A stretch of 64,000 nucleotides of DNA from Leuctra nigra (Eukaryota; Arthropoda; Insecta; Plecoptera; Leuctridae), in contig OW203770.1 of assembly GCA_934045905.1 (NCBI GenBank), positions 5,766,001-5,830,000 on the forward strand, written 5' to 3'. The notes below the pieces were generated by a model that saw nothing but the letters and a program-made list of their open reading frames with translations, did not search any database and was not told the DNA's origin. Position numbers and translations under genes: made by a program. Positions 1-64,000 of the stretch are shown piece after piece (position 1 is the first letter of the stretch; each line of letters starts with the position of its first letter).

Positions 1-220
1 CGTGCAACAAAAGTATAGTACGAAAACTTATCAGCCAATAAAAACACGAACAGTTATTTCTGCTTTCCAATACAACTTTGCATTATTTGTAGGTATTTCC
101 ATAGTGTATTGGTTGTACACACTCTGGAGGTAATTTGCATTTACCTACATTCTATAATTTAAAAAAAAATGAAGATTTCGTTGCTACGTTATTTTGCATG
201 TATGCAAAGGTTACATGCAC

Positions 221-690
221 GCAATAGGGAAGTCTCATCTAAATTTATTAAGATAAATTCGTAAATAACAACACAAATAATAATCACAAACACTATTATC
301 ACTTGAGAAATTGAACATTTTCATTCATAAAAATCAATTTCAAATGTCATGGGACATTTTGGCGGTAAAAACGGCATGTAATGAGAATCAGGGTTGTGAT
401 GTCATTTCTAAGTCCACAACAATGTGTTACCATGGTGATATGCTTTGTTGCCATGGCAACATATAGGTTATAGGTTAGGTCATATAGGTTATGACTTACC
501 CGTTTTTAAGTTAGAGGAAAAATATCAAACTTTGTAAATCAATTCCGAGAGAACTATTGAACCCACAACAAAATTAATAATTATTAATTTTGTAATTTTG
601 TAACATATCTGTACTGTATTCAGCAGCGTCTCCCCTACCATAATAATACAATTATTTGGAAATTTCATTTAGAGGAGACTTCCCTATTGC
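221..690. mobile_element. Inverted-repeat element, CAATAGGGA family, copy 1
   Basis: The left end GCAATAGGGAAGTCTC is inverted at the right as GAGACTTCCCTATTGC. The interior resembles that of the 9761-10823 copy (AACACAAATAATAATCACAAAC, then CATTTTCATTCATAAAA, then CCATGGCAAC). No coding sequence is seen. Confidence 0.75.
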
Positions 691-1433
691 ATACAACTTT
701 ACCTGCTAAACAATATAAATCAATTTTCCGGCGAAACCAAAGGACAGGTCTCAAAATCAATATGTAAACGATCATGAGAGTAATGAATCTTTTGTGAAAT
801 AATGGGTCTGATCCGTTTCCTTGCATGATATTGTATCATGCGAAAGAACAGACAGACAAACAGACAGATTGAGATAAGACAAAAAATAATAATAAACAAA
901 TCAAGATTAAGTGAAAAATTATTTAATAAAATGATCTAAATAACAACCTTCTGGACATCCATGAAAACAACACGCTTGTAAAATTTTACGTCAATTAGTT
1001 CACTGGTTTGGTCCAATTGTCCAACATACTTCTCGCGGTATTGTTGTAACCGGCAATGAGTTTTCAAAAAAAAACAAGAATATAGAATCAGACTGATCAC
1101 GCAAACATTCTATAAAAGGTACACTCACTTATGGAATATTTTGTAATCCTTAATATTCTCCAACGACCGAGGGTTAATTAATAAATTTATTCCACTTAAA
1201 ATAATGTTAGATTAAATCACCGTTGTAAGTAAGGAATAGTGTCGGGTAAAGTAAGTTACTTGTAAAATGTATTACATACTATGTTATAGTCGCAGTTACT
1301 GAATTTCATTAGTAACAGAGTAACACTAACACTAGTTACTTTGAAAATGAAATAAGGTACGTGAAGTTTTAAGTTTAAATTTTATCAATCAAATAAAATT
1401 AAAATTTCCAATTTTTCAGACAAATCGTTTAAG
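691..1433. other. Gene-free AT-rich DNA
   Basis: No gene or clear repeat is visible here beyond a short CAGACAGACAAACAGACAG tract near 848. Confidence 0.5.
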
Positions 1434-1719
1434 AAGCTGGGTTCCCATACTTCGCATCGAATTCGCTTCCGGTTCGCTTCGCTTTCGCAAAATGGCTACC
1501 TTTTAACAAAGGAAATCGTCCATGTTTACATTCGCATGTTCCCGTGTTTCGGTTTCGTTAAAGTTGAGCCAATTTTAACTTTGACGAAACCGAAACGTAA
1601 CCGAAACAAGTGAACATGCGAATGTAAACATGGACGATTTCCTTTGTTAAAAGGTAGCCATTTTGCGAAAGCGAAGCGAACCGGAAGCGAATTCGATGCG
1701 AAGTATGGGAACCCAGCTT
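1434..1719. mobile_element. Foldback element, about 135-bp arms
   Basis: The left arm (starting AAGCTGGGTTCCCATACTTC) is the near-perfect reverse complement of the right arm (ending GAAGTATGGGAACCCAGCTT). The arms meet around 1570-1583. AAG occurs immediately outside both ends, possibly a 3-bp target duplication. No protein is encoded. Confidence 0.88.
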
Positions 1720-2984
1720 AAGAGCAATGGACGTCACGAACATTTTATGCTTGTTTTGAAAAATTGTGTTATTTCAAGTTTATTACAATACAAAATTATC
1801 ACGTTGCTCCTTTGACGCATTTGATCCGATGTCTTCCTCTCTTTCCGAGGTATATCATAAAGCAGCAACATTACACGAATATTAATTCGCATGCAATAGC
1901 GAATTCTCCAAGTATAAAATAAATTTAAGTTCATAATCTTTTTTTAAGAGAATGAGAGAATGATGATGAAGAGAAAATTACCATTGGACCTATTGACAAT
2001 TATCGCTATGTAATTACAAAATTGAAAATGACGATTGGCAATTTGATTGAATACGAGGCGATGCTTCCTTATTTTATTACAAGACCGCAGCACAGAATGG
2101 TAATGCTCTCCAACGTCAACGTCAACACCTTGCTCCAACGTATTGTTTATATTTTAGTAACCTTTTTTTTTAGCGAAATACAGTACGCAAAATCAAATGT
2201 TAGGAAAATCCGGGAAAATCAAAGAATAGCAGAAAAAATTTGCATGAAAATGTAAAGCCACAAAGGTGCCCAAAAACAAAATGAAAATCTACTATAAAAG
2301 AAACGTATACGTTTTATTTCTCCTTCTTACCTCTATGCTCGTAGTTTTTAATCTTATGAACTATAAGATATGCCCTCGAAAAAGAAAAGACTAATATATT
2401 AATGGTATCAAATAATAATCATTTTCGAAATGATGTGAGGTGAAATGAAATGATGTAATGGTGTGAGGTGCTTTTCGATAAGTTCCCCCATCGGTGTCAT
2501 GAGACTATACTATGGGAACAAAATTAGATGCAATGTATTTACGGTTATTTCAAATAACAGCATTCGAATTTTGTAATTTTTATTATAAACAAGGTGTATT
2601 TCAAAATCAAGTCTCTATACTCTATCACTGCGAACATACATTCCATATTTTGATTTTGAATACTTTAACTGATTAGGCATATTACATAAGTCATTTTCAT
2701 TGATAATTAACTTTCATTATTTGAATCAGATGATCCATATAGTTTCGGACGGTAAAAGGAAAATCTCTTTCGGGGATTTTGATTCTATTTCCGCGAAAGA
2801 ATTTCCTTGTTTGGGTGTTTTCATTATTTACATCAAAGAGAGGCGATGTTGGGATTGCTAATTAGCAATAGATAATGGCAAATTATACACTACACTTTTC
2901 CATTATTTTTGGTCAGTGTTTGATAGGTGTCTCAGCAATGGGGATATCATATATATAATATAGTACACATTATTATATCCTCAG
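1720..2984. other. Gene-free AT-rich DNA
   Basis: Only AT-rich sequence with short chance reading frames is visible. No splice-flanked GC-rich exon or repeat was recognised. Confidence 0.5.
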
Positions 2985-3436
2985 TCACGATACACGACAC
3001 GGCACAAGATGATTTTCTCTGCAACTTTCCAATCTCCATATAAATACTCTGGATGATATCAGATCCATTGTGTCCTGACTTACCTACATACTTTTTCGAG
3101 AAATCTCTTTTGACAACCCATACTTATCTCGTAAAATGACAATTAATACTTGACTGATTGGGCTTATACAATGTGTAAAATTTTAGATAATTTTGGTCTT
3201 GATCGAAAGATAATTTTTATAAAATTTGAACCAATCACAGGATTCCGTTCAAAAACGATCCCAGAGACCGCATAGATTATGTTAGTATGTGTGCAAAATA
3301 TCAGATAGGTTGGGTTGTGCGGTTTGACCTGGGCAGTGTAGGAAAAAAAACAAAAAAAAAACAATTACAAACAAACAAAAACACAGAGAAAGTGCTAGAG
3401 TACCGTAGTGACGCTCGCTACGCTCACTCAATAATT
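2985..3436 (-). mobile_element. Helitron-like element, fragment
   Basis: It shares GACACGGCACAAGA, TTTTCTCTGCAA and ATCTCCATA with the copy at 27665, and from 3225 on the block TCAAAAACGATCCCAG to GTGACGCTCGCT with the copy at 14829-15751. The CTAG end is absent, so the copy is truncated. Confidence 0.6.
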
Positions 3437-3497
3437 TAGCAAATAATGTCAGTTAATGAGCATTTCCGAAATTATTTTGTGTTGGACAGAAGATTAT

Positions 3498-3503
3498 TTT
3501 ATT
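3498..3503 (-). promoter_or_regulatory. Polyadenylation signal AATAAA of unknown gene
   Basis: A canonical AATAAA on the minus strand lies about 55 bases past the longer candidate stop codon. It sits between the last exon and a Helitron-like fragment ending near 3436. Confidence 0.45.
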
Positions 3504-3557
3504 TGTTCCTCAGTGTCTGGCCTGATGGCAAAATGCTCATCGCAAGGAAATTTATCT

Positions 3558-3644
3558 TCACATCTTGTTTTCTATACCTGCTCCCTCTCGCCGCCAAACC
3601 CTTATTTCCACATGCCTGAACCATGTTTCAGCTTCACAGAACTT
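3558..3644 (-). CDS. Probable last exon of unknown gene
   Basis: After CCTATTCCAGAG the frame reads KFCEAETWFRHVEIRVW, continues 11 more residues and stops at TGA 3560-3558. If splicing uses the AG two bases earlier (exon from 3646), the frame instead reads RSSVKLKHGSGMWK and stops at 3602. Either way the protein ends here, and AATAAA (3503-3498, minus strand) follows. Which acceptor is used is undecided. Confidence 0.45.
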   Translation of the reverse strand, partial: KFCEAETWFRHVEIRVWRREGAGIENKM

Positions 3645-3747
3645 CTCTGGAATAGGTCATAAATATTGTATCATCAATTGCTACCGCGTGCCATTGAAAG
3701 ACATGTAGAACTAATTGTTGGTTGTTAAAATAAGAATAAAGCAGTAC

Positions 3748-3881
3748 CTCCAGCGAAAATACACCAGGAGTATTGGTATCTTCAATGTTTAGAATAGAAT
3801 TAGTGCAGATGAACTCTGATTGTGTGTCATGGCCCACTATCTGTGTCATTTCCATAACATCTTGGTCAAATATAGAACCAT
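3748..3881 (-). CDS. Exon 10 of unknown gene
   Basis: This 134-base exon is two bases plus 44 codons: an acidic segment GSIFDQDVMEMTQIVGH continuing to GVFSLE, then donor CTGGAG|GTACTG. The phase fits exon 9, forming Asp at the junction. The acceptor (TGTGAAAAAG) has a weak pyrimidine tract, so the 5' edge is less certain than the rest. Confidence 0.55.
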
Positions 3882-3977
3882 CTTTTTCACATATAGAACT
3901 TTCCCACCAAAATAATGTATAATATTATATAATAATATATAGATAAAAAAAACAATTTGTTTCAGATTTGTAAATTA

Positions 3978-4102
3978 TGGGAAGGTTCCCTAATACATCC
4001 GCGATCGAATCCTTTCCTATTTTTATCATCATAATTCATAATTATTCATCCGTCGCCATTAGACTCTAGTTGCATATCAGTACGACGTTATTGGGCTTTA
4101 AT
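3978..4102 (+). mobile_element. Diverged SINE 3' part
   Basis: The order of blocks matches the SINE at 9852: GGGAAGGTTCCCTAATA, then TTATTCATCCGTCGCCATTAG, then TACGACGTTATTGGGCTT. The tRNA-like head is missing. Confidence 0.6.
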
Positions 4103-4620
4103 AGAATATTTAAGATACAAATTATGTATAAATATTAATTCTGTTCCAAACAAAAAAATCGATTTGACCTACTTTTTTTTGCATCTATAAAAATTAAAAA
4201 CACTTGTAAAATTAAATGTTTAATTCGGTAATGCGATGCCTAGATTCAATTCTATTTTGCATTAAAATTAATGAAACCTGGGATAGATATTATTGTTGCT
4301 ATTACCCGTAGCCGTAGATGTATGCAACTTGCACCACCCCAATGTCTCCCCTGCTTCAAAGACGATGCTACCCCTATCTAGTGGCGACAACTGGAACTGC
4401 ATGAATGATGACAGATGACGGACCGTTGGAACCAATGTTGCAAGATGTACGATCAGTGACAGTCGCTATTTCGATCTTTCGCTAGCTTGATCTTTCGCTA
4501 CTTTGGGCATGACAGAGAGTGACAGCCCGCCATTTTGAGTTTTCGCTATTTTGACCCCAAAAGTCGCGGATTTGAACCCAAAAAGTAGCGGTTTTGACTT
4601 TTCGGGATTTTAACTTTTAG

Positions 4621-4788
4621 CTTGTTTGCACCGCGCCCTCGAAGAGAGGTGTCGACGGAAAGATAAAAAACATCAAAACAAAAAATAGTAATAGTTTACT
4701 AAACTATTTTTCGACCTCGCTTTCCAGCAATGAATCTGCTTCTGCACAATCTAATTCTACTAATGCTGAACCTTCATCTGTTGTTGAG
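4621..4788 (+). CDS. hAT-transposase-like gene, upstream exon (partial)
   Basis: An open stretch of 56 codons lies between a candidate acceptor TTTTAACTTTTAG and donor GTTGAG|GTAGGT, ending in phase 0, in frame with the long exon at 5348. It encodes a Lys-rich then Ser/Asn-rich segment including NSLLNYFSTSLSS, typical of the disordered N-terminus before the zinc finger in hAT-derived proteins. It has no Met, so the true start must lie further upstream and was not found. Confidence 0.5.
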
Positions 4789-4874
4789 GTAGGTTTAATC
4801 AAAGATTCTTATCGGGATTTTTAGACAACCTGTCAACTTGTTCGTTTTAATTGATTGGGTGCTTTATTATATTG

Positions 4875-5074
4875 GTACACTTGCCACAAGTAAAAATGAT
4901 CGTCGGGCGAAAATAATGTCACAATGTTGCTAACTATAAGGAAAGTATTACTCACTCACGGTATTCATCAATCAAGCATACAAAGTATAGGTACTTGATG
5001 AATACGTGAAAACCGGTTATAGATCACGTGATTCATTTTCGCCCGACGATCATTTTTACTTGTCGCAAGTATAC
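4875..5074. mobile_element. MITE-like inverted-repeat element in the hAT-like gene intron
   Basis: The ends are inverted: GTACACTTGCCACAAG at the left matches CTTGTCGCAAGTATAC at the right. The complementarity continues through AAAAATGATCGTCGGGCG for about 40 bases. It sits wholly inside the intron 4789-5347, so it would be removed by splicing. Confidence 0.8.
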
Positions 5075-5347
5075 ATGAAATTTCCACCTGAACTTTCATG
5101 GTATATTTTTTATTTGTTAAAAAGTTTATACATCAAAAAAGTCAGAAATGAACTGTAATTATTTTAATTATAGATTTAACTATCGTTACAACCTTAATTA
5201 CCAAAATGTGTAATTTATTATATCCTATCAAAGCCGAATAAAATAATATATATAAAGTATAGGCATATTGCGGACTTTCGAATCGGGATAGAACTAATGT
5301 GTATATTGGTTTGTGTGAATACTGCATATAAAACACTCTTTGTGTAG

Positions 5348-7651
5348 GATGTCCACACCAGGAACGAACCATCAGTAGAAGAAGACATAGAAGAGGCAGA
5401 AGAGCATGATAATGATATAGAAAACAGCGAAGCTGATGACATTTCGCCTACAGTAGATGCATCAGCAGTGCCAGCATTGCCATTCTCTTTGGAAACAGAC
5501 GACATAGATAAGAAGAACTTTCGCCATATGCGTGCTGGTGGAAGCCACACCGTTGTGTGTGAAACGTGCCTCGCTTTTCCTGAAATTGTGAAGCTATACA
5601 TTAACAGGAATCGAGTACCGCCAATAACTACAAGGTGGGGCACAAGATATCGGGCAGATGTTATTAAAGAGCATCTTGCATCAAGATGCCATTTAGAGTC
5701 AATGAAGGCGCATCGAATGAAATATTTAAGTTCTCAAGAGAAGCAAGTAAAGCCAGGCCATATTGATGGTTACATCAGCAAGGCAAATGAATTGCTTGCA
5801 GATAAAATTGGAGGCTTGTTCATAACAGCATTTCACGATGCTAAACAGTTGACGCTCTCAGCACATAGCTGGCCTGGACGCACTGTTGTGCATAAAAAGG
5901 CAAGTGAGTTTCGTTTTAATACCCCCGATGATGCTGAAGCCAATTCACTCTGTCGTGACAATTCGTTACAATATGTGTCCCCTAACTCTCACTCAGAATT
6001 GTTAGAAAACATCAAGTCAGCGGAATCTAGCGACTTTCTTGAGAAACTGAAGAAATCTCTTGCAATATCCTTGAGGTCTGACGGTTCTGTGGACCGCACA
6101 CAAGTAGACAAAATATACGTAATGGCGAAAATTGTTACGAAAGATGGAGACCTAGAGCTTTTGTTTCTGGGTGCTGCCGAACCTCAAGAACGAGGAGCCA
6201 AAGGCCTTTTGGGAGCAGTGAAAGAAGCAATTACGTCAGCTTGTGGTGACGTTTCTTTTGTGCTGCAGCACACATCTTCTATTGTAACTGACGGGGCCAC
6301 AGTAAACACTGGAGAGCGAAATGGTCTATGGAAGCTTTTGAGTGATTCCATCCGTGAGTTAGGAGGAGAACAGCCTCTGATGAAGATATGGTGCGCTGCT
6401 CACCGATCTCAACTGGCCTGGAAAGCGGTTAGCTCAAACGTAACAGAAGTGAGTCACATATTTCAAACCTTAACTGGGATTGTGTCTTACTTCCATAGTT
6501 CCGGGCTTCGAAGCAAGGAGCTAAGGGCAGTTGCAGAGGCAAACGACCTGACTTTACGTCACCTTCCTCGTACTTACGAAGTAAGATGGGCAGAATTCAC
6601 ATTCGATCTGCTTAACAACATTTTGACATCCTGGCGCGCTCTTGTTACATACTTCAAAGGCCTCTCTGAAAGTGAAAAGGAAAACAAGGAAGCGAAGGGA
6701 TTTTTGAAGTTTCTGACCGACCATTCATCGCTGAAGCTTATGTGTGCACTTGCTGACGTTCTCTTCATATTTATGCGACTTCAAAAGAAATTACAGTCGA
6801 ATACTCTCACTGTGATTACGATGGCTGCGCACATTGCGTCAGCATTGAAAGCCATAACTGGCTTGCGAGAGACTTCACTTGTAGGGGGATGGGAAGAAAC
6901 TTTGAGTCGTGAAGTAACTTCCAATGATGGCGTTTTCAGTATGAAGGATGTAGAACTAACCTCTCCTCGGGAACGTAGGCGGAAACAACATCATCTGTAC
7001 GTGACTGAGAAAAGGGACGTTGCTGCAATTCGAATTGAAATAATTGATTCGCTCACTGAATTTCTGTCAAGAAGGTTTGATATTGACAACCATATTCTGC
7101 AAATCATCAAACCGTTTGTAGAACTGGATCACAATGCTGACGTTCGTGCTGTTCATCAACTTGTAGCCAGAGAAAATGAGGATTTGTCAAATTTGGTTCT
7201 CGAATTCCAAGAACTCTGCGAGCAACCCCAATTGCGCGTACTCACACTACAACAGCTGGTGAAAAAATTAGCAGTTTCAGCTCGAGATTCATCAGAAAAC
7301 AACTATGCAACAGTCTTGGCAGTATTGGCGCGCATTCTTGCTGCTACACCACACTCTGCCGACGTTGAACGTTGCATAAGTGCAAATAACTTATTGAAAA
7401 CTTCATTGCGCTCATCCATGCAGCTGAAGACTGAGAACACTTATTTGTTTATCCACTTCAATTTGCCAGAAGTATCGGAGTGGAACCCCAAGAAATCTGT
7501 TTTACACTGGTTTAAACGGGACAGACGATCAAGGGAAACTCCTCTGGCTAAAAACCAGCCCTATTTCCGCGGAATTTTTCCAGAGGCTTCTACTGCAGCT
7601 GCTGCAACCAATGATGATGAAACGCCTCAAGTCAAGAAAAAGACCTTTTAA
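5348..7651 (+). CDS. hAT-superfamily transposase-like protein (KIAA1586/ZNF862-like)
   Basis: After acceptor TTTGTGTAG, 767 codons stay open to TAA. The apparent start at 5468 is a GTG inside the exon, not an initiator. An acidic N-terminus is followed by a TTF-type zinc-finger region (VVCETCLAFP, then HLASRCHLES; 5555-5705), a catalytic-core Asp in RSDGSVDRT (about 6080), a second in IVTDGATVNT (about 6290), the KIWCAAHRSQLAWK Cys/His motif (about 6385), and the hAT C-terminal dimerisation block with PHSADVERCISANN and SLRSSMQLKTENTYLFIH (7350-7455). No disruption is visible. The gene lies in the intron between exons 9 and 10 of the minus-strand unknown gene. It could be an intact transposase or a domesticated gene; clear terminal inverted repeats and an 8-bp target duplication were not found. 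Confidence 0.85.
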   Translation, partial: DVHTRNEPSVEEDIEEAEEHDNDIENSEADDISPTVDASAVPALPFSLETDDIDKKNFRHMRAGGSHTVVCETCLAFPEIVKLYINRNRVPPITTRWGTRYRADVIKEHLASRCHLESMKAHRMKYLSSQEKQVKPGHIDGYISKANELLADKIGGLFITAFHDAKQLTLSAHSWPGRTVVHKKASEFRFNTPDDAEANSLCRDNSLQYVSPNSHSELLENIKSAESSDFLEKLKKSLAISLRSDGSVDRTQVDKIYVMAKIVTKDGDLELLFLGAAEPQERGAKGLLGAVKEAITSACGDVSFVLQHTSSIVTDGATVNTGERNGLWKLLSDSIRELGGEQPLMKIWCAAHRSQLAWKAVSSNVTEVSHIFQTLTGIVSYFHSSGLRSKELRAVAEANDLTLRHLPRTYEVRWAEFTFDLLNNILTSWRALVTYFKGLSESEKENKEAKGFLKFLTDHSSLKLMCALADVLFIFMRLQKKLQSNTLTVITMAAHIASALKAITGLRETSLVGGWEETLSREVTSNDGVFSMKDVELTSPRERRRKQHHLYVTEKRDVAAIRIEIIDSLTEFLSRRFDIDNHILQIIKPFVELDHNADVRAVHQLVARENEDLSNLVLEFQELCEQPQLRVLTLQQLVKKLAVSARDSSENNYATVLAVLARILAATPHSADVERCISANNLLKTSLRSSMQLKTENTYLFIHFNLPEVSEWNPKKSVLHWFKRDRRSRETPLAKNQPYFRGIFPEASTAAAATNDDETPQVKKKTF

Positions 7652-8524
7652 AATGGGCTTGACAGTGTGAATGAAGTGATGACTTTGGTTATGATTATTG
7701 CAATGATGGTGTGTCTCCATTACTTTTATATCAGTAAATTGATTTCTAATATAAGATAAGTGAATTTAATATGTCTAATCTTTGATTGTGCGGTTATTGT
7801 GTACCAAATATTCTTGAATCATTAAATTAAATTCTAGTATTTAAGATGGAAGATAGGTAATTGTTTTAAAAGTGTAGGACCTTAAATCTTTATCTTCAGT
7901 CTTTACTTAACAAGTGTATACGTAAACTTTCATTATTAAATCATTATTTTTTCATAAGTATTAAAATGTAACAACATTATTTTGTTGCTGGACTGGTATA
8001 TTCAACATATTTGTTTCGTAATTTTTCTTATCTATTTGTTTTAGAAATATTATGTTACTACTTTCGTATTTCCGCATATTCAATATAAAATAATACACCC
8101 GTAGATGTTACGTGGATACCAAACGAGATAATCAAGAAATGTTACCATTTGAATAGGTACCAATATTAAGGATTCCTCTTGTTCTTGACTTGATTGATGT
8201 GACTGTGATGTACCTAGTCTTTATTTTTTTGATTGACAATACCATCATTATTATATGATATCGTGCTGTAACTATACAACTTGCTGTAAGTACAAGTATT
8301 GTATTCATACATAATAAATAAATGATGGCATTAATTTGCATTAAAAATAGTCTCTCCTCCCCCCCCCCCCATGCAATCCTGAACAAACAGAAGCATTATT
8401 GTATTTTTGGCTCTAAAATATATTTGCACGTCTCGTTCCTGAGACTGATATCAGCACTATTAATCTCATTGTCAGATTATATTTTATTAAGTAATATTAT
8501 ACCTAATACACATGAATGTAAAAA
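7652..8524. other. 3' flank of the hAT-like gene
   Basis: AT-rich DNA probably including the 3' untranslated region of the hAT-like gene. No canonical AATAAA is seen near the stop; one lies about 650 bases on, near 8310. A run of ten C lies near 8360. Confidence 0.4.
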
Positions 8525-8790
8525 TAAAAAAACCGGCCGCCCGTGTCGCCGAGATTTAGGGGGCGCCAAATTAGAAGAAGAAAACTGAAATTTCGCAGGA
8601 GTACACGCATGAAAAAAAATTGTCGAGTACCTTCCTAAAACGCGTAAAAACGCACCAAATTCATTTGTGAAATTAAAAATTTTCCCGGGGCTGCGCGCCC
8701 CGGACCCGCGTGCTACTGGGGGGCCCTCCCCCCAGACCCCCCATTGACTCCTTACGGGATCGTATTTTCCCTATACAGTTATCAATTTTC
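8525..8790 (+). repeat. GC-rich dispersed repeat, copy 1
   Basis: It contains AATTTTCCCGGGGCTGCGCG, then CGGACCCGCGTGCTACTG and C-rich tracts. The same block order recurs inverted at 38540-38700 (CCCCAGTAC, then AGCCCCGGAAAATTTT). Confidence 0.6.
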
Positions 8791-8962
8791 CTTAAAAAAT
8801 GCCCTGATAATGAACAAGATCACAGCTGAGACATCGAACAAATGGAGTTATCAATTGAAATTAAAAGTCTTGAACTACGTTATGATTCTCTAAGTCAATG
8901 AAATGTATGAAACATCGACAAAACCGTGATCAGGTAAGAATTATCGCAATAGAAGTGCTCAC

Positions 8963-9091
8963 CACGTAGCAGGTCTCTGCCTGGGTTGATTAGTAATGGT
9001 ATGGTCCTTGTATGGTTAGGGGTTGGCAGCGCAGCCGACGTTCTGGTTGGTTCATTCTTCCTAAAAGGTCGACTGCACATCTTCCGCAGCC
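8963..9091 (-). CDS. Exon 9 of unknown gene
   Basis: The exon has 129 bases between acceptor TTTATTTCTAG and donor CTACGTG|GTGAGC. Two bases complete Trp, 42 codons follow, and one base is left over, agreeing with both neighbours. It encodes a basic stretch LRKMCSRPFRKNEPTR, then a Pro/Thr-rich segment, ending with INPGRDLLR. The next intron holds the opposite-strand hAT-like gene. Confidence 0.65.
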
Positions 9092-9129
9092 CTAGAAATA
9101 AATAAACCCATTCACTCTACCCCGAAATC

Positions 9130-9257
9130 ATGAAAGATTTCAATTCAATATGGATGTTTATGTTTTCTGTGCGTTGTGTTGTGTTCGCATTTCCGGTTCG
9201 AGAATTTGCACGTACCCGTACTCGCTCATCAACGCGGTACACTTAGCGTGTTCCTAG
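9130..9257 (+). mobile_element. Helitron-like 3' end, plus orientation
   Basis: The segment ends CGCTCATCAACGCGGTACAC, then TTAGCGTGTTCCTAG followed by T. This is a hairpin-capable stretch, about ten bases, then CTAG before a T, as at Helitron 3' ends. The interior (ATTTCAATTCAATATGGATG) is the reverse complement of sequence beside the copy at 34883. Confidence 0.6.
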
Positions 9258-9298
9258 TTATATAGAATAGGCCCCCCGTGAATATAGAAGCAACTTAC

Positions 9299-9344
9299 AG
9301 GAACAACATGATCTCTTCTTGGGAGGCGGCGTTGGATCCGGCAT
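9299..9344 (-). CDS. Exon 8 of unknown gene (short)
   Basis: The exon has 46 bases between acceptor TTCGTTTTTTAG and donor TTCCT|GTAAGTTG. It encodes MPDPTPPPKKRSCCS and leaves one base that forms Trp with the next exon. The Pro-rich, Lys/Arg and Cys-Cys composition is unusual. A Helitron-like end lies 42 bases downstream, in the following intron. Confidence 0.65.
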
Positions 9345-9760
9345 CTAAAAAACGAATAAATAACCATCAACATCATCAATATAATCATCATATTAACATC
9401 ATCATAACAAGAAAACACGTTACATAAATGGCACTGTGAGAAAACGCCCTGTGTAACGCGTTGATGTAGGTTTCTTTCACGTGACGTCACTGTTCTGCTC
9501 AGCTGTTCTATTCAGTTGAACTGGGGGACAAGTCGAAGCCGAGTCGTCAATTTCTACGTGTATTTAGATGGTAGGAAAGGTGACTTTTGACTTTTAATTT
9601 AATAAACATGCCTAAGTTTTGTGCAGTTTTTTGGTGTGCAAATCGAGGGAAACGGGAATGCAGTGCCGTTCTATCCTCATGCGCCAGAGAGGTTTAATTT
9701 GATTGACAAAAATTGTTCTTCCTACAGAGCCTGTTCCTATTGTCCACACAAAAATATGGA

Positions 9761-10823
9761 CAATAGGGACGTTTCGTGAAATTTAATTCTAGTTAATTTG
9801 TAAATATCAACACAAATAAAAATGACAAACACACTTATCACCAGCGAAATTACGGAATAGGTTGGGTGAGTGGTTAACGCTCTGAACTTGTATTCGGGAG
9901 GACCGGGTTCGATTCCCGCGACCGTCCTTCCTGACTGGGGTTTTTCGTCGTTTTCCCTCAGTCGACAGGCAAATGCTGGGAAGGTACCCTACTAATAGGC
10001 CACTACAGTCTCCTTCCCACCTTCCATCCTTACTTACTCTTCACCATCATCTCCCAATCATCATTCATCCGTCGGCATTAGCCTCGCTGCAGAACAATGC
10101 GACGTTAAGCCCCAGACAAAAAAATCGAACAATACAGAGTTTGTTAACTTGTTTATAAATCATCACTGAAATTGATCCTCTACTGTTTCAATTCGACAGA
10201 GCATTGAAAATTAGGCATGAATTTATGAGAAGTGAAATGTGGTGAAGTACATCTTGTATTTTTAATCGATTCTTATAATTTATTATCACGCCACGACGAG
10301 GATCGTGCTAATAATATTAATTAAACCCTGAATGTATACGATACTTTCGACTTGGAGAACCAGCTTGTAATGAAATCGCGAATATCGAATTATATTTACA
10401 ATATTCGATGATAATAGTGAATATGTATACATTAATTAAAAACCTTATTTCAAAATGACAACATATTTTTTTGTAAAACACGCTACTTTCACCCTCAAAT
10501 GTGTACATTTTCATTCATAAAATATGAAATTGACTTCCGTTGTCATTTTGACGGGAAAACAGCACCTATTCATGACATTTCCTAACGATAGTGACATCAT
10601 TTTTATCAACTTACAATGATGTTGCCATGGTTACAATAAAATATGACATCACTCGTTAGGTAATGTCAGAAACACTATTTTCCCGCCAAAATGTCCACTA
10701 AATTTTAATGTAATATTTATGAATGAAAATTTAGACTTTTGAGTTTGAAAATAGTATGTTACCAAAGTTTATGTTGTTAATGTGAAAAATTAAACGTTAA
10801 AAAAGTTGTCATATTCCCTATTG
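9761..10823. mobile_element. Inverted-repeat element, CAATAGGGA family, copy 2 (carries a SINE)
   Basis: The left end CAATAGGGACGTTT is inverted at the right as CATATTCCCTATTG. An inner inverted repeat of about 100 bases per arm lies at 10506-10735 (CATTTTCATTCATAAAATAT against its complement). A SINE inserted at 9852-10126 interrupts it. Confidence 0.7.
9852..10126 (+). mobile_element. tRNA-derived SINE, full copy
   Basis: The head has an A-box-like GGGTGAGTGGTTAACG and a B box GGTTCGATTCCCGC, as in RNA polymerase III promoters. The body reads TCCTTCCTGACTGGGG, GTCGACAGGCAAATGCTGGG and CATCCGTCGGCATTAG. The tail is GCGACGTTAAGCCCC followed by an A-rich run. Other copies lie at 14497 and 3978. 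Confidence 0.85.
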
Positions 10824-10873
10824 TTAAATCCCTTTTCAAATTCAATGCATTGTTCATCACATTTACAGACAAA

Positions 10874-10999
10874 AGGTCTGTTCGTTTACCCTGCCAAAAG
10901 CTACAGCAAACTGCCACAAACACACATCATCCAATCAGATCGCTCCTCTGTAGTTTGTGGCAGTTTGCTGTAGCTTTTGGCAGGGTAAACGAACATACC
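10874..10999. mobile_element. Short foldback (MITE-like)
   Basis: Arms of about 45 bases: GTTCGTTTACCCTGCCAAAA at the left is inverted as TTTTGGCAGGGTAAACGAAC at the right, and AGCAAACTGCCACAAAC is likewise mirrored. Confidence 0.85.
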
Positions 11000-11203
11000 T
11001 AATCACTGTGAGCTTATTTTCTGTATTGTTATTTTTTTTCAATTGTCCATCGCAATAAATGAAATTAGCTTTGACATTATTATATGACCAGTTGACCACT
11101 CCGAATTAGTTAATTGACCTATTATAAAGTCGACTTTCGAACTAATTATGACTTTAATGCTTTAATCCAGTATGCAAAGTCAATCTTCTTGCATCGCACT
11201 AAC

Positions 11204-11317
11204 CGTCAGGGTGGGCGGCGTGTCGATGGTGACGATGAGCACGTCGGCGTCCGGTGTTCTAGACGTACCAGCTTGATCTTGACGGCGAAGGCGTGGTTTC
11301 TTTGCAGCATGCTGTTG
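11204..11317 (-). CDS. Exon 7 of unknown gene (basic patch)
   Basis: The exon has 114 bases, 38 codons, in phase 0 at both ends, between acceptor TTTTTGTTCAG and donor CTGACG|GTTAGTG. It encodes QQHAAKKPRLRRQDQ followed by DADVLIVTIDTPPTLT. KKPRLRR could be a nuclear localisation signal. Confidence 0.68.
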
Positions 11318-11786
11318 CTGAACAAAAACAAAACAAGTACTATTTGAGGAATTGTGAAGAAGAAAGGAAACTTGAAATAACTTCAATTCGACATAATGTA
11401 TTGTAATACCTGCAATTCTTCTGTGATTTTCAATAAATCCTATTTATTTTTGTAATAAATGCCAGAATGTGGCAAGTTTAGATGAATTGGATATGTAATT
11501 TGAGAAGCTAGGTTCCTGTAATATTCCCAACAGAGTCAATGTCATTATTGTTTATAGGAATGTTATTTATTGCCATTTATTAGTAATCAATTCAGGAATT
11601 CATGTTTCATATTAAAGTCAAATTCTTGTCGCTTCATAGTTCATTCACCTTTGCGAACTATCAGCCTTTTATTTATTTCACTGAGCAATGGTGTGGCGCC
11701 CTATCAAGTTCACTTTGGGCTGTACATTGTATTGTTGTTGTTGGAATCTCGAATCTACTACCTTCGATGCTCGACGAGCCTGCGTC

Positions 11787-12047
11787 TATTCCCCGAGCGC
11801 CGAAACCTTTTTTTATTCCCATTGCTCCGAAGGTTTGTCCATGAGCGCCGAAATTTCTACCTGCTCAAAATACCATGTTGCCAGACTTTCTCGAGAAGCC
11901 TTTTTGCTCAGCGCTCGGACGCTCGGGGAATCGCTTCTCGAGAAATTGTCTGGCAACATAGTATTTTGAGTAGGTAGAAATTTCGGCGCTCATGGACAAA
12001 CCTTCGGCGCAATGGGAATAAAAAAGGTTTCGGTGCTCGGGGAATAA
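11787..12047. mobile_element. Foldback element, about 115-bp arms
   Basis: TATTCCCCGAGCGCCGAAAC at the left is mirrored by GTTTCGGTGCTCGGGGAATA at the right. Both arms carry the TTTGTCCATGAGCGCCGAAA segment in opposite orientation and meet around 11905-11935. The short overlapping open frames here are consequences of this palindrome. Confidence 0.85.
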
Positions 12048-14170
12048 TTACAATTTGTAATGCTTTGGGGTATTTTCTCTTCATAACTCGTTAACAGGCG
12101 CGTAGGAATAGGGGGGGAAAGGGGGGAACGGACCACCCTTGTCTGGAGCCTGACCCCCTCTGCCAGAGATCTTGACCCCCCCTGCTAGAGACTCTGACCC
12201 CCCCCCCCCCTGCTAGAGATCCTGAATACATCCAGATATCTTACTTATAGTTACCCAGTTCTGTCTGTATGTCTGTCTGTCTGTCAGGAACGGTTGCGCG
12301 CTTCGATTTGACATTGGTATTTATTGAAAACTATAACTAAGATGGAGGCGTTTTATTGCCATCATGTCTAAAATTACATCTTCTGCCTTTTGTGAATAAA
12401 TTAATAACCGAAACTCACCTAAGACGAGCACCTTATCCTTTTGTAATTATAATAAATTCATAATAAGATACTAATACGGTCTAAACCAGCACATGACATT
12501 AAAAACGTCATCTCGGCAAGAAACTACAAATGTTATTTTTCTTATTTTCTCTTGCTCTGAATTTCGTAGGCCGTGAACATGATCAAACCAAAGTCGATGG
12601 AGTTATATTATACATTTTCTTGGGAAATAATTTTCCTTCGTTTCTTATTTACTAAGAGTGGTGTGTATTGAGTCATGTAAACGACGTCAAGTTACTGTTG
12701 GTAATGTTTTAAACATCAATGCTTAAATTTTTACATTGCATACTGATAGGTACCTTAGAGGCAGATGGGCGGAAGTCAATTTTAATGATTCTTAAAGTGA
12801 TCTCAATAACCAGTAATTCTGAGCTGAAGTCTTCATCCAATCATATTTGTAATGGTGACATGGGCCTTCTGTAAGGGTACCTATACTTCAATATAACTGT
12901 ATTTGTTAACATCAGTCCAATGGTAGGTACTTATAGAGCTTGATTACCATTCCAAAAGTGTGCACTGAGAAATCCAAAACATATGACCTTCCGCTCTTAT
13001 ACCTACCTCTGACCTCAGAGAAACGGATATAATGAAGCTCACCATGCATTCATAGTTTGCACGAGCTTCATTTGTTTTTCATCAACAATGTAAAAAAGTA
13101 AATTTCAACCATTTTACAGATGTCAAGTCGATTAATGCTAATTATAAGCGGTTAATCAAAGATATTTGGTATATGAGGTGGTTTTATACCCATAAGAATT
13201 TCTTCTGCAGTTTATTGCACAGGTAACCATTATATCACCACAATACCGAAACACAGATTGACAGCCGTTCTGACACGTTACACCAATATGGCCTCTCAAC
13301 AATGAGATGATGTCACGTGCAAACTATGAATTGGTTTCACAAATAAAGAATGTGTCGTGTGTATCGGGTCACGATATCAACTTCACCTATATTTTAACGG
13401 CGCATTATGACACTATACATTTTCTTAATTTTCTTACTAATACTTATGGTCATGGTTTACATTTGAAGACTTATGTAATTGATTTACCATAATAGGTATG
13501 ATTAAATTGCCTTCCTTCGTACCTCATTTACGTATTTTGTTGGGCATTTGGTCTGTTAATTACGTAACGTGTGTATTAACGACGCACAATCTGCTGACAT
13601 ATATTGCTGTCTTTTTATATTTAATATTTATGCATACCTCACTGGTGCGCATTGGTCATGTTATACATGACGGGACCCTCTAGTTCACAAATGTTGATTA
13701 AGTGTTGCACAGAATGCACAGATTTGCTCCAATATGAGGTTGAATTCTCAAAATTTTCTCAAGTTTGCAAAACTAATTCAACAGAGGTATTATCCAATGA
13801 GACAACTCATTTACTCATTTGTCCAACATGATCATCCTCTTGAATCAAATTAAATAATTACACGTTACACTAATAGATTCCAAAACACATACAGATTTTT
13901 CTTATTGCTTATTGCTGTTGCTCTTGCAACCTTTTTCAAAGGTCGATTCCAAACTCAATTCATAACCGATTCTCTTTCACTAGAATTCAAGTATTTCCCT
14001 GCGGAATACTGCGATATGCGATATCTACATCTTTAATAACGATAATAACATACTTTTTGTATAAATCGATCCGAAATTAAACTGTTTATAACATATTAAA
14101 AGTTCTCCAAAATTGGCCAATGAATCTGTCAAAAAATATATAGGGCGATTTTTTATTTTTGAGTGGAAAG
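12048..14170. other. Gene-free intron DNA
   Basis: It contains a G/C-run-rich patch (12100-12220) with three degenerate TGCTAGAGA/CTGACCCCC phrases and a GTCTGTCTGTCTGTC run near 12275. The rest is AT-rich with nothing recognised. Confidence 0.5.
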
Positions 14171-14391
14171 TCATAATCATATCATTATAAATGATCATTA
14201 TCATTCTATCATATTCAAAAAGGGATTTAAAAAACAAATTGAATAATCTACTTGTTCAAATGTATTTCACTCATATTTCAGTCATAATCATATCATATCA
14301 TTATAAATGATCATTATCATTCTATCATATTCAAAAAGGGATTTAAAAAACAAATTGAATAATCTACTTGTTCAAATGTATTTCACCATAC
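14171..14391. repeat. Tandem duplication, about 111-bp unit, two copies
   Basis: TCATAATCATATCATTATAA through TTCAAATGTATTTCAC occurs at 14171 and again from 14282. The copies are nearly identical, with one small internal ATCAT insertion in the second. Confidence 0.85.
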
Positions 14392-14496
14392 TATGCATCG
14401 GAGGTAACATGACGTAATTAACTGATTTCAAACCTATGCATTTCTGAAGGTTCTATAAAGGTTCTATTTGAGCAAAAGACAAACTAATATGCTCTG

Positions 14497-14726
14497 ACGG
14501 AACAGGTTGGGTGAGTGGTTAACGCTCTGAACTTGTATTCCGGAGGCCCGGGTTCGATTCCCGCGGCCGTCCTTCCTGACTGGGGTTTTTTCGTGGTTTT
14601 CCCTCAGTCGACAGGCAAATGCTGGGAAGGTACCCTACTAATAGGCCACGACCGCCTCCTTCCCACCTTCCATCCTTACCTACTCTTCACCATTATCTCC
14701 CAATCATCATCATTATCATTCATGGG
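14497..14726 (+). mobile_element. tRNA-derived SINE, 3'-truncated copy
   Basis: It has the same head as the 9852 copy, including GGTTCGATTCCCGCGGCCGT, and the body up to CAATCATCATCATTATCATT. The GTTAAGCCCC tail is missing. Confidence 0.85.
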
Positions 14727-14828
14727 GAATAGGTGAATGTTGATATTATAATTTTTTATATACAGAAGAGCCTCAAAGCTAGAGCAATGTGAAATTTTAT
14801 TATATTTTTTTAATTCATATATTTCCTA

Positions 14829-15751
14829 CTAGGAAAACGCTCTGTGTAACGCGTTGATGAGCGAGCACGGACAGGCGCAACACCTCGAACCGAAATTATG
14901 TCTATCGAAAATATCATTAAAAGCCAATAATTCTTGAATTTCGTCAGACTCAAGTATAAAAATCTCAAAATTGTCTTAAAACATTAGTCCCAATAACCAT
15001 GCAAAGCTTGAACCTTTTGAACCTTTCTGATTGAACTGTTCCTCGTTAATATTCAAAAATCACAGGATCTCTTAAAAAAAAATAGACCTGGGACCACTCA
15101 TATGATAAAAGTGTGTGTACTTACACAATATTAGATCGATCTGTTGAATGGTCATATCAGTTTCATACGTTAGAAAGTTTCTACTCTAACTACCTTGGAA
15201 CTATAAAGAGTCGAAGTAGCCGTGATCAACATTTTCGAGAAATTTGACAGCCAACACGCAAAATGTCCGTAAAACGTCAACAACTTTTGGATTGAAACAT
15301 AGATTAGTCTGAAAATTTTCAAAAATGCAGATAATGTTAGTCCCAATGACCATGCAAAGTTTTAAGTTGATCAGTCATACGGTTCAAGTTTAAATTTAAA
15401 AAATAACATAAAAGATTTTTTTAAATTTTAACCAATGGGAGGATTTGGCTGAAACTTTGTAACATTGGGTACAATGTTGGTCGCCATGACTTGTCAAAAT
15501 TTCAAATTGATCGGAACTACCAATCAAAAGATATTTTTTTAAAAATTTGAACCAATCACATGAGCCCGTTCAAAAACGATCCCAGGGACCGCATAGATTA
15601 CGTTAGTATATGTGCAAAATTTCAGATCGATTGGTTGTGCCGTTTGACCTGGGCAGTGAACACAAAAAAAAAAAAAAAAAAAAAAAAAAAACACACAGAG
15701 AAAGTGCCGTAAGAGTACCGTGGTGACGCTCGCTGCGCTCGCTCAATAATT
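14829..15751 (-). mobile_element. Helitron-like element, longest copy
   Basis: The left edge is A|CTAGGAAAACGCTC, then TGTGTAACGCGTTGATGAGC. Read on the minus strand this is a 5-bp-stem hairpin, TTTTC, then CTAG before a T. The right end carries GTGACGCTCGCTGCGCTCGC followed by TCAATAATT. The interior repeats phrases such as TCCCAATAACCATGCAAAG and TTTGACCTGGGCAGTG. No protein is encoded, so it would be non-autonomous. A run of about 27 A lies near 15665. Confidence 0.6.
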
Positions 15752-16209
15752 AATTTATTAGTTTTCGACATTTCACTCCCCTGCAAAAGCAAGCTGTACT
15801 TCACACACCGTGTTCGCTGTGTTACGGGATGCATAGAATCGGCTCTGGCTAACATTATCCATACGGCCCGACTCGGCGTGTGACGTCGTCGTGTGTTTCA
15901 TGGACAGCTACAATCTACCAAACTTTGTAAATTCGTTCCTTGAAAACTATTCATCACACAACAAAAATAATACCACATCGGTCTTCAACAACATCTCAAC
16001 TTTCATAAAATATTTATTAATCTAAAATCTAAACTTCACTTCACTTCACTTCCCTCTTCCCTAATGTTAGTTCAAACATGTCGAAGCCAGTGAATTTCAG
16101 ATTGCTTTGAGCGAGTCAGCAACGTGGGAAATGTGATCACTAGAGATTACTCAGTTTTCTCATATTGTGCGTGGGCAAGCAGTGCAAATTATCCAACAGC
16201 ATCTGAGTT

Positions 16210-16660
16210 TAGTGTTTTCAAGATTCAAGATTCAAGTGTAGTATTTATTACCCAGTAAATAGTAATGTGCGCAAAATGACCTAGTTGTCGACGCACCATT
16301 AAACAATAATAATCTAATCTGCTTGATTTCTGCACGTAAAGATTTAAAACTGCCTCTACATTCACCTCGAAAGTCCGCAATGAGCTTGGTAAGCGCCGCG
16401 TCACTGAATGAAAACGCCTGGTCAGTGCCGTCAGGAGTAGCACTCGCTTTAGAAGTCTCGCGACACTTGATACAACGCCACGACGCTTTCACTTTCTTTA
16501 GCCCCGCGCAAGCTATATGAAGTTTGATGTCACACCCCAGACAAACTACATAATCTGAATCTTCAGCGAAAACTGTATTACTACACTTCGTGCACGACAT
16601 AACCGAACCAAACGTAAACACTAGGAGAGCAGGCAACTTGGAGCTCGAGAAAACACTTCT
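16210..16660 (-). mobile_element. Internally deleted LINE: PHD-finger ORF1 joined to 3' tail
   Basis: On the minus strand an ATG frame reads MSCTKCSNTVFAEDSDYVVC and on through a C4-H-C3-type zinc finger (CLGC, HIAC, CIKC), as in ORF1 proteins of CR1/L2-like non-LTR retrotransposons. After about 100 residues it runs directly into a 3' untranslated tail with TTTAATGGTGCGTCGACAAC, ending in AATAAA and a short TTGAATC tandem. Reverse transcriptase and endonuclease are missing. A related tail lies at 25385-25460. Confidence 0.65.
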
Positions 16661-16879
16661 ATTCTATTGTATACAAGTACAAGTTCTATGAGTGTTCGAT
16701 GATCGCGAACACTCATCTGGGGCCCTATTCTATGTCTCCTTTTGATCTCGTCGCGACCACATTTAATTCGGCGTTATGTTATCTTAATGGCAGTGAAATG
16801 AAGGTGGTCGCAACGACATCAAAATCCAAATTAATCCCAATATTCTGAACTGCAAAAAAGGAAACTAGCAATCACTTAC

Positions 16880-16963
16880 ATTTTCCGTTGCCTCACTGGC
16901 GACGACTTGCGGTAGATCATCGGTGGATGCAGGTCCCGGAAGCTGCGACAGGATCGTCGCGGC
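16880..16963 (-). CDS. Exon 6 of unknown gene
   Basis: The exon has 84 bases, 28 codons, between acceptor AATGCTCCAG and donor GAAAAT|GTAAGTG, in phase 0 at both ends. It encodes a segment starting AATILSQLPGPASTDD, probably disordered. A LINE-derived PHD-finger open frame on the same strand ends only about 250 bases downstream, in the next intron, and is not part of this gene. Confidence 0.65.
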
Positions 16964-18148
16964 CTGGAGCATTGGTCGAACAAACACGTTGTAATTTCCA
17001 TTTTTATATATCATTTTTAACAATAACTACCTATACAAGAAATGATTGAAGCCTATAATTTACACGGTTTAATGTTGCCCGCCTTTCAGTCGCCTTTCAG
17101 TCATTAAAAGACCCTTTCACTCAAGTAAGTCGACGTTATGCAGCTTCCCCCCAGTGCTTTACCCCAGAGCCAACTTGCTCCTAATTAAATTGTAAATAAA
17201 AAAGTCCATTTTCAATTGCTTTAAATTGGAAATGTCAATTAAATTACATAATTAATTATGTAAGGACTAGTTTTCCAATTTACTGCTAGATCAATAGGTA
17301 AGTTTATCATTATCTTATAGGCGAGGCGAGGGATCTTATGGTGATTGCACCATAATGGCATACATTTTCACGGTAAAATTTATTTAAAGTAAAACTTTGA
17401 TCAAATGATTTTACTGAAAATAAAATGTAACCGTAGGTACATATACGTTTTAGTCCCTAGTACATACATGATGATAACAGGGCATCGAACCCGATCGTTT
17501 ACGGGTTCGGGTTTAGGTTCGGGTTCGATCCCCTGGATGATAACCTATTTCACATAGATTGGGTGACTACTGTATTTCACCATTTTTCCGTCAATCAATG
17601 TAGAATGTTTATATTCCAAATTTAATAGACCCATGTTATTGGCCTACAACAAGTAAGCATTTACCGAATTAATCCAGGTCCAATAAAAATGTATAATTGT
17701 TCAGAACTAAAACAAAAATTTCAGTTATAAATAAAATCAAATAAATTAACAAAAGATGTTGAAGGATGGTGAAGCTGTAGGCATTTCACTGCATTGTATG
17801 ATGTGTATTATGCATTTTGAATTACTACGTGTCTATTTATCACATTGCATGTGATAAATCTATTTATCACCATATATATAAGTCTATAAGTCTTATAGAT
17901 ATATAAGTCTATTTATCACCAGTTTATCACATTGCAGTTGGTATTTATTAACATTCACCTAACTGAGGGATTCAGTAATAACCATAATTCATACATATGC
18001 GCACTCATCTGCTTATGAGAATACCAAGTCGAATGAAGTTAGTCAGTTGTCAAACGTGGATGAAATTCACGGTCTTCTGACCCTATCTTCAAAATCGGTA
18101 AGTTGCTAACGCAGCTTATATTGGAACACAGCCGCTGCACTGTGAACT
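16964..18148. other. Gene-free intron DNA
   Basis: AT-rich. A degenerate GGGTTCGGGTTTAGGTTCGG tract lies near 17505, and imperfect repeats of CTATTTATCACATTGCA lie between 17830 and 17935. No gene was recognised. Confidence 0.5.
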
Positions 18149-18221
18149 GCCTCGATAGCTCAGCTGGTAGAGCATCTGACTGGATATCGGAAGGTCGTGG
18201 GTTCGAGTCCCACTCGAGGAA
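18149..18221 (+). tRNA. tRNA-like sequence (tRNA pseudogene or SINE head)
   Basis: It folds as a full cloverleaf: 6 of 7 acceptor pairs (a G:A mismatch at the end), D arm GCTC/GAGC, anticodon stem TCTGA/TCGGA (one G:T pair), T arm GTGGG-TTCGAGT-CCCAC. The 7-base anticodon loop CTGGATA puts GGA in the anticodon position, which would be Ser, but there is no long variable arm and position 37 is T. AATCTTTT follows as a possible polymerase III stop. These faults favour a pseudogene. Confidence 0.5.
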
Positions 18222-18951
18222 AATCTTTTCACATTGCAGTTGGTATTTATTACTACGTGTCTATTTATGTGCAGGGTCAACATTTTCGACTCTACATCTG
18301 GCTCTACATAATCGATATCAGTGGACCCTCCATCAGTAGAGGACATCTTCGTCTGTGACATCTGCATTCTGCAGCATCACTGTCATCTCCTGTGTCATCA
18401 ACAGCATTGCCGACTTCGCTCAACAATTTATGAACAGTGAACATACAGCACCAGGTATGTACAAATTATATTTTTATTGGTTATAGTTTTTAACTTCTTG
18501 TGTAGTGTTGGGAAATGATTTGTTCAGTTCAGTTTGAAAGTTCAGTTTGGTTAGCATTTAGTCCCAAAGAATTTGTTTCTTTAAAACTTGATAAATCTGT
18601 TCGGTATAGATACCTACAAGTATTTGGAGATTTTCACACCAAATATCGATACTATATGCTAAGTTTGAATTTTATGTCTTAGCCCATATAGGAGTAGATA
18701 AACTATGGGCCGGTATAACCATTAATCAGAAATTAATGTGTATTACCATTATATACTGCAATTTAATTCCGGGGCTTATTTCCTCAGTTTACACTACATA
18801 GACTGCAGTTTATTTAAGCCGCAGTATGTTAATACACCACTTTTCCCGAAGTGGAGTTTAACTAAAGCTAAACTGAAGATTAAACTGGAGGTAATATGGC
18901 CCCAAACCTACAACAGAGCAGTACGTTTTTGGTAAATTTAAACCATAAAAA

Positions 18952-20260
18952 ACGCTCCGGTCGCTCCACGCCAGCCAAGTCGTACGGCGCGCACACTCTC
19001 ACAAAACATACCATTCAAACCTAAAGGCTGGAGCAACCCACTTTTACTGTAAGCATCAAAGTGCCATTTTCGGCCTACTGGATCTTAAAAATGGAAAATC
19101 TCACATTGTTGCGAAATACCTTAATTTTGAGCAATGGCCCACCCCACCATATATACCAAATTTGGGAACAATAAGTTATGCCGTTTGCGAGCTAGAGGAC
19201 CGTGAAAACAGTGAAATTGTACGGCTTTCTTCAGATGATTATTATTCTTAATCATCTTCCAATAAATTCCGCGGTCTCCGCCACAGCCTAAACGGCTGGG
19301 TCGATTTTCCCGAAATTTTCACCACATATACAGCTCGTCTGTTTAAAGATACCTTGCCCTTACGAATTTTTTGTGCCGCCGATTTGAAACCGGAAGTGAC
19401 GTCATATCTCGAGAACGGCTAAACCGATCGGAACGAAATTTGCGCCAATCGATTCAGACGGTCCTGTATATGAAATATCAATAGTCGAAATATACATTTA
19501 CTATTACCAAAACCGGAAATGACGTCATAAAAATGAAAAATCAGACTTTAATCACCTCTTACTGCAATAACTACATATCCAGAAGTCTTATAATGATACA
19601 AAACATTTATATAAATTAATTCTTGGTGGCAGTGATTTCAGTCGCCATTTTGTTAACCGGAAGTGATGCCATATCTCGAAAACGGCTGGACCGATTGGAA
19701 CGAAGCTTTCGCTATTCCTCATGGAATATCATTTTAAGCATTATTTAGTACCAAACGCATGTTTTCTTAGTAACCAAATCGGAAATGGCGTATTTTTTTA
19801 AAGGAATTAGTCATTGTAGCTCCGATTTGTGTTACAAGTGTGAAAATCATCTAAAAAAAGGAGTGATATCCCCATAAAAAACACTACGTGTAAAAATACC
19901 AGCCAAGTCTCTTCAACTATAAAAAAATATAGGAAATCTTAAAAATTCTGCACTGAAAAGTAGTGATATCAAAAAATGGGCCAAGTCAAAACATGATTTT
20001 AAAAACCGAAATATACTTGGCGCATCGTTTTTTTTAGGACATTAAGGTATATTATTTATATTTAAATTTACATTTGATTTTTGGCATCTATATTATTTAT
20101 ACACGATGCGCCAAGTATATTTCGGTTTTTAAAATCATGTTTTGACTTGGCCCATTTTTTGATATCACTACTTTTCAGTGCTAAATTTTTAAGATTTCCT
20201 ATATTTTTTTATAGTTGAAGAGACTTGGCTGGTATTTTTACACGTAGTGTTTTTTATGGG
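18952..20260. mobile_element. Composite repeat family, copy 1 (head plus hairpin)
   Basis: The head (18952-19869) contains GTCGCTCCACGCCAGCCAAG and three degenerate units built on ATCTCGAAAACGGCTGGACC. The hairpin (19870-20260) has arms of about 160 bases starting CCCCATAAAAAACACTACG and mirrored at the right end. The head and the left hairpin end are joined identically (GTGATATCCCCATAAAAAAC) in the copy at 35291, so head and hairpin belong to one element. Confidence 0.7.
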
Positions 20261-20402
20261 TTATCATTACATCAACATTTTTATGTACTTGCTGATATTA
20301 TAATTGACAATAAATACTATAAACTTAATTTTTTACTGTTTCAGATTTGACTCAAGGCGTTATTCCTATATCCGGTATAATATTTCCCTAATCCAGCTGT
20401 TC

Positions 20403-20570
20403 ATATTTTAGCAAAAGTATTATGCTAGCCTTGCGAAACATTTCGCTAAACCATTGATATTTTAGCAAAAAGTATTTTACTAGCCTTGCGAAACATTTTG
20501 CTAAACCGTTGATATTTTAGCAAAAGTATTATGCTATCCTTGCGAATCATTTCGCTAATCCAGTGCTACG
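20403..20570. repeat. Tandem repeat, about 55 bp x 3
   Basis: Units start at 20403, 20457 and 20512, each with ATATTTTAGCAAAA followed by CTTGCGAAACATTTCGCTAA or a close variant. More degenerate relatives (TTCACTGGGGTAGTGAAA, GAGAAGCGAAACACCAGTGA) continue to about 20900. Confidence 0.8.
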
Positions 20571-21031
20571 TTTTCTATATTTTACGTAAGTTTTACACTG
20601 GCCTACCTAAACTTTTCACTAATCCAGTGCAACTCTTTCACTGGGGTAGTGAAATTAGTTTTATTTCCACAGCGGAATTATTTCACTAGAAATGCGTAAA
20701 TAATACAATGTAAGTATTTCGCTGGAGAAGCGAAACACCAGTGAAAGATGTTGATACATTTAAGGCAATATTTCACTGGGCTAGCGCAAATGTTGTGGTA
20801 AAAGTTTGCGAAACGACTTTCGCTATTCTAGTGAATTTTAAATCCCTGTGTCTAGTTCGATGAGACAGTTACGCTATTCCAGCGTAAGTTTCGCATGAAA
20901 TTTCTCTCCGTGTAGCACTTCATGGATCATAAATTTTACCTGTATGTACTTTCTGGCATTTGTTGAAAAATGTATGCCAGTTAGCACTATACCAGACGTG
21001 CTACTTGAATGCAATAAATCTCATGCAGCAC

Positions 21032-21196
21032 TTAAGCCCCATTTACACGATGCAATTTCTTGAACAACTTCTGTGCCACAGTGGTTCTGCTCGTGCGCAG
21101 TGTCACTTTTGAGATGAAAAAGTGACTCTGCACATGTGCAGAACTTTTATAGCACAGAAGTTGTTCAAGAAATTGCACCGTGTAAATGGGGCTTTA
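21032..21196. mobile_element. Short foldback, family copy 1
   Basis: The left end TAAGCCCCATTTACACGATG and right end CACCGTGTAAATGGGGCTTT are complementary, with arms of about 75 bases. A second copy lies at 25904-26069 and a one-arm remnant at 53401-53452. Confidence 0.88.
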
Positions 21197-22639
21197 CAGT
21201 CTCTTTACTCAGATTGTTTGCCCGGTTAAGGTGGTTTGAATAGGTCAACCCAATGAATGGAATTATCAACTTTAAACATTTGTTGCTACACATTCAGAAG
21301 CCTGATGAACTTACACAATGTGTTATATCCAGCGGAATTTTACTGGCTTTTAAATGGAATAATTTTCAAAATTGTATTACCTCAAATTTTGGAGAAAATG
21401 CGTATTAAATCGACACAAATTTGACGATTTTTCAATGAAAACGCATTTTAACAGAATCCTGTGGCTCGAAAGGGCTGATTTTTTTTTTGAAGATGCATTA
21501 GGATAGTCTACTGGATATAAAAGAGTTTCATATCGATAACATTATTAGATATTAATATAATAATTGATTAGTAAGGTGTAATGCAAGTAGTATCAATTCA
21601 GGCGGCCCACTAAACATGCTAAAATCACGTCAGCCGAATTCAGGTATATTTTCGTCGCGTTGAAGGGGACGAGAATGGGGTGAGAATGTCGCTCGGCAAT
21701 TATACCTGTCAGCCAGTGACAACCTGTTTCTAAGATTACAATCTTGCTTGAGGATGGTATCTTTTCTGAGTTTTAGAAGGTTTTAGATAAGGTAAGTATT
21801 CTGTAAATGTTAATTAAATTACATTTTATAAAAAAATAAATTATTTCGTATTGTCAATAATTTTTTAAATTATCAAATCAGGACTAAGACTATGACTAAG
21901 ACTTAATTTCATTAATTTCCGTATTTAAACTATTTAAACGTATTTAAACTATAATTCTGACAGTTATAAGATCAATAAAATAAATTGTTTCCAAAGGTAT
22001 TTTATTGACCAATAATAAATAATAGGTAGAGATCCGATTATGGTTTTAAAAACTTCAACATTTCGTTTTTAGAATTGGAAATTTCGCGTTTTGTGGTTTT
22101 AAGAATTGTCAATTTCGTGTTTGTTTTTAAAAAATACAGATAAACTTCAGATTATGAGTATTAGAACTCCTAGGTCCAGTGCTGTATGTGACTGTTCACT
22201 TTGGTTTTTCACAATGAAAAATCAGAAATAAAATTATGATAAGCTGTTTCATGATGTTTGTTTATGTATTGCGACTGTAAAAAGACATAATGTCAACTTA
22301 TTTTCACGTGATAATGCGAGGTCACTGCCACTCACACTCCCCAAGTAGTTTTCTACAAGGTCAGAGCTCTTCTGTCAATTACGCTAAAAGGGGGGGTCAC
22401 TGTCCACTGACTGATTATAGAAATAAAAAAAGTTGAATATTGGGGTTTACCTTGGTGATCCTGAGAAAAATTAGAAAAGTAACTGCGAAATTTACAAAAT
22501 AACAGGAAATAATATATTCAATTTGGTGATATTTCGCGGTATATTTCGCGATTTAGTCAGTTTGGTGGTGTTAAGCTAAGGGTAAATTTCGCGTTTTGTC
22601 GCAACTAGATTCCAGAGTTTTTGGGCCAGAAACATGTGG

Positions 22640-23610
22640 AAACGCATTTATCGGTGGTAGGACGTTTTGCCGACGGACGTTTTGCCGACGGACATTTTGC
22701 CGAAAACTCGTCGACCGAGGACATTTTGCCGCCAGCCCCGGACATCTTGCCGACAGCATTTCTCGTTTCCGGACATTTTGCCGAAAATTGAATTGTGATA
22801 TGTTATGAATATCACAATGTGATTCGATGTTTTTGTAATCCGAAAATATGAAATTCGTGCGATTTGAAAGCAAATTTAATTATTTAAATGATTAATGAAT
22901 TAACAAAAATACAAAATTAAAAAAGTAAAATAAGTAAAATCATTTTAAAAAATAAGAAAAAAAAGTATTAGAAAAACCATTTGAAAATAAAAACTCTATA
23001 GGAAAATGAAAAGAGAAGAGGGAAGGAAGTTTGAGAAAAACCTGGATTTGAACCTGGGTTTAAAGTAAACAATGGTACTTTGAAAAACATGTCAACGTCG
23101 ACCAAGATGCATTGATGCCGGTGAGCCCGGAAATCCTGGTGGAATTTCGCAGCCAGGCAGGTGCAAATCTGGAAGCCCGAATCGCTTGCATATTAGTCCA
23201 GCTGCTAAGTGCCATTTTACATCGCAATTCAGGGCTTAGTGATAAAAACGTGGATTTTGGATTGTGATGAAGTGAAATAAAAACAAGTATTCGATTTCAC
23301 TCAAGGGGGGATCTTATAACTATAACTTAGTAAAAATAATTTTACATAATTTTTTACATGAATAGGTTGATGCATTATCGATTTCATTTAATAAATTTGC
23401 ATTCAAATCGCAGGAATTTCATGTTTTGAAAACATATTTCCACAAATAAATTTTCAATTTTCGGCAAAATGTCCGGAAACGAGAAATGATGTCGGCAATA
23501 TGTCCGAGGCTTTCGGCAAAATGTCCTCGGTCAACGAGATTTCGGCAAAATGTCCGTCGGCAAAACGTCCGTCGGCAAGATATCCGTTCACCGCATTTAT
23601 CTTCATTTAC
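22640..23610. mobile_element. Inverted-repeat element with GGACATTTTGCCG motif clusters
   Basis: At 22650-22800 GGACNTTTTGCCGA occurs six times. At 23453-23605 its complement TCGGCAAAATGTCC is clustered again, and the order of the unique spacers (GTTTCCGGACATTTTGCCG, CTCGTCGACCGAGGACATTT) is mirrored. The interior is AT-rich. Confidence 0.75.
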
Positions 23611-23636
23611 AACACGTTGAAAATTTCGCGATCACC

Positions 23637-24453
23637 ATACCGGGTGCAGGCGCAAAAAAAATCACCCTGTTTGAGAGGTCACTAGATATATCGAAACTTT
23701 CATAGATAGGATTCTGAAATTTGTACACATATTAGAAAACATACCAAAATTTCATATGTGCAAGTTTCAAAAACATTACTATTGTAGGAAAAAAGTTACA
23801 GCTGTTCAAATTTGGTTGTCAAAAAATTGATCCAGAAAACTTCCAATGGTCGGGACGCTGTTTCTTCAAAACTATACCTGTACGATATCAATCTGAAAAT
23901 TTCAAATTATATTGAAAATATATTAAGATCAATTGTGTAAAAATGTCAATCAATTTGAATGAATGGAACGAAATTTATGGAATCTTGAAGTCGAGCGTAA
24001 AATCAGAATGTAGATTATTTCTAAACTTTTATTACCCACGTTATAAAAGTGAATTATTTCCCGTGCACTATTCTGTTTTCAAGATCAACTTCAAGATTCA
24101 ATAACTTTCGTTCCATATTTTGATATTGATTGAAATATTTACACAATCGACCTTAATCTATTTTCAATATAATTTGAAATTTTCAGCTTGATCATACATA
24201 GTTTTGAAGAAACAGCGTCCCGGCCATTGGAGTTTTCTGGACGCGCGCTATTTGATCTCCGTATAATCAATTTTTTGACAACCAAATTTGAACAGCTGGA
24301 ACTTTTTTCCTACAATAGTAATGTTTTTGAAATTTGCACATATGAAATATTGGTATGTTTTCTAATAGGTGTATAAACTTCAGAACCCTATCTATAATAG
24401 TCTCGATATAGTGAACTCTCAAACAGGGTGATTTTTTTGGCGCCACCCGGTAT
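23637..24453. mobile_element. Foldback element, about 370-bp arms
   Basis: The left end TACCGGGTG is mirrored by CACCCGGTA at the right. Arms carry CACCCTGTTTGAGAGGTCAC, AAAAACATTACTATTGTAGG and GGGACGCTGTTTCTTCAAAA in opposite orientations, meeting near 24000-24060. Confidence 0.85.
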
Positions 24454-25002
24454 AATCGGATCTCTAATAATACGTCCCTCAAAAGTTGCGCTAAAGAAAA
24501 ATTAAAAAACGAACATATGTCACAATCGCATTTCTAATTACCAATTCATAAATATTTTTGGCATATTCTGAGAGGCACTTGTGTAACAATAATATCAGAA
24601 ACTTATGGTCAGCTATTTGACAGATCTATACCTTTTCAGAGAGAGGGTAGAAGAGGGACTAATCATCCATTGTTTGACTTCCGTCGCTCGCGCTGACAGG
24701 TCGAGAGAAGGGGCGACGAGATCTTAATCTCTGATTCTATGCAAAACTTGCATTTACGGGGTTGATTAACTGGTCAGAGCGATGAGAAACATGGCCACTC
24801 TCTAAGACGGTCTGAGCCGGACTAAATGCAAAACCCGAAATTCACCGTTATTTTCAAAATGGCGGCCTTCAGAGAACCCTGCTTCCTGGTGTTAGAGATC
24901 TCGCGATCGTAGCTCTTAATGTACCGGCGAGCCTGCCGAGAACATGGCGATCACAGCTCAAGAGACTCACAAACATTCATATCAAGTAAAGATTGCATTG
25001 TA

Positions 25003-25075
25003 CTAGGAAAACGCTCAATGAACGTGTTGATAACTGAGCCTTTGCGAGGGGTGTGCGAATATTCTTAAATTTTGC
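25003..25075 (-). mobile_element. Helitron-like 3' end, short copy
   Basis: The left edge A|CTAGGAAAACGCTCAATG followed by AACGTGTTGATAACTGAGC is a diverged version of the family end. Only the terminus is recognisable. Confidence 0.5.
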
Positions 25076-25384
25076 CCCTATATGCATACATCAATTTTCG
25101 GTGAAACCAATGGACCAATCTTGCTAGCAGTGGGTCAGTGGTGAGGTCCAGACAAAGAGCAGCCAGGGTCGACCTATCCATGTCCTCCCTTGAATTTGTG
25201 GTCCCCTCGGGCCGGCCTTCACCCTCGAGATGAAGATCCCCCTGAAATCGGGTTCCGCCGGCCCGAATCCTCACACCCCCCCCGGTCCGTCCCCATTCCA
25301 GCCTGGCCTTCCCACCAGTGCTGGACTCCCCCGGACCTGGCCCGCTAGGTAGACCCCTCCCCATGTCCTCCACTTAATTCAACA

Positions 25385-25460
25385 AGTTAAATGTAAAAAT
25401 TGTTGTGCGCAATATAACCTCGTCGTTGACGCGCCATTAAACCATAATAATCTAATCTAA
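25385..25460 (-). mobile_element. LINE 3' tail remnant
   Basis: TGTGCGCAATATAACCTCGT and ACGCGCCATTAAACCATAAT match, with substitutions, the tail at 16240-16320. No coding remains beside it. Confidence 0.55.
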
Positions 25461-25495
25461 TCGCTAGAATCTGTACGCAGCTAACTGACACTGAC

Positions 25496-25609
25496 CTGGG
25501 CCGTGATCTTTTCCCTCATCCACTTCATCATGGCTTCGCGCGCAACCGCTTCACTGCGCAGTGCATCATTTTCTGCGCGTAGTCTTTTGATGCAATCTCC
25601 GTCGTCCTC
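25496..25609 (-). CDS. Exon 5 of unknown gene (coiled coil)
   Basis: The exon has 114 bases, exactly 38 codons, between acceptor GGTTGCAG and donor GCCCAG|GTCAGTG, in phase 0 at both ends. Residues such as IKRLRAENDALRSEAV and MMKWMREKI have the Leu/Ile spacing and charge of a short coiled coil, suggesting dimerisation. GC content is far above that of the surrounding intron. Confidence 0.65.
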
Positions 25610-25685
25610 CTGCAACCATGTCCGTGTTTAACATCTGGCAACTTGTCTCTGTGTAGCATTTCAGTAAATACATCCCAGAAAAAAA

Positions 25686-25870
25686 GACACTCCGTGTCAA
25701 AAAGGCAGCCAAGTCTATTCAACTAAGGAAAACAATAAAAGAAATCTAAAATTCAGCACTGAAAAGAAGTGATATCAAAAAATTGGCCAAGTAAAACTAT
25801 TTCCATTTTTTTAAATCACTATTTTAGATTTCTTTCATTTTTTTCTTAGTTGTAGAGACTATAAGTTCCA
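25686..25870. mobile_element. Diverged hairpin of the CCAGCCAAGTC family
   Basis: ACACTCCGTGTCAAAAAGGC followed by AGCCAAGTCTATTCAAC, with TTCAGCACTGAAAAG and TTGGCCAAGT, matches the hairpin arms at 19870 and 36215. The right arm is degraded after TTTTTTTCTTAGTTG. Confidence 0.65.
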
Positions 25871-25903
25871 TCCAGGCAGTATGACAATAATGGAAATCCT
25901 GCC

Positions 25904-26069
25904 TTAAAGCCCCATTTACACGGTGCAATTTCTTGTACAACTTCTGTGCCACAGTTGTTCTGCACATGTGCAGAGTCACTTTTTCATCTCAAAAGTGACA
26001 TTGCGCACGAGCAGATAAACTGTGGCACAGAAGTTGTACAAGAAATTGCACCGTGTAAATGGGGCTTTA
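25904..26069. mobile_element. Short foldback, family copy 2
   Basis: The ends TTAAAGCCCCATTTACACGG and CCGTGTAAATGGGGCTTTAC are perfect inverses, with inner arms GAACAACTTCTGTGCC-like as in the 21032 copy. The inner loop is flipped relative to that copy, as expected if arms recombine. Confidence 0.88.
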
Positions 26070-26179
26070 CGCTTGTTGAGTTCTGCATTTCAAATTGCCA
26101 ACAACATTAGCAAGGTCTTTATAGCTAACTACTACCCTGACACGTGTAATGACATCACGAATGTGACTCCGTCAAGTAC

Positions 26180-26285
26180 CGTATAGGTGGCGTGGTCCGG
26201 GTCGGTCAACACAGGGGCGTTCGTCGCCCTCCAGGAGGGGGTGTGGTCCGGGTCGGTCAACACGGGGGCGGAAATGAGGGGGAAA
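26180..26285. repeat. GC-rich short tandem duplication
   Basis: GTGGTCCGGGTCGGTCAACA followed by CRGGGGCG occurs at 26190 and again at 26241. It abuts the 5' edge of the LINE fragment. Confidence 0.6.
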
Positions 26286-26289
26286 TGAT

Positions 26290-27240
26290 ATGACTGATTT
26301 GAACAATACATTGAACGAAGAATTGAAGGTAGTGACTGACTGGTTGAGCATTAATATGCTAAAGCTGAACAATAGTAAGTGTAAGGCAATGATGATTGGT
26401 ACTGGGAAACTACATTATATGAACACAACTGATAATTGTGAAGTTAATATTGTACTAAATGGTGAGTTAGTGGAATGTGTTAAATCATTCAAATACTTAG
26501 GTATGTTGTTGGATGTAAATCTAAGTTTTAAACAACATATACTGTACATAGAGAACAAAATCAGAAAAAAACTTGGCTACCTTAGTAGGATAGGTCAGCA
26601 CCTGACAGTATCCACAAAACTATGTATATATAACACTATTATTAAACCACACCTTACCTTTTGTATGATTTTATTGTATCAGGCATTTAATACAGATATT
26701 GAAAGACTACAGATTCTACAAAATAGAGGCATGAGGATTATTCTGAAATGTAGTAGATATACACCTGTAAATAGTATGTTAAAATCTCTAAATTGGCTAA
26801 GAATTAAGGATTATGTGTATTTTCAAGGCATGTGTTTTATTTACAAACTTCAAAATGGTCTTCTACCTGCATATTTTACAAACACTGAAAAAGTTGAAAA
26901 TGTCCATCAGCATTACACGAGAGCGCATAATAATTTTTTTCTAAACCATGTTCATAAACAATCATCGGCCAAATCTTTATTTTATCTTGGGATTCGTTCT
27001 TTTAATGCTCTTCCACTTAATGTTAAAAGTGTGAGGAGTCTTAGCATATTTAAAAGCAAACTTTTAGAAATTATAATGACGGAAACATTTATGTTGACAT
27101 CCTAATTAGATTATTCTATGTTTTTAGTGTGTTAATTCTTTGGTTTGTGTCTTTATTGTGTATCTTTATGTATCTTTGTATTGTACTGATTTGTGAAAGA
27201 TAGCGCTTGCGCTAAATAAAGAATTATTATTATTATTATT
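26290..27240 (+). mobile_element. 5'-truncated LINE (non-LTR) reverse transcriptase fragment
   Basis: A 271-codon open frame covers the C-terminal part of a reverse transcriptase and its thumb: DWLSINMLKLNNSKC, then FKYLGMLLDVNLSFKQHI, then the domain after the RT with RLQILQNRGMRIIL and FYLGIRSFNALPLNVKS. The catalytic YADD block is missing, so the copy is truncated at the 5' side. After the stop come about 120 bases and a run of ATT units at 27223-27240, a 3' tail style seen in CR1/L2-like elements. It could not transpose on its own. It lies in the intron between exons 4 and 5 of the unknown gene, opposite strand. Confidence 0.85.
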
Positions 27241-27664
27241 ACATGCATGAAAGTGCCAATAATGGTTAGTTTTAATAAAAGACATAGATATAAATACCTA
27301 CTCAATATTTTTACTGTCTTTTTAAAGTAATTGAATATCGTAGAATGACTTCCTGTATTCCAAAAGTAATAGAAAATAAGTGCAAAAACACTCAACAGCT
27401 CTTGCGTGAGAGATGGGAAAACAGAATAGGTAAACACCATTGCACTGTGTCCAATAATATCATTGATGTCACCCACCATTACGTTATTTGAGGCGACATT
27501 AGGGGATCTTTACACTAATCTTTAAGTAATACTTCATAAAGATCTACTTGGCAGCACAATTTAACTTTATTTACATACTTTTAGTTTCCTAAAAGCAATG
27601 GTTTTGGTTTTGGCGGCACGGCACTCCAACCTCAAAAGCACACTTGAACTAGACCTATTTACTA

Positions 27665-27895
27665 CTAGGAAAACGCTCAGTGTAACGCGTTGATGAGCGT
27701 GCACAGAACATGCAACATCCCCATAGTAACGATGTACGACACGGCACAAGAAGATTTTCTCTGCAATTTTTCAATCTCCATACTCTGGATGAATAACAGA
27801 TCCATTGTGTCGTGAAGTCTTACCTACATACCTTCTCCAGAAATCTCTTGTGACATCCCAAACTAAACTCGTAAAATTACAATTAAAAAAAAAAA
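27665..27895 (-). mobile_element. Helitron-like element, short copy
   Basis: Left edge A|CTAGGAAAACGCTCAGTG, then TAACGCGTTGATGAGCGTGC. The interior GACACGGCACAAGA and GATCCATTGTGTCGTGA match the fragment at 2985. It breaks off at an A-rich run near 27885. Confidence 0.6.
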
Positions 27896-28099
27896 AAAAA
27901 CCCGTCATAAAATACCACTGTTTGAGAGGTACTCTTTGAGAGGTCACATACATCCTTTTAAGGTTATCCCTATTTATCCCTATATCCCCAGGGAGCTCCT
28001 GTGTTTGCTGGGGATACTTATTGGGTCAAAGACAGATTATGCTTGGCATGCTTCAGTGGTCCAGTACAGCTCCATGGTCCAGTGATACTGAAGAGTTGA

Positions 28100-28475
28100 T
28101 GTGTGTCAGGGTGTTGGGAGGAATGGACAGGTGGTTGATGTGATTGGAGGTTACCGGAGTGGACCTGGTGGCCATGCATTCATAAGAGAGTTAATTGATA
28201 AGGCAAGCCAATACAGGGTTGATGACAATGTACTTATTGTTGGTGATTTTAATTTTCCTAATATGAAATGGGAACAAGGATTAGGTGATGGGCAATCCCA
28301 ACAGAGCTTGATACACAAGTTTATGAATCAAGGGTTTGAAATGTCTGTTACGAAAGGAACAAGAGTGATTGGAGATGAGAAGTCACATCTTAGATATTAT
28401 CCTAGTTAAACCCGAAGGAAATTAAGCCAAGTGTGAGGTAAGAGAAGGAATAAGTGATCACAAAGCAGTTCAAAA
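28100..28475 (+). pseudogene. LINE endonuclease (EEP/APE-like) fragment
   Basis: The open frame 28101-28409 reads VIGGYRSGP and then LIVGDFNFPNMKWEQG, the GDFN motif of exonuclease-endonuclease-phosphatase domains in CR1/L2-like retrotransposons. After a frame break, GISDHKAV (the catalytic SDH motif) is visible near 28447-28470. The reverse transcriptase that should follow is absent; the BEL/Pao remnant begins instead on the other strand. Confidence 0.8.
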
Positions 28476-28591
28476 AGCAGAGCAGACGGCCGCTGACAAA
28501 GCAGTCAGCAGTTCAAGACTAGTACAGTAATCTAATGACTTGTAATGACTGCCGCTTGTCTCGCCGCTTGTAGAGCGGCGAAATGCTCTTC

Positions 28592-30085
28592 TCATCGCTT
28601 GTCGTCAGGATTTTCTTGAGGAGGGCGTTGAACTTCTTCAGATTCCCAAAATAGGCGAAGTGTTTGTTCCAACGAGGGCGTTGAACAAGTCAGAAGAGAG
28701 AGAGGGGTTGAGGACGAACTTTCAGTAGAAGTAACAGGTCCCAGCACGATCCAGCCGAACATAGTGTTGAGGGCTGACGGATTCCCTCCAACGACCATGT
28801 CGCCGGACTTCCGCAAAATGTCCGGGTAGATGTCGGCTCGGCGCCAATAAGAAAGTCGACTTTGTCAGGAAGGTGAAATTGCTCATCAGCAAGCGACAGG
28901 CCGCGATAGCGTTCGAACACTCCGCGAGGGACTGATTTAGTCGGAAGTTGGCTCGAGATGGCAGACAAGACCAACGCCTGAACGCCAAGAGGTGCTTCGG
29001 GAGAGTGGCGAGAAGCAATGTTACACATAACAGTGCCGAGTACCCGAGCAGAGGAGTTGCCAATTCCTAGTAACTCAGAAACAGAATGGCTTGGCTGCAC
29101 TTTTAAGCTTAGACGTTGTGTCAATGAATGAGTGACAGCGGAAATTTGCGAGCCGGAATCAACAACAGCGCGAAAGGGTTGATACCGTCCATGTGCGTCA
29201 CGAATGAGCGCGCGAACCGTGCCTAAGAGCACCGTCTTGAAAGCTAGCTTGCCTGTCTGTTGACAAGTCAGAGAATGAGGTGTGTCGTCATTAACAAGTT
29301 CAGGCGAAGCTGGGGGAGGATCGACGTTCTGTTGCGGAGAGAGCGTCGACTGAGGAGAAACTACAGAAGTTGTTGCTTGAGCTGGATGCAATAGCGAATG
29401 ATGTTGTTTGCTTTGGCAGCTAGTGCAGGTCCTTTTAGACGAGCACTGAGCACGAGTGTGTGCGCCTAAACAATTAAAACATCGCTGGAGGCGTCTCAAT
29501 GTTTGGTATTTCTCGTCGCGAGTTTGAGCGAGGAACACAGAGCAATTATACAACGTATGATTCTGATTGCAAAGTGAACACGATATTTGTTTACGAGCAG
29601 GCGATGAGGTGACCTTGACCTCGAGTTGCTTGGCAACGAGGAGCGAGTTCAATTGCTTCGCGTGAGGTGCAATCTTCTTCAACGTAGTGCTTGTAGATGT
29701 AGCGCGCTGATCAAGGCCACATAATTCCAATGTCCGCGAATGTTCTTCTAAGAATTGAATCAAGGTCGCATGCGTTGGTGTAACTTGAGAAGATTGTTTG
29801 TTTTCAAATGCCTTCCGCGTTGAAGTGTCAAGATTAGACAAAGTCAATGAAAGCAAAAGAAAGTCAGCCAAGTCAGGCACATTGAGAGCTTTCAAAGCGC
29901 TCACAGAGTTCTTATGAACTTGCAAGAAATTTTGCATTGCAGAATAATGTGAGTTAGTCTTGAGTGGAACAAAGTCCAAGATTTGCTTGATGTATAGTTG
30001 TTGGCCAATAAACGTTTATTCTGATAACGTTGTACGAGAGCATCATATGCGAGAGTATAGTTTTCAGTGTCGAGTTGAAAACCAG
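28592..30085 (-). pseudogene. BEL/Pao retrotransposon gag-protease remnant
   Basis: On the minus strand, a 429-codon frame from 29979 shows gag-like sequence, Cys/His knuckles (CSLCNQNHTLYNC, CFNCLGAHTRAQC, CTSCQSKQHHSLLHP), an aspartic protease motif VDSGSQISAVT, and DFLIGAE. Near 28831-28842 the frame shifts; the homologous sequence continues in another frame (28816-28592) with FGWIVLG and LRLFWESEEV, then stops. At the 5' side, gag homology also continues in a different frame from about 29985 to 30085. Reverse transcriptase, integrase and LTRs were not seen. The copy is dead and truncated at both ends. Confidence 0.88.
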
Positions 30086-30267
30086 TTATCTATTATCTAG
30101 ATACATTTTTGGCAGTATATCTTTATCTCTAGATAAAAATAAAATTATCTAATCACAACACAGATCGTGCATAGATAGATTAGAAATATAGGCCAGATGT
30201 GAAATATACATCATCTACTATAATGCCTATAATGCCCTAAAGAACGATGCCACAGAAGCTCACTTAC

Positions 30268-30333
30268 CAGATGGCAGCCCTGGTTGATATGGCAGAACTG
30301 AACTATATCCCTTGATGAAGGTCCTGGCTGCTG
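30268..30333 (-). CDS. Exon 4 of unknown gene
   Basis: A 66-base stretch lies between acceptor GTTCTCAG and a near-perfect donor CATCTG|GTAAGTGAG, in phase 0 at both ends, encoding 22 residues starting QQPGPSSRDIVQ. A second open frame reads TFIKGYSSVLPYQPG but does not fit the phases of the flanking exons. It could be alternatively spliced, since skipping it also keeps the frame. Confidence 0.5.
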
Positions 30334-30567
30334 CTGAGAACACACAATTGTAATTTCAATGTATAGATCACGTCATAACTACATGATTGCTATCATCATC
30401 CATTACAAAACCTGGCAAGCTAGAAATGGAGGATTAAATCGACACATAAAGTATGAATTTATTGGGATATACTTAGTAACTTTAACTTAGTTAGTCACAA
30501 AGTTGAACATATGGATTGAAATGTTACTCATTATATAAAGAGAAGATTTAAAGTACGAAACAATAAA

Positions 30568-31175
30568 CTAGGAAAACGCTCTGTGTAACGCGTTGATGAG
30601 CGAGCACGGACACGCGCAACACCTCGAACCGGAATTTTGTCTATCGAAAATATCATTAAACGCCAATAATTCTTGAAATGTGTCTGACTTATAAGTATAA
30701 AAATCTCCAAATATTATCCGTAAAGTATTAGTCCCATAATAGCCATGCAAAGTTTTAAGTTGATCGATTGAACCTTTGTGATTAAAATGTTCCTTGTTAA
30801 TATTTAAAAAATATAGGGTATATTTAAAAAATATAGGGTATATTTAAAAAAAATATACCTGGGACCACTCATATGATAAAAGTGTGTGTACTTACACAAT
30901 ATTAGACGATCTGTTGAACGGTCATATCAGTTTCATACGTTTGAAAGTTTCTGCTCCAACTACCTTGGAACTATAAAGAGTCGAAGTAGCCGTGATCTAC
31001 ATTTTCGAGAATTTTGACAGCCAACACGCAAAATGCCCGTAAAATGTCAATAACTTTTGGATTTAAACACAGATTAGTATGAAAATTCTCAAAAATATAG
31101 ATAATGTCGGTCCCAATTACCATGAAAAGTTTTAAGTTGATCGGTCATACGGTTCTAGTTTAAGAGGCGTATTTG
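30568..31175 (-). mobile_element. Helitron-like element, copy
   Basis: The left edge A|CTAGGAAAACGCTCTGTG followed by TAACGCGTTGATGAGCGAGC and ACACGCGCAACACCTCGAAC matches 14829 closely for about 600 bases. It contains a threefold 20-bp tandem (TATTTAAAAAATATAGGGTA) at 30815-30860 and lacks the right end. Confidence 0.62.
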
Positions 31176-31374
31176 TTAAACTATTCAATATATTCTATAA
31201 TTTGACACTTTGGGGTGGTGGAGAGCTCCACCTTGCCCCGCAGGGCTTTTTTTGGTTTTTTGACACTTTGAAATTAACTTTTTCGAGTTTTTTTTTGCTT
31301 ACGAAATGAAGCAAGACGTAACACCACAAAATTTTTAAGTATTCCTGACATCTACACTCTTCAGCAAAAAACTA

Positions 31375-31485
31375 TTTTTTTTAGGTATACGGCGTATACC
31401 CGCGTATACCCCTTCTAAGTTTTTGGGTATGCTTTCCAGTGAAAAAACTTTTTTAGGTATACGGCGTATACCCGCGTATACCCTT
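31375..31485. repeat. Short direct duplication GGTATACGGCGTATACCC
   Basis: GGTATACGGCGTATACCCGC with flanking T and TATACCC occurs near 31384 and near 31456, itself a near palindrome. The second copy leads into the duplicated exon-bearing segment. Confidence 0.7.
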
Positions 31486-31547
31486 GACTACACCACTGCA
31501 CACAAGAATGCGCTTTGACTCTTGGATTTGGAATCTCCTCACAGTAC

Positions 31548-31639
31548 CTCATCTGGGCGTGGCAAGTCATGTACTGGGTCGACGGAACTGTCGTCGTCGT
31601 CGTGTAGGTCTCGTGGCCCCAGTATGGTAATAGATGAGG
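31548..31639 (-). CDS. Exon 3, proximal copy, of unknown gene
   Basis: This is the near-identical copy of exon 46406-46315, with the same acceptor, donor and phases and one codon changed (ACC Thr instead of CCC Pro). It ends in phase 0 and so can join the 30333-30268 exon. The other frame open over most of this stretch (YWGHETYTTTTT...) does not keep phase with the neighbouring exons. Confidence 0.6.
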
Positions 31640-31884
31640 CTGTAAATCGAAAAAGTATTGTGTCACTCATGACTTATCAAAAACAACGGGAAGGAACAAC
31701 GGTTTTCTAAAAGGTACTGTGTGTTAAACATGCTGCATGATCGAGCGATTTTGCCGCATTTTGCAGGCACTTGTTTGGTTACGATTGGAGACAAAATAGG
31801 TTGACGAAATGATTGAAATTTTAACCATGATTAGATATAAAAGACAAACTTAGGGTTATCCCTTTGGTACATTTTAATGTTTTG

Positions 31885-32200
31885 CTTCGTTAATTAGTAA
31901 AAATTAGTTGATTTTTGGTGAAAAATTGTGTATTTTCATGTCTCATTGGGTGCCGTATGAAATTTAATATTATTATATATAAAGTTGTTGTTTTGTTTTT
32001 TTTTGGGGGGGGGCTTAACGTCCCACTGTTCTGCAGCGAGGCTGACTGTTCGCTGCAGAACAGTGCGACGTTAAGCCCCACCTCAAAAAAATATAATAAT
32101 ATTAAATTTCATACGACACCTATTGAGACATGAAAACATTCAATTTTTCAACAAAAATCAACTAATTATTATTTCTAATTAACAAAGCAAATAATTAAAA
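31885..32200. mobile_element. Intronic foldback centred on paired SINE tails
   Basis: Arms carry GTGCCGTATGAAATTTAATA and its complement. The centre reads CTTAACGTCCCACTGTTCTG, a 28-base spacer, then CAGAACAGTGCGACGTTAAG, which is two SINE 3' tails (compare 10085-10115) placed head to head. The same structure recurs at about 46650-46965. Confidence 0.8.
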
Positions 32201-32221
32201 ATTTCTATTATAGTTTTTTAC

Positions 32222-32273
32222 CTGTTTCAACTGGCCTATCCGGTCTTGGAACCCTATAGACGCCGCTCACCAA
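32222..32273 (-). CDS. Exon 2, proximal copy, of unknown gene
   Basis: This is the near-identical copy of exon 47040-46989, with the same splice sites and phases and one codon changed (TAT Tyr instead of TTT Phe). Its exon 3 partner lies at 31639-31548. Confidence 0.6.
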
Positions 32274-32772
32274 CTGAAACACCGACACATTTTTATAATC
32301 TCCATGAACACAATACGTGTTCAAAATTGCGGTTTTCACTTCAGTGGCATATGTTTCCTTCTGTCTGGAATGGAGATGTTAGGATTCAGCTAGGTCTGAG
32401 GGGGCGTGCTTCTAAAGACAATTCTTTGGGAAAAAATCATATGGGTGCATTAACTTAGCCCAGCCACAAAATGATATCAAAAAACGAAAAAGATAGTCGT
32501 TTGGTGCTCGTTTTGTGCTGAAATGTGCCGTAAAAAAATCGTTTTGAGCTGTCGCCATTTTGAGTGAATGTTAATTTTTAAGTGGCTGGGCCATAGAGGC
32601 TGGGCTAAGTTAATGCAAAACAAGCAAAAAAATAAAAACTTCGTATTAGTTAATTTTCTTGCACTGTCCGAATTGTGCTCGTTTTGTGCTGATTTGTGCC
32701 GTTGAGAAATCGTTTTGAGCTCATACCGTTTCAAAGTTATCGCCCGTTTTAAATGGCTGGGCTAAGTTAATG

Positions 32773-33940
32773 CTAGCCCAGCCACATTCAAATAATCAAA
32801 CCAAAATAGGCATGCGTTTTGTGCTCGTTTTGATCTGATTTGTGCCGTTGAGAAATCGTTTTGAGCTCATCCCGTTCCAAAGTTATCGCCCGTTTTAATT
32901 GGCTGGGCTAAGTTAATGCTAGCCCAGCCACATTCAAAAAATCAAACCAAAATAGGCATGCGTTTTGTGCTCGTTTTGTGCTGATTTGTGTAGTTGAGTA
33001 ATCGTTTTGAGCTCATCCCGTTCCAAAGTTATCGCCCGTTTTAAATGGCTGGGCTAAGTTAATGCTAGTTCAGCCACATTCAAATAATCAAACCAAAATA
33101 GGCATGCGTTTTGTGCTCGTTTTGTGCTGATTTGTGCCGTTGAGTAATCGTTTTGAGCTCATCCCGTTCCAAAGTTATCGCCCGTTTTAAATGGCTGGGC
33201 TAAGTTAATGCTAGCCCAGCCACATTCAAATAATCAAACCAAAATAGGCATGCGTTTTGTGCTCGTTTTGTGCTGATTTGTGCCGTTGAGTAATCGTTTT
33301 GAGCTCATCCCGTTCCAAAGTTATCGCCCGTTTTAAATGGCTGGGCTAAGTTAATACTAGCCCAGCCACATTCAAATAATCAAACCAAAATAGGCATGCG
33401 TTTTGTGCTCGTTTTGTGCTGATTTGTGCCGTTGAGTAATCGTTTTGAGCTCATCCCGTTCCAAAGTTATCGCCCGTTTTAAATGGCTGGGCTAAGTTAA
33501 TGCTAGCCCAGCCACATTCAAATAATCAAACCAAAATAGGCATGCGTTTTGTGCTCGTTTTGTGCTGATTTGTGCCGTTGAGTAATCGTTTTGAGCTCAT
33601 CCCGTTCCAAAGTTATCGCCCGTTTTATATGGCTGGGCTAAGTTAATGCTAGCCCAGCCACATTCAAATAATCAAACCAAAATAGGCATGCGTTTTGTGC
33701 TCGTTTTGTGCTGATTTGTGCCGTTGAGTAATCGTTTTGAGCTCATCCCGTTCCAAAGTTATCGCCCGTTTAAAATGGCTGGCCTAAGTTAATGCTATAG
33801 CCCAGTCACTTTCAAATAATCAAACCAAAATAGGCATGCGTTTTGTGCTCGTTTAGTGCTGATTTGTGCCGTTGAGTAATCGTTTTGAGCTCATCCCGTT
33901 CCAAAGTTATCGCCCGTTTTTAAGGGCTGGTCTAGGTTTA
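32773..33940 (+). repeat. 146-bp tandem array, left arm, eight units
   Basis: CTAG of GCTAGCCCAGCCACATTC (or its variant) recurs at 32773, 32919, 33065, 33211, 33357, 33503, 33649 and 33795, exactly 146 apart. Each unit holds AAACCAAAATAGGCATGCG, TTTTGTGCTCGTTTTGTGCT and CCGTTCCAAAGTTATCGCCC. Units are nearly identical; the outermost are more diverged. Confidence 0.95.
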
Positions 33941-34882
33941 CAGTTCGAAAACGTCCATAGCTTATTATTTTCGAAAGATATCGCACGTTTTGAGTGGCTG
34001 GGGCCTGTTTACACTTTGCAGTAGTAAATCGTTTTTAGCATCAAGTTCAAAATAGGTATGTCACCCGTTTTAGAATATAGTCCCGCAGATTGGACTAACA
34101 TTTCGGCGTTTGGTGATAGAAGCATGGATTTTGGACTATTTGTTCAGAAAAATTTACAGACGCCCTATCGAAATATTGACTCATTTGGGGGTGGCAGGAG
34201 TGCAAACTTTAGAGGCTGAAAATGGCTAAAACATATGATTACTTTTAAACGTAACATTTAATGTAATATTGGATTTGGAAATTTTTATTCAGAGCTGCTA
34301 ACATGTCTGACTTTTATCAAATCAAATCAAATGTACCATATCTTGGAAAGGCAGGGTCCATAGACGATATCACAGTAATTCAACTTGGATATTATTAGTG
34401 CCTCAACGATTTTAGTTTTAGATGATCTTGTAAGGATTTGTTTGTATCTTTGCATTGTCGTAATTTGAAGTAATTGCCTTGCTTTTTGCGCTCTGAATAT
34501 GATCTGAGTAAGTCATATAGGCATCCTGCGTGAGAAAAGGTTGCCATAGTAACCTATACAAAAGTATAGGGAAAAACAAATCTGACAGCGGCAATCCAAA
34601 TCTCATATTTTGAGTGATTACTTGTGAAAGAAAGATATTTAAGTAAGTACAAGCTAATAATAATACGCAATATTTATCTTTACACATGTTCAAGTTAAAT
34701 ATTCATCTGATAAATATGATTTATTGCTATTATTTAGAGCTTTGACACATATCCCCTACCATAGCAGCCTCCATTTTTCTACCACTGTGACGTCACGAGC
34801 AGGATTCCTATTGCTATCCATGATCAATCCTAAATTCCTGGAATTTTCTGAAATGGGAATTGTGCAACCATTTATATGAACA
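33941..34882. other. Interior of the giant foldback element, left part
   Basis: AT-rich sequence with one further degenerate array relative (CGAAAGATATCGCACGTTTT, near 33972) and no coding region recognised. Confidence 0.5.
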
Positions 34883-35010
34883 TTAGGAAAACGCTCAGTG
34901 AAATGCGTTGATAAGCGAGCACGGGAACGTGCAAATTCTTGAACCGGAAATGCGTTCACAACGCACAGAAAACATATACATCCATATTGAATTGAAATAT
35001 ATGCCACTCA
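34883..35010 (-). mobile_element. Helitron-like 3' end, diverged
   Basis: ATTAGGAAAACGCTCAGTGA followed by AATGCGTTGATAAGCGAGC is the family end with CTAG changed to TTAG. The interior (CTTGAACCGGAAATGCGTTC) is the inverse of sequence at 9130-9240. Confidence 0.55.
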
Positions 35011-35290
35011 ATCAACATAAAAGTATATGCTTTTCATCGAAACATGAAAATAGCATCTAATCACCTTGGTACATAATGGCAAATCAGATCCATGTGGCAC
35101 TGGAAAACATTCATTTCGATACTTCATATCTGACAGCTATTATAAATGTCAATAAGTTCATACGCTCTTAAGGGGGTTCCAGGGTTACGGCATAGGAATG
35201 AGAATTTGCTGTAATTCACACCAAATATTAGTGAAACCGTATTACATACAACTAGCAAAAAATATTTGCCCCTTACGGTATCATATAATC

Positions 35291-37503
35291 TAGTGGAGCG
35301 GTCGCTCCACCCAGCCAAGTCGTACTGTACACTCACACTCACTCAACATACCATAAATGCCTAATAAGCTGAGGAGCAGACCAAACACTTTTACTGTAAG
35401 CAACAACATGGCATTTTCGGCCTACTGGATCTTAAAATTGGAAAATCTCACATTGTTGCGAAATATCTTAATTTCGAGCTATGGCCCACCTGACAACATA
35501 TAACAAATGTGGGAACAGTAGGTTATTTTATTTGCGAGCTAGAGGGCCGTGAAAACAGTGAAATTACACCCTTTTTAAATGGTATCTTCTTCTTCTTCAG
35601 ATGTCAGAAAACACCGCTGTCACCGCCACAGCCTATACGGCTAAACCGATCGATCTGAAATTTTTACCACATGTGCACTTTTGGCGTCTGAGGTGCCTTT
35701 TTATAAAACCAACCGGAAGCCGCTATTTTGAAACCGGAAGTGACGTCATATCTCGAAAACGGCTAGACCAATCGGAATGAAACTAGCGCCAAATGATTCA
35801 GACGGTCATCTATATGGAATATCAATAGTTGAAGTAGAAATGTTCTTTTACCGAAACCGGAAATGACGTCATAAATATAAATAATCATACTTTTATAACC
35901 TCTTACTACAATAACTACATAAACAGAAGGCTTATAATGATACAAAACATTTGTTGAAATAACTTCTAGGTGGCAGTAATTTCAGCGGCCATTTTGAAAT
36001 CCAGAAGTGATGCCACATCTCGAAAACGGCTGGACCGATTGGAACAATGCTTTCGAAATTCTCATGGAATATCTCTTCAGCGTATATTTAGAACCAAACA
36101 CAATTTTTCTTACTAACCAATTCGGAAATGGCGTATTTTTTTTAAAGGAATTAGTCATTGTTGCTCTGATATGTGTTACTAGTTGTGTAAATAAACTAAA
36201 AAAATTAGTGATATCCCCATAAAAAACACTCCGTGTAAAAATGCCAGCCAAGTCTCTTCAACTATAAAAAAATAGAAGAAATCAAAAAATTCAGCACTGA
36301 AAAGGAGTGATATCAAAAAAGGAGCCAAGTCAACGAATTTTCAAAAATTTTATCGTACCATTGAAATAAAAATATAACCCACCGAGAAATACTTAAAAAA
36401 AAGGACTTGGCGCATCGTTTTTTTAAAGACACTTCCTAAAATTAGGAAGAATTCTTTTCCTGGGTCAATCACATTCATTATCGATTAATCAAACTACCTT
36501 TCACAATACCTATAACACTTATCTACACTCTTACACTATTACTATTACACTTATTGTCAATATATAGAAGACAGATTTATTGGTGATGTTGAAGAAATAT
36601 AATTGCAGATGGTTTGTTTGACACGGAAGTGGCCTATTATATTCGTATGCCACTATTTCTAGGGTCATATTAGGAAGACCTCAACATTCCATCTTGACTG
36701 AGGGAAGCCACGAAAGTGCTCATTACAAGAAGGCCGTCAATGGGATATGTAGCTCGGGCCTCTGGAGTGCAAATTAAGAGACTAGTGCACTGAGCTCAAA
36801 TAATTAACTAACAATCTAAAGTAACACGTTGCGTAATTTATGACATTTAGGACCAGTCTTTCAATACTCTGCTAACTTTTAAACGGTTTATTAGGACTGG
36901 ATTGTCATGGCAACAACCAATGACATTCCTAGAATGCCTCTGTTAAGTAAATAACTTGTTTAAATGCACAGGATTGAAAAATTGGACTTTATTGGTATAA
37001 AATGTTAATTAATAACAACTATAATTACACGACGAGAAGGTTCTGAGTATGATAGTTCATTAGGAATGATAATTTACCTACCACGAAACTACCTACCAAT
37101 CACAAACATATTTGTTCTGTATTTATTGATTGTAAGACAAATGCAAAATATTTCTTTGCGTACTTATATTAAAATTGAAAATATTTTACGGAATGTTTAA
37201 TATTTAATTTGACAGTTTTGTCCCAATTTTTCTAGAAATTTCTAAACGACGTAGTATGTGAGTGTCTTAAGCTTATGAATTGAAAAGTGTCTTTAAAAAG
37301 CGATGCGCCAAGTCCTTTTTTTTAAGTATTTCTCGGTGGGTTATATTTTTATTTCAATGGTACGATAAAATTTTTGAAAATTCGTTGACTTGGCTCCTTT
37401 TTTAATATCACTCCTTTTCAGTGCTGAATTTTTTGATGTCTTCTATTTTTTTATAGTTGAAGAGACTTGGCTGGCATTTTTACACGGAGTGTTTTTTATG
37501 GGG
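35291..37503. mobile_element. Composite repeat family, copy 2 (head plus long hairpin)
   Basis: The head (35291-36214) matches 18952-19869 with substitutions. The hairpin part (36215-37503) starts CCCCATAAAAAACACTCCGT and ends with the inverse; the terminal inverted repeats are about 205 bases and enclose about 870 bases of unique sequence. In copy 1 the same hairpin encloses only about 70 bases. Confidence 0.72.
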
Positions 37504-37859
37504 ATTAGATATGCTTGATTAAAGATCACTTTTTCCCCCATAAGATAACACAGGGAGACATGAAATCGTCCCGGAAAATTGGCCTTAAATTGCTCCTAAA
37601 ACCGCAAGAGGAATGACAAATTATTGAAAATAGCCTCAAATTAAAGATAATAATTTTTAGAATTAGACTGCCGTTTGAAAATATGGGGTCACGGGCCAAA
37701 TAAGAAAGAAAATGTGTACAATGTGTGAAATTTACCATAAATCTGGCAACATTGCACTACAAATATGAATTATTATATAATTGGAGCGTACGGTAAGATA
37801 TAATTGTTTTATGCTGTTGTTTGAGGTATTATTTCATCAGAGATTTGTATGAATTACGG

Positions 37860-38125
37860 CGAATTCTAAGCACCTTGGCTGGAGCAGTGGGACCACTTTA
37901 ACTGATTGGGATGGAAATTTGTAAAATAAGAGACAATGTTGGTCTTAATGACCATGCAAAATATGAGTTTGATCACATTTATCGAAGACCATTTTAATTT
38001 TTCAGCCTAACAGGAGATAATTATTTAAATTTTGACCAATGAATGGATTTCAAAAAATAGGGTCTGCAAACAGAGAATGTTGATTTACATGTGTGCAATA
38101 TTTCAGATCGATCGGTGAAACGGTG
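37860..38125. repeat. Diverged relative of Helitron-like interior
   Basis: Phrases such as ACAATGTTGGTCTTAATGAC, CATGCAAAATATGAGTTTGA and TTTCAGATCGATCGGTGAAA parallel the interior of the 14829 element. No terminus is present. Confidence 0.45.
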
Positions 38126-38539
38126 CGACCTGTGCATCGGTTAATAGCAGAAAAGAAGATGTCCGTGCCAAAAGAGCCAAAAGGAAGCATTTCTTTAACA
38201 ACTCGAACCAAACAAGACAATTGTCTCAAAACTTAATTCATTATTGGTCTCTAAATGAGATTTTCAGCTGTTTTTGCTTGAATCAGAAATACAGTTTGGC
38301 AAGCTAAACAATACTATTTTACAATTACAACAATTTTAAATACAATTTTTTTAATTAATAGGTATTCACTAAGAATTGTAGAAAGTAGAAGCAAAATAGT
38401 GTATTCTATTTCTGGGAGAAAATTGTTCGGTCAAATTTTCAAAATTGTGGAAACGATATCTTCCAGGCAGCTTCCTCTTAAATAAAAATAAATTAAGTTA
38501 TACATGGCGGATTACTTTAAAGCAGTTTGGCGCCCTGTG

Positions 38540-38700
38540 CCAAAACAATAAATGGCGACCCCCCACCCCCCACCCCCTTCATTTCAGAAATACAATGAGG
38601 CAAATTGAAGTTTGCAAACGCAAACAATAGGGGGTCTGGTGGGAGGCCCCCCCTCCCCCCCAGTACAATGCGTAAATGTGGCGTATAGCCCCGGAAAATT
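38540..38700 (-). repeat. GC-rich dispersed repeat, copy 2 (inverted)
   Basis: GGGGGTCTGGTGGGAGGCCC, CCCCCAGTAC and AGCCCCGGAAAATTTTGGAT mirror the block order at 8640-8750. Confidence 0.6.
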
Positions 38701-38810
38701 TTGGATTTCTAGATCACATTTGGTCTCTTTTTGAGTACCAAAATGTACCTATAGTTTGGATACAATATTGAACACATATTTTTAAATTTAGGACTGTAAT
38801 ACTGTACAGA

Positions 38811-39005
38811 AAAAAACACTCCGTGTAAAAAAGGCAGCCAAGTCTATTTACTTTAAAAAAATTCAACACCGAAAAGGAGTGATATCAAAAAAGGAGCCAA
38901 GTCAATGACATTTCCAAATATTTAATCGTATTTTTGAAATAAAAGAATAAACACCGAGAAATACTTAACAAAAGGACTTACCGCATCGTTTTTTTAAAGA
39001 CATCA
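38811..39005. mobile_element. Single hairpin arm of the CCAGCCAAGTC family
   Basis: AAACACTCCGTGTAAAAAAG, GGAGTGATATCAAAAAAGGA and AGGACTTACCGCATCGTTTT match the left arm at 36215-36420. The second arm is missing. Confidence 0.7.
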
Positions 39006-39332
39006 TTCTATCCTAAAAGGGGGAAAGAAATTTACAAGTAGGAACATTTTCCTCTTTCTAAAAGAGCCAGAATCTATAATTCAAGCTACTTTTAGTAATA
39101 GCTATTTTATAGTTTTGTCAATGGCGATAGAAGAAAGATTTCATGCTGTAATAGCTAAATAATATAAGGATGGAAGAATTAAATAACAATTGGAAGTGGG
39201 CTCATACATATTCTTGCAGTACTGTAAATATGGTGATATTAGAAGGGTCTTTTCATAATTTGATCTTGACTGAAGAAAATCATGAAACGTTGTCAAATAA
39301 TGACTAACTATCTATGGAACACTATTATATAT

Positions 39333-39588
39333 TGTTACATAGCTAACTTCACACTGTCACTTTCAAATATATGATAACCTGAGGTTGGTACTACTGACGA
39401 CCTTGCTAGGATTCCACTTGCCAGATCTCAATCAGTCACTCTGCCTCATTTCTGTTCTACCTCTCTTCAGGGATTGACCTACCATTAACCTTGCTATTAT
39501 TACTAATAAACATCACTTCTTGTATTCATCATCATCTTTTATTTAACATTGTAATCCGACATCATCTGGCCTTACCACGGACACAACA
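39333..39588 (+). repeat. Gypsy 5' LTR
   Basis: 256 bases from TGTTACATAGCTAAC to CGGACACAACA. AATAAACATCACTTCTTG near 39508 could supply the polyadenylation signal. It appears identical to 43596-43851 on reading. Confidence 0.95.
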
Positions 39589-39590
39589 AC

Positions 39591-39603
39591 TGGCGACGAG
39601 GAT
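39591..39603 (+). other. Gypsy primer binding site, tRNA-Ser(GCU) type
   Basis: TGGCGACGAGGAT, two bases after the LTR, is complementary to a tRNA 3' end reading ATCCTCGTCGCCA. As I recall, tRNA-Ser with anticodon GCU ends in CCTCGTCG plus CCA, so this is the likely primer. Confidence 0.7.
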
Positions 39604-39668
39604 ATTTCAAGAGTTTAATTATGTGTGCATTATATTTTGTTAATATTGAGTCATAATTTCGTCACACA

Positions 39669-42600
39669 ATGCCGAAAGAGGAAAATGAAGAAAAAGGGAA
39701 TCTGCACATGGCCGGCAACACATACGGTAAGCTGCAAGAATTCAATAAATCTTCTTCTTGGCCAATATACAAGGAAACGATGGAATATTATTTCCTAGCA
39801 AATAAAATCATCGAAGTGAAACTCAAGAAAGCTATTTTTCTTACCTCGATGGGAGAATGGGCCTACACTACACTCAGGAATATTTGCAGTCCATCTGAGA
39901 CCACAGAGTTAGGATTTGATGAAATAATCAAGAAGATGACTAATCACTTCAGTCCGCCACCTAATGAAATTCTGCAGAGGTATCTATTTAACCAATGTGT
40001 ACAGGAACAGGGCGAATCCCTGGCTCAATTCACAGCTAGGTTAAGGGCGGCCTCAGAACATTGTAAATTTCTTGATCTTGATAACATGCTCCGGGACCGA
40101 TTGGTTTTTGGGGTTAAAGATGAAGCACTAAGGATAAGATTCTTACGAGAGATCAATTTAACTTTTCATCAAGCCCATACAATGGCAATAGCGGCGGAAA
40201 CAGCTGGGCACAGCGCCTCAGCCATGAAAGAAGTGAAGAATAGTACACCTGAAGGCAATCTGCACAAGATGCAGACTACCTACAAACCTGTGGAAACAAC
40301 ATGTTACAGGTGTGGTGGTGAGCATACATCAAAGGCATGCAAGTATGCTTTATCAAAATGTACTTTCTGTCAAAAGGTAGGCCATCTACAACGCGTCTGT
40401 TTCGCGAAGAAGAGGAGAGAGAAGCCTCAGCAGCAGAACAAGATAAAACCGACGACTTTCCAAGCGAGGTATGTCAATCTGTATTCTGCTAACATGGTGC
40501 TCGCAGTCGACAAGAAACCCAGCGTAAACAACGCGCCTTTCAACGTCGATTTGGAACTTGATGGGCATCCCATCAAGATGGAAGTGGATTCCGGGGCCAC
40601 ACGCTCCATTATCAGTGAATCTACTTACAAGAAGGTCTGGCCGAAACACCATCGACTAGTCCAAGAAGCCATTCTTCTGCAGACATGGTCCAAGCAGAGA
40701 CTCCGAATTCTGGGGTCAACAGAAGTAACGGTTGAGCACAAAGGCAAATTACACACCCTGTCACTGCTAGTAGCAGAGGGGGAGGGGCCGAGTTTGCTGG
40801 GCCGCAACTGGTTCGAGCCACTCGGAATCCACATAGAGGGGGTTCATCACCAGGAGATACCAAACCTGGGTGAGTACGAGACAATTTTTGATGCACCTGG
40901 GACCTATAACGGACCACTAGCTACCATTGAAATAGAACCCAACTCAAGACCTGTCTATTTAAAAAGTAGACCGGTACCATTTGCCATTCGAGAGAAGGTT
41001 GATGCTGAGCTGACGAAGCTGATCGAGCAGGGGGTTCTGGAACCTGTTCCTCATTCAACCTGGGCAACACCGATAGTTCCAATCGTCAAGCCCGATGGAT
41101 CTATTCGCCTTTGTGGCGACTACAAAGGTACAGTAAATTTATCAATTAAGACTGATACCTATCCTCTACCCACTGCTAGTGAATCATTTGCATCACTAGC
41201 TGGAGGCCGATTCTTTAGCAAGTTAGATCTGGAGAACGCATACACCCAGGTTAAGGTGGATGACGCGTCTGCCAGCCTTCTGACACTCAACACGCCGAAG
41301 GGACTGCTAAAGTGTCATCGTCTGGCTTTTGGAGTAGCCTCAGCGCCTGGTCTATTCCAACGACTGATGGAATCTCTCCTGGCAGGAATTCCGGGAGTGG
41401 CAGTTCTGTTGGACGACATCCTCATCACGGGGAAGGACCTGGACGAACATTGGATTCGGGTACGTCAGGTGTTGAAGCAACTTTCAGATGCAGGACTACG
41501 GCTGAAACGCAGCAAATGTTCATTTGCGGCGAAGTCTGTCCATTTCTTGGGGTACCGAGTAGATGCATCAGGCATACATCCCACCACCGAGAAGTTTGAC
41601 GCCATACAAAACGCGCCAGCACCGGCAGACAAGAAATCTCTACAAGCATTCCTAGGACTGCTGAATTTCTACGAGCGGTTCCTGTCAAACAAAGCTACCG
41701 TGTTAGAACCATTACACCGGCTTCTGCACTCGACCAATAAGGTATGGACATGGTCAGCTATTCACCAAAACGCTTTCAATAAAGCTAAAGACTTGTTGAA
41801 ATCAGATCAAGTATTGTCACACTATGACACGACAAGACCACTGACACTTGTCTGTGATGCCTCGCCGTATGGCGTGGGGGCCGTTATTTCGCATGTAATG
41901 GACGACGGATCTGAAAGACCTGTAGCTTTTGGATCGCGCACACTTCACAAACATGAACGCAACTATGCGCAGATAGACCGTGAAGCTCTAGCAATAATTT
42001 TTGGCTTGACCAAGTTCAGAAATTATTTGTATGGTCGTCATTTTGTGATCTACACGGATCACAAGCCATTACTGGGCTTGTTCAACCCTCATAAGCAGAC
42101 ACCAGAGGTCATGTCACCACGAATGTTGCGATGGGGAACAACATTGAATTCTTTTAACTTAGATCTTGAGTACAGACCTGGAACTTCCATGGGGAACGCC
42201 GATGGACTCAGCCGGTTGCCATTACCTGACACCACGTCGACTGTGATCACACCAGCTGATGTTTTCCTGCTCGAGGTTCCGGACAACTCGGAATCGCCCA
42301 TCACAGCTACCGAGATCGCGACAGCTACTCAACAGGACAGCCTACTCACTCGCGTATACAGATACGTATTGCAAGGTTGGCCTGAGGACAAACTGCCTAC
42401 AGAATTTGCTCCATATGCTGCTCGCAAAGAATCGCTCTCTACCCACAAGAACTGTCTCATCTGGGGAAGCAGAGTTGTAATTCCACCTGTTTTTCGCCAA
42501 CAAATACTTGACATGTTACATTTCACTCACCAGGGAATCGTCCACACAAAGGCGATTGCTCGCAGTTACTTTTGGTGGCCTCATCTCGACGACGACATCG

Positions 42601-43514
42601 AGAAGGAGATACGAAGTTGTGAGATCTGTCAATCGCTACGTAACAACCCACCGAAAGCACCAGCACATCCGTGGACAACGCCAGTGAATCCATGGTCGCG
42701 CCTACACATCGATTTTGCAGGACCGTTCAACGGGAAACTGTTTCTCATTGTTGTGGATGCTTACTCAGGATGGCCTGAAATTGTCATTACTCCAAACATG
42801 ACCACATCTACAGTAATCAAACATTTGCGCAGGATTTTCACCACCCACGGATTACCTGACGTTATCGTTTCAGATAATGGTACACCGTTCGTGTCAGAGG
42901 AATTCATTTCTTTTCTTTCTGCTAGTGGAATTCGAAGGAGAAATTCTGCACCTTTCCACGCTGCAACGAACGGAAAAGCTGAACGAATGGTGCAAACTCT
43001 CAAGCAGATGTTGAGGAAAATCGACATAGTCAACTGGGAATCGAAGCTGAACACCACACTCTTCGCGATCCGTACTACGCCTCGAGCTTCCACTGGAAAG
43101 AGCCCAGCCGAGATGCTCATGAATCGCCGACCGAGAACCTTGTGGAGCAGACTTCATCCAGAGACACTACCAGTTCAAGAGAGCATGCCACTAAAACCCC
43201 GTAGTTTTATGTTGCAGCAACCTGTTTCAGTGAGGAACTACGTAACGGGAGCACCGAAGTGGTTACCGGCCATCGTTACACAGGTGACCGGTCCACTCTC
43301 ATACCAAGTCACTACGACCGATGGACGGTTGATGTCACGACACGTCGACCAGATACTCGCCCGACTGGAGAAGCAACCAGCAGAGCCAGTACCAAAGCCG
43401 ATTTCTCGACTGCCGAAGCAGCCAGCCGAACAAATCCCAGACCGGACCGCTCAAGACTTCCTCGGGGCCAGACCTCGCAGAATCAAGAAGCGTCCAAGAA
43501 GATTGGAAGACTGA
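39669..43514 (+). CDS. Gypsy Gag-Pol polyprotein
   Basis: A single open frame of 1281 residues. The Gag region (about 1-200) is followed by two zinc knuckles, CYRCGGEHTSKAC (one residue shorter than the usual spacing) and CTFCQKVGHLQRVC (about 211-245). The aspartic protease has VDSGATRSII (about 305) and LLGRNWF. Reverse transcriptase has LDLENAYTQV and the catalytic VLLDDILITG (about 580). RNase H has LVCDASPYGVGAVI (about 727) and YTDHKPLLGLF. Integrase has an HHCC zinc region (HQGIVHTKAI to CEICQ, about 953-995), the catalytic Asp in HIDFAGPF (about 1014) and SDNGTPFVSEEF (about 1068), and a Glu in GKAERM. Gag and Pol share one frame with no shift. The ATG at 39669 lies 66 bases after the primer site. 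All catalytic motifs look intact. Confidence 0.97.
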   Translation: MPKEENEEKGNLHMAGNTYGKLQEFNKSSSWPIYKETMEYYFLANKIIEVKLKKAIFLTSMGEWAYTTLRNICSPSETTELGFDEIIKKMTNHFSPPPNEILQRYLFNQCVQEQGESLAQFTARLRAASEHCKFLDLDNMLRDRLVFGVKDEALRIRFLREINLTFHQAHTMAIAAETAGHSASAMKEVKNSTPEGNLHKMQTTYKPVETTCYRCGGEHTSKACKYALSKCTFCQKVGHLQRVCFAKKRREKPQQQNKIKPTTFQARYVNLYSANMVLAVDKKPSVNNAPFNVDLELDGHPIKMEVDSGATRSIISESTYKKVWPKHHRLVQEAILLQTWSKQRLRILGSTEVTVEHKGKLHTLSLLVAEGEGPSLLGRNWFEPLGIHIEGVHHQEIPNLGEYETIFDAPGTYNGPLATIEIEPNSRPVYLKSRPVPFAIREKVDAELTKLIEQGVLEPVPHSTWATPIVPIVKPDGSIRLCGDYKGTVNLSIKTDTYPLPTASESFASLAGGRFFSKLDLENAYTQVKVDDASASLLTLNTPKGLLKCHRLAFGVASAPGLFQRLMESLLAGIPGVAVLLDDILITGKDLDEHWIRVRQVLKQLSDAGLRLKRSKCSFAAKSVHFLGYRVDASGIHPTTEKFDAIQNAPAPADKKSLQAFLGLLNFYERFLSNKATVLEPLHRLLHSTNKVWTWSAIHQNAFNKAKDLLKSDQVLSHYDTTRPLTLVCDASPYGVGAVISHVMDDGSERPVAFGSRTLHKHERNYAQIDREALAIIFGLTKFRNYLYGRHFVIYTDHKPLLGLFNPHKQTPEVMSPRMLRWGTTLNSFNLDLEYRPGTSMGNADGLSRLPLPDTTSTVITPADVFLLEVPDNSESPITATEIATATQQDSLLTRVYRYVLQGWPEDKLPTEFAPYAARKESLSTHKNCLIWGSRVVIPPVFRQQILDMLHFTHQGIVHTKAIARSYFWWPHLDDDIEKEIRSCEICQSLRNNPPKAPAHPWTTPVNPWSRLHIDFAGPFNGKLFLIVVDAYSGWPEIVITPNMTTSTVIKHLRRIFTTHGLPDVIVSDNGTPFVSEEFISFLSASGIRRRNSAPFHAATNGKAERMVQTLKQMLRKIDIVNWESKLNTTLFAIRTTPRASTGKSPAEMLMNRRPRTLWSRLHPETLPVQESMPLKPRSFMLQQPVSVRNYVTGAPKWLPAIVTQVTGPLSYQVTTTDGRLMSRHVDQILARLEKQPAEPVPKPISRLPKQPAEQIPDRTAQDFLGARPRRIKKRPRRLED

Positions 43515-43595
43515 TTTATTTTCTTGCATTTCAATTTCCACTGTTTTCAATATTGTACTAAATGTATAATTTTCAATTTCAACTAGGGGGAGGAC

Positions 43596-43851
43596 TGTTA
43601 CATAGCTAACTTCACACTGTCACTTTCAAATATATGATAACCTGAGGTTGGTACTACTGACGACCTTGCTAGGATTCCACTTGCCAGATCTCAATCAGTC
43701 ACTCTGCCTCATTTCTGTTCTACCTCTCTTCAGGGATTGACCTACCATTAACCTTGCTATTATTACTAATAAACATCACTTCTTGTATTCATCATCATCT
43801 TTTATTTAACATTGTAATCCGACATCATCTGGCCTTACCACGGACACAACA
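43596..43851 (+). repeat. Gypsy 3' LTR
   Basis: 256 bases, identical by eye to 39333-39588, preceded by the polypurine tract and followed by the TATAT target duplication. Confidence 0.95.
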
Positions 43852-44019
43852 TATATTTTGAAGTGTCAAGTGTATAAAGTTAAATTTTTTAATAGAAATT
43901 TAAATTTAGGACTGTAATACTGTATATTCATTGCTAAAACAACCTATGACATTAAAATATCAACATGACATGATAATGAATACAATAATATTTTTACTTT
44001 AGGTCTACACTATCAATAT

Positions 44020-44215
44020 TACACATTTTGACACCCCTCCAGGTGCCCTTTAGGCACTCCCTCGAGCTTGGCGACCTGTGCGGGGACACTGGTCGCACAC
44101 CCCTAAAACCGGTCCTAAATGTTTTCCTAAACTAATTTACAATTTTTTACCTGCTGTAGAAAGGAAAAAAAACCAACACCTTTTTTTCACTAAATAAAGA
44201 TTATTATTATTTTAA
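44020..44215 (+). mobile_element. LINE 3' untranslated tail remnant
   Basis: A GC-richer segment (CCAGGTGCCCTTTAGGCACT, GGGACACTGGTCGCACACCC) ends in CTAAATAAAGATTATTATTA, an AATAAA followed by ATT units as at 27215-27240. No coding sequence remains. Confidence 0.5.
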
Positions 44216-44644
44216 ATAATTGTTAGAATCACGTCAGTTAGCTCTCCTGATAGGTAGCGACAATGTGTATTTAAAGTTGCTATATTATCCTGAAATGTTC
44301 CAACTCCCAAACAATTCCAATTCCATTAATTACCGTTAAGTTCCATTAATTATTATCTTAATATACCTATGGGCAGTCGATTATGGCTAGTCGGTTGCGG
44401 GAAAGAAGGCCCATGATATAGATTATTGATGTTTTGTTCATCTCCTGACACAATATATTGTAAACAGGAACTGATCAAATTAAAATAATATACCTACCAT
44501 TGATCATCGTTAGTAATTATTATATTTATTGAAATTACGAAATTAGATTTGAGTATAACCTCGCTTGATTCAAAACTATATGTAGTTTTGGTTTGATTAA
44601 ATTTTAATGTGGCCCGTTTTTAATAGCTGAGTTAAGATAATAGT

Positions 44645-45550
44645 TACTATCCCAGCCGTTTAAAACGGCGATAACTTTGGAACGGGATGAGCTCAAAACG
44701 ATTACTCAACGGCACAAATCAGCACAAAACGAGCACAAAACGCATGCCTATTTTGGTTTGATTATTTGAATGTGGCTGGGCTAGCATTAACTTAGGCCAG
44801 CCATTTTAAACGGGCGATAACTTTGGAACGGGATGAGCTCAAAACGATTACTCAACGGCACAAAACGAGCACAAAACGCATGCCTATTTTGGTTTGATTA
44901 TTTGAATGTGGCTGGGCTAGCATTAACTTAGCCCAGCCATTTAAAAGGGGCGATAATTTTGGAACGGGATGAGCTCAAAACGATTACTCAACGGCACAAA
45001 TCAGCACAAAACGAGCACAAAACGCATGCCTATTTTGGTTTGGTTATTTGAATGTGGCTGGGCTAGCATTAACTTAGCCCAGCCATTTAAAACGGGCGAT
45101 AACTTTGGAACGGGATGAGCTCAAAACGATTACTCAACGGCACAAATCAGCACAAAACGAGCACAAAACGCATGCCTATTTTGGTTTGATTATTTGAATG
45201 TGGCTGGGCTAGCATTAACTTAGCCCAGCCATTTAAAACGGGCGATAACTTTGGAACGGGATGAGCTCAAAACGATTACTCAACGGCACAAATCAGCACA
45301 AAACGAGCACAAAACGCATGCCTATTTTGGTTTGATTATTTGAATGTGGCTGGGCTAGCATTAACTTAGCCCAGCCATTTAAAACGGGCGATAACTTTGG
45401 AACGGGATGAGCTCAAAACGATTACTCAACGGCACAAATCAGCACAAAACGAGCACAAAACGCATGCCTATTTTGGTTTGATTATTTGAATGTGGCTGGG
45501 CTAGCATTAACTTAGCCCAGCCATTTAAAACGGGCGATAACTTTGGAACG
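44645..45550 (-). repeat. 146-bp tandem array, right arm, six to seven units
   Basis: CTAG marks lie at 44781, 44917, 45063, 45209, 45355 and 45501. The spacing is 146 except for one 136-bp unit that lacks about ten bases (TCAGCACAAA). It is the reverse complement of the 32773 array. Confidence 0.95.
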
Positions 45551-45694
45551 GGATGAGCTCAAAACGATTTCTCAACGGCACAAATCAGCACAAAGCGAGC
45601 ACAATTCGGACAGAGCAAGAAAATTAACAAATACGAAGTTTTTATTTTTTTGCTTGATTTTGCATTAACTTAGCTCAGCCACTTAAGACGGCTG

Positions 45695-46072
45695 GGTAGT
45701 GAGTTTGACCTTGAAGAGTTTTTTAATCGATTTTTATCAATATCTTTTTTCCAGTGTAATTGTTAACAAAATAGGCTATGGACGTGAATTCAGAACAGTT
45801 CACTGAAAATTATTGCATAGTTTGGAATAAGTTATTAGTTTTATTTTGTCCGACAGGTGTTTAGAACCCGAAAATTTAGTAATTTTCGGGTTCTAAACAC
45901 CTGTTGGACACAATAAAACTAATAGCTTATTCCAAACCATGAAATTATTTTCATTGAACTGTTCTGAATTCACGTCCATAGCCCTATTTTGATAACAATT
46001 ACACTGGAAAAAGATATTGATAAAAATCGATTAAAAAACTCGTCAAGGCCACGCTCACTACCAAGCCCTCTT
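45695..46072. mobile_element. Hairpin inserted in the right arm of the giant foldback element
   Basis: GGTAGTGAGTTTGACCTTGA at the left is mirrored by AAGGCCACGCTCACTACC at the right. Arms of about 180 bases (GGCTATGGACGTGAATTCAG, TTCGGGTTCTAAACACCTGT) meet at 45880. The left arm of the giant element lacks it, so it inserted later. Confidence 0.88.
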
Positions 46073-46314
46073 AAAAATTAACATTCACTCAAAACGGTGA
46101 CAGCTCAAAACGATTTTTTTACGGCACATTTCAGCACAAAACGAGCACAAAACGACTATCTATTTCGTTTTTTGATATCATTTTGTGGCTGGGCTAAGTT
46201 AATGCACCCTATACCCGCGTATACCCTTGACTACACCACTGCACACAAGAATACTCGCGAGTGTGTGTTTACCCTTGCGCTTTGACTCTTGGATTTGGAA
46301 TCTCCTCACAGTAC

Positions 46315-46406
46315 CTCATCTGGGCGTGGCAAGTCATGTACTGGGTCGACGGAACTGTCGTCGTCGTCGTGTAGGTCTCGTGGCCCCAGTATGGGAATAG
46401 ATGAGG
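46315..46406 (-). CDS. Exon 3, distal copy, of unknown gene
   Basis: This 92-base exon follows acceptor TTTTTCGATTTACAG and precedes donor GATGAG|GTACTG. Two bases complete the codon begun in exon 2, then 30 codons follow, including the run DDDD, ending in phase 0. The copy at 31548-31639 differs by one residue (Pro here, Thr there). Because exon 2 begins and exon 3 ends in phase 0, both copies could be spliced in series without breaking the frame. Confidence 0.6.
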
Positions 46407-46988
46407 CTGTAAATCGAAAAAGTATTGTGTCACTCATGACTTATCAAAAACAACGGGAAGGAACAACGGTTTTCTAAAAGGTACTGTGTGTTAAACATGC
46501 TGCATGATCGAGCGATTTTGCCGCATTTTGCAGGCACTTGTTTGGTTACGATTGGAGACAAAATAGGTTGACGAAATGATTGAAATTTTAACCATGATTA
46601 GATATAAAAGACAAACTTAGGGTTATCCCTTTGGTACATTTTAATGTTTTGCTTCGTTAATTAGTAAAAATTAGTTGATTTTTGGTGAAAAATTGTGTAT
46701 TTTCATGTCTCATTGGGTGCCGTATGAAATTTAATATTATTATATATATAGTTGTTGTTTGTTTTTTTTTGGGGGGGGGCTTAACGTCCCACTGTTCTGC
46801 AGCGAGGCTGACTGTTCGCTGCAGAACAGTGCGACGTTAAGCCCCACCTCAAAAAAAATATAATAATATTAAATTTCATACGACACCTATTGAGACATGA
46901 AAACATTCAATTTTTCACCAAAAATCAACTAATTATTATTTCTAATTAACGAAGCAAATAATTAAAAATTTCTATTATAGTTTTTTAC

Positions 46989-47040
46989 CTGTTTCAACTG
47001 GCCTATCCGGTCTTGGAACCCTAAAGACGCCGCTCACCAA
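46989..47040 (-). CDS. Exon 2, distal copy, of unknown gene
   Basis: This is a 52-base exon between acceptor GTTTCAG and donor ACAG|GTAAAA. It enters in phase 0 and leaves in phase 1, encoding LVSGVFRVPRPDRPVET plus one base. It matches the end phase of exon 1 and the start phase of exon 3. It is one of two copies 14.8 kb apart; the other (32222-32273) has Tyr in place of Phe. Confidence 0.6.
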
Positions 47041-47404
47041 CTGAAACACCGACACATTTTTATAATCTCCATGAACACAATACGTGTTCAAAATTGCGGT
47101 TTTCACTTCAGTGGCATATGTTTCCTTCTGTCTGGAATGGAGATGTTAGGATTCAGCTAGGTCTGAGGGGGCGTGCTTCTAAAGACAATTCTTTGGGAAA
47201 AAATTATTTTTAATGTAAAAAAATCCACGCTTTGCGAATAAAATATAATATTGATACCTATAACCATATTTAATTTGGAGAAATGTTTGATTTCCGTATT
47301 TTTTTCTCCTCTAAGCCAATGAGCGTGGAGATCTTCAATAGGCGAGAAAATCGGATTGCAATTGGGCGTCGCTTAGCTGTTGGTCACGTGTCCATTTGTT
47401 AGAG

Positions 47405-47550
47405 AGGCTGCGAACACACGGGGCGACTTTTAGAAGCGGCGATTTTCTCAAGTTGTATGCAAACCCTTATTGAATGACGTCACTGATATTACCTTGCCAA
47501 CTACTAAAAAGCGTCGAGCTTCTAAAAGTCGCCCCGTGTGTTCGCAGCCT
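47405..47550. mobile_element. Short foldback (MITE-like)
   Basis: AGGCTGCGAACACACGGGGC at the left and GCCCCGTGTGTTCGCAGCCT at the right are perfect inverses; about 35 bases pair at each end. Confidence 0.88.
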
Positions 47551-48792
47551 AACAATCTCACAAAGTGCTGAACGTAGCAAACAATACAGACATGCCACAC
47601 GATCGCGCCAAACGGAGGTCGCTGCAAGTACTCGCTGTTGAGCCAAAACTCTTTACGAATGGAATCTACACGAGTGAAACGGCCCTTATGCCCATTGCTG
47701 AACGTAGCAAAGGGTACAGACGCGCCAATACCCTATACGTCTATAAAATATTCCCTTTATTGTATAGACTTTGGCCATTATAGTCAGGGAACAGAATCTG
47801 AAAAGACGTCTCCTTCTCATGAGTACAAGTAAATCGTGTTAAAAGCAAACTGAATAGTGATTCCCACTAACTCAACCCCGCTGAATCCAAAAAGTGACGT
47901 TGGCAATTCGAAATCCGACTCCTTCTACCCTTAAACTTAAAAAACCCTGTTCTAGGGGTTTAAAGCTAAAAACCGTACCAAATTTGTCAAAACTTACGAT
48001 AAAATTACGAAAAAAAACTCATGTCAAGTTTAAATACTGATTAATAAAATGGCATCTTCAAAATTTTGATAATGACCCTTCAAACTTGCTGATTGGGCCC
48101 ATTATCTCAAAAAACGCACTTGCTAATTTTTCACAAAAAAATATAACTTGTCGGTGCTGCTTAACTAAGAAAGTCATAAAGCTCATACTTTACAAAAAAC
48201 TGCCCAATACAATAAGGAAGATAATGCAGTTTACCGCATTTCGGTAGATTGCCGGGTTACTTAAATATAGTCATTTGAATAAAGCAACTCCACGGGCCCG
48301 CTGCATCGCCCTAGCGTCCCACAGCTTGGCCCAACGGTATTGCGGTGGAGGGGGGATGATGTGACGGGGAACAGTCAATGCGAGCTAGGCATTTATAGCG
48401 CGAAACTGTGTGTTCACCATGCAGCTATTCAAAACTAATTATTCACTGTGAAATTGTCAATTTTAATGTACACTATGTCAGTTAGCAGAGGTTTGTTGTC
48501 ATTCTGTATGTGTGGGAGATTTAATCCTTCCTTTTGGCAAGTTATCAATCAATTGATCACATATAGATTAATCAATATACCAAGATAAAGTAATAAAACG
48601 AAGAAGTTAATGTACCGGGAATGTATATGATAAAAAGTAAAAACCCTACTCTGGACGACGCATCACTATGTAGAAACACAAATTAAAATAATGCCTCCGC
48701 ACTTTTCACTATAATGTAGAAGTGGCCACGGCTCAAGGTTTGTCGTGTTTTGCCCCAATTAATTCATTGAATAGATAGACCACATTATAGTC
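47551..48792. other. Gene-free intron DNA
   Basis: It contains a GC-richer patch at 47560-47720 with two similar phrases (CTGAACGTAGCAAACAATAC and CTGAACGTAGCAAAGGGTAC about 130 bases apart), no convincing exon, and AT-rich sequence otherwise. Confidence 0.45.
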
Positions 48793-50711
48793 CAGAGTCT
48801 AAAGGGTTTGACTCCCCACTAATTGCAACATCAGAGTATTTTGATATCGTTGGATTCAGAAAAAATTACTTTATAACATACCATAAGTCTACCAAAATTA
48901 AAATAAGGTATTATTAATTTACTCGAATATGGTATCGAACGAAAATTCTTTTCAAGTAGAGTTCAGAAAAAAATATTACAAAATTCAAAATTTTTACCAA
49001 GGTCAAATATGCTCTAAAGTACCCAGAATGGCCTCTAAGAGGCACGCGACTTAAAATGGCTGCCGTAGTCGCATCCGAAGAGCTACAGACTTGCTTTTTG
49101 TGTCATTTTAGCAATCAACAATCATACAATCTTCTGTAACATGTCAAAAGTCTACAAAATTCCAAATAGTGCTAATGATAATAATTTGTGAATTAGTGAA
49201 TAAGAAAATTAAACAAAATTATATAGTGCAGTTGCAAAGCAATTGAACTGTGGATTTTTAGATTAAATGTTCAGTACTTGCAAATATCTCAATTGTTATC
49301 TTCTGAACATTTTTGGAAGAGGAGACATTTGATTCGAACTTGCATTTTCAAGATGGCGGCCAAAGATCAATGCGGCCACTGCAATTACAATATATCAGCT
49401 CCCGTTGATACGATTTTAATTATATTTCTTTTATAATGAAGCTGAATAATGTCTTCATCTTTTTTGTAATAAGTAATATTATTATATCTCGAACAGTTAA
49501 AAAGTTTTATTTAAAATTACTGATAATTTGACTTTTGGATTTTCGTTTTAAACTGTTTAAGCCTATGTATATTGTTGTGTGTATGTCCACGGAAAACATT
49601 TTTCAAATAAAATAATCTGAAAATGTCATTAGCTGTCCTGTGATATATAAATGATGGGTTTTAAAGTCAACAGGAGATGAGAAAATAGGTTTTTAATATT
49701 CAGAAATCTGAATACTGGAATTTTGCTATCTCAATGATTAAGGTTTATGTTCTAAACCCATTTTCTCAGCTCCTATTGACTTTATACCCCACAAATTATA
49801 CATCATATGAAAGCTAATAATATGTCCAGAGTATAATAATTAAAAATGTTTCGCGTGGACATACACACAACAATGTAAATAGGCTTATAACCATATTGAA
49901 CGAAAACCCAAAAGTCAAATTAGGTATCAGTAATTTTTAATGTTACTTTTAAACTGTTCGAGATATGATAATAATACTTATTACAAAAAAGATGAAGACA
50001 TTATTCAGCTTCAATTTCAAAGAAAATAAATTAAAATCGGATCAACGGGAGCTGAGATATTGAAACTGCAGTGCCGCATTGATCATTGGCCGCCATCTTG
50101 AAAATGCAGGATCGAATCAAATGTCTCCTTATCCAAAAATGTTCAGGAGGGTACAATTGAGATATTTGAAAGAACTAAACATTTAATCTTAAAATCCATA
50201 GTTTAATTGCTTTGCTACTGCACTATATAATTTTGTTTAATTTTCTAATTTACTAATTAACAAATGATCATCATTAGCACTATTTTGATTTTAGTATACT
50301 TTTGATATGTTACAGAAAATTGTATTCTTAATCGAATGACACCAAAAGCATGTCTGTAGCTCTTCGGATGCGACTACGGCAGCCATTTTAAGTCGCGTGC
50401 CTCTATAGAGGCCATTCTGGGTACTTTAGAGCATATTTGACCTTGGTAAAAATTTTGAATTTTTTAATATTTTTTTCTGAACTCTACTTGAAAAGAGCTT
50501 TCATTCGATACCATATTCGATGTATTTACATTACACTGTAAATTAATAATCGCATTCAATTGTTTTTCACTAATTGACCAATCAGAGGAAGCCATCTTAT
50601 TTTAATTTTGGTAGACTTTTGGTATGTTATACAGTTATTTTTTCTGAATCCAATGATATAAAATACTCTAATGTTGCAATTAGTGGGGGGTCAAACCCTT
50701 TAGACTCTAGA
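48793..50711. mobile_element. Long foldback element, about 900-bp arms
   Basis: The left end AGAGTCTAAAGGGTTTGACT is mirrored at the right (GTCAAACCCTTTAGACTCT). Inner landmarks mirror too: GAATGGCCTCTAAGAGGCAC against GTGCCTCTATAGAGGCCATT, and TTTTCAAGATGGCGGCCAAA against its complement near 50095. The arms meet around 49690-49757. They are clearly diverged (substitutions and small gaps), so the insertion is old. No coding region is evident. Confidence 0.88.
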
Positions 50712-51379
50712 CTAAAAGGTGGCCCACTCGATCCCGCGTGAGGCGAGATGAGCTGGATGCAATCTGAGGTCAATGCATTTGAACATTTCTGTAGACCAAA
50801 CTATTCAACATTTTGTAATACGGTTGATTTCGTTACGGCAGTCAGGATGTTGGGTATGTTATTAACAATTGTCAAGTGTTTAACTCTTATACTTTTTTTA
50901 GAATTACGTGATATGTTTTCCAATTTGGCTAAATTTTATTGAAGTCAATTGTTCAAATATTATTTAGTACATTAATTGTTTACATTTTGCCCATACATGC
51001 AGCGACAAATATGTTCATTACATGTTCAGCTATATTACGGTTTTTTAACATTTGTTTTATCTCGTCTAGTTACGAAAATAGGGCTGATTTTATGATTAAG
51101 GGTAGTTCACCCCGTTTTTGTTGAATTTAAGGGTGAAGGAGTCAAATGACAGGATGCCAACGTTTTTTTTCGAATTCAGCGCATCAAAATACATAAGAAT
51201 ATCGACGTTGGCAACTTTTAACAGACCTGCCCGCAAAGTTGTCATTTTTTTAATTCTGTTCCCTGACTATTACCATTATTACGACTAGCATTTTTGAGAG
51301 AAATATAATAGGTTAATCTAAAATTGAAAATAACATGTCGGCTTTACATCTGCCATTTCCGCCGATGTAATTACTATAC
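50712..51379. other. Intron DNA between exon 1 and the long foldback
   Basis: AT-rich, with chance reading frames at 50748-51124 rich in Phe/Leu/Ile and no splice support. Nothing else recognised. Confidence 0.45.
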
Positions 51380-51535
51380 CTGCAGTAAGCCTTGATCGGA
51401 ATAAAGTTGACATTCGCGCCCGTGATAAATACTAACTACTGCTTTTAGATGACAGGAATAATTATTCTCGCAGTGATGTATTCCGAGGAGAAACAAGCCA
51501 TAAGGGTCTTCAACATCCATAATTATTATACCCAT
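51380..51535 (-). CDS. Exon 1 of unknown gene, with start codon
   Basis: An open frame starts at ATG 51520 (MDVEDPYGLF...) or at an in-frame ATG at 51535 (MGIII...); an in-frame TGA lies just upstream of both. The 51535 ATG has the better context (A at -3, G at +4). The frame runs to CTGCAG|GTATAG, a phase 0 donor at 51379, giving 47 or 52 residues. The segment is rich in His, Cys and Tyr and resembles no domain I know. A 5' untranslated exon could lie further right, where a Helitron-like sequence and the CpG-rich minisatellite begin. Confidence 0.6.
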
Positions 51536-51685
51536 TTTAAGACAGGATCAGTTCAAAAGTTATATGCAAAAGTTGCCACGCAACAAGTTTTAGCTTGAAA
51601 AAAAATTATTACTATTTTATATTATTTTTGTATTGTTGGACAATATTAGACAATATTTGTTTTGGTTGTCATGGCTGTTAATAAA

Positions 51686-51985
51686 CTAGGAAAACGCTCC
51701 GTGTAACGCGTTGATGAGCGAGCACCGACACTCGCGACATCGCCAATCAAGCACGATATATTCAATCAAAGATAACTAACTACATTATTACCTATTTCCC
51801 TTGCAACTTTCCATAAACACTCTGGAACAATTGAATAACAGATCAATGTAGTACCACGAATATGATACTTCTCCACCAATCTCTTTGGACAGATATTCAA
51901 ATCACTTAAAACAGCAATAAGTATGTCAATTCTTGACCGATTGGGCTGGAAATGTGCACAATATGATATGAATGCTAATTCTAAT
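51686..51985 (-). mobile_element. Helitron-like element, copy beside exon 1
   Basis: The left edge A|CTAGGAAAACGCTCCGTG followed by TAACGCGTTGATGAGCGAGC, then diverged interior (CACTCTGGAACAATTGAATA, TTCTTGACCGATTGGGCTGG) related to 2985-3170. It runs directly into the minisatellites at 51992. Confidence 0.62.
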
Positions 51986-51991
51986 CGAAAG

Positions 51992-52150
51992 CCTCCCTCG
52001 TGTTCCTGTCCACGTACGTCAGCGCCTCCCTCGTGTTCCTGTCCACGTGCGTCAGCGCCTCCCTCGTGTTCCTGTCCACGTGCGTCAGCGCCTCCCTCGT
52101 GTTCCTGTCCACGTGCGTCATCGCCTCAGTCGTGTTCCTGTCCACGGACT
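51992..52150 (+). repeat. 33-bp tandem repeat, about 4.8 units
   Basis: CCTCCCTCGTGTTCCTGTCC followed by ACGTGCGTCAGCG recurs at 51992, 52025, 52058, 52091 and partly 52124. The unit length is a multiple of three, so several frames stay open; on the minus strand one reads DRNTREALTHV repeats. Confidence 0.93.
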
Positions 52151-52170
52151 TTTCAGTACCTGTCCTGTCT

Positions 52171-53275
52171 CTCAACGCCGCCGAGACGCTGTACGTGCTG
52201 GGGTACATGGGCAGCGCGCGCAGCAGGGCGGGGTGCGCAGTCAGCAGCCCAGGACATCACGTCAGACGCCGAATAACTCTCAACGCCGCCGAGACGCTGT
52301 ACGTGCTGGGGTACATGGGCAGCGCGCGCAGCAGGGCGGGGTGCGCAGTCAGCAGCCCCGGACATCACGTCAGACGCCGAATAACTCTCAACGCCGCCGA
52401 GACGCTGTACGTGCTGGGGTACATGGGCAGCGCGCGCAGCAGGGCGGGGTGCGCAGTCAGCAGCCCAGGACATCACGTCAGACGCCGAATAACTCTCAAC
52501 GCCGCCGAGACGCTGTACGTGCTGGGGTACATGGGCAGCGCGCGCAGCAGGGCGGGGTGCGCAGTCAGCAGCCCAGGACATCACGTCAGACGCCGAATAA
52601 CTCTCAACGCCGCCGAGACGCTGTACGTGCTGGGGTACATGGGCAGCGCGCGCAGCAGGGCGGGGTGCGCAGTCAGCAGCCCCGGACATCACGTCAGACG
52701 CCGAATAACTCTCAACGCCGCCGAGACGCTGTACGTGCTGGGGTACATGGGCAGCGCGCGCAGCAGGGCGGGGTGCGCAGTCAGCAGCCCAGGACATCAC
52801 GTCAGACGCCGAATAACTCTCAACGCCGCCGAGACGCTGTACGTGCTGGGGTACATGGGCAGCGCGCGCAGCAGGGCGGGGTGCGCAGTCAGCAGCCCCG
52901 GACATCACGTCAGACGCCGAATAACTCTCAACGCCGCCGAGACGCTGTACGTGCTGGGGTACATGGGCAGCGCGCGCAGCAGGGCGGGGTGCGCAGTCAG
53001 CAGCCCAGGACATCACGTCAGACGCCGAATAACTCTCAACGCCGCCGAGACGCTGTACGTGCTGGGGTACATGGGCAGCGCGCGCAGCAGGGCGGGGTGC
53101 GCAGTCAGCAGCCCAGGACATCACGTCAGACGCCGAATAACTCTCAACGCCGCCGAGACGCTGTACGTGCTGGGGTACATGGGCAGCGCGCGCAGCAGGG
53201 CGGGGTGCGCAGTCAGCAACCCCCGGACATCACGTCAGACGCCGAATAACTCTCAACGCCGCCGTGACGCTGTAC
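52171..53275 (+). repeat. 108-bp CpG-rich minisatellite, ten units plus a partial
   Basis: CTCAACGCCGCCGAGACGCT recurs every 108 bases from 52171 to 53251. Units are almost identical; the main variant is CAGCCCAGGACATC versus CAGCCCCGGACATC. Because 108 is divisible by three, long open frames appear in several frames of both strands (up to 456 codons). None has independent coding support. The array lies upstream of the predicted exon 1 on the minus strand. Confidence 0.97.
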
Positions 53276-53400
53276 GTGTCACATTGTGTCACATTCGCCC
53301 TTTTCGTATAATTTTGTATTTACATGAAGCAACCTCTTGTCACAGAACTTTGAGCTCAACATTTATATAATTTAGAACATGTTCTTATTTCCATCAAGAA

Positions 53401-53452
53401 GTGTGGCACAGAAGTTGGACAAGAAGTTGATCCGTGTAAATTGGGCTTCAGT
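53401..53452. mobile_element. One-arm remnant of the short foldback family
   Basis: GTGGCACAGAAGTTGGACAA followed by GAAGTTGATCCGTGTAAATT and GGGCTT matches the right arm of 21032-21196 and 25904-26069. Confidence 0.75.
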
Positions 53453-53508
53453 AGGTATTGTTAGTATAGTTTATTTTACTCCTAGTTAATATTCGAGATT
53501 CCGCACAA

Positions 53509-53661
53509 TATTTTCTTCACAGACAGTACTTTAGCAGTTCAGAAACAATGAACAAATCATCATGACGGATTAAAAAATATAACTTCTTGCTATTTTCTTC
53601 ACAGACAGTACTTTAGCAGTTCAGAAACAATGAACAAATCATCATGACGGATTAAAAAATA
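53509..53661. repeat. Tandem duplication, 82-bp period, two copies
   Basis: TATTTTCTTCACAGACAGTA through GACGGATTAAAAAAT occurs at 53509 and 53591 without visible differences over about 70 bases. Confidence 0.9.
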
Positions 53662-53800
53662 AATGTATATAATTTTACAATAGGTGGCAGATGTAGGATT
53701 TTTTATATTTTGTAAAATTAATCAATTCCTCGTATAATTTATGTAAAGTTGTTATAAAACAAATGTCATGGGACATCTTGGAATCAGGAAGGTGATGACC

Positions 53801-54520
53801 ACGGCCTCCTTTATAAGTTCCGTTTCACTACACGTTTCCCGGCCTGTCCACCAACTGAAAATCAGAAGTTCCACCTTTCGGCACAGGCCAAGGGCGCTAG
53901 TTGACACCCTACGCCTACCTTATGAAAATAGTACATGACCAACTGAAGACAACATAGTGTGCAGTGGTTGCTTTTGTCTTTGAAAGAGCTGTCAGTTTAA
54001 GAAAATGCAAGTAGTAAGCCAATATTGTTCATGAATTCAACATTAAATATGATTTTAATGCTTTATAAGTTCTTGAAATATAACCTCAGCACCAGTTTCG
54101 TCAACATATTGAATGTGACATATACGAAATTTATTGTGAGGTTAAAAAATGTACGTAAAATCACCTAATTTAACACATTCAATATGTAGACGAAACTGGT
54201 GCTGAGGTTATATTTCAAGAACTAATATATTAATAATTGCTTAAAATATTACTTATAAAGCATTAAAATCATATTTAATGTTGAATTCATGAACAATATT
54301 GGCTTACTACTTGCATTTTCTTAAACTGACAGCTCTTTCAAAGACAAAAGCAATCACTGCACACTATGTTGTCTTCAGTTGGTCATGTAGGATTTTCATA
54401 AGGTAGGCGTAGGGTGTCAACTAGCGCCCTTGGCCTGTGCCAAAACGTGGAACTTCTGATTTTCAGTTGGTGGACAGGCCGGGAAACGTGTAGTGAAACG
54501 GAACTTATAAAGGAGGCCGT
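53801..54520. mobile_element. Foldback element, about 330-bp arms
   Basis: ACGGCCTCCTTTATAAGTTC at the left is mirrored by GAACTTATAAAGGAGGCCGT at the right. Inner landmarks CCTCAGCACCAGTTTCGTC and its inverse lie either side of a loop near 54110-54170. The arms are nearly identical, with one gap of about 30 bases, suggesting a fairly recent element. Confidence 0.9.
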
Positions 54521-54706
54521 GATATTAACTATGGTATATATTTGAAGAGATGTGTCGACATAATATTATAAATGAAAGATTGAAGTTAATGGTGGAGTAT
54601 TGGAATTTTCTTAACTCTGTTTCGTTTACAAATGACCAGCAATCCCCATGTTATTTTCTATAAGAGGATTTTGAAAAAGACTCCGGAAGTACCTAGTGGG
54701 CGTGCA

Positions 54707-54874
54707 CTCTAGTACTCTATTCTTCGTTCGCTCTACGCTAGTGACAACGGAATTACACTGGCCGACACTCGCCCTATGCCGAGTGTGGAAAGTGTCTACA
54801 CCTTTTACACTTTTTGTCGGTCGAACAGTTCAAGTGTAGCCAGTGCAGAGCGAACGAACATACCTTCTGTGAGC
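54707..54874. mobile_element. Imperfect inverted repeat
   Basis: TTCGTTCGCTCTACGCTAGT at the left resembles the inverse of AGCCAGTGCAGAGCGAACGA at the right, with CCGACACTCG and CGAGTGTGG-like inner matches. Probably a decayed foldback. Confidence 0.5.
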
Positions 54875-57800
54875 CATGATCTCCTGCTTTTTGTTTGAAA
54901 TTGCGTGATAAACGCGTGAAAACAATTAAACATCAAAATATTTGCTGCGGGGCATTTTCTTGCCCTCTTGCCTTTACGTAATCTATTGAATTATAGGAAC
55001 GCGTGAAAGCCGTGTAGGTATTTCAGAAATTCAAAATCGAAAAATTCCCTCAACTGAGAGTGTTGCAGCTCGCTGACATTTTACGGAAATAAGAATAGAG
55101 AAAAGAGTAAAATTGCAAATTATTGCTGCATTGTCATGTTCTGATTAGATTAATCTAATTCACATTTTTATTCATAGAAATGTTGTTCTGTTTGGCTCCA
55201 TGAGGTGGTGAATTGTCCCCTCAACTATTTCAATTTAAGTATGAAGGAAGATTCGTTTGTAACTTGGTTGCAACTTGGAAATTTGGTCGATATGAATACA
55301 TTTTTCTGTTCCAAAGAGAATGTAACTTTTTGGTATTTCTCGATCATTTTGCATGCGGCTGAAGAATTGAGTGTCCCATCATTGTAAATAATAGGAATAT
55401 GGTAAGCCATTTTGTAGGAATGGAATAAAACGGGAAACATAGAATAAATAAAACGCGTCTTTGTACTTCATATTTTTTTAGACATAATTTGAAAATCAAA
55501 CTGGATCACAAAAAATAGTTCTATGGTTTCTCTGAAATCAGAGTAAGAGGCATAATCGGATGGTTCAGAATAACCTCCTCATCCGAAGTGAAGTTCTTTG
55601 TGATTTTTTATACTAAGTCGCAGCGAGCGGTGAATATTACTACAAATGAATCAATGCATCATTGATGGCAAATATAATTTGTTCCATGTAGGTTCAAAGT
55701 CTGGTGTTAAGGCCCCCCCCCCCCCTCCCCTTATCGCAATAGATATTTTCTAAGAATATTAGAAAATTATATTTTTTTACAAATTTACTTGCTTGTATGC
55801 ATTTCCAATATAGTTATTAAAAAATAAAATTCCAGGCGATTTTGGATTTCGCCTCCGCCCTCGTGGCAAACATCTTGGTGGCCAATGCAGATTGTGGAAA
55901 GTTACAACTAAAGCTGATCTTGAAATACTAGATCAGTTTCTTTGAAACGATGGGTGTATTTCCATTGTATCGAATAACAATAATGCAATCTATCAACTAT
56001 TGTAGGAAATGTACCTCCATTATTAGTGTCATGTGACGACTAGGCATCTAAAAAGGCCCAACCCAAAGTCGAGACGTGCTCTTGGTTAAAATACTAGTTG
56101 AGAGAGCAAACATCCTTCTCCTATAGCACACTTGAAATGGCTGACATTCCATCTAATGGTGTGGGTGTAACCTAAGCATGCCCTTGCATGAACTACAAGA
56201 CTTATAAAGAGTACCACCTTTACCACGCTCATTGTTTCATTCTTAGCAGAATAGCACGTACATCTATTATACTCGATAGGAAATAATGACTTTTTTTTTC
56301 GGAGCTCTTGAAGAATGCGTTCAATTGTGCGATACTCGATAGGGAGGCGTTCAGTTAGCGAAAATTTTCACGATTCTTTTAGAATTTATTTCGTAAGCTG
56401 CACTAAATTTTAAAAGGGGTTTCAACGCTTAGAAAAATATCTGACTACGCGAAATGGAAATAGATTTCATGGGCTCCATTTCCGCTAGATATAAAATATG
56501 ATAAATAACGCTTTGAATTGGAGCTTTTTTTATAGAGATTCTATGCTCCTAACAGATGTGAACATGTCAATTTTTCTGCCATACTTAGTACATCATTAAA
56601 AAAGTAATAAAAAAATATATAATTTTGATAATCAAGGATGAAACCACTGATGAAACCAACAATAAGCATGCATTTAATTTGATTATTCTTTGAAGAAGGA
56701 TATTCGGTGCAGGTGGGAAATGCTGTTGTATTGTATGATGTCGGCGTTCAGCGTTGAAGGATTGACAGCAGGTAGCACGTGTTGCTCCAACTTGCAGCGT
56801 TGAGCATTACATGCGATCTCGTGGCGGTGTCTCGAACTACGAGTTTACGCGGGAGAATTTAAACACGTAATGGTTGAAGTGGACGTTGCTGAATTTTGTG
56901 CCGTCTCTGAGAACTGTGGTGGGACCGTGGGTTCAATAAGACTATCATCTTAGAGGAATCCTAGATAAGACCGTAAGCAATATAACCAAAGATTAAGTTG
57001 AGAGAAATGCTACAATACAAAATTAATCTTGTTACACCGACCTTTGCTTCAAGACAGGCCAGTCTTTAACATTATTGTCTTGTCTCAATAAATACAGAGC
57101 TTACAATGCCAATAATAATTCTTTGTCTGGTTCCATAAATTATTAAAATTTTCATTATTTCCACAATTATTAACTGCATCTTGATCCTTTTAAGAAAGTG
57201 CTTAAATTAAAGGTGGCGCTCGGAGCCAAACTGCAATGGACTTTTGGTGGAAAATATGCCCAAAATCAACCACAGCATTAACTCTATCTATACAAATTAA
57301 AACATTAATAGTAGGTATTGTTGGAATTTGCTAAATATGTGATCCATATCATTAAGAATAATGAAAAAAATAAAACGATATCAAATGCCACCTTTACAGA
57401 TTGAAACTCAACAGACATGAGTCGAGCCCCAAACCAGGAAACAGCCTCTAGCCAACTGTTCAATTATATGCTAATTGCTTGCAAAGATAACATTTGAAGT
57501 GGGAGTAGCCGATTTCTCCATTCTCTTTCCTTGATACATGTGTGGGAAGAGGTACAATACAATTCACTAGGTAACAATGAGTAAGCTAAAAGACAAATTG
57601 CACTGATGTTGTAATTTATTTTCAATTCAACCCTTGAAGCTGCTGCCAGACAAATGTGTTTTGTCTAAAATCTCAAACCTTGCAGTACGCTAATCCATAT
57701 TCAAGTTTCAATGAGACCAATTTGATGACCGACAAGTAATAATCAGTTCTTAACGAAGCAAGAAAAGTGAACAAATCAAGCACAATAATTACGATATATT

Positions 57801-58289
57801 TTTTTCAATGTTCAATTGAATTGCTTTACAATTGAAATAGATTCCTTAAAAATAGAAAAGAAGAATGCCTAAACAATATGTAGGTAGGTATGAAAGAGCC
57901 TGCATTCAAAGCTCAGTTCCTACTGTAAAAAGTAAAAGGGAGACATCACTGACAGAGAAAAATAAGAATGCAAACTCTTTCAAAACGTCAGCGGTAGTGT
58001 CACAAACAACACAGTTAAGTGGCAATGCCTGAAAAACTAAAACTTAGACAATAGGAATGTCTTTATAATTGATACCTACTAATATTACAATAATATTTAG
58101 ATCTACAGTAAATTGTTTGAATTAATGTTTGTAACTACACAATCGAAAACAATGCAATCAATTGTCTATCGACGACGACCCTCATAGAAGCAAAACAGAA
58201 CATTTTAATTAAACATTTCCTAAGAAAACAGCAGTGGGGTAAATAGAATAAAGAGAGTGACCATAACTTATAATATTAATAATAATTGA
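54875..58289. other. Gene-free DNA between the foldback cluster and Arf
   Basis: AT-rich with short chance reading frames. It probably includes the end of the Arf transcript at its right and possibly the promoter of the unknown gene at its left; neither can be fixed from sequence. A C-run lies near 55715. Confidence 0.45.
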
Positions 58290-58656
58290 TAGATTTATTG
58301 AAATTGCCACCCACTTCCGAGCTTAGCACGGTTAAATAATGATGTTTCAAAAACAGAATGCTCTGAATAGCTCGATTTTTTAAAATATCCCACGTTACGT
58401 TTCACGAAAACACCAACACGTAGCTCGATGCGATGATGATGATAATGACGATGAAAACCGACGATTTGCGCACAGTTTCACAAGTGTCTCAAACTCGTGC
58501 CACCGTCCGCAAGCGATCGGGGACTTTCTCTTCATAACATATTATAAGTGTCCGCCTCCCTCGTCTCTCAATCGAGGGGAACGAATCGAGGGAGAGAGAG
58601 AGTGTGAAAAACTGTCGCCCGCGCGTTGGTGTGATTGGGCGACGCTCGGTTGGGGT
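58290..58656 (-). other. Arf1: Arf 3' untranslated region (candidate)
   Basis: This is the stretch downstream of the Arf stop. It is GC-richer near the stop and includes a GA-rich tract around 58585-58605. The nearest AATAAA on the minus strand is at 58299-58294; whether it is the site used cannot be told from sequence. Confidence 0.4.
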
Positions 58657-58905
<249 letters not shown>

Positions 58906-59187
58906 CTAGATCAAGTCGTCGAGTCAAATCTTGACACATATTTAAACCTCTCATTGAAAAGTGATTATTTTCACATTTCAAATAATGTGAACTGACGTTT
59001 ACTTGGCTATGAAATTAACTATAAAAAAAAATCTATGGTGTGGACATAGCAGTTCACAAAGTATCTAAATGAAACTGTGAACTGGACACAAAAGAACATT
59101 TAGGATTTTCTATAGAAATGAGGCCAAAGATTGAAATTAGCAGTGAAACGATTTTAAGTACTGCAGTATGGTTGTATTGTAGATAGA

Positions 59188-59267
59188 GTCGGTGACAGGC
59201 AAAGATGAACCCGCGCTAGCATGGGCCGCCCTATACCTGACAGGGTTCATCTTTGCTTGTCACCGAC
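59188..59267. mobile_element. Short perfect-looking hairpin in the Arf intron
   Basis: GTCGGTGACAGGCAAAGATG and CATCTTTGCTTGTCACCGAC pair over about 28 bases around a GC-rich loop (CGCTAGCATGGGCCGCC). Confidence 0.8.
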
Positions 59268-59377
59268 CTTAGTCATTAAGAGATATAGATCTCCATTCAT
59301 CTTTTACGTCCAGCCATTAGTGGAGCGAAGCAAAGTGCAGGCACTCTCTGATGTTAATGTGGTGCGTGCAAGCGCAA

Positions 59378-59625
59378 GCAATTTTGCCGCTTGTTAGGCA
59401 CATTTTTGGATACGATAGGAGACAAAATGGGTTGATGAAATGATCTGAAATTTTAATCATGATTTGATAAAAGACAACTTAGGGTTATCACTTGGTTAAT
59501 TTAAAATTTTTGCTTGAACAGGTACATAATTAGTAATAATTACTAAATAGTTAATTTTTCATGGAAAAAGGTCTATATTTTTGTCCCGCTGGGTGCCGTA
59601 AGATATTTAATTTTAAAAATGTGCC
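59378..59625. repeat. Diverged copy of the repeat in the exon 2-3 intron
   Basis: CAATTTTGCCGCTTGTTAGG, GGAGACAAAATGGGTTGATG and CGCTGGGTGCCGTAAGATAT match, at lower identity, 31745-31975 and 46510-46740. This shows that part of the duplicated segment is itself a dispersed repeat. Confidence 0.7.
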
Positions 59626-61650
59626 AAGTGAATGTGATAAACCCTAATTTCGACTTTTCTTGAATCACAATTAAAATTTGAGATCAATTGGTTAACGGGT
59701 ATATTCTCCAATCGTATCGGAAATCTCATAGTTTTGCGTGGTTTTGTTGAATAACAAACGCCTAATTAACAAGGCAAGAAGCAAAAATGAAGAAGTGCTA
59801 CTACCAATACAATCGGACTTATCATGTCAGAGTTACACAAACTTATGAAAAAAAAAATCTCTCAATTTGCTAAAGCGGCTGAGAGCTTGCACCACCTTAA
59901 GTGAAAAATGCGTTTCCCTATGTCTCAAAATGAGACCGGCAAAACCATGCTGCTGGTTTTGCTGCTGGTTTATAATAATAATCTATCCATTGATTCCAAT
60001 TTAATGGGTCAGGGGGTGGGTGTTCCCACTAACACTAGGGCCGGCCACGCCTGGCGTCTCTTGCATTTTATTTTCTACTAAAAAAAATATCCAACTTACA
60101 CAATGTACTCTATGTTTATCTCAAGAGTTGCCAATAACAAGGCACTAGTTGACTTGAAGCAAGACAACAACAACAACAAAGTAGGTACCTAGTGTGTTCG
60201 TGCCACAACATTGCAACAACATTGTCAATAGCATAATAGCTTAGTTTACATTCCACAAGCAGAAGGCATTTCATCAGTGTCTTTCCATAGTGGGGTTAAG
60301 AACATGAGGCATGGGGTTTTTAAAGTAGTGTAGGTATTCCTTTCCTCTGTAAACTATGTTTTGCTCAAATGCTCAGCAAATTAGTGTTTATTACATTTGT
60401 GGATTTTTGACACTAAAATTAGTAGGGTAGGTTCCTAAGTTTTAGGGTTGGGAAAAACTGAGCAGTTTAGAAAACCTTCTGAGCATAAAAATGATACTCA
60501 GTAGTCACAGTTGTGTTGCTTTACATTCAATAACTTTGACCAAAATACGGGCTCATGCTCAAAACTAGTTTAGTCCGCAAGTCCATACTTGCAGACGCAA
60601 CTCCTGCTATCTGTAGGCTGATCTGATAGTGAATAAGATTGACATGAGCAACACAAACGTTCTACAGTTTGAAACTAGTCTTTGACTTTGTAAGCTTTAG
60701 TTATGCACCTAAGGTAAAGAAAAAACAGTAGTTGTGATGGTGAATCAAGACAAAAATCAATATTGCTTCCAAATTCTTTTTAGTCTGCAGAAACTGGGAA
60801 TTTATTAGAATACCCCTTCTTTATCCATGGTTAAATACATAGTGACAGTTGAATTGGGCAAACAGCCAGCTCTAAGAGTTGCCAGAACTGCTGACAATGG
60901 AAATAAGCAGTCACACTTTCTTTACACTCATGTCAAATGATGAACCAATCATTCAAGGTCACAAAACTGAAGGCCCTAGCAACATCCTAGTGGAATTTTT
61001 AAATTAGCCCTACACTGCAATGTTAGTTGTTACTGTAAAATAAATATGTACCTACTAGATACACTCGACCAAATAATAAATGGTATTCGAAAGAAAAGGA
61101 TGGACTAATAAAGGTTTTAAGGGCAGTCTGTGCTAATACATCAAAATTTAACTCAAGTAGATCTAGCTCTGATGTAGGTAATTGATAATAACAAGGATTG
61201 ATTGTCAAGGAACCTGACCAGCAGCAGCCAATCCATTTTGTTCAAATTCCAATTTTCCAAGGTTAAATAATAATCTATAGATCTTATTCACTCAAAAGTA
61301 GGGATGTGCGAGTTTGGACTAATTTCAAGTTTGGATTTGACAAACTCAAATATTTTGAGTTTGGGGGATTTTGGTTTTCCTATAATTCACCAAAACAATC
61401 ACCACCAAACGATCACCAAAACAAGTTTCACTGGTAAAGTCACAACATCAACGCGAGCTTTAGCTTTAGAACCAGTTCTTCAATGCTTTGCAAAATTTTG
61501 AACAGTTGATTAGGACTACATACTAGGTACCTATTTTGGCAAAAACGTACCTATGACATTCCTTGAATGACTGCCTAACTAAACTTAACTGACTGGTTTA
61601 AAACAGAGCATTTGCAAAATTGACCCTAAATAAAGAATAATGTATTCTTA

Positions 61651-64000
<2,350 letters not shown>

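What the first reader, a model, noticed from the sequence alone, without database searches (positions are those of the whole stretch)
31467..47204. Exon-pair duplication exactly bracketing a 13.8-kb foldback element
A 971-995 base segment holding two coding exons is present in direct orientation on both sides of the giant foldback element, which starts six bases after one copy and ends at the base before the other. This looks like a target-site duplication of about 1 kb, or a break-repair event at foldback insertion. The phases allow both exon pairs to be spliced in series, adding a 48-residue repeat, or to be mutually exclusive. Both exonic differences (Tyr/Phe and Thr/Pro) change the protein.
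Basis: partly seen in the sequence, partly recalled or inferred. Interest (0 to 1): 0.88.

Follow-up and report, generated by a model that had tools for sequence, protein, structure and literature searches.

The report
Foldback transposon between duplicated DNA segments
A roughly 1-kb stretch of an insect-like genome was doubled, most likely by unequal crossing-over between two nearby copies of a foldback transposon, one of which still sits between the copies; this is a known kind of accident, and the surrounding block was later copied to five places.

Summary
In detail: direct copies A (31467-32442) and B (46210-47209) abut both ends of a 13,767-bp foldback element (FB, 32443-46209). The interpretation changes. 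(1) It is not a 1-kb target-site duplication. The FB family makes 9-bp duplications (10 controls read: 7 exact and in place, 1 exact but offset, 8/9, 7/9); this FB has unrelated 9-mers (2/9). Its right flank belongs to the start of the unit (x), its left flank to the end (y). In A, x is uninterrupted and agrees with 10 dispersed repeat copies; y is crossed without interruption by 8 dispersed copies read and by an FB-free paralog. Unequal crossing-over between FB-at-x and FB-at-y leaves this, as at Drosophila Bar. (2) A one-locus haplotype artefact is unlikely: A-FB-B occurs at five loci of the assembly with identical junctions, inside a 98-100% identical block of at least 35 kb; no reads were available. 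(3) 'Coding exons' is unsupported: no known homologue, exon 1 partly dispersed repeat, paralog frame broken. (4) With the predicted boundaries the pairs cannot be read in series.

The parts
31467..32442 (.). Duplicated unit, copy A, from site x (first 9 bases TATACCCGC) to the 9-mer AAATCATAT that abuts the FB
32443..46209 (.). Foldback element, 13,767 bp; termini GGGTGCATTAAC...GTTAATGCACCC; no matching target-site duplication
32443..33938 (+). Left inverted arm: outer domain and about 8.7 units of a 146-bp tandem repeat
44648..46209 (-). Right inverted arm: about 6.5 units of the 146-bp repeat, outer domain, and a 392-bp palindromic insertion at 45683-46074
39333..43851 (+). Nested Ty3/gypsy-type LTR retrotransposon: LTRs 39333-39588 and 43596-43851 (256 of 256 identical), one open frame 39657-43511, TATAT on both sides
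46210..47209 (.). Duplicated unit, copy B, from TATACCCGC at the FB end to the uninterrupted y site
31370..31498 (+). Dispersed repeat containing x (31467); 35 other loci among the 40 matches scored, 92-98%, each running across x
47087..47300 (-). Dispersed repeat containing y; 29 other loci among the 40 matches scored, 82-87%, each running across y; includes about 45 nt of predicted exon 1
32222..32364 (-). Predicted exon 1, copy A (143 nt); coding status unproven
31548..31639 (-). Predicted exon 2, copy A (92 nt); its frame meets TGA two codons further on
46989..47131 (-). Predicted exon 1, copy B (143 nt)
46315..46406 (-). Predicted exon 2, copy B (92 nt)
8807..54521 (.). Window's share of a segmental duplication found at five loci (two of the other copies were seen to extend further left, four further right)

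Best explanation
Two copies of a foldback transposon inserted about 1 kb apart, at x (inside one dispersed repeat) and at y (inside another), on different chromatids or homologues, each making a 9-bp target duplication. Unequal crossing-over between them joined 'unit up to y + FB' to 'FB + unit from x', giving unit-FB-unit with one FB left between the copies, and the intervening segment doubled. The FB therefore carries the left flank of the y insertion and the right flank of the x insertion. A gypsy-type retrotransposon entered the FB, and the block (at least 35 kb) was then copied, so that five loci on two scaffolds carry it. Shown: the junctions, absence of a TSD against 10 controls, uninterrupted x in A, uninterrupted repeat across y in relatives, a single-copy paralog with no FB at y, five loci with the same junctions. 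Inferred: that the joining was homologous recombination and not a hybrid-end transposition; the order of gypsy insertion and A/B divergence; that the copies have no function as exons.
For: FB family with 9-bp TSDs in the 10 control elements read (10 of the 12 end pairs visible in the list outside the five loci): 7 exact at the boundary, 1 exact but offset by 3 bases, 1 with 8/9, 1 with 7/9; the window FB 2/9. Unit boundaries equal FB boundaries to the base at both ends, apart from two mismatches in the 9-mer at y. x in A is uninterrupted and agrees with the majority base of 10 sampled copies of the dispersed repeat at every position of 31456-31484, without a footprint; the 35 other matches listed cross x. 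The 29 dispersed matches listed cross y, 8 of them read, as does the paralog. The five A-FB and the five FB-B junctions are identical; five substitutions, a 24-base and a 1-base indel are fixed between A and B in the five loci. Precedents seen in passages: Bar with a roo element between the copies (PMC13322080), Galileo copies with non-matching or exchanged flanks (PMC3573991; PMC2775673).
Against: The FB arms are not clearly chimeric: 4 of 135 differences between the outermost parts, within the control range of 1 to 9 of 208-209, and no internal breakpoint could be placed. The 9-mer beside FB in A (AAATCATAT) matches the empty site in B (AAATTATTT) at 7 of 9 positions, more different than the rest of the unit. 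It needs two insertions about 1 kb apart. No locus with FB at x alone or y alone was found (one search scored 40 of 4371 candidates: the five pairs, one partial paralog and shorter repeat matches).
Confidence: 0.72

Rival explanations
1. Hybrid-end (alternative) transposition: one FB at x; the left end from one sister chromatid and the right end from the other were used together and inserted at y, giving the same unit-FB-unit product with one prior insertion only.
For: Known for maize Ac, where the Ac element lies between the tandem direct duplicates (PMC3744419, passages), and named for Drosophila as hybrid element insertion (PMC2775673, passages). Needs a single earlier insertion. FB arms are not clearly chimeric, which fits this model.
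Against: The vacated x site should usually carry a footprint (general knowledge); A at x matches the dispersed repeat over 31456-31484 without one.
Confidence: 0.17
2. Replication-based template switching or break repair at an FB doubled the segment.
For: Could join FB and unit; foldbacks are break-prone (general knowledge, no call).
Against: Both unit ends coincide with exact FB termini, which template switching does not predict.
Confidence: 0.05
3. Assembly artefact: two haplotypes, or FB-at-x and FB-at-y alleles, were threaded into one path.
For: No reads are available; an assembler could join two alleles through a shared 13-kb FB, giving exactly this layout.
Against: Five loci on two scaffolds carry the same layout and junctions with locus-specific differences and different outer flanks, and five A/B substitutions are fixed across the five.
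Confidence: 0.03
4. A 1-kb target-site duplication made by FB insertion.
For: Direct copies abut both FB ends.
Against: The ten control FBs read have 9-bp duplications, 7 exact in place and 3 imperfect or offset.
Confidence: 0.01

Closest known systems
Drosophila Bar (B1) duplication with a roo element between the copies
   Same: Tandem direct duplication with one transposable element at the junction, attributed to unequal crossing-over between two element copies (PMC13322080, passages).
   Different: 203.5 kb with genes and a visible phenotype; here about 1 kb of partly repeat-derived DNA, a foldback DNA transposon, and later copying to five loci.
px1 and ast1 alleles of Drosophila
   Same: 1.5-kb and 6.4-kb duplications with a TE or TE cluster (7.4 and 33.8 kb) between the copies (PMC13322080, passages).
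   Different: Retrotransposons, alleles with a visible phenotype.
Galileo and Tetris foldback elements of Drosophila
   Same: Long inverted arms, with internal tandem repeats; Tetris 8-10 bp TSDs; Galileo chimeric copies with non-matching 7-bp flanks and exchanged TSDs at inversion breakpoints (passages).
   Different: No sequence relation tested; this family has 9-bp TSDs; the product here is a duplication, not an inversion.
Maize Ac reversed-ends transposition duplications
   Same: Ac lies between tandem direct duplicates (PMC3744419, passages).
   Different: Starts from a pair of reversed ends; leaves an 8-bp target duplication shared with the deletion partner, which cannot be seen here.

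Membership tests
Foldback (FB-type) DNA transposon | Long inverted arms holding internal tandem repeats | tested here: met
   Arms 32443-33938 and 44648-46209 with 146-bp units
Foldback (FB-type) DNA transposon | Dispersed in the genome with constant termini and a fixed-length TSD | tested here: met
   Ten controls: same termini except A for the first G in two, one base change in one right end and a short insertion in another; 9-bp TSD exact in place in 7, exact but offset in 1, 8/9 and 7/9 in 2
Foldback (FB-type) DNA transposon | This copy flanked by a TSD | tested here: not met
   AAATCATAT / TATACCCGC, 2 of 9; expected for a recombinant copy
Foldback (FB-type) DNA transposon | Superfamily of the transposase (Mutator or P) | not tested
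   No frame of 100 codons or more inside this copy outside the retrotransposon stretch; bodies of the other copies were not fetched
TE-mediated unequal crossing-over duplication (Bar type) | Direct duplicates with one TE exactly at the junction | tested here: met
TE-mediated unequal crossing-over duplication (Bar type) | TE flanked by half-TSDs of two different sites | tested here: met
   with the x and y comparisons; the y 9-mer agrees with the empty site at 7 of 9
TE-mediated unequal crossing-over duplication (Bar type) | TE is a chimera of two parental copies | tested here: inconclusive
   Arm divergence within the control range
TE-mediated unequal crossing-over duplication (Bar type) | Outer sites x and y uninterrupted | tested here: met
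Large target-site duplication | Family makes about 1-kb duplications on insertion | tested here: not met
   Controls show 9 bp
Protein-coding exon pair | Homologue or selection on the frame | tested here: not met
   No Pfam match, only two PDB matches at E about 0.6, no protein sharing three words within the length limit; 5 of 5 exonic substitutions nonsynonymous; paralog frame broken
Protein-coding exon pair | Transcription | not testable with these tools
   No RNA data

The most novel reading that the evidence does not exclude
Foldback recombination created a gene with two alternative 3' terminal exon pairs, and this block is itself being spread to new chromosomal sites as a giant mobile or recombining unit, so that foldbacks act as a machine for making and then dispersing partial gene duplications.
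Probability: 0.06. Interest if true: 0.7.

Novelty: new member of a known kind. Interest (0 to 1): 0.3.

Why it matters
It is an unusually readable record of TE-mediated duplication: the same genome supplies ten control elements with 9-bp target duplications, dispersed repeats that show both insertion sites uninterrupted, and a single-copy paralog with no FB at y. It also shows that a small junction of this kind can be carried along when a large repeat-rich block is copied. It corrects the idea of a 1-kb target-site duplication and of a serial exon repeat.

Tried and rejected
Rejected: 1-kb TSD; in-series splicing with the predicted boundaries (by eye, an acceptor 4 nt further in would give an in-frame 231 nt, but the second exon still runs into TGA unless an unproven donor is used); haplotype artefact at one locus; an FB-bounded composite giant transposon for the whole block: in the window the FB terminus (up to 3 mismatches) occurs only inside 32447-46205, not at the block's ends 8807 and 54521, and the copies end at different places.

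Led nowhere: Rfam at its curated threshold gave only a tRNA; the phage records gave one chance hit (E = 2); viral contigs held no exact match to a 26-base piece of the 146-bp repeat; the test for chimeric FB arms was inconclusive. The count of mechanical AG...GT open stretches in the unit (81 on the minus strand, 43 on the plus; 20 shuffles of the minus strand mean 59, range 5-154) shows that open stretches alone prove no exon. Copy numbers of other pieces of the block and its right end were asked for but did not complete. The species was not identified; 'insect-like' rests on ADP-ribosylation-factor exons and recall.
Full report
OBSERVATION. Self-comparison of the window finds the direct repeat 31509-32437 / 46276-47204 at 99.2%, which the alignment extends to 31467-32437 and 46210-47204 with one 24-base indel. 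Between them lies an element with inverted arms (32443-33938 and 44648-46209) that hold 146-bp tandem units, about 8.7 on the left and 6.5 on the right. A gypsy-type retrotransposon with identical 256-bp LTRs and TATAT on both sides is nested in it.

THE ELEMENT. Searching the window's own genome (G000, 536 Mb, 144 contigs; window = C9:5766001-5830000) with the outer 223 bp gives many ends (40 of 83 candidates scored). Outside the five loci of the finding I see 12 pairs of facing ends in that list, and I read the ends of 10 of them. They share the termini GGGTGCATTAAC...GTTAATGCACCC, except that two begin with A, one right end has a base change and another a short insertion. Nine-base target duplications: 7 exact at the boundary, 1 exact but set off by three bases, one 8/9 and one 7/9 (the last two counted by eye from its output). 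The FB of the finding has AAATCATAT on the left and TATACCCGC on the right, 2 of 9 matching (by eye; the script's best identical stretch was 3 bases). So the family makes 9-bp duplications and this copy has none. A 1-kb target-site duplication is therefore not what the duplicated unit is.

WHERE THE FLANKS COME FROM. TATACCCGC, the right flank, is the start of copy B and the start of copy A (31467). In copy A this point x lies inside a dispersed repeat whose shared part ends at about 31498. Of the 40 matches scored (354 candidates), 5 are the A copies and the 35 others (92-98%) all run across x. Ten of them were read: A agrees with the majority base at every position from 31456 to 31484, with no inserted or lost base of its own (one of the ten has a private extra A there). 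AAATCATAT, the left flank, is the end of copy A; B has AAATTATTT at the same place (7 of 9) and goes on into flanking DNA. That point y lies in a second dispersed repeat. Of 40 matches scored (173 candidates), 10 are the unit copies, one is the paralog below, and the 29 others (82-87%) all run across y; 8 were read. So both sites are seen uninterrupted, and the duplicated unit reaches from one FB insertion site to the other. This is the product of unequal crossing-over between FB-at-x and FB-at-y. Hybrid-end transposition gives the same product from a single earlier insertion; the clean x site speaks against it, but the inconclusive chimera test (4 of 135 differences between the outermost arms, controls 1-9 of 208-209) does not exclude it.

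FB-FREE PARALOG. C4:31.761-31.770 Mb carries a diverged single version: matches to 51794-51291 (74%), 47780-47644 (83%), 47290-47096 (90%, straight across y), the exon-1 region, the intron 46872-46407 (85%) up to the exon-2 acceptor, and an exon-2-like stretch. No FB lies at y there. Its sequence beyond the 3' end has no convincing match to the left side of x (best E 0.002 over 48 bases), so x cannot be judged in it.

NOT LIKELY A ONE-LOCUS ARTEFACT. The 995-bp unit is found ten times near full length, as five A/B pairs: C9:5.80, C9:11.57, C4:34.35, C4:34.45 and C4:34.61 Mb (40 of 4371 candidates scored, so a lower bound). The five A-FB and the five FB-B junctions are identical, and five substitutions plus a 24-base and a 1-base indel separate A from B in all five. 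A copies differ from each other by 0-2 substitutions, B copies by 0-6, A from B by 5-11. The unit-FB-unit structure thus arose once and was copied afterwards. The copied block includes the gypsy element at all five loci. In what was fetched, all five share at least window 18617 to 53800 (about 35 kb) and four of them from about 13.9 kb, with long pieces at 98.4-100% identity and with losses and gains: the C9:11.57 copy lacks 17937-24333, 26850-29721 and 47778-51270, and 22653-23591 of the window is absent from the three C4 copies. The window's own copy ends at 8807 and 54521; the C4:34.35 and C9:11.57 copies go on to the left, and the four other copies go on to the right for 1.1 kb, 5.0 kb and, for two, at least 9 kb. 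A left-hand piece is also found at 99-100% at C4:34.42, C5:11.62, C4:16.71, C4:31.71 and C4:31.79 Mb and in part at C4:32.48 Mb. The three C4 copies at 34.3-34.6 Mb alternate in orientation. I call this segmental duplication; no common ends or target duplication were found, but not all ends were mapped. No reads were available, so read depth and spanning molecules remain unchecked.

THE EXONS. On the minus strand exon 1 (143 nt) and exon 2 (92 nt) are open in all ten copies. Against a gene: no Pfam match and only two PDB matches at E about 0.6, no protein sharing three words in the large database, where only proteins of similar length are candidates, only the same ten copies by protein search in the own genome, the first 45 or so nt and the acceptor of exon 1 belong to the dispersed repeat around y, the paralog lacks 10 nt of exon 1 in the three-sequence alignment and its frame breaks, and the five exonic substitutions among the copies are all nonsynonymous, which shows no purifying selection but is too few to prove drift. 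For a gene: splice-site contexts are acceptable, donor and acceptors persist in the paralog, and the exon-2-like stretch of the paralog stays open and ends, like the window's, with GAG GTA C-G TGA (last codons read by eye). That pattern makes exon 2 look terminal, so if there is a gene, the downstream pair A could serve only as an alternative 3' end. Serial use is excluded with these boundaries: 235 nt is not a multiple of three and the shifted frame of exon 1 holds a stop.

COMPARISON. Bar, px1 and ast1 of Drosophila are direct duplications with a TE or TE cluster between the copies (passages of PMC13322080). Galileo shows non-matching flanks in chimeric copies and exchanged flanks at inversion breakpoints (passages of PMC3573991, and PMC2775673). 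Tetris has foldback arms with tandem repeats and 8-10-bp TSDs (passages of PMC4079207). Maize Ac makes duplications with Ac between the copies (passages of PMC3744419). The finding is a new member of a known kind, with unusually good internal controls.

Noticed in passing
window 8807-54521 and L009-L029: A block of at least 35 kb is present at five loci on two scaffolds at 98-100% identity, with different end points; the three C4 copies alternate in orientation over about 300 kb.
   Followed up: partly
window 53800-54521: A palindromic element of about 720 bp: present in the window and the C9:11.55 copy, absent from the three C4 copies; the window's homology to the other loci stops exactly at its right end.
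   Followed up: partly
window 22653-23591: Insertion absent from the three C4 copies (the C9:11.57 copy lacks the whole stretch around it), with 15-bp repeats GGACGTTTTGCCGAC in inverted orientation near its ends.
   Followed up: no
window 47778-51270: Stretch with a 1.6-kb palindrome (48920-50524, 86% arms) that is missing from the C9:11.55 copy.
   Followed up: no
L050 1361-1823 and window 46407-46872: Between the FB-free paralog and the unit the intron is about 85% identical while the predicted exons align worse; either decay or fast-changing exons.
   Followed up: partly
window 51991-53278: GC-rich 108-bp tandem array (10.3 copies, 99%) beside a 33-bp array, open in several frames.
   Followed up: no
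window 58660-62103, minus strand: Exons of an ADP-ribosylation factor gene near the right end of the block.
   Followed up: no
window 5348-7648: Open frame of 767 codons without a Pfam match, left of the block.
   Followed up: no
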